Part shown: piece after piece, positions 1 through 64,000 of the stretch | How the letters are laid out: each line of letters starts with the position of its first letter | Position numbering within the stretch: the stretch's first letter is position 1 | Assembly: GCF_007655135.1 (NCBI RefSeq) | Contig: NC_045128.1 | Coordinates: 38,577,885-38,641,884, forward strand | Reading direction: 5' to 3' | Length of the DNA stretch: 64,000 bases | Origin: Punica granatum | Lineage: Eukaryota; Streptophyta; Magnoliopsida; Myrtales; Lythraceae | Made by a program: the position numbers and the translations under genes | The notes under the pieces: model-generated | Told to the model about the DNA's origin: nothing | The model's input: only the letters and a program-made list of their open reading frames with translations | Database searches by the model: none

Positions 1-13
1 AATTCTCCGCTCG

Positions 14-555
14 CCACTTTTTTTTATAGATTTTTTTAAAATTTTCTTTTTCTTTTAATTTTACATTTTCTTTATTATATTTCAATTTGACACGAGTAAG
101 TACTTGATAATCCGATCGACAATAATTCAGATCTCATTCTGGGACCTAGGGGCGAGTGGAGAAAAATTCTCCACTCTCCACCTTTTCTTTTTGATTTTTT
201 AGATAGAGTAATTCGATCGACAATAAACCAAGTTCTATTCTGGGACTGCCACTTTTCTTTTAGATTTTTTTTAAAAATTTCTTCTTCTTTTAATTTTACA
301 GTTTCTTTATTATATTTCAATTTGGCCTAAGAAAAGTACTAGGTAATCCGACCGACCCATTTTTGTTGGTAATCCGGTCGACATATTAGGCCAAATAAAT
401 TGATCGGTATAGTCGGATAAATTATTTTCATTTTTTAAAATATATATTCTTTTAATTTCCATTTTTGTAAGTTTCTCTCTTTCTTTAGTGTTTTCAAATT
501 TGACCCAAATAAAGTACCAGATAATCCGGTCGACCCATTAGGTCAATTGATCTAG
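14..555. repeat. Degenerate tandem repeat, three diverged units
   Basis: Three related stretches start near 16, 247 and 430. Each runs from a T-rich tract (TTTTAATTTTACA-like, then TTTCTTTATTATATTTCAATTTG-like) into an AAGTACyrGrTAATCCGrTCGAC-like motif. Spacing is about 231 and 185 bp. There is no coding potential. It may be the edge of a larger array lying to the left. Confidence 0.55.
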
Positions 556-645
556 TCGTTATAGTCTGAATACTTATTTCCAAAAAAAAATTTATTCCCC
601 AATTTTTATTTAGAACTTAGAATAAAATTAGTATCAAAGTACTAG

Positions 646-667
646 ATATATATATATATATATATAA
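646..667. repeat. (AT)n microsatellite
   Basis: About 22 bp of alternating AT. A short (GT)/(CT) tract follows near 736-758. Confidence 0.9.
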
Positions 668-1040
668 ATTAAGATAGATGCAATATTTTCTTTTTAAAAA
701 TTTTAAGCTATGAGTGGGGAACTTTTTATCTCTCAGGTGTGTGTGTCTCTCTCTCTCTTTTCATATTTTTTTTCGTTTGTCCAGTGTTTTTAAGCTTTAT
801 GATAATGCAACGATGTAATCGATTGACCTGTCATGTTTAGACCATTTTTTAAAGTCCCTTTTATGTATATTTTCTTTATTATGTGCAATTTTTTCCTCTT
901 TTTTATGATTACTATATATAGAAATAATGTCACTTATGGAACGAAACATTTAGCATTCACAAGTAAATATAACGTCATATTTTTTGTCGATATAATGTGC
1001 AAGCATTTCTCCCATTTTCTTGATCACTAGAATAGGATTA

Positions 1041-1271
1041 GGGCCTGTTTGGTTTTAAGATGGTATTTTATAATCACAATTTTAACTTAACTCTATCAAC
1101 TACAAAACAAAATAACTCATACAAAGTCAAAGAGTGGGCCCCATTTATACCACTTTTTTCCACAATAAAACAACATAACACATACAAAGTCAAAGGTGTG
1201 CTCCATTTATACCACTCAAAATCAAAATCAAAATCTGATTTTAAAATCCTACTATGAAACCAAACGCAACC
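1041..1271. mobile_element. Tourist-like (PIF/Harbinger) MITE, 231 bp
   Basis: The element begins GGGCCTGTTTGGTTTTA and ends AACCAAACGCAACC, which are imperfect inverted termini. It is flanked by TTA on both sides (1038-1040 and 1272-1274), the usual PIF/Harbinger target duplication. Inside, a block of about 55 bp (ACAAAGTCAAAG...CCATTTATACCAC) occurs twice in tandem. A relative in reverse orientation lies near 49,537. No coding sequence. Confidence 0.75.
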
Positions 1272-1274
1272 TTA

Positions 1275-2666
1275 GACACCATGCTTTTACATTATTCTAC
1301 TTATCTATTTTACCTTTCTAAAAGGGTTATATGTAGACATTATACTTTGTTTTCCTTTACAAATTTTCATTAATAGACAGACTTTCTTTCTTTTTATTGT
1401 ATCTTTCTTAAGAAGGTATAATAATTATACACATACTTTTTTGAATTACAAAGAGTACATTTTCTTCTTTTATCCATATGAGAATACCCAAAGAAGAAAA
1501 CTAATTTCGCTATTAATTTATTTTTCATAAATTTATAAAATGTACGTGTTTTCATTCTCTTAAAGTACGGCATGTTCTATTTTACTTAATATTGTGTCAA
1601 CACCATTTAACGCATCCAAGACACACTCCATGAAATAAAAATAGTAATATCATATACGATAATATGAATTAAACATATGCAATTGAGCTATAAGCTAAAA
1701 CTCGCATTTAAAAATTAAGAAGAAAATATTGGCACATAAGAGGATTTGAGTTCCACCAAATATTAACTTAAAATTTTAGATCGATCATGTGTCAAAAGAT
1801 CTATCCCTCATTAAATCCCTTATATAAAAGCATATAGAAAAAAATTAATTGAATTGGCGTGATCAATTGTAATAAATTTCAACAAATAGAAGGATCTTAC
1901 ATTCAAGTTCCGTTCAATTAAAAAAAAGGCAATAAAGAGAATGACTAAATAACGACCATGACATTAATATATCAAAAAAGTTTCGTAAATTTGAATGATT
2001 TATATAAAAAGAACGCATTTAAAAATAATATAGAAGTATAGATATAATTTTATTTTTTTGTATTGCCTAAATATATAATTTGTAAAAGATTTTGTAACTG
2101 TGAGAAAGAAAAGGACTCACAATGAAGTATGGGCTGTTTTTGTGCTAAAAAGTACCACATTATGTTTTAATCATTTTTATATCTATTGTTCCAAATATTT
2201 GAATTTATATAATAAGATTAGTTGAAGATAATAATGATAGTTACTTTATATCGAGGAGTTTATTCTTCAAAGACCCATGAATACTCCACATTTATTGTCT
2301 TAAAATATTATGACCAATTAAAAATAAGTAGGTACAAGAAATAATAATTTCTTAATATTACATCTATATAACAAATCATTATAGAGAAGTTTTGGCTCCA
2401 CGGCGAAGCGCAGGTATGTACCCTATGGATTGATTATTACAAAAGAATTTCTTGGACCAAAACAACAAGCCTTGAATGTTAAATAAAATTAGAGCATGAT
2501 TCAAGCTATGCATGGGATTTAAGGTAATTTGAGACTGAAAATCGTACTCACCCTAAATATGATGTTGTGAAATTGTTTTTCGTGTTAATAAATCTGTACA
2601 ACCTAGTAATTGGTATGGTGATAAATATATGTTTGAAAATTAACTTGGGAGTACCTCCTGATCTCA
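1275..2666. other. AT-rich intergenic DNA
   Basis: No open frame of interest and no recognisable RNA gene. A short GC-rich palindrome-like patch near 2,399-2,415 (CCACGGCGAAGCGCAGG) resembles a degraded Helitron terminal hairpin, but nothing else supports that. Confidence 0.5.
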
Positions 2667-3136
2667 GAGCATCCACAATGCATGTCGCATGGGTTGCTAT
2701 CTCCATTTTGGGGGACCCCACCTTGGTTTCCCCCAAGCAAAACGGGGGACCCAAAACTAAAGGGGACTCACCCTCCCCATTCCAAATAGGCTCCGTAAGG
2801 TACTTGTATATTAAAAATATTTTTTTTATATTTCGAGTTCAACTAAAATTGAATTAATTAATTTTTATTTTTGGATTGAAAAATATATTTTAAAATTTCG
2901 AATTATTTAAAAAATTAAATAAAAAATAATATATTTTAAGAGCCATTGCCTTAAAAAAATTTAAAAAAAATAAAAAGTAAACAACAGTGGTGGCAGATAA
3001 CGCAACAAGCTCTAATTGGAACTTGTTTCCAGTAGGGATGGTTGCTGATTAAATTTCCTCAACAATGGGAGGAAATTTAATGGGTCGTCCCCACTATTGA
3101 TACGTTAGCAGAGGAGACGACCATTGTAGATGGTCT
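2667..3136. mobile_element. MITE with GAGCATCCACAATG-type ends
   Basis: The left end GAGCATCCACAATG is mirrored by CATTGTAGATGGTC at the right, giving an imperfect terminal inverted repeat. The interior holds GGGGGACCC / CCCCCAAG blocks that can fold back. This end type is common among plant non-autonomous DNA transposons. I see no convincing target duplication, so superfamily and exact ends are uncertain. Confidence 0.5.
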
Positions 3137-3419
3137 TAATGGTTACTTTTGTAAAATTTTATGATTTATGTACTTAATCCGAGGACTGACGGTGAGTTAT
3201 GGATCAAATTTATGAAAATATAGGTAAAAGTAAAACAAAAAATGAGGCGAAAGGAAATTTTTGACTTTTATAATAATAGTAGAGAAGAAGAGAGAAAAGA
3301 AAAGAAGATATATAATTATTTTCTTAAAGCGCAACATTCATTCTGGAAAATTATATTTTAAAGCAATAATTAGTTTGTACTTATGAAATTTGATATAATA
3401 ATAGAAAAATTATGACTTG

Positions 3420-3581
3420 CAGGGATGGACCGAAAGGAGCTGGGTGCCTTAAAGAAATTTACATATAATCCTTTAAATTTTAATGAAATTTCTTATATTC
3501 ACCTCTAACTCGGGAAAATTATTATATAGTTCGCCGCCTCAAGAACCTCGCCCCCAAGTCCAAACCCTAGGTTCGTCCCTA
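3420..3581. mobile_element. hAT-type MITE, 162 bp
   Basis: The termini are CAGGGATGGACC and, reversed, TAGGGACGAACC. They are flanked by ATGACTTG (3412-3419) and ATAACTTG (3582-3589), an 8-bp target duplication with one mismatch. The 8-bp duplication and the CAGGG start indicate the hAT superfamily. It is too short to code for anything. Confidence 0.75.
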
Positions 3582-3782
3582 ATAACTTGTAATCGTAAAT
3601 GAGGTTTTTCTTATAAGCAATTTTAAATGAGATTCAATGCGGAGTATTAGCAAGCGATAGGTTTACAAACCAAACAAGAAAATTAATCAAATTCAAGGAC
3701 AAACTTCTTGATAGAAACTTTTTTTTTCCAGGTGAAATTCATAGCTAGCATAACTGTCCTATATAATCAAAAGAATGTGTAA

Positions 3783-3929
3783 CGTAGTGACGCACGCACT
3801 CGCATGTTGACTTAGAGGTCACAGGTTTGATACCTAACGGGGACTATCTGTGCCCATTCATTAGGTATTTAAAATTTATATTTTAATGTACTTAGGCCAT
3901 ATGCCTCATTTGTAATTGAAAAAAAAAAT
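3783..3929 (+). mobile_element. tRNA-derived SINE, family 1, copy a
   Basis: It contains a box-A-like stretch (TTGACTTAGAGGT) and a box-B-like stretch (AGGTTTGATACC), then a body ending TTTGTAATTG and an A-rich tail. Two further copies at 8,925-9,061 and 9,107-9,230 share the internal segments, which supports a dispersed family. Confidence 0.6.
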
Positions 3930-5112
3930 TGTCCAACGTATGATAGTTATATATTTTCTTGGATTAAATTATTTCAAGAGTTGCAGGGTAAATATCAAAG
4001 TGTCTTGACGTTAGAATTAGATTAAGGGTCCAACAATATGAATGGCAAAATATTTCACTAAAATTAAAAACTTTTTTTTTCTTTTTCAATTTTATAGTAA
4101 TAATATTACTGTGTTCCATCATTATAGCTAGGTGCGTTTAAGATAACGGAAATTAATGGTGTGAATTGGGCGAATTAAATGAGCCAATTAAGAAATTACT
4201 TACCATATACCCATCCTTTAAATGAGTATAATCTCTTCAATATACTTCATATTAATATGCAAAACACAGACATAAAAAGTACATGAAACCCACGTGAATC
4301 TTGTAGATTGTGATTAGTTTTATTAATTTACCGCTCCTCGTGTATAATTAAGTTCAAGCTACCGATTGATAACCTGGGCATAAAAAGAATAAAAAGATAA
4401 AAAAGAGAGAGTGATTGACTCTGTCCAACAATTTATCTCAACAATTTAAGTCGGCTTAAGATATTCACGCATGAGACATACGATACAGTACACATTCATA
4501 GGAAACTTCATAATCGTTGTATATGAAAATACAAACATCTTCGTCCACCGAAAAATATAAACATCTTTGAAGGATTTTTATACATATTACGCTTCTGTTG
4601 TTTCAGCTTCAGCAAGCTACATAATCAAGCTAATTGTCTCTCTCTATATATATATGGAGAAACATATTTTACATATTATAAATTTATAACACCCAATTTA
4701 ACAAGCAATATAAAAAGGAGGACCCATAAAATCAATGAGGAAAATGAACTTACTTGTTACACCCGGGAATCCGATATGGAAAGACATCATTGATCAATTT
4801 AATTTGTTTACGTGAGCAGATCTTCGGTAAAAAGTGGCATTCTGTGAATCATTCTTTACATGTCAACTCGATTAGATCAAATCTTTTACCATTCCGTCAT
4901 GGTTTTTGAGATTAATGAACGTATATGATAAAATCTAAGCTTCTTAGCATCTTTAGCAGTCCCATATCATATGAGTGGGGGAAGCATATAGGAATGGTTC
5001 CATGCATCCATAGCTACATTAATAAGTACGAATTGTGAACTCCACCGACTAATTATTGTTGAAAACACACCAAGAACTACGTATAATTCATGGCAAAAAA
5101 AATATTAAATCA
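3930..5112. other. AT-rich intergenic DNA
   Basis: No gene, RNA or clear repeat recognised. There is a short AT run near 4,647. Confidence 0.5.
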
Positions 5113-5265
5113 TTTTTTTTTTATAAAAAAGAGTTTATTCTCCCCGTACCCATGAATACCCCATAAGTCTATGGATAGGTAAATCCATGTGCAAGCACAT
5201 ATGTAGGTGGCCTCATCAAGGGTTACGCGCGCAATGGGAGATTCGAACCTACGACCTTGTGAACT
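5113..5265 (-). mobile_element. SINE-like fragment with box B
   Basis: Read on the minus strand it has GTAGGTTCGAATCTCCC, a good RNA polymerase III box B, followed by a body ending in a T-rich tract on the plus strand (an A tail on minus). Box A is not evident, so it is probably truncated or diverged. It is not a tRNA gene. Confidence 0.45.
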
Positions 5266-5526
5266 ACTCACAAAAATATCGTAAAAAGATATATAATTAT
5301 AACATTTTTTGAACCCAAAAACATATAATTAAAAAGATATATTAACTTGCTTCCTGTCTAAGTGTAATTCATGGAAAACTAATGTTTCTAGATATTATAA
5401 AAACTAATTAAAGCGAAGCCATGCGTAAATATCAGAAAAAGTGAACAGCCAACAAGCACAAAAGAAGATGATACCACAACTACAAAACTTGTTGCAAGTA
5501 AAAGGGGATTCATAGTCGGAGTCGAC

Positions 5527-5589
5527 CTAGCTCCATTGGATTAGTCGGGACAATTGGGCTTCCGAATACAAATATTCATACCGAAAAAA
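5527..5589 (+). mobile_element. 3' fragment of SINE family 2
   Basis: CCATTGGATTAGTCGG, CTTCCGAATA and CATACCGAAAAAAAA match the 3' part of the fuller copy at 30,045-30,222. Only the tail is present. Confidence 0.5.
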
Positions 5590-6590
5590 AACTCTTAAAG
5601 CAGTTTTTGTTTTTTTATGCAACTTTAGAGTAATTAAATTTATCATCGCGTCGTTATCTCATTACATGTAGATAACATAAATCAATGGGTGTGATGAGAG
5701 TGAATGAAGCAGGGCCAACTATATATGAAATTAATTATGAAACTCTTCTATTTAATTAATCAATAATCACTTTGAGATGGGTTTCGGTATGGTACTCGCT
5801 GTTAAAGCCAGGAGGGTTATAGATTCAATTTTTATTATCGGTATCCTTTATTTTCACTTTTTCTAATTTCCTCGTAAATTTCACAAGTCTCCTTTATAAT
5901 TAAAAATAATAATTACTTTGATTCAGTCTATGTTAATGCTCAAAATGCAGACACAAAAAGTGCAAGAAGCCCACGTGAATTCTGCAGATCGTGCTTAGTC
6001 CTATTTTACTGCTAATTAATATAAATAATAGGTCGAAATTGCCGAATCCGAACTTTGGCTTTGTTCAGCAATTTAAATCAACGTAAATTGAGTTGGGTTA
6101 AGACATCACATAGATCAAGCACGCATGAGATGTGGCAAAGCACCTCAATCATATAATTGAATCCAAAAACTTTAACCGAAGTACGTACGTAGTTCATGCA
6201 TGCATTGACAAAACTTTGAAACACGTGGTTATCGATCGATCTTATGAAAATGTTCTTTGTAAAATATCTAAAACACAGACATCTCCAAAGACGCGTTCAA
6301 CCACATAAAATCTACATCCTTAATGGTGGATTTATGCCAATCACTCAATAGATATAAACTGCCTAATAAAACCCTTTCTCTAGAGAAGCACGACGTGGCC
6401 ATCATTCATAAGGCAGCTAAACTAAATTTCATGAAATAATTGGAATTTCCCCACAAATTATTGTGAAACGCTTACCATATATTCGTGTGAAAACCAGATT
6501 TTACAGCCTCCCTAAGTAGTAACACATTGAATGCGTCGTAAAATTACAGTAAATCTGCCAGCCCCTTCACATTAATCTCAGTAACCCAAA
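5590..6590. other. Upstream region of the MADS-box gene
   Basis: AT-rich with no recognisable gene. ACGTGG/CACGTG-like elements occur (near 6,222 ACACGTGG and 5,972 CCACGTG). They are common plant bZIP/bHLH site cores, so their meaning here is only suggestive. Confidence 0.35.
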
Positions 6591-6595
6591 ACACC

Positions 6596-6606
6596 CTATA
6601 AAAATA
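6596..6606 (+). promoter_or_regulatory. TATA box of the MADS-box gene
   Basis: CTATAAAAATAC lies about 115 bp before the ATG at 6713, followed by a pyrimidine-rich leader. The position and match suit a plant core promoter. Inference from sequence only. Confidence 0.55.
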
Positions 6607-6712
6607 CATCCCAAAGTCTCCTTTCTATCTGTGCCCCCAATCCTATATTCGATAAGCTCTCCCTCTCCCTTTTCCCTTATCGGCTCCCCGGGGTTCTTGC
6701 CTAAACCGAGGC

Positions 6713-7441
6713 ATGGCGAAAACAAGCAAGGGCCGCCAAAAGATCCAGATGGTCAAGATGGACAACGACAGTAACCTCCAAGTCACCTTCTCAAAGCGCC
6801 GTTCTGGCCTCTTCAAGAAAGCCAGCGAGCTCTGCACTCTCTGTGGTGCGGACATCGCGATCATCGTCTTCTCCCCCGGTGATAAGGCCTACTCGTTCGG
6901 CCACCCTTGCGTGGAGAGGGTCCTGGAGCGTTTCCTCAATGGGGACAATAACTATAACCCTAATTCCGACCAACAGATCTCCGCGGGCACCCTCCAGTTC
7001 ATGGAGATGCAGAGGAACACCACCCTGCGCGAGCTGAACCATCAGCTGGGGCAGCTGCTCGCCCAGCTGGAGGTTGAGAAGAAGCGCAGCGAGGAGCTCA
7101 AGCAGATGATGAGGGTGACCCAAGTGCAAAGCCGCTGCAAGGGCACGATCGATGATCTCAGCCCCTCAGAGCTGGAGCAGCTGAAGGCCTCCCTTGAGGA
7201 GCTCAAGAAGAACGTCAGTAGGCAGGCTGAGAGGGTTCTCGCCCAGGCTGCCAACCCACCACCGTTCTTCGGTGCAGCTGGCCCAAATGTCGCCGGGCCA
7301 AGTGCGGCCGTCATTCCCTATGACATGAACAATAATATTGGAGTTTTCAACATCGGTGGAGGGTTCAGTGCAGGTGGAGGGTTTAATGGTGCATTGATCC
7401 CCAACATCCCATATAACTATCCTTTTGGACGATATTATTGA
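6713..7441 (+). CDS. Type I (M-alpha) MADS-box transcription factor, AGL62-like
   Basis: A single uninterrupted frame of 242 residues. Residues about 6-65 form a MADS domain: GRQKI at the N-terminus, then TFSKRRSGLFKKASELCTLC and IAIIVFSPGDKAYSFGHP. This wording, with KASELCTLCGADIAIIVFSP and FGHP, is that of M-alpha type I proteins such as Arabidopsis AGL62, AGL61 and AGL23. There is no K domain of the MIKC kind. Residues about 95-175 are Leu/Glu/Lys-rich (LNHQLGQLLAQLEVEKK onward) and should form a coiled coil for dimerisation. The last 60 residues are Gly/Asn/Pro-rich and end in GRYY. The lack of introns and the GC-rich coding region against AT-rich flanks fit type I MADS genes. The family acts in the nucleus, mostly in female gametophyte and endosperm, binding CArG-type DNA. 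That role here is inferred from family membership; the exact paralogue is not resolved. Confidence 0.93.
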   Translation: MAKTSKGRQKIQMVKMDNDSNLQVTFSKRRSGLFKKASELCTLCGADIAIIVFSPGDKAYSFGHPCVERVLERFLNGDNNYNPNSDQQISAGTLQFMEMQRNTTLRELNHQLGQLLAQLEVEKKRSEELKQMMRVTQVQSRCKGTIDDLSPSELEQLKASLEELKKNVSRQAERVLAQAANPPPFFGAAGPNVAGPSAAVIPYDMNNNIGVFNIGGGFSAGGGFNGALIPNIPYNYPFGRYY

Positions 7442-8924
7442 AACCCTAGCTGACTAGCTAGCTATGGTTTGTTTATGTACAGGCCCCAATGCAAACAGTT
7501 TAGTGTCTGTGTCTCTTTTTGTTATGTTTGTCCAATGTGTATGTCTCTCCATTTAGTTTGTGTGTTTGTCGTATGTTTTATGTCTTTAATCTAGTTCATG
7601 TTGGATTGATTGATAAAAATGTTGTTTCTGGATCGTTCCAGTTATTTTACGTGTGGGCCTTATTATGTAATCAGTGTAATTCAATATATGTGATGTTTCA
7701 TGACTTTATTGATGTTAGAGAAATTTCTAATCAATATCTGTATTTTTTCATATTATGCATTTTTTTTATACGAGATCGATGATTAGATACATAATGTCAT
7801 AGCAAGCGAGTTAATCAATCACGTCTCTAGTGTAGTTATGGGCATATTTTCTACTAAAAAGACAGAAAGAGTGATTGAACAAACAAGTACCATGTCTCAT
7901 ATCATAATAATGGTAACGGATATTTCAGTATATAGATTGATCATATCCTACATTAAATACGTGGCTTGATCTGCATTCCATGTAGTCTTGGTTTCTCGAC
8001 CTCGTATTCTAGATACACATGCTATTTTTCCAAATCGGTTCTATCGACTTGCTAACGGAGAGCCAACAATAGATTTGAAGAGGCATTATCAATCCATAAA
8101 TGTAGTTCCATGCAGCCACCACAAGGAGGACCTGGAACATCATTGGCATTGAGTCATATACGATAAGCGCAGGCATAAGCGCGTAAAATGAAACATTCAT
8201 TCTCAAGAGATATACATTGTGTGCGGTGAAGACAATAAATAATTAAGGCCAAAGAAATTAGGGCAATTTTAATTACCTTGAGGAAATTGTGATCTCGATA
8301 TTATACGTCGCTGAATACTAATACAATATGATAAAAACTGGAGGGATTTTGATCATTTCATAAAGTCATATATATTATATAAGCGATCTTTCGCAACCTC
8401 GATACGAGATGGGTTCGAACGTCGTCTGTTGTTCCTCTACCATCAATTTCATTCTTCCTAATTAAATATTCTAAGCGAAAGCTTTTCTATTTGATAAGAC
8501 TACAGAAATTCCCTACATATTAATCGAGACTCATTTTAATTCGGACATCAGCTTTACCCCATTCATGAAAACCGCTTTGCCCACTGTTCAGGGGTAAAGC
8601 TGAAACAGATTTTCCTGTATTAATTAATGCATGGAGTCCTGGATTCTCTAATTAAATTACAGCCAACCAGGCCATTAGTTGCATCTAATATGTCAAAATG
8701 AAAGGCAATTAAGTGCCGACATTGTCTTTATCATCATGAGAGACAAAGTGATAGTCAGCTGATAGTTGACTTAGGACATAGATTTTACCCTTCCAACAAG
8801 TGTGGGTCTAATTAACATGTGACACCAACCCAACGACCTTAATAAATAAGGTAACTCCAATACGGTTAGCCTACCATGGCTCAACAAATTAAAGGGGTTT
8901 ATCAAAGAGATTGCATCGTAACAG
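7442..8924. other. 3' flank of the MADS gene and intergenic DNA
   Basis: The first 250 bp are T-rich and presumably hold the 3' UTR. A box-B-like GGGTTCGAACG near 8,410 hints at another old SINE. No gene seen. Confidence 0.4.
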
Positions 8925-9061
8925 CGCACGTCCACGCCGGGCCTGTTGACCTAAAGGTAGCAGGTTTAATATTTAGTGAGACTACTCGTACCATTTTATT
9001 AGTTTATTTAATATTTTTCTTTCATTGTACTAGGTAATGAGCATTATGTATAACCGAAAAA
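8925..9061 (+). mobile_element. SINE family 1, copy b
   Basis: CTGTTGACCTAAAGGTAGCAGG and the following TTTAGTGAGACTACTCGTACC-like body parallel copy a at 3,783. It ends ATAACCGAAAAAATT. Confidence 0.55.
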
Positions 9062-9106
9062 ATTAAAGGGATTATTTTTATAGTGCATTGTTGTATACTT
9101 TCACTT

Positions 9107-9230
9107 GATAATAAAAAAGTTTTGGATTTAATACTCGTTGTGAGACTGTTCCTACTTCTTTATTAATTTTTAGAATTTTGTTATTTTATTGTACTATATT
9201 TATGAGTTTTATTTGTAATTGAAAAAAGTG
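9107..9230 (+). mobile_element. SINE family 1, partial copy c
   Basis: It shares the body TTAATACTCGTTGTGAGACT and the tail TTTGTAATTGAAAAA with copies a and b. The 5' part is missing. Confidence 0.45.
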
Positions 9231-9896
9231 AAAATTTCAATTAACCCAAAAAAGTGTTACTTTCGCACACCAAAAAAAAAGTCATTTTCCCCTAAATCGA
9301 GAAAAGCTCATCAACCTAGTATAATACATGAAAATAAAAATAAAGAAATTTGGCTAGCTTACTCAATAAAAATTAAAGTTGGGATCTCGTAATTCATGCG
9401 AGAATAGCGGCGTGAGCATGCTGAACTCCATTTATAGTTTTTTCTCTTCATTTTCTTTTTCGCCAATAGCCTGATTTTGATATTTATCGACCCATTACTT
9501 TCCATGCGTTTTGATAGTTTGAAGCAGTATGCATTAGTCAGTCGATGGAGGCACTATAAACTAGTAAATTCGGAGGATTAGTCCGTACTTGAACCAGACC
9601 ATCAAATTACCACTTGTTTGTAGGTCCTTTATTATTAGAGATAAATTTGGGTAAACTGTAGTGGCTTGACAAGATTATGGTATCAAGGTTATAGATTTAC
9701 GAAGCATCAAAGTAACCGTAAAATCTAGATCTATACTATTACAAAAGAGGGAAAAAAAAAGTTTGTATAACTTTTTGATTCCCAAAATGCCCGTTGATAA
9801 AATAACATGATTAGTGAACCATCTATTTAGCTAAGGACAAATATGATTTTCTATTCTCGGTGAACGAGGGGGCGAAATCTAAAATAAATAAATTAA

Positions 9897-10495
9897 TTAA
9901 AAGTCGTGACCGTGGGTAGACACTCCAACAAAATCTTCTAATATAAGGTGGCCTAAACAGTTAGAAATAAAATCAAGAATAAGAAAATCTAAAAAACCAT
10001 TAGAAGCCCTTCCAGCGAGCCGATCCATACAATAATTTCCATCCCTATAAGTGTGAGTGAACTTCAGCTTCCCGATCACGTGCAAGGTAATCTCGAATGT
10101 GCACCACCAGACCTCAAAGCGATAGAGCAGTCCATCTAATCTGATCAAGCATCTTCTTAACAATCTCAGAGTCAACTTCCAAAACGACCTTCCTAAAACC
10201 TTACGACTAGACCAACTCCAAGCCCGAACCGACGCACCAGAGTTAAGCCGAGACTTAGTAACAACCTCCATATTATGCGAAAAACCACTAATCATGTTAC
10301 GATCTGCATCTCGAATGAATCCACCACCCGACCCTGCGATTCTTGGATTACCTTTAGATGAGCCATACGTATTAAATCTAATCCAACTCTTCACACTCCA
10401 CAGGCTTCTCCTAATGAATATTGCGCCAAATCCACCCAGGAGTAGAAGAAGCCATCTCTACATTTCATGTGCACGTTGGAACTCCTTGGCGTAGA
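9897..10495 (-). pseudogene. LINE-derived RNase H domain remnant
   Basis: A 165-residue frame begins WIRFNTYGSSKGNPRIAGSGG, followed by IRDADRNMISGFSHN. It clearly resembles the RNase H-like domain (RVT_3) at the C-terminus of plant non-LTR retrotransposon proteins, which usually reads N-x-DGS-x(3)-NPG-x-AG-x-GG. The first catalytic Asp is Tyr here, and the downstream D/E-bearing stretch (around SRLNSGASVRAWSW) no longer matches, so frameshifts are likely. The part near 10,400-10,495 probably belongs to the same remnant. No reverse transcriptase is seen nearby. Dead fragment. Confidence 0.7.
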
Positions 10496-10920
10496 CAAAT
10501 ATATTAGTGTTAACTATTAAAAGAAAGTGTTATTTTTAACTCATTTTTTTACCATGTTCTCAACTCGTCCTATGATTCTTTCTTTCTCCCACCTACTCGC
10601 TTCTTTCCCTAACCTCACCACACCAATATACCATAATTTTTTTTTATTAAATATATATTTTTATCATAATCCTTCAAAATATATGATTTAGATAAAGTCA
10701 ATATATATTGTATTAAATAATAATCTAAAATTTTAAAATTTTAAACGTAAATTATATAAAACATCAAACTTAGTGCAGATAAATTTTTTAAACTGAAATT
10801 ACGGTTGATTTTGCACTTGGTGCAGGTCACACTCTAATTGTAAATATTTTATGAGTATTTCAGAACGAGGGGATCCATACGATTGAATGAGCGAAAAAAT
10901 TTAATATACGTACGTGGATT
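10496..10920. other. AT-rich spacer before the CACTA element
   Basis: Nothing recognised. Confidence 0.4.
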
Positions 10921-11825
10921 CACTACAACAAAAAGGATAAGGGTCTATGACGACTTTTTTTAGGTGACCCATAGATAAACATCGCCAAAAGTTCAATTCG
11001 GTGGTATCTGGGGCGATCCATAAGTAAACGTCGCCTAAAATGAGCTTTAGACAACCCATAGAGAAGCGTCAACCATAATAGTCGTGAAAAAACTGGTTTA
11101 TCGTGACTCCAAGCCGAAACGTCGCCTCAGATTCCTCTTTAAACGACTCTACTTTAACATCGGAGAAAAAGAGGTCAAAGGTCATTCTATCCCGACTTTT
11201 GAGTAAACGTTGCAATAGGCTTACCATGAGATGACTTGTTATATATTGGTCGGGAATTTCTTGTCGCCTAAAACCCAAAACCCTAACGTAAAACCCTAAA
11301 GTTAATCTTTTGCCAACCCATACCGTAACGTCGCCCCCTCATGCCTATGGCGACGCTTCTATAGGTCGTCAAAGCCAATTATTTTATTTATTTTTTTGAG
11401 CCTACTGTCAACAACTTGTCAGCTTGTTGACCGAAGGTAATTCATATGTCGAGCTAGGAATTGGACGGTTGAGAATCCCTATTATTTAAGCATCCAATAG
11501 ATTAACTTTTTGCTCATAAACATTGTCTCTCCCTCTCCCCTACTTCAAAAACTCATCGAAAGAAAGTACATGCTTGTACTTACAGTACTTATTAAGAACG
11601 TATTGTATAGATCGTCTCTCAATATATATATATGTCTGTGTTGTGCATACTATATACATATTTTTTTTTGGACTTGGTATGGTGGTATGTAGGTTAAATG
11701 TAATATTTGTTCAATATGCCCGATAAATGTTCGATGAAATGTACTAGTATTTTTTGGTTCACGTTTCCATTTTATTATTGTCTCATTATCATTATAAGTG
11801 ATGTCATTGATTATGTTTGTAGGTA

Positions 11826-11920
11826 ATGGATAAAAGTTGGGTCGATCATTCGAGATTTACTAAGCCTTTTATGGCCGGACTTGATATATTTATTGAACGG
11901 TCTGGAATCATATTTGTTTA
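11826..11920 (+). pseudogene. CACTA transposase-associated domain, first copy
   Basis: Starting at the ATG at 11826 the frame reads MDKSWVDHSRFTKPFMAGL, then DIFIERSG. This matches the MDKSW...SR start of the transposase-associated domain at the N-terminus of plant CACTA TNP2-type transposases. It is preceded by a splice-acceptor-like TTTGTAG and soon runs into non-coding sequence. Only the first about 30 residues remain. Confidence 0.6.
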
Positions 11921-12150
11921 AGCATTAGATCGATAAATTAATAAAATTGCCCATAAACACCGTATGTCCTTCCCTACCACTTTGAAAAATTATTGAAAGA
12001 ACATATATGCTTGTACTTGCAGGTACTTAATTCTTATTAAAAAGAAAACAACTATTAATTACTTCCCGCATGTAGTGTATGCAATAAGCCTATTAATTTT
12101 GTAATCAAATGTTTAACATTATCATATGTTGAACTTTTTCATATAATTAC

Positions 12151-12260
12151 ATGGATAAAAGTTGCGTTGATCATCCGAGATTTATCAAGCCGTTTACGAC
12201 CGTCTCGATAGATTTATTGCGTTCGCGATTGAGAACTCTACACTTAATTGAAAGATTTAT
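12151..12260 (+). pseudogene. CACTA transposase-associated domain, second copy
   Basis: A second, diverged MDKSCVDHPRFIKPF start lies about 325 bp after the first. Upstream segments (11,486-11,590 and 11,925-12,030) are also duplicated, so the transposase 5' region was copied within the element. Confidence 0.55.
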
Positions 12261-13503
12261 ATTATATGTGTCGTCGATGCAACATTATGTCTATACATCC
12301 ATGGAATATTTATAAGATTACAAGCATTGGATTTTCCATGGAGAAACGATTGAGAGGCTATCAATTCAAACAAGGCAACTTTCAAGAAGTTCACCAATTA
12401 CAAGTCGGTAAGGCCGTTGCCCGCTAGTTGATGGCGTGCGAATTGATCAGAACTTTCAACTATCACCAATCTGATAACTTATTCACAACTTGTTGTCGGC
12501 TCATGGGGTACTTTGGACAACCCATAAAAGAATCGCCAAAATCTTGAATTATTAAAAAAAATTAAAACCCAAGGCGGGAAAGCTTTTGCTTGCCCGCCAG
12601 CTAAAATTCAAAATCAAATTAAGTCTTCTCTTTCCTTTATTTCTCTCACTTTCCATTCTATCCTTTATCTCTCTCACTTCCCTTCTATCATTTCTCTATA
12701 CTCCTTTCTTTTTATCCGATCAGGTTAAAGGAAAAGGAAAGGAAAGGTCAGCTTCATCGGAGCTACAGTCGTCCGTAGGATAGACACGAGGGTGATGTAC
12801 ACACCACCATCGACACTGAGCATGAGGATACTTGGGACTCGTCCTCATCTGAGGCCCCATCCGTCATGGCCAGCATCGACACCAACACGATGGTCGTCGG
12901 GAAGCCTAGGAAATTGACGGTGGGCAATGATATGGTGGAAAAATTAACGATGTGCAATGGCTCATTCAACCGTCTCTTGGGTCTGTCAAACCACTAACCC
13001 ATGGTCCCAGTCTGGGTCTTTTTATGTTAGATTTCCATGAAAGAAAATTGGAAATTGAGCTTTGTTTGAATTGATTAAGTGCATAAAGGAATATAGGCTT
13101 TGTCTTTTAGCAGCTTTCGATGCATTTGGTCGGAGGGTTTAAAGAGTTTTTTATGGGTATTTTTTCGCAGGTTGTTTCGATTCCTGTGAGCAGCAACCCA
13201 TCATCCCTCAAGAAATCAGTGTTTAAGGTCAAGATTTCTTCACTTCGTTGGGACAAATCTCTTGTTTTGATTGTGGGTTGTCTTGAGTCTTGTCCTTTGA
13301 ATGTCTGCTGCTAATAATCTCACTGTATTTACGGAATGCTCATAATTATGCTTCTCCAATTGATAATGTCAATGGCATTTCAATTTCAACATCTATTTAC
13401 ATGATCTATTTTGCGAACACAACCTCTGTTGTATCTTTTTGGCTACAAGCTTCCTCACTTAGTATATGTGTCTTCATCTCTTTGAAGGATCGAGGAGGAG
13501 GAG

Positions 13504-13710
13504 GATGGAGCCGAACAAGAAGGTTTACAATAAAAACTCTATGATGAGGCAGAGGCTCAAGCAAAAATGGGAGAAGAATATAGAGCCGAACAATGAGCTC
13601 TACAAAAAAAACTTTGAAGGAGGCGGAGGCCCTAAAACATCAGGAAGAACAATTTAGAGAAGAACTACGAGCTCAACAAAGACAAATGCAAGAGGAGACT
13701 ATGGCATGAG
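13504..13710 (+). pseudogene. CACTA-encoded coiled-coil protein, C-terminal remnant
   Basis: In shifting frames it encodes MMRQRLKQKWEKN, NNELYKK, then ALKHQEEQFREELRAQQRQM before a stop near 13,708. Glu/Gln/Arg-rich heptads like these close many plant En/Spm-encoded proteins (Ptta/TNP-like). An internal repeat (GAGCCGAACAAGAAGG / GAGCCGAACAATGAGC) is present. It is frame-broken. Confidence 0.45.
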
Positions 13711-14448
13711 AGAAGGCTCTGGAGGGGATGTTGCTCAAGCTTATCTACTAAGTAATAAGGTCGTGTTGTATGAGTATGACAGCTTTTCTGTTGTTGAACT
13801 TATGACATTTGGTCGGAGATTGTAACATTAGGTTTGATGCAATAGACATAATTATGTGATGTAATTCTTGAGTTTACATGCATATTTGTACTAATTATTT
13901 GTGTTTGATTAAAATAAATTTCACAATAGTATCTTGATAACAAGCTCACAATTTATTGACCAAAAAAGAAATATTGCCAGTCATCTATTAATAAGCTTAC
14001 CACTTGTTGACAGAAAACCCACCATCTGAGTATCGGGTTGCTTCGTTAAGGTGATTCTAGACCGACAAAATCATGGGTCATCCCATGTTGATGTTAGGCG
14101 ATGTCTGCTAAATGTTGGCGTAAGTTATTCGAGGCCAACGTTAGCATGGGTAGTCATAGGGTGGTCATGCCCGATGTTGACCAAACGTCATCGTAGTCTG
14201 GTCTAGGACTACCCATACAAATGTCACCCTAGGTGGTCCTCCACCTACTGGGGGTTGTGGTGACTACTATTATGAGTCAACATACCTATGGCGATGCTTG
14301 TCATGAACGTCGCGATGCCCTATCTCGACCGAACCTTAGGTGACTCATAGTTATGGGTCATCACAAACGTCACGAGATTTTTGACAATGCTTGTAAAGGT
14401 CGCCTAAAGTCCTAAAAAATGTCATCGTAGGCCCTTTTTGTTGTAGTG

Positions 14449-15673
14449 AATATTCTGTTGTGATGTTTACATTTCCATTTCCAACGTCTACAAGTAAAAA
14501 AACCAAGAAAATTTTGAGCATGTTCATCTCTTTTTTTCTTTTTTCTTTTTTTTTTCCTTTTCCCTTTTGGACCTAGTTTTGATTGAACCTACAAGTGCCG
14601 AGAGGAGGGGACATTCGGGGGAGGACGTCGAAGGTCCAGTGGACCCAATCAGAAGCTTCAATTCATTAAAAAAATCAAATCAGCAGATTTACCCTCATAG
14701 ATTCTTTTGTCCCTTCCACCCCCAAAAAAAAAAACAAAGAAAAAAGATCTTTTGTCCCTGCTATGGCTAATTATACCCTTTTATCAATATCAACCTCTTA
14801 ACAATCTCTTGACGAGGAATATTCCAAAAAATCGCCAGCAATAATCCAATAATCGAACCAAAAATCCAATTACTATTGCCATTAGACGCAAAAGCACGTT
14901 ATTGCCATTATGTTCATGATTAGTTGATGGCCACCAATAACATAATATTTAAAAATGGAGAGTTCCAATTATTGTGACAAATTTGACATAAGGAATAAAC
15001 TATTTTTAATAGTAGATTCTATAATGGTAGAATTTTCCATTTTCCAATACATTCTTACATAATATTTTTCTGCTTACGAAAATTGAACACACAAGAATAT
15101 AAGATGATACCGTTTCACTATGCAACTTTATTAAAGAGTTATTTGTATGGCAGTCGCGGATGGATTTTTGGCTTATGAAATTTTCATATTTCATCCATTC
15201 GCACGAAAAGAAAACATTGTATGGCAGTCACGGATGGATTTTTTTTTTAATCCCACCCCCAGCAAAAAAGTTATAAATTGTTACTATATTTTATGTCGAA
15301 ATTGTCATTTTCTTCATTAAATTATCTCTTCAATCTCCTTGACTTTATGATATTATTATTTATGTACCTTCCAGCTTCTCTTGAGTGTTGCTCCCGTGGA
15401 CCGAACTCTTAGATCCCTCCCCTAATTAGAGTGGTAAAAGGGGGGGAAGAAAACATGTTTTTGGAAGGAGATACTGTTTCTAAATCATATATTCGAGGCC
15501 CATTGGGCTAAATCAGTTTCACTTGTTATTAATTAATTAATTGGCCAGGTCCAGAAAAACACTCTTCTCATAGGAAAAGCCCAATTACGTTGATTGAAAA
15601 TTGAATCCTCTTGTTCCGACGATAACCCTTTAGATGATTCTATCTCGTCAGTCAGATGTGATAAAACACCAAA
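14449..15673. other. Spacer between the CACTA and hAT elements
   Basis: It contains poly-T and poly-A tracts and a direct repeat, TGTATGGCAGTC(A/G)CGGATGGATTTTT, at 15,145 and 15,219. No gene recognised. Confidence 0.4.
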
Positions 15674-15681
15674 CATGCTAC
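15674..15681. repeat. Left target-site duplication of the hAT element
   Basis: CATGCTAC, identical to 29918-29925. Eight bases is the hAT target-site length. Confidence 0.92.
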
Positions 15682-15685
15682 TAGG

Positions 15686-15855
15686 GGTGATCGGTTCCGG
15701 GTACCCTGTTTTTTCCACGATACCCGGACCCTACCCTGTAAGGGACCGGTTCCAAGATTTTGGAACCGGACCCTACCCTGTTGAATCCTGGAACCGGAAC
15801 CTACCCGGAACCTGTATTATACCACAGGTTCCGGGTACCCTGTTGGAACCTGTAA
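15686..15855. repeat. Left subterminal repeats of the hAT element
   Basis: Clustered motifs GGTTCCGGGTACCCTG, ACCCGGACCCTACCCTG, GGAACCGG and their inverses fill this end. The same words recur at each right end. Such subterminal arrays are transposase-binding sites in Ac-type elements; binding here is inferred. Confidence 0.7.
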
Positions 15856-16157
15856 ATTTTTTTATCTCGTAAATAAAATAGAAAATATCACACCCATAAT
15901 CAGTAATCACGACAAATATAATATCAACATAAATTTAGATTAATCCACAACAATAAAAAATAATGTCTCATCAATCAATCCATAATACGATCTCACATAA
16001 TAAAATGTAATATTCCCTCACAATACGTCCATAATGGACTAATACGGTCCACGAACTAAAAAATTTATCTATCCAAAAGCAGACAAATCACACTCCCAAT
16101 ATCCTCACTTGATCTCCCACTCGAACGTGCCAAAATTTTGTAATTTAATTCCAGCAC

Positions 16158-16254
16158 TCCAGCATGGTGTGCTTTTATGCTTCCACTGGAGTGGCTTCTT
16201 CACTGGCACTGCCATTCTCATCTTCCTCATCGCTGCAAACCAATAGAAAACTGA
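16158..16254 (-). other. Possible alternative 3' exon of the hAT transposase
   Basis: After an acceptor-like TTGGTTTGCAG, one frame reads SDEEDENGSASEEATPVEA and a stop, an acidic tail like those closing many plant hAT proteins. It could be used by alternative splicing, or it may be a 3' UTR exon. Unproven. Confidence 0.3.
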
Positions 16255-16501
16255 ATGAGACTCGTCCATTCTCAATAAAATCGGACGGGGAACAACAAGT
16301 GTATGGAGAACAAATAGAGCATATCTTGTCTCAGCAAATCTATTGAGCCCAACCCAACCAAGCAAACATAAAAGAAGAAAGAACACTGCAGCCACTGTCA
16401 AGAGCATGACGAACCATCTTGGATGAAAAGATGCACAAATCATTTCTTTGATGGCGATTCATGTTTATTTCGCTAATATTACCTTGTAGTTGCTCCACAC
16501 A

Positions 16502-18653
16502 TTAATCCATCATAATCTCCGTCGTGGTGCCGCTGAGTTCTATAAAAAGAAAATCACATGAAAATAAAAAGTTAAAAGAGCAAGTGAAAAATAGATGAAA
16601 AGAATAACCCCGAAATAAAATTAAAATTACCTTCCTCATACTTTTCTGCATCCTCCAAATATTGCTCGATGGTGATCGGAGTTAGAGAAGAGCGCAACCA
16701 ATCTTGTGCGCATATCAAAGCTTCCACAAATTTTGGAGTGAGCGAGCTACGAAACTGATCAAGAACTCGACCAGATGTGCTGAAAGCCGACTCCGAGGCT
16801 ACTGTGGACACCGGAATGGCTAAGATATCTTTTGCCATAGAACTTAATACCTTATAGGTTGATTTCTTATCATTCCACCATCTCAATACATCAAAAGAAT
16901 CACTTTCCGGCTCGGTAGGACTATCAAGGTATTGCTCCAATTCAGACTTAGATCCCATTTCTTGAATATTTTCATCATCTTCACGCCAACCTTTCACTAG
17001 TTTTTTCGGATTCACAATCTTGGCACAACTACTAGACTCAAGAAGTGAAGGAGTGATAGACTCAGCAGTTGAAGTACAATGTTCACTCACTGAAGAAGAA
17101 TGAATATTCTCATAGAATGAAAAAAGACCCGCCAAGACATCCGTTATATGCTGAATCATCTCTTCTGCTCTACCAGAATCATCACAAATTCTCCGACAAC
17201 AATACTTCAAAAACCTCAATTTATACTGAGGATCCAATACCGCAGCTATCAATACCATCATATTTGTTCGATCCACACTTCCATAGTATTTGTCAAATTT
17301 CTCTCTCATTTTTCTAGCCATAGATCGAAGACCAGGATTTGAATCTCTCGCACACTCAGTCAAAGTAGAAAGCATGCTAACAATTTCAAGAAAGTAACTA
17401 TTAGACGTCACATAGAGACTCCCAGACATTCTCTTGGTAGCTTCATAGAAGTTTCCCAAGAACAAACACATCATAGATGCATTATCCCAATCTTCACTAG
17501 TTGGAACTCCACCATCAAGTTCACTAATAAAAGCAACATCATCATCTTCAAGTCTAATAAAGGCCTATCTAAACTTAAGTGCAGTTTCCAACATCAGATA
17601 AGTAGAATTCCACCGAGTTGAGATATCAAGACAAACAGAGCCCTTATAAGTTATTCCCTCCTCAACAATACACCGCTGAAATAATTGAGCTCTAGCTGGA
17701 GAGCTTCTCACATATTTTACTGCAGCTCGAATTCGATTAATAGAATCACGAATCTCAGTCAACCCATCTTTCACAATCAAATTCAATATGTGAGCTGCAC
17801 ACCTCATATGAAAAAACCTTCCATCTAAGACAAGCACATTCTTCCACTTATCCTTCAAATAATTCACAGCAACATCATTGGAGCTAGCATTATCTACTGT
17901 AATAGACGAAATACAATCTCTAATGCCCCACTCATTGATGCATTTCTCAACCATCTTACCAATCTCCTTACCCGTATGGCTTGGCATAACAACAAAGTTA
18001 ATAACTCTCTTGTGCAACTTCCAATCACCATCAATAAAATGAGCAGTGAGACACAAGTAACTCAAATTCTGAATAGAAGTCCAAATATCCGTAGTGAGAG
18101 CAATCCTTGATTTTAGAGATTTTAACTTATCTTTTAGACTCATTCTCTCACAAATATAGAGCTTCATGCAATCTCTTGCAACTGTAAACCTCGAAATATG
18201 TTTAAACAAAGGCTGCAATGCTGTCACAAAACCCCTAAAACCTTGTTTCTCGACAACAGAAAATGGTTGCTCATCAACAATAACCATTCGAGCTAACACG
18301 TGCCTACAGTATTCTTCATCAAATTTCCAAGTAGTCATTGATTTGACACTTACTCCATCTACTCCAGATTGAGAAAATGATGATATCAACTCTTGCTTTT
18401 TGTCAAGATTTTGGGGATATTTTGAGCAAGTTTTCAAATGTTTCCACATTGATGAAGTACCCCAATCAACACAATAAGCAAGAAGTGAATTGCAGTAATT
18501 ACAAATGGAAACATCCTTTCCATTTTTCTCATCTTTGCCTTTATGAAAATGATCCCAAACCTCGGACCTTGACTTCTTAGAGCCCACTTTGGTCGATGAT
18601 ACCCCGCATGTAGACTCATTATCAGCAGTTGTCTTGTTAGTCGAATTTTCCAT
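16502..18653 (-). pseudogene. hAT transposase (BED-type RICESLEEPER-like), one in-frame nonsense codon
   Basis: The main exon (18653-16631) and a 38-nt last exon (16539-16502, after donor GAAG|GTAATT and acceptor TTATAG) give 686 positions plus stop, the usual hAT size. Order: BED zinc finger at about residues 25-80 (CNYC...HLKTC); LTTDIWTS with the first catalytic Asp; ITVDNASSND with the second Asp; and a C-terminal hAT dimerisation domain (WWNDKK, AIPVSTVASESAFS with the likely catalytic Glu, FRSSLTP). The start ATG directly follows the acceptor TTGCAG, so the apparent upstream extension is intron. The only visible lesion is TAG at 17567-17565, where the homologous residue is expected to be Lys; the frame continues unbroken on both sides. 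Transposases of this kind cut and paste DNA in the nucleus using the element's ends. Confidence 0.9.
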
Positions 18654-20335
18654 CTGCAATAAATTGAATTGAATGGTTAAAAAAATTTTAAAAAAGAAAA
18701 AAAAAGTAATAATTATGCTGTTTGGATTAGTACGATGACCGGAAAATGAATCCTCAAACTTTGTTAGCGACAATGACTTCTCTAATTATCCAATTTCCCA
18801 TCACATTAAACCAATGAATGAAGATGAATGTCATAAACCCGTCTCCCGCCGTACCACCGGACGGTCCCTTGGCCCTTTGTCCTTCAGATCAGCGTCCTGG
18901 GAAGTGCTGATCTAAATCATCTAATAATGCCCCAAAGAATACCCTCAAGATTATCTGAATCTGTTGGCTGAACGGTACAATTTCCCTTTGTTATATAAAA
19001 GGCTATCTCATCCCATTTAATCTAAGCTTTTCATCGCCTAACTTCAACGTTTTACATGATTCTATTGAAATACATAGCAATTGTTTTATCATGTTCGATT
19101 TGATCGCCCTACATTTTTCTTTTGGTATAGGGAAGACTCATAGATCTGATAAAGATAAATGAAAAGCAAAAAAGTATAAGAAATTCCAAGAATAAGATCG
19201 AAAAAGCTTGTATCACAGTACCATAACTTTTCCCCGTCATTTTTACTGATGAATGCTTTTGAGTATGGACCCAAGTACTTCCCTAAACAGCTCTTGGAAT
19301 TTCACACAAATTAATAAACCAAAAATACCATTGATGCAAAATGTAATCTCATTACAATCCATTAGAAGTCCAGGTACTTATACAGAAACAAAAACGCAAG
19401 AGAAGTAGCAAAAAACAGCATAACACTCGACGGTCCCAACCAGGGCAAGTTTCGAACACGAAACACCGAATTATTCAATCCCCAAATCCCCTACACGTGG
19501 ACGCGACAATACTACGGCAAGAACACCAGAAGCTCAGAAACCATGAATCTTGATCTGGTCCTTTCTATATGTTGTTATATGTTGCATCTTGCCAGTTACA
19601 ATCGTCGGAAACTTGATTATACATAATTTCGCATTCTCTATTTTCTTCCAAATTCAGCAGATCAGCGGACACATAAGGAAGATGTTAGACATTTGAACAT
19701 CCTTTTGATCATCATAATTAAGGAACCAAGAACATCTGAGTATTTGACCTAAGTCGAAAGGCCGAGAAACATATAAAGAGCGACAAAACAATTGCCCAAT
19801 TCGCGGTTGAATACAAATATCGATTTTTCAACCCAAAAAGGAACAGAAAAATTCCAGTCGACTGATATATGTCTCTGGTCAGATCTCAGCAGAGGAGTCT
19901 AGAGAGATTCGGAGACGAGATGACGCAAAATCATACCGGTAAAGAGAGATTCAAGGAGAGTCGAAGCCAGAGAGTCGGAGATAAAAGGCGAGCGACGGAG
20001 AGGAACTGTAGGGAGAGGGAGTACAGAGTCGATTTAGGGTTGAAGAGGCTGAGACGAAAGCTGAGCTTTACCTTCTTCTTCCTTCATGTCTTCCCGATCT
20101 GACTGATATTGAGGGTAACTTTACCCTTTTTTTTTTTTTTAAGTAATTACCATCCGGTTCCGGTTCCGGTTTTGGATACCCCATAGACTGGAACCGGAAC
20201 CGGAACCGGATTTCACCGGTTCCTTATTTTGATACCCGGACCCTACCCTATTTTCAATACGAGCTACCCGGACCCTACCCTACCGGGTAGGTTCTGACCG
20301 GTTCCGGGTATACCCGGTATCCGTGCACACCCCTA
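17925..20335 (-). repeat. hAT tandem unit 1, 2411 bp (attached to the full gene)
   Basis: It runs from the GCCCC inside the transposase gene to a right terminus CACCCCTA, which abuts unit 2. It has the longer terminal variant (with TTTTCAATACGAGCT) and the CAA codon where units 2 and 4 have TAA. In this unit the gene continues leftward into the catalytic half. Confidence 0.92.
18654..20335 (-). promoter_or_regulatory. hAT transposase leader and promoter region (unit 1)
   Basis: On the minus strand a TTTTATATAAC box lies near 18,991, and a possible 5' UTR intron runs from GAGG|GTATTC (about 18,944) to TTGCAG before the ATG. Farther out are CT-rich leader-like sequence with AACCCTAAAT and then the terminal repeats. 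The same block recurs in all five units, so each truncated frame has its own potential promoter. A 77-residue plus-strand frame at 19,869-20,102 is antisense to this leader and is probably chance. Confidence 0.5.
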
Positions 20336-21064
20336 GCCCCACTCATTGATGCATTTCTCAACCATCTTACCAATCTCCTTACCCTTATGGCTAGGCATAA
20401 CAACAAAGTTAATAACTCTCTTGTGCAACTTCCAATCACCATCAATAAAATGAGCAGTGAGACACAAGTAACTCAAATTCTGAATAGAAATCCAAATATC
20501 CGTAGTGAGAGCAATCCTTGATTTTAGAGATTTTAACTTATCTTTTAGACTCATTCTCTCACAAATATAGAGCTTCATGCAATCTCTTGCAACTGTAAAC
20601 CTCGAAATATGTTTAAACAAAGGCTGCAATGCTGACACAAAACCCCTAAAACCTTATTTCTCGACAACAGAAAATGGTTGCTCATCAACAATAACCATTC
20701 GAGCTAACACGTGCCTACAGTATTCTTCATCAAATTTCCAAGTAGTCATTGATTTGACACTTACTCCATCTACTCCAGATTGAGAAAATGATGATATCAA
20801 CTCTTGCTTTTTGTCAAGATTTTGGGGATATTTTGAGCAAGTTTTCAAATGTTTCCACATTGATGAAGTACCCCAATCAACATAATAAGCAAGAAGTGAA
20901 TTGCAGTAATTACAAATTGAAACATCCTTTCCATTTTTCTCATCTTTGCCTTTATGAAAATGACCCCAAACCTCGGACCTTGACTTCTTAGAGCCCACTT
21001 TGGTCGATGATACCCCGCATGTAGACTCATTATCAGCAGTTGTCTTGTTAGTCGAATTTTCCAT
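20333..21064 (-). pseudogene. Truncated hAT frame in unit 2, with internal stop
   Basis: It starts at the same MENSTNKT position and carries the BED finger, but a Gln codon has become TAA at 20656-20654, ending the product at 136 residues. The frame otherwise runs on to TAG at the junction with unit 1's terminus. Confidence 0.8.
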
Positions 21065-22708
21065 CTGCAATAAATTGAATTGAATGGTTAAAAAAATTTT
21101 AAAAAAGAAAAAAAAAGTAATAATTATGCTGTTTGGATTAGTACGATGACCGGAAAATGAATCCTCAAACTTTGTTAGCGACAATGACTTCTCTAATTAT
21201 CCAATTTCCCATCACATTAAACCAATGAATGAAGATGAATGTCATAAACCCGTCTCCCGCCGTACCACCGGACGGTCCCTTGGCCCTTTGTCCTTCAGAT
21301 CAGCGTCCTGGGAAGTGCTGATCTAAATCATCTAATAATGCCCCAAAGAACCCTCAAGATTATCTGAATCTGTTGGCTGAACGGTACAATTTCCCTCTGT
21401 TATATAAAAGGCTATCTCATCCCATTTAATCTAAGCTTTTCATCGCCTAACTTCAACGTTTTACATGATTCTATTGAAATACATAGCAATTGTTTTATCA
21501 TGTTCGATTTGATCGCCCTACATTTTTCTTTTGGTATAGGGAAGACTCATAGATCTGATAAAGATAAATGAAAAGCAAAAAAGTATAAGAAATTCCAAGA
21601 ATAAGATCGAAAAAGCTTGTATCACAGTACCATAACTTTTCCCCGTCATTTTTACTGATGAATGCTTTTGAGTATGGACCCAAGTACTTCCCTAAACAGC
21701 TCTTGGAATTTCACACAAATTAATAAACCAAAAATACCATTGATGCAAAATGTAATCTCATTACAATCCATTAGAAGTCCAGGTACTTATACAGAAACAA
21801 AAACGCAAGAGAAGCAGCAAAAAACAGCATAACACTCGACGGTCCCAACCAGGGCAAGTTTCGAACACGAAACACCGAATTATTCAATGCCCAAATCCCC
21901 TACACGTGGACGCGACAATACTACGGCAAGAACACTAGAAGCTCAGAAACCATGAATCTTGATCTGGTCCTTTCTATATGTTGTTATATGTTGCATCTTG
22001 CCAGTTACAATCGTCGGAAACTTGATTATACATAATTTCGCATTCTCTATTTTCTTCCAAATTCAGCAGATCAGCGGACACATAAGGAAGATGTTAGACA
22101 TTTGAACATCCTTTTGATCATCATAATTAAGGAACCAAGAACATCTGAGTATCTGACCTAAGTCGAAAGGCCGAGAAACATATAAAGAGCGACAAAACAA
22201 TTGCCCAATTCGCGGTTGAATACAAATATCGATTTTTCAACCCAAAAAGGAACATAAAAATTCCAGTCGACTGATATATGTCTCTGGTCAGATCTCAGCA
22301 GAGGAGTCTAGAGAGATTCGGAGACGAGATGACGCAAAATCTTACCGGTAAAGAGAGATTCAAGGAGAGTCGAAGCCGGAGAGTCGGAGATAAAAGGCGA
22401 GCGACGGAGAGGAACTGTAGGGAGAGGTAGTACAGAGTCGATTTAGGGTTGAAGAGGCTGAGACGAAAGCTGAGCTTTACCTTCTTCTTCCTTCATGTCT
22501 TCCCGATCTGACTGATATTGAGGGTAACTTTACCCTTTTTTTTTTAAGTAATTACCATCCGGTTCCGGTTCCGGTTTTGGATACCCCATAGACTGGAACC
22601 GGAACCGGAACCGGATTTCACCGGTTCCTTATTTTGATACCCGGACCCTACCCTACCGGGTAGGTTCTGACCGGTTCCGGGTATACCCGGTATCCGTGCA
22701 CACCCCTA
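20336..22708 (-). repeat. hAT tandem unit 2, 2373 bp (B type)
   Basis: A direct copy joined at CCCCTA|GCCCC. B-type markers shared with unit 4 are TAA in the transposase frame, the short terminus lacking about 34 bp, ATGCCCAAAT, and AGAGGTAGTACAG. Confidence 0.92.
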
Positions 22709-23437
22709 GCCCCACTCATTGATGCATTTCTCAACCATCTTACCAATCTCCTTACCCTTATGGCTAGGCATAACAACAAAGTTAATAACTCTCTTGTGCA
22801 ACTTCCAATCACCATCAATAAAATGAGCAGTGAGACACAAGTAACTCAAATTCTGAATAGAAATCCAAATATCCGTAGTGAGAGCAATCCTTGATTTTAG
22901 AGATTTTAACTTATCTTTTAGACTCATTCTCTCACAAATATAGAGCTTCATGCAATCTCTTGCAACTGTAAACCTCGAAATATGTTTAAACAAAGGCTGC
23001 AATGCTGTCACAAAACCCCTAAAACCTTGTTTCTCGACAACAGAAAATGGTTGCTCATCAACAATAACCATTCGAGCTAACACGTGCCTACAGTATTCTT
23101 CATCAAATTTCCAAGTAGTCATTGATTTGACACTTACTCCATCTACTCCAGATTGAGAAAATGATGATATCAACTCTTGCTTTTTGTCAAGATTTTGGGG
23201 ATATTTTGAGCAAGTTTTCAAATGTTTCCACATTGATGAAGTACCCCAATCAACACAATAAGCAAGAAGTGAATTGCAGTAATTACAAATGGAAACATCC
23301 TTTCCATTTTTCTCATCTTTGCCTTTATGAAAATGATCCCAAACCTCGGACCTTGACTTCTTAGAGCCCACTTTGGTCGATGATACCCCGCATGTAGACT
23401 CATTATCAGCAGTTGTCTTGTTAGTCGAATTTTCCAT
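22706..23437 (-). CDS. Truncated transposase: BED finger protein of 243 aa (unit 3)
   Basis: An open frame from MENSTNKT (directly after TTGCAG) to INEWG. It then stops at TAG, which is the first three bases of the neighbouring unit's transposon terminus (22708-22706). It keeps the BED zinc finger (CNYC...HLKTC) and the TTDIW stretch but lacks the second catalytic Asp, the third acidic residue and the dimerisation domain. It should bind DNA but not transpose. Its own promoter block lies upstream. Whether it is expressed is unknown. By analogy with truncated P-element proteins it could repress the element. Confidence 0.65.
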   Translation of the reverse strand: MENSTNKTTADNESTCGVSSTKVGSKKSRSEVWDHFHKGKDEKNGKDVSICNYCNSLLAYCVDWGTSSMWKHLKTCSKYPQNLDKKQELISSFSQSGVDGVSVKSMTTWKFDEEYCRHVLARMVIVDEQPFSVVEKQGFRGFVTALQPLFKHISRFTVARDCMKLYICERMSLKDKLKSLKSRIALTTDIWISIQNLSYLCLTAHFIDGDWKLHKRVINFVVMPSHKGKEIGKMVEKCINEWG

Positions 23438-25122
23438 CTGCAATAAATTGAATTGAATGGTTAAAAAAATTTTAAAAAAGAAAAAAAAAGTAATAATTAT
23501 GCTGTTTGGATTAGTACGATGACCGGAAAATGAATCCTCAAACTTTGTTAGCGACAATGACTTCTCTAATTATCCAATTTCCCATCACATTAAACCAATG
23601 AATGAAGATGAATGTCATAAACCCGTCTCCCGCCGTACCACCGGACGGTCCCTTGGCCCTTTGTCCTTCAGATCAGCGTCCTGGGAAGTGCTGATCTAAA
23701 TCATCTAATAATGCCCCAAAGAACACCCTCAAGATTATCTGAATCTGATGGCTGAACGGTACAATTTCCCTCTGTTATATAAAAGGCTATCTCATCCCAT
23801 TTAATCTAAGCTTTTCATCGCCTAACTTCAACGTTTTACATGATTCTATTGAAATACATAGCAATTGTTTTATCATGTTCGATTTGATCGCCCTACATTT
23901 TTCTTTTGGTATAGGGAAGACTCATAGATCTGATAAAGATAAATGAAAAGCAAAAAAGTATAAGAAATTCCAAGAATAAGATCGAAAAAGCTTGTATCAC
24001 AGTACCATAACTTTTCCCCGTCATTTTTACTGATGAATGCTTTTGAGTATGGACCCAAGTACTTCCCTAAACAGCTCTTGGAATTTCACACAAATTAATA
24101 AACCAAAAATACCATTGATGCAAAATGTAATCTCATTACAATCCATTAGAAGTCCAGGTACTTATACAGAAACAAAAACGCAAGAGAAGTAGCAAAAAAC
24201 AGCATAACACTCGACGGTCCCAACCAGGGCAAGTTTCGAACACGAAACACCGAATTATTCAATCCCCAAATCCCCTACACGTGGACGCGACAATACTACG
24301 GCAAGAACACCAGAAGCTCAGAAACCATGAATCTTGATCTGGTCCTTTCTATATGTTGTTATATGTTGCATCTTGCCAGTTACAATCGTCGGAAACTTGA
24401 TTATACATAATTTCGCATTCTCTATTTTCTTCCAAATTCAGCAGATCAGCGGACACATAAGGAAGATGTTAGACATTTGAACATCCTTTTGATCATCATA
24501 ATTAAGGAACCAAGAACATCTGAGTATTTGACCTAAGTCGAAAGGCCGAGAAACATATAAAGAGCGACAAAACAATTGCCCAATTCGCGGTTGAATACAA
24601 ATATCGATTTTTCAACCCAAAAAGGAACAGAAAAATTCCAGTCGACTGATATATGTCTCTGGTCAGATCTCAGCAGAGGAGTCTAGAGAGATTCGGAGAC
24701 GAGATGACGCAAAATCATACCGGTAAAGAGAGATTCAAGGAGAGTCGAAGCCAGAGAGTCGGAGATAAAAGGCGAGCGACGGAGAGGAACTGTAGGGAGA
24801 GGGAGTACAGAGTCGATTTAGGGTTGAAGAGGCTGAGACGAAAGCTGAGCTTTACCTTCTTCTTCCTTCATGTCTTCCCGATCTGACTGATATTGAGGGT
24901 AACTTTACCCTCTTTTTTTTTTTTTTTAAGTAATTACCATCCGGTTCCGGTTCCGGTTTTGGATACCCCATAGACTGGAACCGGAACCGGAACCGGATTT
25001 CACCGGTTCCTTATTTTGATACCCGGACCCTACCCTATTTTCAATACGAGCTACCCGGACCCTACCCTACCGGGTAGGTTCTGACCGGTTCCGGGTATAC
25101 CCGGTATCCGTGCACACCCCTA
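22709..25122 (-). repeat. hAT tandem unit 3, 2414 bp (A type)
   Basis: It matches unit 1 at the diagnostic sites: CAA codon, long terminus, ATCCCCAAAT, AGAAGTAGC, AATCATACCGG. It differs by CTGATGGCTG, shared with unit 5. Confidence 0.92.
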
Positions 25123-25851
25123 GCCCCACTCATTGATGCATTTCTCAACCATCTTACCAATCTCCTTACCCTTATGGCTAGGCATAACAACAAAGTTAAT
25201 AACTCTCTTGTGCAACTTCCAATCACCATCAATAAAATGAGCAGTGAGACACAAGTAACTCAAATTCTGAATAGAAATCCAAATATCCGTAGTGAGAGCA
25301 ATCCTTGATTTTAGAGATTTTAACTTATCTTTTAGACTCATTCTCTCACAAATATAGAGCTTCATGCAATCTCTTGCAACTGTAAACCTCGAAATATGTT
25401 TAAACAAAGGCTGCAATGCTGACACAAAACCCCTAAAACCTTATTTCTCGACAACAGAAAATGGTTGCTCATCAACAATAACCATTCGAGCTAACACGTG
25501 CCTACAGTATTCTTCATCAAATTTCCAAGTAGTCATTGATTTGACACTTACTCCATCTACTCCAGATTGAGAAAATGATGATATCAACTCTTGCTTTTTG
25601 TCAAGATTTTGGGGATATTTTGAGCAAGTTTTCAAATGTTTCCACATTGATGAAGTACCCCAATCAACATAATAAGCAAGAAGTGAATTGCAGTAATTAC
25701 AAATTGAAACATCCTTTCCATTTTTCTCATCTTTGCCTTTATGAAAATGACCCCAAACCTCGGACCTTGACTTCTTAGAGCCCACTTTGGTCGATGATAC
25801 CCCGCATGTAGACTCATTATCAGCAGTTGTCTTGTTAGTCGAATTTTCCAT
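25120..25851 (-). pseudogene. Truncated hAT frame in unit 4, with internal stop
   Basis: The counterpart of the unit 2 frame, with the same TAA (25443-25441), giving 136 residues. The two carry the stop by common descent. Confidence 0.8.
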
Positions 25852-27497
25852 CTGCAATAAATTGAATTGAATGGTTAAAAAAATTTTAAAAAAGAAAAAA
25901 AAAGTAATAATTATGCTGTTTGGATTAGTACGATGACCGGAAAATGAATCCTCAAACTTTGTTAGCGACAATGACTTCTCTAATTATCCAATTTCCCATC
26001 ACATTAAACCAATGAATGAAGATGAATGTCATAAACCCGTCTCCCGCCGTACCACCGGACGGTCCCTTGGCCCTTTGTCCTTCAGATCAGCGTCCTGGGA
26101 AGTGCTGATCTAAATCATCTAATAATGCCCCAAAGAACCCTCAAGATTATCTGAATCTGTTGGCTGAACGGTACAATTTCCCTCTGTTATATAAAAGGCT
26201 ATCTCATCCCATTTAATCTAAGCTTTTCATCGCCTAACTTCAACGTTTTACATGATTCTATTGAAATACATAGCAATTGTTTTATCATGTTCGATTTGAT
26301 CGCCCTACATTTTTCTTTTGGTATAGGGAAGACTCATAGATCTGATAAAGATAAATGAGAAGCAAAAAAGTATAAGAAATTCCAAGAATAAGATCGAAAA
26401 AGCTTGTATCACAGTACCATAACTTTTCCCCGTCATTTTTACTGATGAATGCTTTTGAGTATGGACCCAAGTACTTCCCTAAACAGCTCTTGGAATTTCA
26501 CACAAATTAATAAACCAAAAATACCATTGATGCAAAATGTAATCTCATTACAATCCATTAGAAGTCCAGGTACTTATACAGAAACAAAAACGCAAGAGAA
26601 GCAGCAAAAAACAGCATAACACTCGACGGTCCCAACCAGGGCAAGTTTCGAACACGAAACACCGAATTATTCAATGCCCAAATCCCCTACACGTGGACGC
26701 GACAATACTACGGCAAGAACACCAGAAGCTCAGAAACCATGAATCTTGATCTGGTCCTTTCTATATGTTGTTATATGTTGCATCTTGCCAGTTACAATCG
26801 TCGGAAACTTGATTATACATAATTTCGCATTCTCTATTTTCTTCCAAATTCAGCAGATCAGCGGACACATAAGGAAGATGTTAGACATTTGAACATCCTT
26901 TTGATCATCATAATTAAGGAACCAAGAACATCTGAGTATCTGACCTAAGTCGAAAGGCCGAGAAACATATAAAGAGCGACAAAACAATTGCCCAATTCGC
27001 GGTTGAATACAAATATCGATTTTTCAACCCAAAAAGGAACATAAAAATTCCAGTCGACTGATATATGTCTCTGGTCAGATCTCAGCAGAGGAGTCTAGAG
27101 AGATTCGGAGACGAGATGACGCAAAATCTTACCGGTAAAGAGAGATTCAAGGAGAGTCGAAGCCGAAGAGTCGGAGATAAAAGGCGAGCGACGGAGAGGA
27201 ACTGTAGGGAGAGGTAGTACAGAGTCGATTTAGGGTTGAAGAGGCTGAGACGAAAGCTGAGCTTTACCTTCTTCTTCCTTCATGTCTTCCCGATCTGACT
27301 GATATTGATGGTAACTTTACCCTTTTTTTTTTTTAAGTAATTACCATCCGGTTCCGGTTCCGGTTTTGGATACCCCATAGACTGGAACCGGAACCGGAAC
27401 CGGATTTCACCGGTTCCTTATTTTGATACCCGGACCCTACCCTACCGGGTAGGTTCTGACCGGTTCCGGGTATACCCGGTATCCGTGCACACCCCTA
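25123..27497 (-). repeat. hAT tandem unit 4, 2375 bp (B type)
   Basis: It is nearly identical to unit 2, including TAA, the short terminus and AGAGGTAGTACAG. Units 2+3 and 4+5 (or 1+2 and 3+4) are offset by about 4,787 bp, so the array expanded as dimers. Confidence 0.92.
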
Positions 27498-28226
27498 GCC
27501 CCACTCATTGATGCATTTCTCAACCATCTTACCAATCTCCTTACCCTTATGGCTAGGCATAACAACAAAGTTAATAACTCTCTTGTGCAACTTCCAATCA
27601 CCATCAATAAAATGAGCAGTGAGACACAAGTAACTCAAATTCTGAATAGAAATCCAAATATCCGTAGTGAGAGCAATCCTTGATTTTAGAGATTTTAACT
27701 TATCTTTTAGACTCATTCTCTCACAAATATAGAGCTTCATGCAATCTCTTGCAACTGTAAACCTCGAAATATGTTTAAACAAAGGCTGCAATGCTGTCAC
27801 AAAACCCCTAAAACCTTGTTTCTCGACAACAGAAAATGGTTGCTCATCAACAATAACCATTCGAGCTAACACGTGCCTACAGTATTCTTCATCAAATTTC
27901 CAAGTAGTCATTGATTTGACACTTACTCCATCTACTCCAGATTGAGAAAATGATGATATCAACTCTTGCTTTTTGTCAAGATTTTGGGGATATTTTGAGC
28001 AAGTTTTCAAATGTTTCCACATTGATGAAGTACCCCAATCAACACAATAAGCAAGAAGTGAATTGCAGTAATTACAAATGGAAACATCCTTTCCATTTTT
28101 CTCATCTTTGCCTTTATGAAAATGATCCCAAACCTCGGACCTTGACTTCTTAGAGCCCACTTTGGTCGATGATACCCCGCATGTAGACTCATTATCAGCA
28201 GTTGTCTTGTTAGTCGAATTTTCCAT
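27495..28226 (-). CDS. Truncated transposase: BED finger protein of 243 aa (unit 5)
   Basis: The same open frame as in unit 3, from MENSTNKT to INEWG, then TAG made by the terminus of unit 4 (27497-27495). The BED finger is intact. It lies next to the outermost promoter block, closest to flanking host DNA, so it is the copy most likely to be read first from the right end. Expression unknown. Confidence 0.65.
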   Translation of the reverse strand: MENSTNKTTADNESTCGVSSTKVGSKKSRSEVWDHFHKGKDEKNGKDVSICNYCNSLLAYCVDWGTSSMWKHLKTCSKYPQNLDKKQELISSFSQSGVDGVSVKSMTTWKFDEEYCRHVLARMVIVDEQPFSVVEKQGFRGFVTALQPLFKHISRFTVARDCMKLYICERMSLKDKLKSLKSRIALTTDIWISIQNLSYLCLTAHFIDGDWKLHKRVINFVVMPSHKGKEIGKMVEKCINEWG

Positions 28227-29917
28227 CTGCAATAAATTGAATTGAATGGTTAAAAAAATTTTAAAAAAGAAAAAAAAGTAATAATTATGCTGTTTGGATT
28301 AGTACGATGACCGGAAAATGAATCCTCAAACTTTGTTAGCGACAATGACTTCTCTAATTATCCAATTTCCCATCACATTAAACCAATGAATGAAGATGAA
28401 TGTCATAAACCCGTCTCCCGCCGTACCACCGGACGGTCCCTTGGCCCTTTGTCCTTCAGATCAGCGTCCTGGGAAGTGCTGATCTAAATCATCTAATAAT
28501 GCCCCAAAGAACACCCTCAAGATTATCTGAATCTGATGGCTGAACGGTACAATTTCCCTCTGTTATATAAAAGGCTATCTCATCCCATTTAATCTAAGCT
28601 TTTCATCGCCTAACTTCAACGTTTTACATGATTCTATTGAAATACATAGCAATTGTTTTATCATGTTCGATTTGATCGCCCTACATTTTTCTTTTGGTCT
28701 AGGGAAGACTCATAGATCTGATAAAGATAAATGAAAAGCAAAAAAGTATAAGAAATTCCAAGAATAAGATCGAAAAAGCTTGTATCACAGTACCATAACT
28801 TTTCCCCGTCATTTTTACTGATGAATGCTTTTGAGTATGGACCCAAGTACTTCCCTAAACAGCTCTTGGAATTTCACACAAATTAATAAACCAAAAATAC
28901 CATTGATGCAAAATGTAATCTCATTACAATCCATTAGAAGTCCAGGTACTTATACAGAAACAAAAACGCAAGAGAAGCAGCAAAAAACAGCATAACACTC
29001 GACGGTCCCAACCAGGGCAAGTTTCGAACACGAAACACCGAATTATTCAATGCCCAAATCCCCTACACGTGGACGCGACAATACTACTGCAAGAACACCA
29101 GAAGCTCAGAAACCATGAATCTTGATCTGGTCCTTTCTATATGTTGTTATATGTTGCATCTTGCTGGTTACAATCGTCGGAAACTTGATTATACATAATT
29201 TCGCATTCTCTATTTTCTTCCAAATTCAGCAGATCAGCGGACACATAAGGAAGATGTTAGACATTTGAACATCCTTTTGATCATCATAATTAAGGAACCA
29301 AGAACATCTGAGTATCTGACCTAAGTCGAAAGGCCGAGAAACATATAAAGAGCGACAAAACAATTGCCCAATTCGCGGTTGAATACAAATATCGATTTTT
29401 CAACCCAAAAAGGAACATAAAAATTCCAGTCGACTGATATATGTCTCTGGTCAGATCTCAGCAGAGGAGTCTAGAGAGATTCGGAGACGAGATGACGCAA
29501 AATCTTACCGGTAAAGAGAGATTCAAGGAGAGTCGAAGCCGGAGAGTCGGAGATGAAAGGCGAGCGACGGAGAGGAACTGTAGGGAGAGGGAGTACAGAG
29601 TCGATTTAGGGTTGAAGAGGCTGAGACGAAAGCTGAGCTTTACCTTCTTCTTCCTTCATGTCTTCCCGATCTGACTGATATTGAGGGTAACTTTACCCTT
29701 TTTTTTTTTAAGTAATTACCATCCGGTTCCGGATTCCGGTTCCGGTTCCGGTTTTGGATACCCCATAGACTGGAACCGGAACCGGAACCGGATTTCACCG
29801 GTTCCTTATTTTGATACCCGGACCCTACCCTATTTTCAATACGAGCTATCCGGACCCTACCCTACCGGGTAGGTTCTGACCGGTTCCGGGTATACCCGGT
29901 ATCCGTGCACACCCCTA
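27498..29917 (-). repeat. hAT tandem unit 5, 2420 bp, outermost, with the true right end
   Basis: A mosaic. Its coding half matches A-type units (CAA; CTGATGGCTG as in unit 3). Much of the outer half matches B-type units (ATGCCCAAAT, AGAAGCAGC, AATCTTACCGG), but it keeps the long terminus and an extra CCGGATT near 29,730. Its terminus borders host DNA and the target duplication. Confidence 0.9.
29700..29917. repeat. Right subterminal repeats and terminus of the hAT element
   Basis: Dense GGTTCCGG / CCGGAACC words, two ACCCGGACCCTACCC-like words, and CCGGGTATACCCGG before CACCCCTA. Four internal copies end at 20335, 22708, 25122 and 27497. Confidence 0.8.
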
Positions 29918-29925
29918 CATGCTAC
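29918..29925. repeat. Right target-site duplication of the hAT element
   Basis: CATGCTAC, a perfect match to 15674-15681. Confidence 0.92.
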
Positions 29926-30044
29926 CAGTAAACGTGCGAATGGGCTACTGAGAAATCAGGACTCTCTAAGTTCTCTTCACGACATCATAACAGAGAGAGG
30001 TCATTTTTAATTTATGCTAGGGTCAAGATCATTTGTTAGTAGAT

Positions 30045-30222
30045 GTGGGTTGGTTCAAGCGGTTAGGCGCTTCTTCTCCTTAAACAAGTCTCGCACTCGA
30101 TTTTTGCGAATGAATAAAATCCACGCTGAGAGAATTCTATTCCTTAGTGAACCGACCCGGCTAGACTGGATTAGCGGATCCCATTGAACTTCCAGATATT
30201 AAGGTTCGCACAAAAAAAAAAC
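30045..30222 (+). mobile_element. tRNA-related SINE, family 2, fullest copy
   Basis: It begins GGTTGGTTCAAGCGGTTAGG (box-A-like), passes AAGTCTCGCACTCGATTT at the box B position, continues with GGCTAGACTGGATTAGCGG and ends in an A run. Other copies: 5,527 (tail), 31,966, 50,668, 50,889 and 55,698. Confidence 0.65.
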
Positions 30223-31965
30223 AAGAAACTCATGTCTCTCAATGAATAGGCTGAGAAAACAATTTAGGAGATTGTATAGGTGCTGACAACAAAAATATAT
30301 CTTTCATGCTTTATAATTTTTATTTGCAAATAATGAAGAAATTCTTCGACGATCCTCCTCGGATTGCAACAAGTAATAGAATGGGTGTTACGCACTCAAG
30401 TAATGACCTTTATCGTTTTTAATTGTAATATCTTAGATTCTTATTAGTTTTTTCTCGTCCATTCTTGCGTGATATATCAGGATAAGTTTTCCTCCGGATA
30501 ATGCTATTTTATTATAAGAAATAAACAAGAAGATTAGGGAAGGATAGAGACGAAAATCTAACAAAGCAAAGACAGCCTAAAAGAGAGGTGACTGCACGTG
30601 TAGGTGCGGACATGTGCAGGAATCCCTCCAGCAGGTTACCTGAAATTTAGACGTACTATGTCGATCTGTAATAAGAAATTCATTGTCTTGTCTTTATATG
30701 GGATTAATTGCATTTTCGAGAAATTTAGGAACAGATAAAAAATAATAATTTTACAAAGCTCCAAGAAATTATAATTCGTCTCAGCTTATCAATGTGATTG
30801 ACATCACTGTCAAAATGGGCTCTAGGAAGCAGTTGTCCAGCCATCATAGGAAAGTTCGAAGAAAGCCACGCCCATTTTTATTGCCGATGCAAACTCTTAT
30901 CCGAACGCAATGTGCATCTCTTTATCTTTTCACAATCGGATAATACGTATACTATAGGGTTATCGTAATAAGCATATATATGAACATCAGACCGATGAAA
31001 CATAAACATCGATATTAAAACTATGTATCCTAGCTAATACATTTTAAACATCGATAGGTGGACAATCCAACTATCTTAAAGTATCGTAGTAAGCCAAAAT
31101 TATTATAAATGTAAACATATTAGTTGATTAGTCATTTGATATGACCCAAGAAAAAAAAGGAAATTAATCTTTTTTTTGGAGAAAAGAATATAGGGGTTTT
31201 GACGTGGCGGGGAGTAAGACCCCCTCGAACTTCGATATTTGATAGGCCATAATTATCCTCACAGATCGGAGATTTCAAAAAGGCACTAACAATGAGCGAA
31301 AGGCAGCTTAATTGAACTCCATTCACATTTTAATGGACTTCTCTATAAATTTTTTCCGATTACATGCGAGATTGATAGGCGACTTAAATTTGGAACGTCA
31401 AGGCAACTATTTCAGGCGATTTACCCCCAACGCTACTAGAGACCTCGGAGGCGGAAATCGATTGCTTTATATGTTCACCTTCCACAGCACAGCAGAGCAG
31501 CAGTGTTTCAATTCAAGTTGCTTTCCTCGTCTCTGCCAGACATGGCCGTAAGCCGAGAATTGATTGGAGATACGATGAGGCGGCGGGCACACTATTAAGC
31601 AATCGGCGGCATGGAGATTGGACAGAGAGGGGTCGTTAAGAGGTGGGGACCACCGGGCTGCACTGATCTGGGGTCCACTCAACAGGTAGTGCTCGTCGTA
31701 GCTGTCCAATGGTTGTCGCACACCGCCCCTTCCATCCCTTATTCGGCTGACCCCAATTTTAAATTTAATAATAAATAAATAGAAACGGGAAAGAGCAAGC
31801 TACCGACTAGCTGGCCAAAGATAAGATAGATCATCCGTACTTGGGTTTTTACTTGGATTAATGAGGTGAAGACAAAAAGTTAAAGATATAAATTATTTTT
31901 TTTTATTTATATTAATTTAAACGGTTCAATATTTTTTTTTTTAATAAGATACTGAATTTCGATAT
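30223..31965. other. Intergenic DNA
   Basis: AT-rich, then a GC-richer patch at 31,440-31,740 with short open frames on both strands but no family resemblance. I support no gene here. Confidence 0.4.
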
Positions 31966-32080
31966 TGTAAATGGAGAAAATTCACGCTGAAAAAATTTTA
32001 TCCATTAATATACCGATCATGCTCGACTGGATTCGTCGAACATTGAACTTCCTAATACTTGAATTTATACCAAAAAATTA
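31966..32080 (+). mobile_element. SINE family 2, 3' partial copy
   Basis: AATGGAGAAAATTCACGCTG, CTCGACTGGATTCGTCG and CATTGAACTTCC parallel the 30,045 copy from its middle to its tail. Confidence 0.55.
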
Positions 32081-32827
32081 TTTCTTTTTATTTATTTATA
32101 TTCAAAGGAAAAGTACGATACAAATTACCCCATAAAGTTTAATTTAATGTACTTTAACCACATCAAACTATTAAACATGTATGGGGGTTCCTACTCAGTA
32201 TCGAAAGTAATATCTAAATAATTTCAGCGTTGAAGGGTGGCTCCTGAAATGAAATGTACATCGACAAGAGCTCACTTCGATACGTTATTTGTTGATGCAT
32301 GTAAAACAATATCAATTTGGAAATGAATCTTTCGAATGTCAAAAGATTCATATCATGAGATCATCCTATTGACATTCAAGATGGCAGCAGAAACGAAGAG
32401 CCGAACATCTCGGTGCTTCTGACGTCGCCCTTGTAGATGCTACAAAGTCTAAAGTTGTGTTAGGTGATAGTTCAAGATAAACAAAACTGAGGGGACTCTA
32501 AGGTGCAAACATTGTCCTTTTTTAATTTTTTTTTAAAAATTAAATCTTAATCTGAAAAAAGAAGAATACAGGGGGAGATGCTCTTTGCTGGATCCTGGTG
32601 TACGTGTGTGTTTGTGTTTGTGTGCGTGTGCGTGTGCGGGGTGTTGTGCGACAGCTCAGCCTTTTCAGCTGCACGGTTTCCCCTGCATGCATTCTCCTGT
32701 CCGCATTCAGGTAAATTACCATTCCCTGCGCCATCCCTACGGTACGCCCACTTCTAGATTTGATTTAACTCGTCATCGAAGTCATTAATGATTTTCCATT
32801 ACCGTTTACCACTCATATATAGAAATA
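32081..32827. other. Intergenic DNA with TG-rich microsatellite
   Basis: A (TG)-rich tract spans about 32,598-32,640. No gene recognised. Confidence 0.5.
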
Positions 32828-32858
32828 CTAGAATTTTTAATCCTGCGTTGCACGGGTA
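32828..32858 (-). mobile_element. Probable Helitron 3' terminus
   Basis: On the minus strand CCCGTGCAACGCAGG, an imperfect hairpin, is followed by ten bases (ATTAAAAATT) and then CTAG next to T. A hairpin 10-12 bases before a CTRR end inserted between A and T is the Helitron signature. The 5' TC end would lie to the right, within 33,000-33,900; I could not fix it. No Rep/helicase is present. Confidence 0.55.
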
Positions 32859-34985
32859 GTTTTTCTGCATATAATTTTTTTTTAATCTCTGTAAGATTAT
32901 AATTCTTTTTTTTTTCTCAATGGAAAATTTTAAATTAGAATTTCAATTTGAATAAAGTAGTTTTAATAAATTAAGCAAGATCCAAGGTACAAATAATTAT
33001 GTCATCATTTTATGAAATTAAATGAATAATCAATATATAATATAAATTGTATTTGCTATAGTAAAATTTTCAGAATAATTTTAAAATCTTAGAATATTTG
33101 TACTGTAATAATCTAATAATATATTGAACTTTGTATTTGTAAGTTTTAGTTCTTTCATAGATTGTATAATTAACTTATCGCTTGAAAATTAATTTTTTAC
33201 AAATAAAATTTTTCAAATGGGGAAAAAATACCTATATAAATTAATTCAAATAAAGTTTCTTCTCTATCTTTTTTATTTTTAAATACAAATAAAATTTTCA
33301 AGACTGAGGGCAAAAGATACTTAGATAAATTAACTTAAGTAAAGTTTTTTTTCTTATTTTATTATTTTTAAATTTAATTTAATCTGCATTAGATCTAGAA
33401 GTAAATATTATTTAGATATTGACTAATATAATTTTATATCAATAAATTTTTTATTTAATCCTATTTATTACCTATATAATAATTTTTCTACTGCTATATA
33501 AATAAATAATTATCTTTCTAATCCTATTAATTACATGAGATATAACTTTATATTTATATATATATATATATTTCATAAAATTTATTGTTATCTTATTTTT
33601 CTTGGAGTAATATGTCGTCCGGTGGTCGAAATAATAGAAAATTTTGGAGATCCGACGAACGATGCGTGATAGTTCCATATTCTCCCCGCTCACATGCAGT
33701 GGGCAGAGCGATCGCTGAGTGCCACGTGTCGTTTTATAGCAAAAAGTTCCGACATGCATAAAATTCTTTTCCAATCCAATTGCCAACTGAAATCATCCTT
33801 TCTATTTCAAGAAAAGGTGCAAATTATTATATTATATAATTAAAAAAGGGCATGAAAGAATTTTTTTTTTTAAATGAAGGGTTCACAGTTAATGTTGCCA
33901 ATTAGGGGGAGGGGGCAAGGCAAAAGGTGCGCAACAATTTCGGGTTTGAAAATTTTCCATAATTAGGTTGGGTCGGTGCCCGAAATTATTAGGACAAATG
34001 GGTAAAAATCAAGAATTAATCATTATCTGGCGCTGTAATTAACGAAAAAGGAAAGTCGAAGAATCAAGAGGAATTAATTCACAAATGTTGAAATGTCCAT
34101 TTCTATCCTGTCAAGCTGTTGCTCTGCTGTCTTATTGTTGGGGCAAAAAATCATAGGACAACATTTGCAATTGCCGAACTGTAGAAGAAGATATCGCTAG
34201 ACAGAATATTGGACAAAGTCGGAAAATCCTCCTAACTTATACCATTTCGTTTTCGAATACCATATCTTATCCAATCCCCTTTCAATCGAAATCCCGATCA
34301 GACACAAGTTCTACGTTTTTTTTTATGGTTTTTCTGCTTTTCACAGCTGCTCTTTCCACACCTCCGAATATCTGGCTTTTATTCCAAAAATGTCTTTCCT
34401 ACCTCCGCGGCAAACGTATAAAAGTTTATACCAAAATTTTCATAAAAAGACTACGAATTCATAAATACAAACAAAAGCCAACGGATTCTATTCTCAATGC
34501 CCCTATTCGTCCTAGGTCATGAGTTTTGATAATAAATACGACTTACTTACTCAGCGGAAAAAAGAAAAATAGAATTAGCCATGTCTAAACCATTAAAGAA
34601 GACGTTTTGAATACGCGCTTGATGATATTATACAATTGGGATAGAGTGGTCGCAGATAAGAGAACTGGAGTATGCACTACCAAGACTATTCCTTACATAA
34701 GTTAAATCCGTTGATCTTAATGCAACATTTCGTTAAATGGAAAGACTTTTAACATAATGTTCCGTAGAGAAAATAACGTATAATGAAGAATACGTGATAT
34801 CGGAAAACCGGGATTCGATGGCAAAGGTTTCTCCATTGGAGGGATCATGCACAAACGTTTGGGTAAATTATGAAGTGTTTTCTTAGTGCATGGAATGTTC
34901 TATTAACAACACAACAAAAATCAGCTTAGTGGCATCAACTTAATAAATCCTAATGAATTATGGCCCATCAGATCAATAACCAACT
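32859..34985. other. AT-rich DNA, possibly Helitron interior, then DUF1005 upstream region
   Basis: Very AT-rich to about 33,600. A CCACGTGTCG element lies near 33,722. No gene recognised. Confidence 0.4.
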
Positions 34986-35384
34986 TTAAAGATTGGAATC
35001 AAATGCAAGACAGAGAGAGAGAGAGAGTGTGTGTGTGATGATCTCAGGTGGGGCCAGGCCAGGCCAAGCCAAGCCAAGCCCCTTTCTTCTTGTTGTATCG
35101 CTGCTCATTCCTCCGTTACCCCAGCTAAGATTCCAGCCTGTGTTTCTCTCTCTAACCTCTCTCTCTCTCATTATTCCTTTCCCCGCTCCCATTCCCCATT
35201 TGTTCCTATTCCCACCCCCACCTATTCCCCTTTTTATTCCCTCCCCCTTCCTCCTCATCCCTTCAAACTCACTTCTTTGCTCCCCCATAGCTCCAAGCTC
35301 AGCTCTGCTCACTGACCCCAGACGGAACAGGATTGGATTGGCCTGACCCGATACGATTACCGGACTGCATCGACTCGTATCGGA
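34986..35384 (+). promoter_or_regulatory. Leader region of the DUF1005 gene
   Basis: (GA)n/(GT)n at 35,010-35,038, a short array of GGCCA/AGCCA pentamers at 35,051-35,081, then a CT-rich stretch to 35,280. Such GAGA- and CT-rich sequence is typical of plant 5' UTRs. The frames here do not show coding constraint. Confidence 0.5.
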
Positions 35385-37345
35385 ATGGATCCGTGCCCGT
35401 TCGCTCGGATCCTTGTCGGGAACTTGGCACTGAGGCTCCCCAACCGCCTGTCCTCGTCAAGTTCCAATTCCTCGTTCACCTGCGATGTCAAGCTCGCCGC
35501 GAGGTCGTCCTCGTACCCGACTCAGACCTCCACGATCCCCCTCGTCATCTCCGAGAGCTCCGTCGCGCCCGATACCTCCTCCACCCCGAAGTCCCTCGCC
35601 GCTTGCTTCAACCTCAACAAGTCCCAGATCGATAAGCTTCTACAAGAGAAGCAGCCCAAGAACAACCCCTCCCTGGAGATCTCCATCTACCGCGCTCGCC
35701 GCCACGGGTCCGCGGGAAGCGGTGGCGTGTGCGGGCTGTTGGGAGGCAGAGGAGGGGGGAACGGGAAGTTCCTGGGGAAGGTGACGGTTCCGGTTCCGGT
35801 TCCAATACCGGAGCTGATGGAGTACCTGAGGAGGGGGGAGCCGAGGGGGGTTGTGATTCACAATGGGTGGGTAAAGATGGGAGCGGCGGTTCAGTCGGAG
35901 GAGGTGTTCGTGACGGTGAGGGTGGAGTCTGACCCGCGGTTCGTGTTCGAGTTCGAGAAGGAGCCCGAGTGCAGCCCTCAGGTGTTCCAGGTCCAAGGGA
36001 ATGTGAAGCAGCCCGTCTTCACTTGCAAGTTCAGCTGCAGGAACTCTGCCACCGACAGGAACTTGAGATCAATGTGAGTAATTTTTATCAATCTCCAATC
36101 TTTTGCACCATTTCTTTCCGAGAAGTTCTAATTATTTAGTACGCTATATTCTTTGCTTCGTGATGCTAAAGATTCGTCTCGAACAACTGTAATATCGGAG
36201 CTTGCTCCGGTTGTCGATGCTCTATTATGAATTACTAGGCAAGGAGTAGGAGGTTCTTTCTTTTCTTTTCTTTTTTTTTTTTGACTGGAGTCAAAGGGTT
36301 GGTGGTTCGATCCTCATCATATTTCCTGATACGGAATGTGAATTACTGGGATTCTGAGAGGTCAATTTGATGAAAAAGTTGAAAAAAGAAAGTGTCTCTC
36401 TGGGTCAAAGGTTAAAAAAGGGAAAAAAAAATTGAAATGAATTTGACCTAAAAATTTGGTATCTAATTCATACATTTTACATCTATATTTATGTTTTCTA
36501 ACAATTGCTGAGTTTGGACTGCTGAATATGAAAGAATAAATCTCCAATTTTTTATAATTCTTATGATTTTGGTCTAATTCTATGTTGTTTTTCTATCGTG
36601 CAGATCGTCCTTGGAACCTAGTACGTCGAGGAGTTGGTTGTCGTCCTTAGGAAGCGGCGAAAAGGATCAGCAAGCGAAGGAGCGGAAGGGTTGGTCGATC
36701 ACCATCCACGACCTCTCAGGCTCCCCAGTCGCGGCTGCCTCCATGGTGACTCCTTTCGTCCCGTCCCCAGGGACAGACCGCGTGAGCCGGTCCAACCCTG
36801 GTGCTTGGCTCATCCTGCGTCCCGGACACAACACATGGAAGCCCTGGGGCCGCCTCGAGGCCTGGAGGGAGAAGGCTGGCTCCGACGCCCTCTCCTACCG
36901 CTTTGAGCTGGTCTCCGACACTGCTGCCAGCCCCAGCACAGCCACCCCCGTTGCTGCAGGGTCCACCATCGGCATCAAGAATGGAGGGAAGTTTGTTATC
37001 GACACGACTGTGAACCTGTCCCCCGTGGCAAGCCCTAGTAGCAGCATAGATTTCGGGTCGGGGAATTGGTCGGGTTCCGGATCCACAGACTTCGGATCAG
37101 GTATCGGGTCGCCCTGGCCGAGCTTTCTCCCGGGAGGATTCGTGATGTCCTCAACCATGCAGGGGGTGGACAAGGCCAGCAGGCCCGAGGTCGAAGTCGG
37201 GGTGCAGCACGTAACGTGCACGGAGGATGCCGCTGCATTTGTGGCGCTTGCAGCAGCAATGGATCTGAGCATGGACGCATGCAGATTGTTTTCTCAGAAG
37301 CTGAGGAGAGAGCTGAGGCAACCGAGTCAGGAGTCCGTACTTTGA
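35385..37345 (+). CDS. DUF1005 family protein (ASG1-like), two exons
   Basis: Exons 35385-36073 and 36604-37345 are separated by a GT-AG intron (TCAAT|GTGAGT ... GTGCAG|ATCG), giving 476 residues. The start MDPCPFARILVGNLALRLP is the family's conserved N-terminus. Conserved features follow: FTCDVKLAAR, EISIYRARR, GKFLGKVTVPV, VFVTVRVESDPRFVFEFE, FSCR, then exon 2 with KGWSITIHDLSGSPVAAASM, NPGAWLILRPG, WKPWGRLEAWRE and a C-terminal FVALAAAMDLSMDACRLFSQ. No signal peptide or membrane span is evident. Arabidopsis relatives include ABIOTIC STRESS GENE 1; the molecular function of the family is unknown. The GC-rich exons contrast with AT-rich surroundings. A fragment of this gene's 3' end recurs at 40,329. 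Confidence 0.9.
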
Positions 37346-40328
37346 AGCCGGTCCAGTTCGCCGTGCACAATATCCGACATGCTAGACAAACCAGTTTATG
37401 AATCCATCGGATCTGTCGGGTAATTTCATGGAGGAACTTAGTTCTGACTTGATCCCTTTTTGGTGGTCCACAAGGAACGATCCAAGGCGTCTATTCATCT
37501 GTTTTCATTGAACTAACAGCAAATTTTTGGTGGGATTCTTTTGCCGGATCGATTGTAGAATTGTACAGATGAGTGAGAGTTTGAGACGGGCAATTTTTTT
37601 TTTCCTGAAATATATTTAAATTTATATTTAATGCTTATGTACATATTTTTGTGATTGTTTTTTCGGTAAGGATATTTTTGTGATTGTTAATTATGTTGTT
37701 CTCCATTGAATTGAATTATTGTTAAATTGGAGTGTTCATTCACAAGAAAGTATTGTATTTAACGGTAGTACCACATAAGATTATATCACAATATATATAT
37801 AAAATATTATTTCTTACAACAATGAATTATTTTTATCAATAATTTTTTATTTACATATCAAAAATTAAAATGACAGACTTGATTAATTTGTGATATTATT
37901 ACGTATTATCACCGTTGAATACACTATTTTTTGGTTCATTCATTTATTAAATGTGTACTTCTCTGAGTTTCCTATGTCTGGAGTTGGGGAAGACTTGGAA
38001 TCCTATGTTTCTGTGCTGGAACTTCGTATAATGTTAGAGAAATCTTCCAGGCAAAGAATCCAAAGTGCAATAGCTGTATTCCTTCAACCATGAATATAAT
38101 ATATATGTATGCACGACAAGAGAGTTTTTTTTAATTATTATAAAAGAGATATGACTAAATAAAAATGCATATTTAATCTCACGGACGATAATCGAATATA
38201 GTATTTCATCGTTTTAAAGTGAGAATATGTACTATTGTATATTCTCCTTAATTGAAATAAGTGTTCTTTGGTATTGAGAACTAAATAGAAAAGATTTTAT
38301 TAGAGAATAAGAGGAGAGGTGTCAAACTTCAAAGAGAGGTCACCGCTTTAAGACGCGTGAGAGCAGATGTTGACTCATCAAATAAGTTTCCTTTGGTATT
38401 GAGAACTAAATAAATAATAGGGTACGATTTTTCTGATATGAATATAGTAAAAGATATAAAAAAATATATCATTAATAAGGAGACACAATTAGTTTCAATA
38501 TAAGAATCGAATTAGAACTTCTTAATTACCAATAAAGACGTGTATACATCTCCTCAAATTTGGATTGAAATTAATAGGTCTAGTTAAGTTATTGATTTAA
38601 GATTTTATTATTATTTAAAAGTAGCAAATTACTTCGTGCGTGGGTCGCATCATTACTATAATTGGTATAAATAATTCAAGGTTTATCTATCTCTTCTCTG
38701 CTATTTCCCCTCGAAACGTCAAAAACACCTTTTATCTCACTTTCCATTTCCAAAACCATCCATATTGCATATTTTTTTGATAAATTTTAAAGACACCTCC
38801 TATAATTTATAAAATGATCAGTAATCCATTCCTTTTAAAATTAGCCACACATTACATTTCCTTTAGCTGGTTTTTACTTTTTTTTCCTTAAATAGGGTCA
38901 AATTTTGTTCAGGTAAAGAAATCAGCTACTAGGTCGATTTGTACAGTTTCGTGACATAAGATTCATGTGGTAAAATGAATGTTCTTTCCATGTCACATCA
39001 GCAAAAAGATGGGTAGTGTGTGGTTAATTTTGAAAGAATAAAGTGTTACTAATCATTTCACAAACTATAAGGATTGTCGTCTAGATTTAATCTATTTTTT
39101 TAATTAATAAGAACAACCATATCATGGTTGTAAAAGTAAATTTAGACTTTTCTCTCACGAATCCCCCATTTTCTATTTCCACTATCCGTCCCAGCTTTTT
39201 TTCAATGTTATAGCCACATGACTTTTATTTTTATTAGGTACATTATAACCACTTGTGGTTCGTAATCTCTTCATCTCCTCGCTTAGTAATTGTTTTATTT
39301 TTTTACTAAAAATATCCGTTCCCGCCTCAATTAAGTTTCAGGAAAATCTTTTGATATCTATTTGATGTTTTAATTATAACTTTCCGTTCGTAGAGCAAGT
39401 ACAACGCTCTAGCATTACAATTGAGAGAAGGAAAGCAATCATTTTTCTTTTTCTTTCTTTGTTAATTTCATTGCTTATATATATCCTTAATTGAAAAATA
39501 AACTATCTCCAACTATTAATGAAAAACTAACACTATAAAAACAAAGGATGCCACGAACCATTTTAAGCGGAATTAAATTACTTTAAAATGTATTTGTAAA
39601 AAGTATCACACTTAACCGGGGCATAATTTTTTTATAAAAATTTAATTTTAAACAAAGCGCGCTTCCTTCTCTATCTGTACTTATAAACTAATTTTCACCC
39701 AGTGCGTTACACGCTCTGCAACATATTAATATATCGGGGCCACAGTATCTTAAGGGGGCACTTGCCCCCTGAAATTCGTGGCTCATTTAATTTGTTCCCA
39801 TAAACTACATTTTTTTTAGATTTTACCCCATAAATTACAAATTTTTAAAGATTTTTCCTTGCTGAAAGAAAATTCTGACTCCGTCTCTATTCGTATCTTA
39901 TACTAAAATGTAAAATTCAATCGTGAAATTTTTTCTTAAATATAATTCTAGTTTCATAAATTGTTTTCTAAGGCACTTCAAATATTCACAGAATTATTTT
40001 ATTATATTGATATTACCTGAAGATTTTAATTAAATTACAATTTTTTTGTAAATAATTAACTGATTATAACATTTGATTATATAATTTCCTTGATAAAAGT
40101 TGCATAGACATATTACTGTCTTTTCCGATTGTACTTTAAAGTACCTAGATAATATATCTAACTTGGAATTTTAAGATTTTAGAACCTAATGAAAATTTTA
40201 TGTTGGGCTACGTATTGGAGAACAAACTCCGTTAGGACCTTCCCCCTAAACAAAGAAAAAACAGAAAGGCAAAAAGGAAAAAAAGTTAAAAAAAAAAGAG
40301 AGAGAGAGAGAGAAGACAATTGGAGCAG
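37346..40328. other. 3' UTR and AT-rich intergenic DNA
   Basis: The first 230 bp are the DUF1005 3' UTR. A 22-bp exact direct repeat, CTTTGGTATTGAGAACTAAATA, lies at 38,266 and 38,391. A degraded element with AAGGGGGCACTTGCCCCCT sits at about 39,735-39,900 and ends in GACTCCGTCTCTA; it resembles plant hAT MITEs. No gene. Confidence 0.45.
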
Positions 40329-40624
40329 AGGAGACAGACAGAGCTAAGGCAGCCGAGCCTGGAGCTCGTGCTTTGAAACCGTTCATGTAGATACTTGATG
40401 CACGATATCCTACATGCTGGATGTATCAACTCACAAATCAATCGGATGTATCGGAAATTATCCGATGATGAATTCCGTGCTCACTTGATCCCTTCTGGAG
40501 GTTCACACCACGAGGGATGATCCAAGGCATCTATTCATCTGTTTTCGTTGAAACTAACTGCGAATTTTGGGTTTGATTTACTTTTGCCAGTTTAATCATA
40601 GAATTATACGGACATTGGAGTGAA
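40329..40624 (+). pseudogene. Duplicated 3' end of the DUF1005 gene
   Basis: It aligns with 37,303-37,576: GAGCTAAGGCAGCCGAG and GTGCTTTGAA (the last codons and stop), then 3' UTR words CTTGATCCCTT, GATCCAAGGCATCTATTCAT and CTGTTTTCGTTGAA. There are many substitutions and small indels. It is a relic of an old duplication or a retained 3' piece of a lost paralogue. Confidence 0.8.
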
Positions 40625-40977
40625 ACGCAACCCAATCGAGCACTCGATTGCGATCATCTTCATATCATACACCGGAATAGCTAGAAATTTCCGGTCGTAT
40701 CCAAAGAGCGAATGACCCCTCTCCAATCTTCATGGAAAGCTCTTCCATTTCATTTCATTACATAGAGTCAGCTCGAAGCGGCTTTATCGATACAAAAGGG
40801 TCATATCCAAATTTTCTTGTATGAAATCCGCTTATTCAAGTAACATGCAGTCACAGTAATGCCTAGCACTGTACAGATTACAGATCAATAGACTGACAAA
40901 AACAAGAGCCCAGAGCCTCAAATCAAATGCCAAATTACAGTTGACGATGGACAAAGGAGCAGCAAATATTCAAGCAC

Positions 40978-43585
40978 CTAAAACAAGCGCTTCCGGCAGC
41001 TTGCTGCCCTGCAGTAGCATGGCATCTCCTTTACCTTGCCATCAGGACCGATGATAACGTCGAGGGCAAAACCTTAATCGTATGTGAGCTCCTGCAATTG
41101 GAAAAGAGCAAAAGCAATCAGCTGAGGGACAAACTCAAACTACTGCCACCCGGAGGATATTTAATCAATTATCATGCAAATAAGAGGTCCAATAAAAAAA
41201 ATACAAATAATATCCATCAATACATTTTATAATGTCATGCATTCGAATCAAGATGAAACTCATCAGGCCCATGCACCAATACATATGTTTGGATTACTTG
41301 ACCAGAAGAACTTGTCGAAACTACTTGAAGAGACACATGAGAGTCAGTGAGAAAAACCTGCATCGGTTGAATGTTCTCTGAAGAAAATAACACCACTCTA
41401 GCAAGCCTCATGTCAAGGTGTGAGCTTAAAACGCACTGAACGTAGAGGTTAGGCTCACAGCTATGGTTTATAAACCGGGCAATGTTTCCAGAGGAGCCTG
41501 CATCGATGCAGAACTCTGGTTCATCTCTCTGATCATCACAACAATCCACTTGATCGACCGACTGACTAGATGAATCACAGGACCTCCTCTGGCAACTAAT
41601 ATAATCAATAAGTGGTGGTCCAAAACAGCTTGAGACACCGCAAAATGAAATTTAAATGGAACGAAAAGCAAAATATAGCAGATCAATATGCTTTTCATGA
41701 GGAACTCTGGATAATGAAGAGAAACATTCATGACAACACCCTAAAACGTGTACTGAATCAGAAAGCAATCTCTTGAAAAATCTCGACGACAATACTTGGA
41801 TTTCACTGCACTAGATCAGACTAAAATGTAAAAGTGGTCAAGTTAAAATGCAACAGCTTAACTGAATTAATTATCTAAAAAAAATTACTTGGCAACTGTT
41901 TTGTGTGTAATATGACATTTGAAAGCATTTTACAATGTCAAAACTGTAAAAAAATGGCAGGTGACGGCAATCAGTTCCAGAAAAGATAAATTCAACTGAC
42001 ACCTCCTATAATGAAATAAAAATTAACAATTACACCTCCTGTTTCATAATGGGATACCGAAACCCCCTTCTTCAAGGACACAGACACTACAATAAATTTT
42101 AAAGACAGTATAAACCTTGCATAGAGGAGTGTCGGGTACTTTTGGAAACTTATGGACGGTGTTAATGTCCTAAAAATGGGGGTGTCAGAACCCTATTCTC
42201 TTTCAGTGAAACTATAGGAGATATCAATGGAATTTACCCATCAAAAAATGAAAGACTTGCTTTCAATGCAAAAGATGATTTTTCTTTTTCTTTTTATAAG
42301 AAAATAGAAAGTTAAAACCTAACCGCACTCTCAATGTACTATTTTGGAAGAAAAGCCGGATATAAAGAAGCCAATAACTACAAGGATAGGTATATGTACA
42401 TACCTCCCTCCCTCCGAGCCCCTTTCATGGTCTGAATGCAATCAATGTCAAAGATATAGCTGTTCTCCAAGGCACTCTCCAAATCTTCTGACCTCCTCAA
42501 GATTCCAATGTACTCACATACAGGTGCTCCAGAAGGTATAAAATCCCATGATCTAACAGCCCATCCTTAACGTGGAGCTCGAAAAACCTAAGACACGTCA
42601 TTAGCAATGAATCAATAAGTAGCAAGAGCAGCAAATTATTTAACAAAAACAGTTTAGGTACTCATAACAACCTCAAGATGATGTTTGAGTCCTTTTTGAG
42701 ATACACGATTTATACAATCAGGTCCACAGCCACAGTTTGGACCGCATTCATAGACAACATCCTTCGGTTGTGTTAATCTATGAGAGAAGGGGGGGAAGAT
42801 CCCTCCATCATGAAAATTTTTCCAAAACTTAATTTTCAAGTTTTCAAAGAAGCAAAAAAAATCCATGCTTTTCGTAGAAAGAACAAAAAACCTAGAAATA
42901 TCCAATATGTTATGCAAGTGAACAGGTTCAAAGAACTTATGTTCTTACTGTTGGAACATAACTAAATTTTATGCCAAATTGAGATTTAATATCAATTCTA
43001 GCTAAATTTATCATGCTCCTTAAATGCAATTCTCACCTGCCTCCGTCTCGCTTAGCATAGGGGAAGTCAGAGCCATTCAATTTAGCACATGCACAGATTC
43101 TAGGATCCATGCACTTCCCCTTGCACTTGAATTGAGTCGATATATTTGAAACCTGAAATTTTAGCAACGAACTCTGCATAAGCCAACTTCAACACGACAG
43201 CGTTGGATAAGCTACTGTTAAGAACATGAAACCCTTTCCTCAAATACATGGCCTAGCACTAACGAGAATGGCGAAATTTTATTGTTAATCTCAGAAAATT
43301 GATGTAGTTTGCGTTCAGAACATATAAAAACAACAGCATGATATCGTAATTACTCACCTGATGGTGGAACAGGTGGTTCGTTAACTAAGTTGGTAGCTGG
43401 TATAGCATAATTTTCTTGACCACCTGTTATATCCGGACATACCAAGCTTTTGGAAACAATAAAGTACACATTATCATATCTTATTCCGGCAAAACAAATA
43501 GTGATAGTATTTGCTTCAATGATAAAGTATTATACCAGCGTAAATCTGAAACAGACTGAGGGACACGTCCCTTCACAAAGTGAAC
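40978..43585 (-). pseudogene. SUVH4/KYP-like H3K9 methyltransferase pseudogene
   Basis: Exon-like blocks in order on the minus strand: 43585-43536 (VKGRVPQSVSDLR); 43446-43358 (LVCPDITGG...IPATN); about 43152-43026 (pre-SET CKGKCMDPRICACAKLNG); about 42780-42670 (ECGPNCGCGPDCINRVSQKG); about 42590-42402 (GWAVRSWDFIPSGAPVCEYI, IFDIDCIQTMKG); about 41597-41365 (EFCIDAGSSGNIARFINHSC, VQCVLSSH); 41094-40978 (ELTYD, GPDGKVKEMPCYC, CRKRLF). The layout is that of SUVH4. Two in-frame stops are visible: TAA before GWAVRSW, and TAA in place of the second Tyr of the YDY motif. The SRA/YDG half is absent upstream. It is not expected to be active. Confidence 0.85.
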
Positions 43586-44440
43586 CTGCCATCATTAAAA
43601 AAAGGAGAGATTATTTACTTCAATACGTAAACAAATGGATGAATAAATCCCAAATTCAAGATGAAAAAGCTAGACACAGAGCCTATAAACCTTGCTATGA
43701 TAGTTTACCCTTCTCCGGTACATATGCTAATGATTGAATTATATATGCAATGAAATGACTGAACCCCTACCAACAAAACTGCCGTCCTACAGATGAGTAC
43801 ATGAAATGTCATCTGGTATGACAAGTTATGATGTGCATCTGCACTTTGTTAGTTGCTCAATTGGGATGATACTCGCACTGAGATCTCGTTGTGAGACAGT
43901 CTGCTGGTTTTGACTTCTAAGAATTTCTGTTTTCCTTTAGTTAAAAAGGTTGATGGTTCTCATAGTTCTCTCGCCAGATTATAATTAGAATGTCAAATCT
44001 TTCCCTTGCACTTCCTTTTCTTCTACAACACTAAATATTATATACCACATCAATGATGCATATGATGGGATGGACTAAAATGATAGAGTTTTTTTCTTCG
44101 GGTAATAAAGTTACGGGAGATATTGCTCTCGTAATCGCGGGATATTGATTATTAAAAGTTATTTTCGTCCCAATAACTATGCCTTTTAGAACTTGAATTT
44201 GTGTTTTCCTTTTTACGATAGTTGAAATTGCTTATTACTCAATTAATATTTTGTTTTGTTGATAACACCGTAACAGTATAGAGTTTTACTACCCAATGTA
44301 TATATATTATATAATTTGAAGGAAAAGGGAAAGATTGACTGATTTATAACCCATGTGCATTATTTATGGGGCTGCCTCATTGAAGGCCCATCTGACCCAT
44401 GTTAAAGGCCCCCATGGCCCATATTCGTATCCGTAAACCC
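43586..44440. other. Intergenic DNA between the SUVH pseudogene and the NOPCHAP1-like gene
   Basis: I looked for an SRA domain exon and saw none. AT-rich, with promoter sequence of the next gene at the right. Confidence 0.45.
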
Positions 44441-45293
44441 TCTGAATCGTCCGTCTCCCCCGCTCCCCTGCTCTGCTCCGCTCCTCTTCTTCGTGCGCGG
44501 TTCAGCTCCTTCGGTGTGATAGCTGATCCCTCCTGTCCCTTCTGAGCTCACCCCCGCTAGTTTCCGCTCTCCCTTTCTTCTCCGCTTCTGCAGGGGAGCT
44601 TTCATCCGATGGTTTGTTAGATTCTGTATTCGCTCGCACCGACATCGCCGCCCTGCCGAGCTAGTGAGGTGAGGGCTTTCGTCTGTGGGATTGTTGACTC
44701 TGTAGATTTCACTGGCCGTGCTGATTAGCGAACGAATGGTTTATTTTGCAATTTATTTGCTCTCCATGGCGATGGCAGGCAGGAGAAAAAGTTTCAATTT
44801 TTAGTGGAGAATTTAAGAAAAACTTCTACTGTATATCGATTTGCTTGCTTCTGCTGTGCTGGTGATTTTTCCCTATTAGCTCTTTGATTGTGGCGGTGGA
44901 GTTAATACTGATATGCACGCTTAACGTGTAAGATCATGAGAAGCAGAGTCGATGTAGTCTTAGAATTCAGCCTGAGATAAGCAGCAAAATTGAAATTAGG
45001 ATATCGCAGTTCGTTGTTTGAGTTTTAGTGTAGTGTTGTGTTCGCATTTCTGGGTTTGGTTGCTGTTCATTTGCGGGGGATCTTTTACTATGTCGGAACC
45101 TCGGTACCTCTTTCAAACTGAATTGACATGGTTTTGCGTATAATACTGGCATAAAGTTTCGCAAAGGCTCGCGCTTTAAGGCTGCGTGTTTCCTTTTCTG
45201 TCCAATAACTGCTATTGTGTTTTGTGGGCAGAAACCCTCTGTAGGTTCCAAGCATCTGCGTGACTTCTGCACCGACTGTTATCGAACGACGAG
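44441..45293 (+). promoter_or_regulatory. 5' UTR region with probable leader intron
   Basis: A CT-rich, GC-richer stretch (44,440-44,665) is followed by GTGAGG-type donor sequence near 44,666 and an acceptor-like GTGGGCAG near 45,231. This suggests a leader intron before the ATG at 45294. Confidence 0.45.
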
Positions 45294-46506
45294 ATGCAGC
45301 CTACAAGCAAAGAACTTCTTCAACTAGAGGAGAAAGATACTATCTCATCCATAGGTACACCTTTTATATGTCACTTGCCCACAGTGAGAAATGTATAGTC
45401 TCATCTGTATCCTCATGACTGCTTGAGGGTCCTAACACTCCAATTTTGCTTGTGCAGAGTCGTCTTTGCGAATATGTGATGAAAAGAGTTCAGCCTCTCA
45501 AAAAAAACAGGCTCATCCCGACAGAAAGCCTGCGATTGGTCAAGTTCCTAAAAGCCAAGGTAGTGGCACAATGTAGAATAGAGACTCTGCTTAATCCAAA
45601 ATTGCAATTAATTTCTTGGTTTCATCTTCATGTTGTATGTCATAGTATTTGAAATTCGTAATGGGAAGTGGAAACTCTTTCCAAGTTCCCGTCTTTATAA
45701 TTATAAACTTACTGAAAGACCAACAGTTCAAAACTAAAGGGAAATTAATTAATTTATGAAAATAGGAAAAATTGTTCCTTTGGAAGTCAATTTGTTTTTT
45801 GTTTTTATGGATGCAGTTCTCGGTAAAGTGCAAGATTTTCTGGGAGTCTTATCTGAAGCCAATAAAAAACTGCAACTTGAAGCGAAGGTATGAATGATCG
45901 TCTGACCGGATCTCCTCAGAATCATACTGGATTTTTATATGAAAACCCAATTCTTATTTATCGACTGCGTTGTCTAACGAAACCTATTTCTCTTTTCTGA
46001 CGTGCATATTTTGTTGTTTTTGACATAGGATAATCCAGAAGAGTTTGACATAGAAGCGCTTAACGGGAATGAGTCTGAAGTGATAGAATTGGTAAATTTG
46101 TTGAGTCTCTGGTTTCACTTTGTTGGAAGACATATAAGGCAAAGAATGTCTTGGGACTCTGTAAAATGTTTTCCATAAATGAATACGAAATCCTGGTCTC
46201 TCTTGACAGGATTTAATGCTGGGTATTGCTGATCTTCACACCCCCGAGGCAGTTGCTGCTGCAGAAGCTTCAGTTTCCGGCTATCAGCCCCCTGTTCCTC
46301 TGTTTGGCAACGACAGTGAAACAGACTCGGACAGTAGTAGTAGTGATGAGGATGGTGACAACGACAATGAAAATGAGGAAAATGATGGTGAGAAGAAAAA
46401 GGATTTGCCATCACAACCCCAGAGGTCAAAGTCGGGTGAAGATGATTCCGGTGAAATCATAAAGAAGGGCTCAAAAAAGAGGCCGAGGATCATTGAACTT
46501 TCATGA
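45294..46506 (+). CDS. NOPCHAP1-like (DUF4598) acidic nuclear protein, five exons
   Basis: Exons 45294-45354, 45458-45559, 45817-45887, 46029-46091 and 46210-46506 join in frame with GT-AG borders to 197 residues. The core VQDFLGVLSEANKKLQ, EEFDIEALNG and SEVIELDLMLGIADL matches the order seen in NOP protein chaperone 1 (human C12orf45): a short helix, then F-[DN]-IE and VI-x-[ML]-D. That family helps load NOP58 for box C/D snoRNP assembly. The C-terminus is a Ser/Asp/Glu run (DSETDSDSSSSDEDGD) ending with basic KKGSKKRPR, a likely nuclear localisation signal. No other domain is seen. The function is inferred from family resemblance; the gene structure is directly supported. Confidence 0.68.
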
Positions 46507-46597
46507 GAAAAATTTCTGCCCTCTTTGGTTGGCGGGAGAATCTACATTATGGAAGGATTTCGTAGACGTGAGTGGGACGAGGGCAGTGCGGCCAACC

Positions 46598-46598
<1 letters not shown>

Positions 46599-46631
<33 letters not shown>
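46599..46631. repeat. 33-base poly-C tract
   Basis: An uninterrupted run of C just beyond the NOPCHAP1-like stop codon, probably in its 3' UTR or flank. Such long C runs are rare in plant DNA. The length may be unreliable in the assembly. Confidence 0.9.
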
Positions 46632-46633
<2 letters not shown>

Positions 46634-47305
46634 TCCCTTTTACTGTTCTTCTTTTATAAAGTAATATATTTGAATGTACGAAATTCCATCCACTTCCCAA
46701 ACTATTTTGACTTTGACGATGGATGTACTTCTGCAGCTCTGCTTAGCCCATACACTGTCTTCTCTATGAATCTCCCAGAAAGGTCAAAGTGCCCTTCAAA
46801 TGGAATATCGGATTGGCTTGATAGGCAACTAAATAACATGATATTTCGAAACATAAGAGAGTGAGAAACTATTTAGGCGAAATGAGTTTAAAGCAATTTA
46901 CTAGTCTGCCAGAGGACGCGAGACGGTACTTATTGAGCTCCGTATATTTCGACAATAACTATAACTTACTCATCCTACATGGACAGATAAAGGCTCAACA
47001 GAGATTGGCGCCACTCCAAGCAAGCGAGGTTCTCGCCATACGGTCCTCGGTAGTGGGCCGCCTGTACGGACCCGAATGTGGACTCTCGGTGAGCCAAAAT
47101 GGGGTGCTGATACCTCAATGGATGGTATCAGATTATATGTGTTCAGGGGAGTAATCACTGGCATAGCTCGCAAGGGTCCCTTCCAACATCCATTGGACCA
47201 TCGATCCTGACTTGTCTTTGTCCATCGTTGTGGGCAGTGGGATAGCCTTGCCGTGAGGTTTGGAAATTATCCATGGTTTGTCTTCAGAGATCACGAGAAA
47301 GATTA
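46632..47305. other. Spacer with an unrecognised open frame
   Basis: A plus-strand frame at 46,861-47,154 (97 codons, MRNYLGEMSLKQFTSLPEDA onward) has no family I recognise. It overlaps TGGTATCAGA at about 47,123, which resembles the primer-binding site of LTR retrotransposons, so this may be retrotransposon debris. Confidence 0.3.
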
Positions 47306-47783
47306 GGCTTCATTTGGTTTTTAAATCTTAATAAATCTTACTCAACTCAACTTAATTTTATTTTTCCCTCAATTCAACAACATAATCATTACATTTTTAT
47401 ATTTTTCTTTAATTAAATAATAAGTTATCTCGCATACTTTTTTTTATGATCATTTTTATAATCAATTTAACTTTATTTTCCCTTTAATTCAATAACACAA
47501 TCATTATATTTTTATCTTTTTCTCTAATTAAATCATAAATTCTCTCTCATACTTTTTTTTCTAATAATTTTTATAATTAAATTTTTAATAATAAATTCTT
47601 CATCTATTTTCACATCTATATATACATATTAATTTTTTAATAATAAATTTTCCATATACTTTTATATCTATATATACACATATATATATTATTACGCATC
47701 AATATAATTGTCACGCTTGCAATCATTGTACAAAATCAAGTTAAGTTTGATCATATTATCCAACTCGAAAACCAAACGCAAAC
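47306..47783. mobile_element. Tourist-like MITE, 478 bp
   Basis: Flanked by TTA (47303-47305 and 47784-47786). It begins GGCTTCATTTGGTTTTTAAA and ends CGAAAACCAAACGCAAAC. Inside, a block of about 117 bp (TTATTTTTCCCTCAATTCAA ... TTTTTATAAT) is present twice in tandem, and a smaller TAATAAATT...CTATATATAC block also twice. Confidence 0.7.
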
Positions 47784-48749
47784 TTAGTAGCCTGAATTAT
47801 TGATTTTCAAACCTATAATTAGAGTCGGTCAGCTGGTTGCCCTTTCACGATTAATAATTGTTTAGCGCCACCGTCTATATATCTTCTCCGCCAAACCCTA
47901 CTCTACGTTCACTCATTAACTAATGGAGACCATATTTTCAGTTGAATCTTCTGCTAAATATTAGACCATCTGAGTGAAAATAAACACGAATATCATCTCG
48001 TTCGATTACTATAAAATCGTTGTTTTGAAGAATACGTTGTTGAAATTCGAGTTTTATTTTGTCCTTTTTCTTCGTGTACAGTATACGTGGACCACACTGG
48101 TGCATGTTAGTACATGAATCAAGAAATGGAAGGAAATCGCAACTACAGAGGGGAGAAAATAAAATCAAATTACGATTCCACCGAAAAGAATCAAATTATG
48201 ATTCCTAGGCCGAGGCAAGCATCAACATGATAAATTGGCAAAATTAATGTTTCTTTCTGGTCCAATTGACAAATAAAGATCCTGAAGGGTATTACATATA
48301 GTATCTTTTTGGTTGAAAAATAACATATATATATATATATATATATATTTTATGATTAACATATGGTGTCTATCTAAATCGTCTTTGGCAATATGCATAT
48401 TACCGTCAACTCAAGATTAGTCAATTTTAAGTTTTACTTATTTCACTTTATTTTAATCTAAAGCTCGGACTTGGGCAAGTGGATGTTAGTTCCCCTGCAT
48501 AAATTTCTACTTTTTTTTTTTGGGTGAAAAGCATAAATTTGAACTTGGGAATATCAGAAATTCTGCTGCATGGCGGAATTTCACGTGCTTAAGACAATTC
48601 TATTGTTTCATATAACTTATTACAATCCACATACACATTGTTACTTCGTATGTAATATGAATGTGCGTGACTTTATTTAGTATCAAACAGCCACGACAAA
48701 TGGTGGCGTTAGGGCATTCTTAGGTAACTTTTACATCGGTGTTTAATCC
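47784..48749. other. Intergenic DNA downstream of PR-1 copy 1
   Basis: (AT)n at about 48,328-48,349. The segment 48,465-48,749 is diverged from, but related to, the 3' flanks of the other two PR-1 copies (GACTTGGGCAAGT, TTCTGCTG.ATGGCGGAATTTC). Confidence 0.55.
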
Positions 48750-49238
48750 TTAGTAAGGTTTCTGTCCAACGATGTTTCCACGAGGATCATAACTGCATAT
48801 GATGGACGTTCCTCCAGAGTTGCACCTCACTTTGGCACAACCCAGCCGGACGGAGTTGCGCCACACCACCTGGGTGTAGTGCCCGCAGACCTTGCCCTGA
48901 GCGCAGGTGTTGGAGTTGTAGTTGTAGTACGCCTTCTCGTCCACCCACAATTTCACGGCGGTTGTACCTGACATGTCGCCGCTGCTCCAGGCCAGGTTCT
49001 CACCGTAGGGCCCACCGGAATGGACCAGCTTGCAGTCCCCAATGCGCTTGTTGGCGTAGTCACGGGCGTAGGTGGCGAGCTTGTCATCCCACACCATCGG
49101 CCCCACGCCGACCTGCCTCCTTGCCGCGTTGTGGGCGTCGAGGTAGTCCTGTGGGGAGTTTTGGGCATGGGAGGGGGAGACCAGTGCAAAACATAGCAAA
49201 GAAGCAATGGCAAAACAAAGGAAGTGAGAAACTCCCAT
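48750..49238 (-). CDS. Pathogenesis-related protein 1 (CAP superfamily), copy 1
   Basis: 162 residues from MGVSHF; upstream in-frame residues look like leader and lack a signal sequence start. Residues 1-25 are a signal peptide ([20 protein letters not shown], then QNSPQDYL). The CAP domain shows [13 protein letters not shown], the [13 protein letters not shown] region, GHYTQVVW and ICSYDPRGN, with six Cys available for three disulphides. The tail [11 protein letters not shown] fits the PxGNxxxxxPY pattern of CAPE peptides released from PR-1. No introns, as usual. Secreted basic or neutral PR-1 proteins accumulate in the apoplast in salicylate-linked defence and bind sterols. Paralogues lie at 51,494 (broken) and 56,263. 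Confidence 0.95.
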
Positions 49239-49536
49239 TGTTGTTGTCCTCTCTCTTTCTTCTAGGAATATATTATGCAAAGAAGAAAAATTTATGTATG
49301 GGATCTGATTTTGATGCAAATAAGTTTGATGCTTAATGGGATATTTATGGGGTTCAAGATGATGATTTTTTTCTTTGGTCTAGGAGGCATAAGCTATTGA
49401 TTTTAAAAGGATTATAATGAAAGTAAAATTACGAATTAGGGCGAAGTCCTACAGCTATCCAAAAAATTAAACTTCACTTCTAAATGTATTAGTTCAGATC
49501 AAGTAGTCTTAAACGTTTGCTAAATGAGACACTTAG

Positions 49537-49786
49537 GTGGCATTTGAAATTTAGGTTTGATTTTAACTTGACTTTGATTGTGATTTTACGGAGTATTTGG
49601 TAAAACTTACGGGCCCATATTCATTTGAGAATATTGTAATTATGGAGTTATATTAAAATGAAGTGGTGTAAATATTTATGGGTGGGGCCCATTATTTTGA
49701 CTTTGATGAGTGTAATTTGTTTTGTTATGGGGAGAGTTAAAATCAAAATCACGATTCTAAAATCAAACCCAAATTTCAAACGGATG
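49537..49786. mobile_element. MITE related to the 1,041 element, reverse orientation
   Basis: GTGGTGTAAAT, GGGTGGGGCCCATTA and TTTGACTTTGATGAGTGTAA are reverse complements of words in the 1,041-1,271 element. The ends GCATTTGAAATTTAGGTTTG and CAAACCCAAATTTCAAACGG form an inverted repeat. The target duplication is unclear. Confidence 0.6.
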
Positions 49787-50667
49787 GTCTATTTAGTAAC
49801 TAACCGTTAAGGTCCTGCTGCCTTCAATTGCAGAATTGGACCATAAGTGTCTCATTTTATAAATGTTTAAGATTATTTGAGCCAAATCAATATATTTAGA
49901 ACTAAAATTTAAATTTTTACATGTTTTTAAGACTTCCACTGTAATTTTACCTGACAATTAGAAGGACTACTAAAAACACAGTTTAACAGTTCAAAATCAC
50001 ACAAAAACTTCTAAAACAATCTCATGTTTCAACTTGTCTAAGAGAATAAAGAAAGTAATACTGGGGATCTTCTTCAAGCAACCTTAGAGAATGGGAGATT
50101 AGACAACCTTAATTAATCATGATATAAATTTAATTTGTCCAAGGCTTATTGTTATTAAGATAATTGAACGTACATCTTTTAGGAAACAAATTTTAACAAA
50201 ATAAAAAGATTTTATTGGTAGTATATGAGCTTGAAATCCTAATAGAAGTACAAGTAGTATCCTAATTCCACAAGTGCCTTTTCCAAATTTCATAGCCACC
50301 ACCGAAGATTTTGGTACGTGGCTTCTGAAACATGATTAGATTGACTGGAAATTTTAGGCTCCGTTTACTCTGAGAAAAATTTTTTGAATTTTTTTTTATA
50401 AAAAATAGAAAAGCATAAAAATATGTGTTCACCTATTTAAAATGAAGAACAATTTTTTAGGAAAAGAAATTGTTTTAATTTCTCAAATTCAAAGTAATTT
50501 AGAGAAATACTTTTAATAATTTTTCAATTTTCTTTTCTTTAATAGGAAGGTTCTTTATCAATTACTTTTGTCCTTTTTAATTATACAATTATTCTCCCTT
50601 TAATTGGAAAGTCTCTAGTGATTGTTAGATATGAAATATAAAGTTAAAATTTTTAAATTTTGAGTTT
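49787..50667. other. AT-rich intergenic DNA
   Basis: Nothing recognised. Parts near 50,050-50,330 resemble the upstream flanks of the other PR-1 copies (TTAATTTGTCCAAGGCTTATT; GTACAAGTAGTATCC). Confidence 0.4.
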
Positions 50668-50751
50668 GTAAACATGATTTCTCATTTTTTTTTATTTTCT
50701 GTCCGAACCCTGGTATCCAGAAGCTAAATTGTATTCCGACTAATTCAACAG
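50668..50751 (-). mobile_element. SINE family 2, 3' fragment
   Basis: ATTTTCTGTCCGAACCCTGG and CGACTAATTCAACAG are the reverse complement of the SINE 3' part. It abuts an LRR fragment at 50,752. Confidence 0.45.
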
Positions 50752-50888
50752 TCTTTCACTGTTTATGTGTAGAATCCCCTTCAAATTCGACAAGGGCAGT
50801 GTTTTGAACTTACCTTCCCCTAACAAGGAAGATAAAGATAGTAGATGCTCAAGGCCATCCAAACTTACCTTCAAATTCAACATGATTC
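50752..50888 (-). pseudogene. Isolated LRR fragment of a TNL gene
   Basis: It matches 55,557-55,690 closely and the TNL LRR exon at about 60,705-60,830 (TGTGTAGAATCCCCTTCAA, GTTTTGAACTTAC, AAGATAAAGAT). It is bounded on both sides by SINE sequence. Confidence 0.75.
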
Positions 50889-51076
50889 CTTTTTTTTTTT
50901 TTTCAATCTGAATCATGGTATTTGCAAGTTCAATTGGATCTTGACTAATTCAGTAGAGCCGAGTCGGCTCGGTAAGGGGTAAGGCTCTCATAGCTTGGAT
51001 TTTCTTCATTCACAAGACTTGAACTCGAGACATTGCTTAAGGAGAACAAATGCCGAACCATTTGAACTAACTCATA
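50889..51076 (-). mobile_element. SINE family 2 copy
   Basis: Minus-strand copy with a poly-A tail (plus-strand T run at 50,889) and a head near AACTCATAA at 51,076. It contains CTCGAGTTCAAGTC in the box B region. A duplicate is present at 55,698. Confidence 0.65.
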
Positions 51077-51493
51077 ATAATTATCAATTTTCTATAAAGA
51101 AATAAATTTAGAAAAGGAGAAGAAAAATGAAAAAGAAAAACGAAAAAAGACTTTTTGAAAAGTAAACATGCCCTTAAGTTGTCTTATTTCCGATTTCATT
51201 AATCCATGACTTGGACTTGGGCAAGTCAAGGTTAGCTCCGACTCAAGTTCCCTTCCCCGGCATTACTTTCTACTTGAAATTATAGGAATCTGACAAATTC
51301 TGCTGTATGGCGGAATTTCTCTTGCTTAAGACAATTCTATTGTTTCATAGAACTTATTACATTGCACATACATATCGTTACATCGTATAAGTAATCTGAA
51401 TGTACGTGCGACCTTATTTAGTATCAAAAGGCCATGAAAAATGGCGCCGGGCATTCTTAGGTAACCTATATATATTGCATCGGTGTCTAGTAC
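51077..51493. other. 3' flank of PR-1 copy 2
   Basis: Nearly the same as 55,881-56,262. No gene. Confidence 0.6.
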
Positions 51494-51975
51494 TTAGTAA
51501 GGTTTCTGCCCGACGATGTTTCCGCGAGGGTCGTAACTGCAGACGATGAACGTTCCTCCGCTGTTGCACCTCACCTTGGCACAGCCCAGCCGGACAGACT
51601 TGCCCCAAACCACCTGGGTGTAGTGCCCGCAGACCTTGCCCGGAGCGCAGGTGTTGGAGTCGTAGTTGTAGTTGGCCTTCTCATCCACCCACATTTTCAC
51701 TGCAGCCGTGCCCGACATATCGCCGCTGCTCCAGGCCAGATTCTCGCCGTAGGGCTCCGGACCATCTTGCAGTCCCCAATGTGCTTGTTGGCGTAGTTAC
51801 GGGCGTAGGTGGCGAGATTGACGTCCCACGCCATCTGCCCGACCCCGACCTGCCTCCGTGCCGCGTTGTGGGCATTGAGATAGTCCTGTGGTGAGTCCTG
51901 GGCGTGGGAGGGGCAGACCAGGGCCAAACATAGCAAAGAAGCAATGGCAAAACAAAGGAAGTGAGAGACGCCCAT
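51494..51975 (-). pseudogene. PR-1 copy 2, frameshifted by a 7-nt deletion
   Basis: The start, signal peptide ([20 protein letters not shown]) and CAP N-terminus are intact. At about 51,750-51,765 seven bases are missing relative to copy 3 (GGGCTCCGGACC here against GGGCCCACCAGAGTGGACC). This breaks the frame in the [12 protein letters not shown] region. The C-terminal part, including [13 protein letters not shown]-equivalent VCSYD and the [11 protein letters not shown] tail, persists in another frame. It is probably recent, since the rest is about as good as copy 3. Confidence 0.9.
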
Positions 51976-53984
51976 TGTTGTTTTCTCCTTTTCTTCTAGG
52001 AATGCAAAGGATAAGATGAAGTATGGAATTTGATTTTGATGCAAATAAGGTTGATGCTTTATGGGGTATTCATATAGGGTTTGAGGGGTTGAATTTTCTT
52101 TGGTCTGAGGAGGCATAAGCAATTGATTTTCCAAGGATTATAATGATAGTGAAATTGACATTTAGAAAAAGACTACTCTAAAATAACGTGATAAGGCTTT
52201 AACGGTTCAAAATCACATGAAATCCTTTGAAACAATCTTTTGTATGCGGTTTCAACTCGTGCGAGAAAGTAGTGGTAGTGGCGGTTTCTTCAAGAAACCA
52301 TAGAGAACGGGAGATTAGTAAACTTTTTTGAATCAGGATTTAAATTTAATTTCATCCAAGGCTCATTCCTAAATAAGATTATTATATGATAAGGAATGTC
52401 TTTTTGCAAGAGAAATATAAAAGGAAAAAAAAAAAAGAAACCGAGAGATTTTACTTGCAGTGTATGGATTTTGAAATCTAATGGAAGTACAAGTAGAATT
52501 TCCATGCTACATTCATCCTAGTTCCGCTAGATGGCTAGTGGCTTGAACCGTTCCAAATTCCATAGCCACCACAGATTTCGGTATGTGGCCTATGAAAGAC
52601 GATATGATTGACTGGAAATTTTTTTTCGGTTATATGATTGACTGGAAATTTGAATTCATCAAACGTTGATTGAGGAGCTAATTGTGTTATCTAAAAGGAT
52701 GAGATTGTTGAAAAATCAGAGAAGAAAGTTCTACCATCGTGTAACCTTGTCCATAGATGATATTCCCATGTTACTAGGGAACAAAATTTTTGGCCTTCCA
52801 GAGCTTCCGGATAATAATGTCAGGGCGTTGTTCGTGCTTTGATCTTGATTGATGAGCTGATTAACTATAAAATGCTGTGACAGGACGCTGAACTAACGAG
52901 GAATGACTGGCAAAAGTAAAAATGTATACGTAAATTTACATGGACACTCAGGAACAGAGGGAAACAACGGCCGGCAGGGCAGCTGAGAATTCACTATATG
53001 AGTTAAACCGTGAGAGTATAACCTAAAAATGTTACTCATAGACACGACCCCAAGATTAGACAAGCCAATGCGCTTTTCGTTTGCTCTCAGCAATAGAAAA
53101 AATACGCCGTAATCAGGGGGTCACGTTCTTGGGTATATGGGTCAGCAGGCCTAGTGCAAAACGGTTGAGACATGATTAATGGGTTGCCTTTGCTCCACTG
53201 AAAATCTGCAGCAGCTCAGGAGACTTGAAGGTCTATCTCTTGCTGTAAGGTGAGAAGATTTCTCTTCCATGTCATGTCCCCGAGGAGAACCGCCATTTAC
53301 ATTTCCATGTGGAAGTTGTGGCATCTGTTGAACAGAGATGTCATGACCCAAGAGAAAATTCACAAGATCATTTGCCAGTGAATTCTGCTGTCAAGTTTGT
53401 TCAAATCTGTCAAATAATGCTTTTGAGTGAAAAGATCCAGATCACTTACAGATAGGATCATAGGAGGAAATTTCCTAACAAAACCGGTATCTTGCTGATT
53501 TAACTCCTTGCTTTGCAGCGAATTTGATGCTATCTTCTCTCCCACCTTCTACAGGGATTTAACTCCTTACTTGGAATATCCTTTTCGTCCTATCCTGTTG
53601 ATTGTGGATACAAGCCTTAAGACCGAGCCGAGGAAATGAATATATAATGATGAACACGAATTGTGAATGGCAGTACAACTGAATACCTTCACGAACATCC
53701 TATGTGATCCGGCCAATTTATATTTTGTAACCTGCATGTGCTTCATGTCATATGTCCTTGAGGTAAACGCATTTCCAAGAGAATCTGTTCGATAAAAGAA
53801 GTAATGAGAAAGACTCGAGGGAAACCAAAAAAGGTCCATCGCAGCAAGCTAGTGCTTTGCATGAAGCGTTACCTTTGTTTGATCTAAATGATTCTTTTAT
53901 TGCTTCATTGTGAAAACAATCTGACCGGATGTCAGAGCAGAGGCGCTAGTACTAATCATCCATCAGTAGTTCTTTAAAGCCTCT
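51976..53984. other. Spacer between PR-1 copy 2 and the LRR pseudogene
   Basis: It is duplicated at 56,752-59,134. A 58-codon plus-strand open stretch near 52,660-52,842 (RMRLLKNQRRKFYHRV...) is preserved in both copies, but I recognise no family. From about 53,150 it parallels the 3' flank of the TNL gene. Confidence 0.5.
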
Positions 53985-55697
53985 TCAGTTCAGTTGTTTC
54001 AAATAATGTAGATTGGATAGATGAGGCAACTCCTTCATTGCTGGACACTGAACAGTACTAAGGATTTCCAATGATACCAATCTTGTGAGTCCTGGAATCT
54101 CTACAAGTAGCCGACAACCAGATAGGTTCAATTCTCTTAATCTCTGTAGCTTTGACAGATCACGCAGCTCCTTCAGTTTTTCACACCAGAAAAGGTTGAG
54201 TACCTCCAAAGACAGCAGGCCCCGAGTCCTGGAATTCCTACAAGACGTCGGCAACCAGAGAGTACCAACTCTCTTAATTTCTGCAGCATAGAAAGATCTG
54301 GTTCCTTCATTGCTTCCCACCAGGAAGCATCAAGTACTTCCAATGAACTCAAGTCCATAAGGCCTGGCAACCATCCAGTCTTAACTCTCTCAACTTCTGC
54401 AGATTCGACAGACCAGACAGGTCCTTGCACTGGGAGACAGTTTAGTATCTCAAAAGATGCCAAGTTACAAGTCCTCGAATCTCCAAAAGGTCTTTGCGAC
54501 CTGCTACGTGTAATTCCATTAAGTTGTATAGCGATGACAGATAAGGTAATTCTGCTATACCTGGGCAAAGCGATAAGACCAGAACCTTCAATAATGCCAA
54601 TCCAGAGAGTCCAGGAATATTTTCTGGCCATTCACAATTCGCCAATGTAGGCATCACTAGTGCCTTGCACCCAGAAATTTCTGGTATGTTTAGTGATTCC
54701 AATCCCGAGAGGGCAGGAATCTCTTGAAGTTGTTCACAATACCACAGCTTCCGTTGTTGTAACTTAAGCAATGATGATAGATCCGGTAAGACCTCTACCG
54801 CCCCACATTGATAAATGTGTATCATCTCTACAGATGCCAATCCCATGAGTGCAGGAATCTCCGAAGTTGTTGGCAATATGCTAACTTCAGTTGTTTTAAA
54901 ATACACAATGAAGATAGTGCCGGCAACTTGCTTACTGCCCCGCAGTTGGAAATGTCTAGTATCTCCAACAATGCCAATCCTGTGAGTGCACGAATCTCTC
55001 GAAGTCATTTGCAATAAGCAGCTTCAGCTGTTCCAACTTAATCAATGATGATAGATCTGGTAACATCGCGATTGCCTCACAGCAACGAATGTCAAGTATC
55101 TTTAGTGATGACAATCATGTGAGTTCGGGAATCTGTTCAAGGAGATCGCAGTTGTGCAACTTTAGTTGCTGTAACTCAAGCAATGGCAATAGATCTGGCA
55201 ACATCTGTATTCAGGGGCTGTAAATGTCTAGCATCTCTAGCAATGCTAATTTACTAATTGCATGAATATCTGCAATAGGTCCCCTTGTTTCCAGCTTTAG
55301 TGACTTTAAATCCCGGAGTGAAGATAAATCTGGCAATGCCTATATTCCTCTGGACCATGAAAAGTTCAACATTTCCAACAATACCAATTTGTCAATCCCG
55401 GTAATGTTTCGTGGGTCCACCTCAATGGAAAGCCTTCTCATCAATTTTAGGCCCGAGAGATCACATAGCATTGCCAACGACATGCAACCATTGATTGATT
55501 AACTTCTCAATGTACGCAAGCTACTCAAGCCTTGAATCTCAATCAGAGATGTACAATCTTTCACTGTTTATGTGTAGAATCCCCTTCAAATTCGACATGG
55601 GCAGTGTTTTGAACTTACCTTCCACTGACAAGTAAGATAAAGATAGTAGATGCTCAAGGCCATCCAAATTTACCTTCAAATTCGACATGATTCTTCT
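53985..55697 (-). pseudogene. TNL-type LRR pseudogene (duplicate of the TNL C-terminus)
   Basis: LRR-coding sequence in three overlapping frames (55014-54442, 54631-54173, 54320-53985), with repeats such as LSSLLKLQQRKLWYCEQLQE and GLARL/LSSL units. At least two frameshifts are present, and no long frame is left at 55,015-55,690. It aligns with 59,135-60,830 of the neighbouring TNL gene. It has no NB-ARC and is cut at the SINE near 55,698. Non-functional as a receptor. Confidence 0.85.
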
Positions 55698-55880
55698 ATT
55701 TTTTTTTTAGTATTAACCTTGGTGTTTGCAAGCCCAATTGGATCCTGATTAATCCAGTAGAGCCGAGTCGGCCCAGTAAGTAGTAAGGCTCTCATAGCGT
55801 GGATTTTTTTCATTCACAAGACTCGAACTCGAGACATTGCTTAAGGAGAACAAGCACCAAACCATTTGAACTAACTTATA
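55698..55880 (-). mobile_element. SINE family 2 copy
   Basis: Parallels 50,889-51,076, including CGAACTCGAGACATTGC and CCGAGTCGGC. It was evidently present before the segmental duplication. Confidence 0.65.
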
Positions 55881-56262
55881 TTGGTTCTCAATTTTCTTTA
55901 AAGAAATAAATTTAGAAAAGGAGAAGAAAAATGAAAAACAAAAACAAAAGAAGATTTTTTTTTTAAAGTAAACATGCCCTTAAGTTCTCTCATTTCCGAT
56001 TTCATTAATCCATGACTTGAACTTGGGCAAATCAATGCTAGTTCCGACTCAAGTTCCCTTCCCCGGCATTAATTTCTACTTGAAATTATAGGAATCTGAC
56101 AAATTCTGCTGTATGGCGGAATTTCTCTTGCTTAAGACAATTCTATTGTTTCATAGAACTTATTACATTGCACATACATATAGTTACATCGTATATGTAA
56201 TATGAATGTACGTGCGACGTTATTTAGTATCAAAAGGCCACGACAAATGGCGCCGAGCATTC
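55881..56262. other. 3' flank of PR-1 copy 3
   Basis: Duplicate of 51,077-51,493. No gene. Confidence 0.6.
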
Positions 56263-56751
56263 TTAGTAAGGTTTCTGCCCGACGATGTTTCCACGAGGGT
56301 CATAACTGCAGACGATGAACGTTCCTCCGCTGTTGCACCTGACCTTGGCACAGCCCAGCCGGACAGACTTGCCCCAAACCACCTGGGTGTAGTGCCCGCA
56401 GACCTTGCCCGGAGCGCAGGTGTTGGAGTTGTAGTTGTAGTTGGCCTTCTCGTCCACCCACATTTTCACTGCAGCCGTGCCCGACATGTCGCCGCTGCTC
56501 CAGGCCAGATTCTCGCCATAGGGCCCACCAGAGTGGACCATCTTGCAGTCCCCAATGTGCTTGTTGGCGTAGTTACGGGCGTAGGTGGCGAGCTTGTCGT
56601 CCCACGCCATCGGCCTGACCCCGACCTGCCTCCGTGCCGCGTTGTGGGCATTGAGATAGTCCTGTGGTGAGTTCTGGGCGTGGGAGGGGCAGACCAGGGC
56701 CAAACATAGCAAAGAAGCAATGGCAAAACAAAGGAAGTGAGAGACTCCCAT
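56263..56751 (-). CDS. Pathogenesis-related protein 1, copy 3
   Basis: 162 residues from MGVSHF; the longer upstream frame is 5' leader. The signal peptide ends ...VCPSHA, with mature protein from QNSPQDYL. The CAP domain has [34 protein letters not shown], six Cys, and VCSYD before the CAPE-like tail [11 protein letters not shown]. Compared with copy 1 it has several substitutions (for example KMVHSGG for [25 protein letters not shown] for ICSYD). Secreted defence protein by family knowledge. The frame is intact, so with copy 1 it is one of two likely functional PR-1 genes here. Confidence 0.95.
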
Positions 56752-59134
56752 TGTTGTTGTCTTCTCTTTTTCTTCTACGAATGCAAAGGATAAGATGAAG
56801 TATGGAATTTGATTTTGATGCAAGTAAGGTTGATGCTCAATGGGGTATTCATATAGGGTTTGAGGGGTTGAATTTTCTTTGGTCTGAGGAGGCATAAGCT
56901 ATTGATTTTCCAAGGATTATAATGATAGTGAAATTGACATTTAGAAAAAGACTATTCTAAAACAATGTGGTGAGGCTTTAACGGCTCAAAATCACATGAA
57001 ATCCTTTGAAACAATCTTTTGTATGTGGTTTCAACTCGTGTGAGAAAGTAGATATTTTTTCAATATCTTTTTAGTAAACTTTTTTGAATCAGGATTTAAA
57101 TTTAATTTCGTCCAAGGCTCGTTCCTAAACAAGATTATTATATGATAAGGAATGTCTTTTTGCAAGAGAAATATAAAAGGGAAAAAAAACCGAGAGATTT
57201 TCTTGCAGTGTATGGATTTTGAAATCTAATGGACGTACAAGTAGAATTTCCATGCTACATTCATCCTAGTTCCGCTAGATGGCTAGTGGCTTGAAACTGT
57301 TCCAAATTCCATAGCCACCACCATAGACGATATGATTGACTGGAATTTTTTTTTCGGTTATATGATTGACTGGAAATTTGAATTCATCAAACGTTGATTG
57401 AGGAGCTAATTGTGTTATCTAAAAGGATAAGATTGTTGAAAAATCAGAGAAGAAAGTTCTACCATCGTGTAACCTTGTCCATAGATGATATTCCCATGTT
57501 ACTAGGGAACAAAATTTTTGGCCTTCCAGAGCTTCCGGATAATAATGTCAGGGCGTTGTTCGTGCTTTGATCTTGATTGATGAGCTGATTAACTATAAAA
57601 TGCTGTGACAAGACGCTGAACTAACGTGGAATGACTGGCAAAAGTAAAAATGTATACGTAAATTTACATGGACACTCAGGAACAGAGGGAAACAACGGCC
57701 GGCAGGGCAGCTGAGAATTCACTATATGAGTTAAACCGTGAGAGTATAACCTAAAAATGTTACTCATAGACATGACCCCAAGATTAGACAAGCCAATGCG
57801 CTTTTCGTTTGCTCTCAGACATAGAAAATATATGCCGTAATCAGTGGGTCAAGTTCTTGGGTATATTGGTCAGCAGGCCTAGTGCAAAACGTTTGAGACA
57901 TGATTAATTGGGTTGCCTTTGCTCCAAGGCAAATCTGCAGCAGCTCAGGAGACTTGAAGGCCTATCTCTTGCTGTATGGTGAGAAGATTCCTCTTTTATG
58001 TCATGTCCACAAGGAGAACTGCCATTTACACTTCGATATGGAAGTTGTGGCATCTGTCGAACAAAGATGTCATGACCCAAGAGAAAATTCACAAGATCAT
58101 TTGCTAGTGAATTCTGCTGTCAAATAATGCTTCTGAGTGAAAGGATCCAGATTCCTTACAGATAAGAGGAAATTTCCTGAGAAAACCGGTGTCTTGCTAA
58201 TTTAACTCCTTGCTTTGCTGCGAACTTGATTCTATCTTCTCTCCCACCTTCTGGAGAAGAATTTCAATCAGACCAGGAACTTGAGGGAAAAAAATTTCTC
58301 TCAAAAAACTTGTCAGTGTGCAAAACCCTCCTGGGTATTAAATCCTCGAATTTTATAGTTCCCCGGGAAATAGACATGCTCACAGTTTCATCATTATGCC
58401 AACAACTACTGACGTAATACCATTTTAAGGCATCAGAGAGAAAGCAAAACCAGAAGATTATATCCTACAATGCAAAACCGGAAGATTAAATCCTCGATTT
58501 TTTTTTCTCCGGGAAATAGACATGCTCACAGTTCCATCATTATGCCAACAACTACTGCAGTAATACCATTTTAAGGCATCAGGGAGAAAGCAAAACCGGA
58601 AGATTATATCCTACAATGCAAAAGCGGTGCTTCCACTTCCCTTAGCTGTCATGCTGATCAAGATCTGAAAGCTGTGAACTGCGAGTAAAATACTTATAAT
58701 TCAAGTCTTACCGTATCACTTGTAGCAGAGGAGACTCAGCAGGCGACTCAGCTGATCATCACTAGAGCCAATAATAGATTTCCTGTTGATTGCAGATAAA
58801 GGAAATTAATACAGTGATGAAGATGAAATTTTGAATGGCGGTATAATTGAATACCTTCTTGAACATTCAATATGTTCCTGCCAATTTATCCTTGTGCAAT
58901 CCGCACATGCTTCGTGTTATATGTCCATGAGGGAAATGCATTTCCAAGAAGATCTGTTTTAAAAAAGAAGTTATGAGAACGACAACAGAGGAAAAACAGA
59001 AAAGTTCTGTCACAGCAAGATAGTGCCTTACATGAAGCATTACCTTTCTTGGATCTAAATAACTCTGTTAATGCTTCCCCGTGAGAACAATCTGACTGGA
59101 TGTCTGTGCGGACACACTAGAACTAATCGTCCAC
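56752..59134. other. Spacer between PR-1 copy 3 and the TNL gene
   Basis: Duplicate of 51,976-53,984, with an extra region near 58,260-58,640. That region holds a tandem direct repeat with a period of 146 bp (GGGAAATAGACATGCTCACA at 58,365 and 58,511). The right part is the TNL 3' flank. Confidence 0.55.
58365..58628. repeat. Tandem duplication, period 146 bp
   Basis: Two copies of a segment with ATCATTATGCCAACAACTAC, ACCATTTTAAGGCATCAG and GAAGATTATATCCTACAATG, differing at a few bases. Absent from the paralogous spacer at 53.5 kb. Confidence 0.8.
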
Positions 59135-59715
59135 CTATAGTTCTAGGAAATAACTGTCGTGCATTTGAAGTTCTTCCAAATAATGTAGATTCGATAAATC
59201 CGGCAACTCTGTCATTGCTGCACACCGAACAATACTAAGTGATTCCAATGATGCCAATCTTATGAGCCCTGGAATCTCTACAAGTAGCTGACAACCAGAT
59301 AAGTTTAGTTCTCTTAATCTCTGTAACTTTGACAGATCTGGCAGCTCCTCCAGTGCTTCACACAAAGAAAGGTCGAGTGCCTCCAAACATACCAGCTCCC
59401 CGAGTCCCGGAATTCCTACAAGGCATCGGCAACCAGAGAGTTTCAATTCTCTTAAATTCTGCAGCTTAGAAAGATCTGGCTCCTTCATTGCTCCACACCA
59501 GGAAGCATCAAGTACTTCCAACAATACCAACTTTGTAAGTCCTGGAATCTCTACAAGATGTTGGCAACCACGCAGTCTTAATTCTCTTAACTTCTGCAGA
59601 TTTGACAGACCTGCTACCTCTTTCATTGCTTTGCATCGGGAGATGTTGAGTACCTCCAGAGATGACAAGTTACCAAGTCCTTGAATCTCCAAAAGGTCTT
59701 TGCAACCTGCTACTT
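59135..59715 (-). pseudogene. Out-of-frame C-terminal LRR tail of the TNL gene
   Basis: About 195 codons of well-kept LRRs (LKVAGCKDLLEIQGLG, CLEALDLSLCEALEELPDLS and more) to a stop at 59135. They lie one frame away from the upstream LRR exon. The paralogue at 54.5 kb has NLMELHVAG in one frame across the break point, so a single base was probably lost near 59,725 here. If the shift is real, the receptor loses this tail. Confidence 0.8.
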
Positions 59716-62700
59716 TTAACTCATTAAGTTGCATAGTGATGACAGATTAGGCAACTGCACAATTCCTGGGCAAAAAGATATGATTAGAACCTTCAATGAT
59801 GCCAATTCAGAGAGTCCCGGAATATTTTCTTCCCGTCCACGATTTGTCCACTCAGGCATCACTAGCGCCTGGCACATAGAAACTTCAAGTATCTCTAGTG
59901 ATGTCAATCCTGTGAGACCAGGAATATGTTGAAGTTGTTCACAATAGCGCAACTTCAGTTGTTGTAACTTACGCAACGACGATAGATCAGGTAGCACTTC
60001 TATTGCCCCACATCGATAAATGTCTAGTAATTCCAACGATGCCATTCCCGTCAATGGAGGGATCTTTTTAAGTTGTTTGCAGTCTCGCACCTTCAGTTGT
60101 TCTAACTTACTCAATGAGGACAAATTTGGTAACAACTTTATTTTCCCACACCCTTGAATATGCAGTATCTGCAGCGATGCCAGTCCAATAAGTCGAGGGA
60201 TCTGTAGAATTTTCTTGCAACAGTGCAGCTTCAATTGTTCCAACTTACTCAACGATGATAGATTCGGTAACATCACTACTGCCTCGCACTTATAAATGTC
60301 TAGTATCTCCATTGATGACAATCCTGTGAGTTCAGGAATCTGTTTAAGTTGCTGGCATTCATGCAACTTTAGTTGTTTTAACTCGAGCAATGGTGATAGA
60401 TCCGGCAACATCTGTATTCTGGAGCTAGAAATGTCTATTATCTCTAGCGATGCCAATTCCCTTATTGCATGAATAAATGCAGTAGGTTCCATTCCCCCCA
60501 GCTTTAGTGACTTTAACTTCCTGAGTGAAGACAAATCTGGTAATGTCTCCATTCCTTTGTACCCTGAAATGTTCAACATCTCCAACAATTTTAGGCCTGA
60601 GAGATCAGTTAACATTGGCAACGATGTACAATCACTGATCGATAAACTTCTCAGCATACGCAAGCTACTGAAGCCTTGAATTTCAATCAGATTTCTACAT
60701 TGCCTAACTGTTATGTGTAGAATCCCCTTCAACTCTGACAAATCTGGCAGTCTTTTGAACTTACACCCATCCACCGACAAGTAAGATAAAGATGTTAGAT
60801 TCTTGAGGGCATTCAGGTTAGCTAATGGACCGCTTACCCGCAATGTTCTCAGAGATACTATATCCTTCAGTCCTGGAATTTCCACGATCCTGGGGCAGTT
60901 CGTTAGAGATAAGCTCGACAACTTTCCCAAGTTTGATAGATTTGGTAGACTTTCAAGTGAAGAAAGGCCTGAAAGTCGCAAGCAACGAAGGCTTGATGGG
61001 AGTAGAGGATGGGACTGAATACCTGGACAGTCTCCAATAGAAAGTTCTTTAAGCCGAGAAAGGCCACCAATATTCTCAGGAATTTCGGTGAGCCTAATAC
61101 ATCCTAAAATCTCCAATTGCTTCAAATTAATGAAGCTTGATAAAGTCAGGAATGCACTCCCAGGAGATCGGCAAGTGACTTTGAGATTGACTAAGCTGAA
61201 AGGAAGCTCAGGGAGAGTCCTTAGGAGCACGCAACTTCTCAAATCAAGTGTTTGGAGATGAAAGAGCCCATGGATGCTTGATGGGATTTCAGTAACACCA
61301 GTGTGGTCTAGCCTTAAAATTCTTAGAGAAGGCAGGCTATCGAGTTCGAATGGAATTGATCCAGCCAAGCTTTGACAATGAGAGGCATTTAGTACTTCTA
61401 GCTTATGTAACTTCCCGAGAAAACAAGGGAGAGTCCTCACTGGACTGTGACTTATATCAAGCATTCGCAAATTGATCAAGTTTCCAACGGAATAAGGTAA
61501 GTGCCAAACACTTGTATGTGATAAGTTCAGCTCTTCCAGTGACTGCAACTCTCCAATGGATGATGGAATATCTCTCAATGACCGACAATGATTCAGCAAC
61601 AACCGCTGCAGTTTCTTCAAGCATTCTATTGACTCAGGAATTCGAGTAAGCGATTTGCACCATTTGGCACTGAGAGTTTTAAGACATGCCATACCTGTAG
61701 ATGCTGGTATTTCTTGGATAAGTGTTCCATCGACGACAAGCTCGGTCAATGATGTCAAAGAACCCAATTCTTCAGGCAACCTCTCAAGGCTGCAGCAATT
61801 CTTCAGACTTAGGGACTCAAGAGTTGTAAGATACCCGACTGAGTGGTGAACCACAGCTAATGCATAGCAATCGTCAAGTATTAATCTCTTGATAGGTGGG
61901 AATGAGGAAAACTGAGGAGTTCCTGTTAGTTGACGGCAACCCGTGAGATTAACAACTTCCAGCTTCTTGAGAACCTAATGAAAAAGAAAGCAGGAATGGG
62001 ACGAACATGTTGAACTTGCAGTCCAGTAAATGAAGTAACGCTAAAAAAAAAAAAAAGGAACAAAAGAGGAAAGCGCAATTTCTGAGACCTGAACTGAGCT
62101 CCATCCACTCCAGTCAGTAGTAACGACGCTTTTTGACAGGTTGAGGACAACCAAGTTCCTTAGATGTAAATCAGAGGGTATATTTAACGGGGTATGCCCG
62201 TGCCAACTTAGCCATTTTAATCGATGTAAGCGTCTTTGAAAGTTCCCCTCGAGATTACAGTCACCTAGCTCAAGGCAAAGAAGCTTTGTTAACTTCTCAA
62301 ACGTCTGACCCCTGAAACGTGTCTCTGCCTCCTCCAACCCATGATCTATGCGGATGGCTTTCACCTTTGATGTTCCCTGCTCAATAAGCAATTGGAATGA
62401 AACAAAGAGAAACGAATATGAGTATTGAAGTCAAAGAAACCAAGAAGCGCAGTCCTTCTTGCTGAATATAATATTTATTGGTGAGCCGAAGTTATATCTT
62501 ACCTCTTCATATTCCAGTACTTCGATAGCATCTTCATGGCGCCATAGCCTGCTCCGCTCTCCTGGTTCGCCATAGTTTTCCTGATGGACAATTTCCCTGC
62601 CGAGATCCTTAATTTGATCATGCATCCACACCTCCTTATCATCTCCAATTTTAACCATGGACTTCTGACATAAGTCTTGAAGTGTACTTGCTGGTGAAAA

Positions 62701-63598
62701 TCCACACGCTTTCCACATGAGAACAAGTACCCTATAATCCGTTCCAGCATAAAGACATGCAATGTCAAGAAATATTTCCCGTTCATCGTGATTTAATGCG
62801 TCAAAGCTGATCCTCAATCTATCTTGGACGCTTGGTTCTTTTCTCAACCGGTCTAATGCCTCTCGCCAAACATCTTCCTGTAATTTGGCAGATAGATAAG
62901 AACCTATGACCTCAATAGCTAGAGGAAGTCCTCCAGTTGCCTTTGCAATTTGCCAAGACAGATCAGCAAACTCAGAAATTGGAAAATTCTGCCTGAATGC
63001 ATGCTTGCAAAATAGTAGGAAAGCATCGTCCTGATTCAGTTCTGTGACTCTATAGATTCGATCTCCTCGAGATTCGTCCAGAACATTTAAATTTCTGGTT
63101 GTAACAATGATCCTACTTCCTGGAGCGTAGTAATAAAGATCTGATAACAGGTTGCTGAGTTGTTCGCTCCGATCGACATCGTCTAGAAGAATGAGCACCT
63201 TTTTGTTGTGAAGCCTGCCTTTGAGCATGCTTTTTCCTCTATCGACATTGGGAATTTCTTTGTGTTTTTGCCTTAATATATCAAAGACTAACTGTCTCTG
63301 CAAGGACTCCGTGCCATTCGGTTGCAATGATTTTTCTCTGATATCACTGAGGAAGCTACAATGTTCAAATTGATCCATGAGTTGGTTACAAACAAACTTT
63401 GCAACTGCTGTCTTCCCAACTCCACCCATTCCGCAAATCCCGACAATTCTTACATCTTCTATTCCCATGTCTAACAAGTCCATAACTTCGTCCACGTGAT
63501 CATCGAGTCCAACTAAATGGTCAGCCACATCAAGACGGGGTTTATTCAATTGTTTCCAGACCTCTGAAACTATCTCTTGTACTAACTCCCCTTGAGAT
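59716..63598 (-). CDS. TIR-type NB-LRR resistance gene, 5' part outside the window
   Basis: Exons: 63598-62503 (NB-ARC), 62376-62089 and 61974-59716 (LRRs), with borders CCAG|ATCTC, GAG|GTAAGA, CAG|GGAACATC, CAG|GTCTC and TTAG|GTTCTC, all in phase. The NB-ARC shows the P-loop GICGMGGVGKTAVA, kinase-2 KKVLILLDDVD (final Asp marks the TIR class), GSRIIVTTRN, GGLPLAIEVIGSYL, FLDIACLYAG and an intact WMHD. More than 20 LRRs follow (LPNLSSLSKLEQLKL type). The TIR exon must lie right of 64,000 or be lost; 63,599-64,000 looks like intron with repeat sequence. About 1,213 residues are visible. The frame ends early at 59716 through an apparent 1-nt loss. Such proteins sense pathogen effectors inside the cell and trigger EDS1-dependent immunity; the specific ligand is unknown. 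Confidence 0.88.
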
Positions 63599-64000
63599 CT
63601 GGAAAACAAGGATGATGTTCTTGTCGGAGATTGCTCGAGTTCAAGAAGTAATGGCAGAGTGTTTTCAAGTTTAAATAAAGAGAAAACTGTCAATTTGATC
63701 CCAAATATTTAGGGTGGCCGACAATTTGATCCTCAATGTTTCAAAACCAACAAGTCAATCCTGGTACTTTCCTTACTCAATATAGTCTAGACGTCAGCAC
63801 TTCGTGACGGTAGCCTGATGTGGCTACTTACGTCGACAAACCCCATTAATGAAAAGCATTAAAAAAAAATAAAAACGATGCCACGGGCAGGAAACAGCTG
63901 AGAATTCCTCCCCACAGCTGCGGCGAGCTCCCATCTTGATTTCAGGGGACTCGACAAAGCTCCCTCCGTAATCGAGAGAATTACCTCGTCGGGCAACATG
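63599..64000. other. Putative first intron of the TNL gene with a repeat insertion
   Basis: It contains GTCAATTTGATCCC and GACAATTTGATCCTCAATGT, a near-duplicated word typical of dispersed plant repeats. From 63,890 there is a GC-richer patch, too short to identify. Confidence 0.4.

What the first reader, a model, noticed from the sequence alone, without database searches (positions are those of the whole stretch)
15682..29917. hAT element with one left end and five right ends
Five direct units of about 2.4 kb each finish with the same right terminus (CACCCCTA at 20335, 22708, 25122, 27497 and 29917), while only one left end exists. Each inner terminus is joined to the identical internal site of the transposase gene (GCCCCACTCATTG) with no extra bases. 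A precise terminus-to-internal joint repeated four times suggests that the transposon end itself attacked its own gene (aberrant or self-directed transposition), followed by unequal exchange. Tandem hAT ends of this form are not something I know to be described.
Basis: partly seen in the sequence, partly recalled or inferred. Interest (0 to 1): 0.88.

Follow-up and report, generated by a model that had tools for sequence, protein, structure and literature searches.

The report
Plant transposon with five right ends
A plant "jumping gene" of the hAT type appears to have joined one of its own ends into the middle of itself once, and later mispaired recombination multiplied that piece, leaving an array with one left end and five right ends; it is a new twist on known transposon misfires, not a new kind of system.

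Summary
A 14,236-bp hAT element (15682-29917) lies between exact 8-bp target-site duplications (CATGCTAC). It has one left end and five right ends; four inner right ends abut the same transposase-gene position, 17925, with no extra bases and no microhomology. Unit variants give part of the history. The four joints look like one event: units 2-5 share a substitution that is derived against 120 homologues. Unit 3 matches unit 5 over its first half (0 substitutions in 1,201 positions) and unit 1 over the rest (0 in 1,209); units 2 and 4 differ at 4 of 2,373. One unequal crossover in a three-unit array A-B-C, C against A, gives the observed order A, B, C/A, B, C. The exact terminus fits a transposase-made joint, with GCCCCACT as its target. 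Self-targeted sister-chromatid transposition, same-direction nested insertion with loss of the inner left end, and autointegration plus recombination all give this joint; the sequence cannot separate them. The transposase frame has a nonsense codon; units 3 and 5 encode a 243-aa BED-finger fragment stopped by the terminal repeat's TAG. No genome search was answered and no reads were available, so a mis-join of haplotypes is not excluded.

The parts
15674..15681 (.). left target-site duplication CATGCTAC
   Evidence: identical to 29918-29925
15682..15689 (+). left terminal inverted repeat TAGGGGTG, the only left end found
   Evidence: single match on - of CACCCCTA; L end found once
15682..20335 (.). 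one structurally complete element, 4654 bp (left end to first right end)
16572..18653 (-). hAT transposase reading frame (ATG at 18653) interrupted by a TAG at 17565-17567; BED finger, hAT RNase-H-like region and hAT dimerisation region; the true 3' end (splicing) was not determined
   Evidence: Pfam on the two open pieces; translation
17925..17932 (.). internal site GCCCCACT to which the right end is joined; putative 8-bp target of the self-directed event
   Evidence: follows each of the 4 inner right ends; that it is a target-site copy is inferred
17925..20335 (.). unit U1 (type A)
20336..22708 (.). unit U2 (type B; lacks 32 bp near the right end; nonsense codon in the BED-finger ORF)
22709..25122 (.). 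unit U3 (mosaic: U5-like up to column 1064, U1-like from column 1203)
25123..27497 (.). unit U4 (type B; 4 substitutions from U2)
27498..29917 (.). unit U5 (type C), carrying the outermost right end
20328..20343 (.). joint 1, CACCCCTA|GCCCCACT
22701..22716 (.). joint 2
25115..25130 (.). joint 3
27490..27505 (.). joint 4
22706..23437 (-). 243-codon ORF of U3 (BED finger), stopped by the TAG of the terminal repeat
27495..28226 (-). 243-codon ORF of U5, same stop
29910..29917 (+). outermost right terminal inverted repeat CACCCCTA
29918..29925 (.). right target-site duplication CATGCTAC

Best explanation
A single 4.65-kb hAT element inserted here with an 8-bp TSD. Later, in one self-directed transposition event, a right end cut exactly by transposase was joined to an internal site of the same element or a sister copy (GCCCCACT, the presumed 8-bp target). 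This left the order left end - left half - right half - right end | right half - right end between the original TSDs. The simplest one-step route is sister-chromatid transposition: the right end of one sister and the left end of the other are used, and the target lies inside the element that contributes the left end, so the inner left segment is lost as a circle. Mispaired homologous recombination then made three units (A, B, C) and, later, one C-against-A crossover made five. SHOWN by sequence: the TSD, the exact joint, the shared variants of units 2-5, and the U3 mosaic. INFERRED: transposase as maker of the joint, the route, the single founding event, and the dimer-to-trimer step. The confidence given is for the general statement (one self-directed, transposase-made joint, then real unequal exchange); the sister-chromatid route itself I put at about 0.36.
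For: Exact 8-bp TSD around the whole array. Right terminus kept to its last base at all 4 inner joints, with 0 bp microhomology on either side. At residue 193 of P0001, units 2-5 encode I where 112 of 120 homologues have T, 7 S and 1 a gap, so units 2-5 share a derived state. At the 18 gap-free sites where U1 and U5 differ, U3 follows U5 at the first 6 and U1 at the last 12 (arrangement chance about 1e-4 given those counts); 0/1201, 0/1209 and 4/2373 substitutions fit one recent exchange. A sketch with labels gives the observed order from sister-chromatid transposition in one step. Precedent: sister-chromatid transposition of Ac/Ds ends is named as an established reaction (PMC3744419, passages), and hAT-associated tandem duplications begin exactly at the transposon terminus (same paper, passages).
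Against: Only one side of the presumed target is preserved, so the 8-bp stagger cannot be verified. Nested insertion and autointegration leave the same joint. The products of sister-chromatid transposition that the paper lists are bridges, breaks, inverted duplications and deletions, not a direct duplication inside the element. No other copy of the element, no progenitor and no reads could be examined. At residue 228 unit 1, not units 2-5, has the less common state (T in 6 of 120 homologues, K in 75), so each lineage has changed; they could also have come from two diverged elements, which favours nested insertion. The variants are not evenly spread: 5 of the 6 B-private sites lie in columns 300-629, and U5 matches U2 and U1 in alternating blocks, so gene conversion or further exchanges beyond the two that I name are possible. 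The 4 substitutions since the last exchange all fall in U2/U4 and none in the two other compared stretches; small indels in A and T runs (for example column 773, and 2203-2205) were left out of these counts.
Confidence: 0.66

Rival explanations
1. Nested insertion: a second copy, perhaps a slightly diverged one, inserted in the same direction into the first at GCCCCACT by ordinary transposition. Homologous recombination between the two left halves then removed the inner left end. (Odds of the routes to the joint are meant to sum to about 1: sister-chromatid 0.36, nested 0.33, autointegration 0.13, single-ended 0.08, end joining 0.05, other 0.05. The assembly rival is a separate question.)
For: Uses only ordinary reactions and yields the observed order. 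Units U1 and U2 differ at 17 of 2373 sites, and each lineage has a residue uncommon among homologues, as two diverged copies would. A Ds-l4 element nested inside a Ds-l3 element is reported, nesting being called rarer for Ds types (PMC3260210, passages).
Against: Needs two events instead of one. No trace of an inner left end next to GCCCCACT. The A/BC split (10 sites) is little deeper than the B/C split (6 and 7 private sites), so two long-separated copies are not required.
Confidence: 0.33
2. Autointegration: the excised element's ends attacked its own interior, giving two deletion circles. The 2.4-kb circle carrying R|GCCCCACT then recombined into a resident copy, perhaps after rolling-circle growth.
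For: [quoted passage not shown] The geometry gives the observed joint.
Against: Needs an extrachromosomal intermediate plus homologous integration. The U3 mosaic does not need a circle. One search for hAT autointegration listed 8 papers, of which I opened one (Sleeping Beauty/piggyBac); none was seen to report it for a hAT.
Confidence: 0.13
3. Single-ended attack: one right end alone was cut and joined to its own gene.
For: Single-ended products, inside or outside the transposon, are described for piggyBac (PMC3952818, passages).
Against: The same paper says that true single-ended events cannot be convincingly demonstrated, since other mechanisms give similar products. Two-ended routes explain all that is seen.
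Confidence: 0.08
4. Five units are an assembly product: the true allele(s) hold three units A-B-C, and two haplotypes were joined inside C/A.
For: The C/A switch in U3 and the near-identity of U2 and U4 are also what a mis-join of two haplotypes would leave; no reads were available.
Against: U2 and U4 differ at 4 sites and in poly-T length, so this is no simple looping of one copy. Even if true, the three-unit array and the precise joint would remain.
Confidence: 0.18
5. Non-homologous joining of two random breaks, no transposase.
For: Zero microhomology is compatible with end joining.
Against: A random break would have to fall exactly after the last base of the terminus.
Confidence: 0.05

Closest known systems
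hAT-associated tandem direct duplications explained by reversed-ends transposition in maize (PMC3744419, passages read)
   Same: 8-bp TSDs; the duplication joint falls exactly at a transposon terminus; in two of the three natural B73 cases the second element has a matching TSD on one side only
   Different: there the duplicated DNA is flank beside the element and there are exactly two copies; here the element's own right half is duplicated and five copies are present
Compound element Ds-l4-483 of maize (PMC3260210, passages read)
   Same: one complete element followed by a truncated copy that ends in a perfect TIR and a further copy of the TSD
   Different: there about 5.5 kb of other DNA (988 to 6537) lies between; here the terminus abuts the internal site directly and the truncated part is present four times
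Double Ds of maize (mentioned in PMC3260210, passages; its structure is recalled)
   Same: self-insertion of a hAT element into its own kind
   Different: as recalled it is in inverted orientation and keeps ends of both copies; here direct orientation and only one left end
Autointegration and single-ended products of Sleeping Beauty and piggyBac (PMC3952818, passages read)
   Same: a transposon end joined to a target inside the same transposon
   Different: other superfamilies, plasmid assays, not a chromosomal array
TE-derived tandem repeats and hAT-MITE tandem accumulations (PMC9659126 and PMC12368964, passages read; McGurk and Barbash 2018 seen only as a reference entry, its content recalled)
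   Same: transposon pieces multiplied in tandem, with unequal exchange among the proposed mechanisms
   Different: satellites, tandem dimers or units of 167-169 bp; here a 2.4-kb half element with the gene's 5' part and a terminus

Membership tests
hAT superfamily DNA transposon | transposase with hAT C-terminal dimerisation region (PF05699) | tested here: met
   3.1e-30, 104.2 bits against cut-off 21.4
hAT superfamily DNA transposon | hAT-like RNase-H fold region (PF14372) | tested here: met
   9.3e-24, 84 bits against cut-off 27
hAT superfamily DNA transposon | 8-bp target-site duplication | tested here: met
   CATGCTAC on both sides
hAT superfamily DNA transposon | short terminal inverted repeats | tested here: met
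   TAGGGGTG at both ends, 8 bp perfect
hAT superfamily DNA transposon | catalytic D, D, E residues | not tested
   no structure or motif test was run
autonomous hAT element | uninterrupted transposase frame | tested here: not met
   TAG in frame at 17565-17567
reversed-ends-transposition tandem duplication (Ac/Ds model) | joint lies exactly at a transposon terminus | tested here: met
   4 of 4 joints
reversed-ends-transposition tandem duplication (Ac/Ds model) | outer TSD kept; inner terminus followed by a non-matching sequence | tested here: met
   R|TSD once (outermost), R|GCCCCACT four times
reversed-ends-transposition tandem duplication (Ac/Ds model) | exactly two copies of DNA flanking the element | tested here: not met
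   five copies, of element DNA
reversed-ends-transposition tandem duplication (Ac/Ds model) | reciprocal deletion on the sister product | not testable with these tools
   needs a fresh event
double Ds type self-insertion (definition recalled) | second copy with both ends, inverted | tested here: not met
   one left end; 0 inverted repeat pairs of 100 bp or more in 13000-33000
tandem array grown by unequal crossing-over | recombinant unit with one clean switch between parental types | tested here: met
   U3, 6 then 12 of 18 gap-free informative sites

The most novel reading that the evidence does not exclude
One sister-chromatid transposition aimed at the element's own interior created, in a single step, a hAT with a duplicated right half. 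That structure is a seed for unequal exchange, and it multiplies a BED-finger-only transposase fragment, together with the gene's 5' region, whose stop codon is the terminal repeat itself. This would be a ready-made route to a family of truncated, possibly repressive transposase genes with many spare right ends.
Probability: 0.2. Interest if true: 0.62.

Novelty: new variant of a known kind. Interest (0 to 1): 0.45.

Why it matters
It is a natural record of what looks like a self-directed hAT transposition product followed by a resolvable unequal exchange. It links two usually separate ideas, alternative transposition of hAT ends and birth of tandem repeats from transposons, at one locus with base-exact joints. 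One left end with five right ends also gives five nested candidate elements (4654, 7027, 9441, 11816 and 14236 bp), a natural substrate for asking which end pair a hAT transposase prefers.

Tried and rejected
Four independent joints: disfavoured, because units 2-5 share the same early differences and one is derived by homologue comparison. Simple block duplication (AB)(AB)C at unit borders: rejected, because U3 begins like U5 and not like U1. Microhomology-mediated joining: 0 bp on either side. A chance TSD: about 1.5e-5 for the given positions, equal bases assumed. Second left end or inverted copy in the window: none found. Host identification: of the 120 listed relatives of the AGL62-like MADS ORF (700 passed the cut-off), the 100% one is the window's own protein and no other exceeds 66% identity; named ones reach at most 60%. 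I therefore say only that the window looks like a flowering plant, probably a eudicot (inference). BED-only truncated relatives: 20 proteins at E <= 1e-30, at most 72% identical and that over 46% of the query, none marked as the window's own; this did not show the array elsewhere. Ages (about 0.5 My for A against B/C and 0.06 My for the last exchange) rest on a recalled rate of 7e-9 per site per year and are only orders of magnitude. A dated order of the first two duplications was considered and dropped, because the variants are clustered.

Literature: 8 paper searches were answered. In their listings I saw no report of a hAT array with one left and several right ends joined to an internal site; the library is open-licence papers only, and most listed papers were not opened, so this is weak evidence of absence. 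Opened papers were seen as passages found by term, none in full.
Full report
OBSERVATION. CACCCCTA ends at 20335, 22708, 25122, 27497 and 29917 on +, and its reverse complement begins the element at 15682. The five direct units are 2411, 2373, 2414, 2375 and 2420 bp long. Each inner right terminus is followed without extra bases by GCCCCACTCATTG, which lies at 17925 inside the transposase gene; the 16-mer across the joint occurs four times. The array therefore looks like one insertion, and its outermost ends are those of the original insertion or of a later jump of the whole.

IDENTITY. The two open pieces of the minus-strand gene hold a BED zinc finger (6e-05), a hAT RNase-H-like region (9.3e-24) and the hAT dimerisation region (PF05699, 3.1e-30). 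With short TAGGGGTG inverted termini and the 8-bp TSD this is a hAT element; many listed relatives are named RICESLEEPER-like. The best of the 120 listed relatives (1539 passed the cut-off) is from Canna indica, 75% identity over 71% of the query; the other 119 are at most 55%. The transposase frame carries one TAG at 17565-17567, so this copy does not encode a full-length transposase without read-through.

HISTORY OF THE UNITS. I aligned the five units. U1/U3 and U2/U4 are close pairs (6 of 2411 and 4 of 2373 substitutions). U3 is a mosaic: against U5 it has 0 substitutions in 1201 compared positions of columns 1-1202 and 12 in 1206 afterwards; against U1 it has 6 in 1202 and then 0 in 1209. 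Positions with a gap in either sequence are left out of these counts; there are small indels in A and T runs, such as a base missing from U5 at column 773 and three extra bases in U3 at 2203-2205. At the 18 gap-free sites where U1 and U5 differ, U3 follows U5 six times and then U1 twelve times; such an order has a chance of about 1e-4 given those counts. A three-unit array A (U1), B (U2), C (U5) that undergoes one unequal crossover between C on one chromatid and A on the other gives A, B, C/A, B, C, which is what is seen. The earlier steps are less clear. Among gap-free sites 10 set A apart from B and C, 6 are private to B, 7 private to C, and 4 separate U2 from U4. But 5 of the 6 B-private sites fall in columns 300-629, and U5 agrees with U2 and U1 in alternating blocks, so gene conversion or more exchanges may have taken part.

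ONE JOINT, NOT FOUR. In the first 155 columns U2-U5 agree with each other and differ from U1 at three sites. Two of these change the protein. At residue 193 (numbering of P0001, one more than from the ATG) U2-U5 have I, whereas 112 of 120 homologues have T, 7 have S and 1 a gap. At residue 228 U1 has T, whereas K is found in 75 of 120 and T in 6. U2-U5 thus share a derived state, which is evidence for one founding joint, although later homogenisation could also spread it; U1 has its own uncommon state. The second result is compatible with two diverged parent elements.

HOW THE JOINT AROSE. The right terminus is complete to its last base, and there is no microhomology on either side. This points to an end cut by transposase. 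A label-only sketch shows three routes to the same product. (1) Sister-chromatid transposition: the right end of one sister and the left end of the other are used, with the target inside the element that gave the left end; one step, and the lost piece is a circle of the left half. (2) Ordinary nested insertion in the same direction, then homologous loss of the inner left end. (3) Autointegration into deletion circles, then homologous integration of the right-half circle. All three make GCCCCACT an 8-bp target of which only one side survives. I hold self-directed transposition in general at 0.66 and cannot separate routes 1 and 2. Alternative transposition of hAT ends is described in maize, with 8-bp TSDs and joints exactly at the terminus (PMC3744419, passages; re-replication variants in PMC4270019, passages; macrotransposons in PMC9910405, passages). 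The sister-chromatid products listed there are bridges, breaks, inverted duplications and deletions, so a self-targeted direct duplication is my extension. Circular hAT forms (PMC2803484, passages) and end-into-self products of other superfamilies (PMC3952818, passages) are also described.

WHAT IT MAY DO. Each unit holds the gene's 5' part and the right terminus. In U3 and U5 the frame from the ATG is open for 243 codons and stops at TAG, the first three bases of the terminal repeat read on the minus strand; in U2 and U4 it is broken by another nonsense codon. The BED finger is found in the fragment of U3 (1.1e-4, 22.6 bits against cut-off 20.6) and in the first open piece of U2 (5.1e-5); no dimerisation region is found in either. 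A repressor role, as known for truncated P-element products (recalled), is speculation; expression was not examined. One left end with five right ends allows nested elements of 4654 to 14236 bp. Nested Ds elements are said to acquire chromosome-breaking properties and probably to be selected against (PMC3260210, passages), which may bear on the rarity of such loci.

NOVELTY. The parts are known: hAT superfamily, alternative transposition, nested elements, unequal exchange. The combination (one left end, five right ends, one base-exact end-to-interior joint in an expanded array) was not seen in the listings of the eight answered paper searches, which cover open-licence papers only. The nearest printed case seen is the compound Ds-l4-483. 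I therefore call it a new variant of a known kind.

LIMITS. A mis-join of two three-unit haplotypes would leave the same C/A mosaic and is kept as a rival (0.18). It would reduce the copy number but would not remove the joint.

Noticed in passing
window 22706-23437 and 27495-28226 (-): BED-finger ORFs whose stop codon TAG is supplied by the transposon terminus itself; possible truncated regulatory proteins.
   Followed up: partly
window 20233-20264 (present in U1, absent from U2 and U4); U5 near 29722-29753: U2 and U4 lack 32 bp near the right end, which lie between two copies of TACCCGGACCCTACCCT (read); U5 has a 13-bp insertion in the CCGGTT repeats.
   Followed up: partly
window 46599-46631: A run of 33 C; it may mark an assembly or sequencing problem.
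   Followed up: no
window 6713-7441 (+): AGL62-like type I MADS-box ORF; the identical protein is counted on 3 contigs, the longest 44.6 Mb.
   Followed up: no
   Followed up: no
protein P0002: The closest listed transposase comes from the monocot Canna indica (75% identity over 71%), against at most 55% for the other 119 listed; shorter fragments reach 72% over 46%. Patchy distribution or horizontal transfer is possible; not tested.
   Followed up: no
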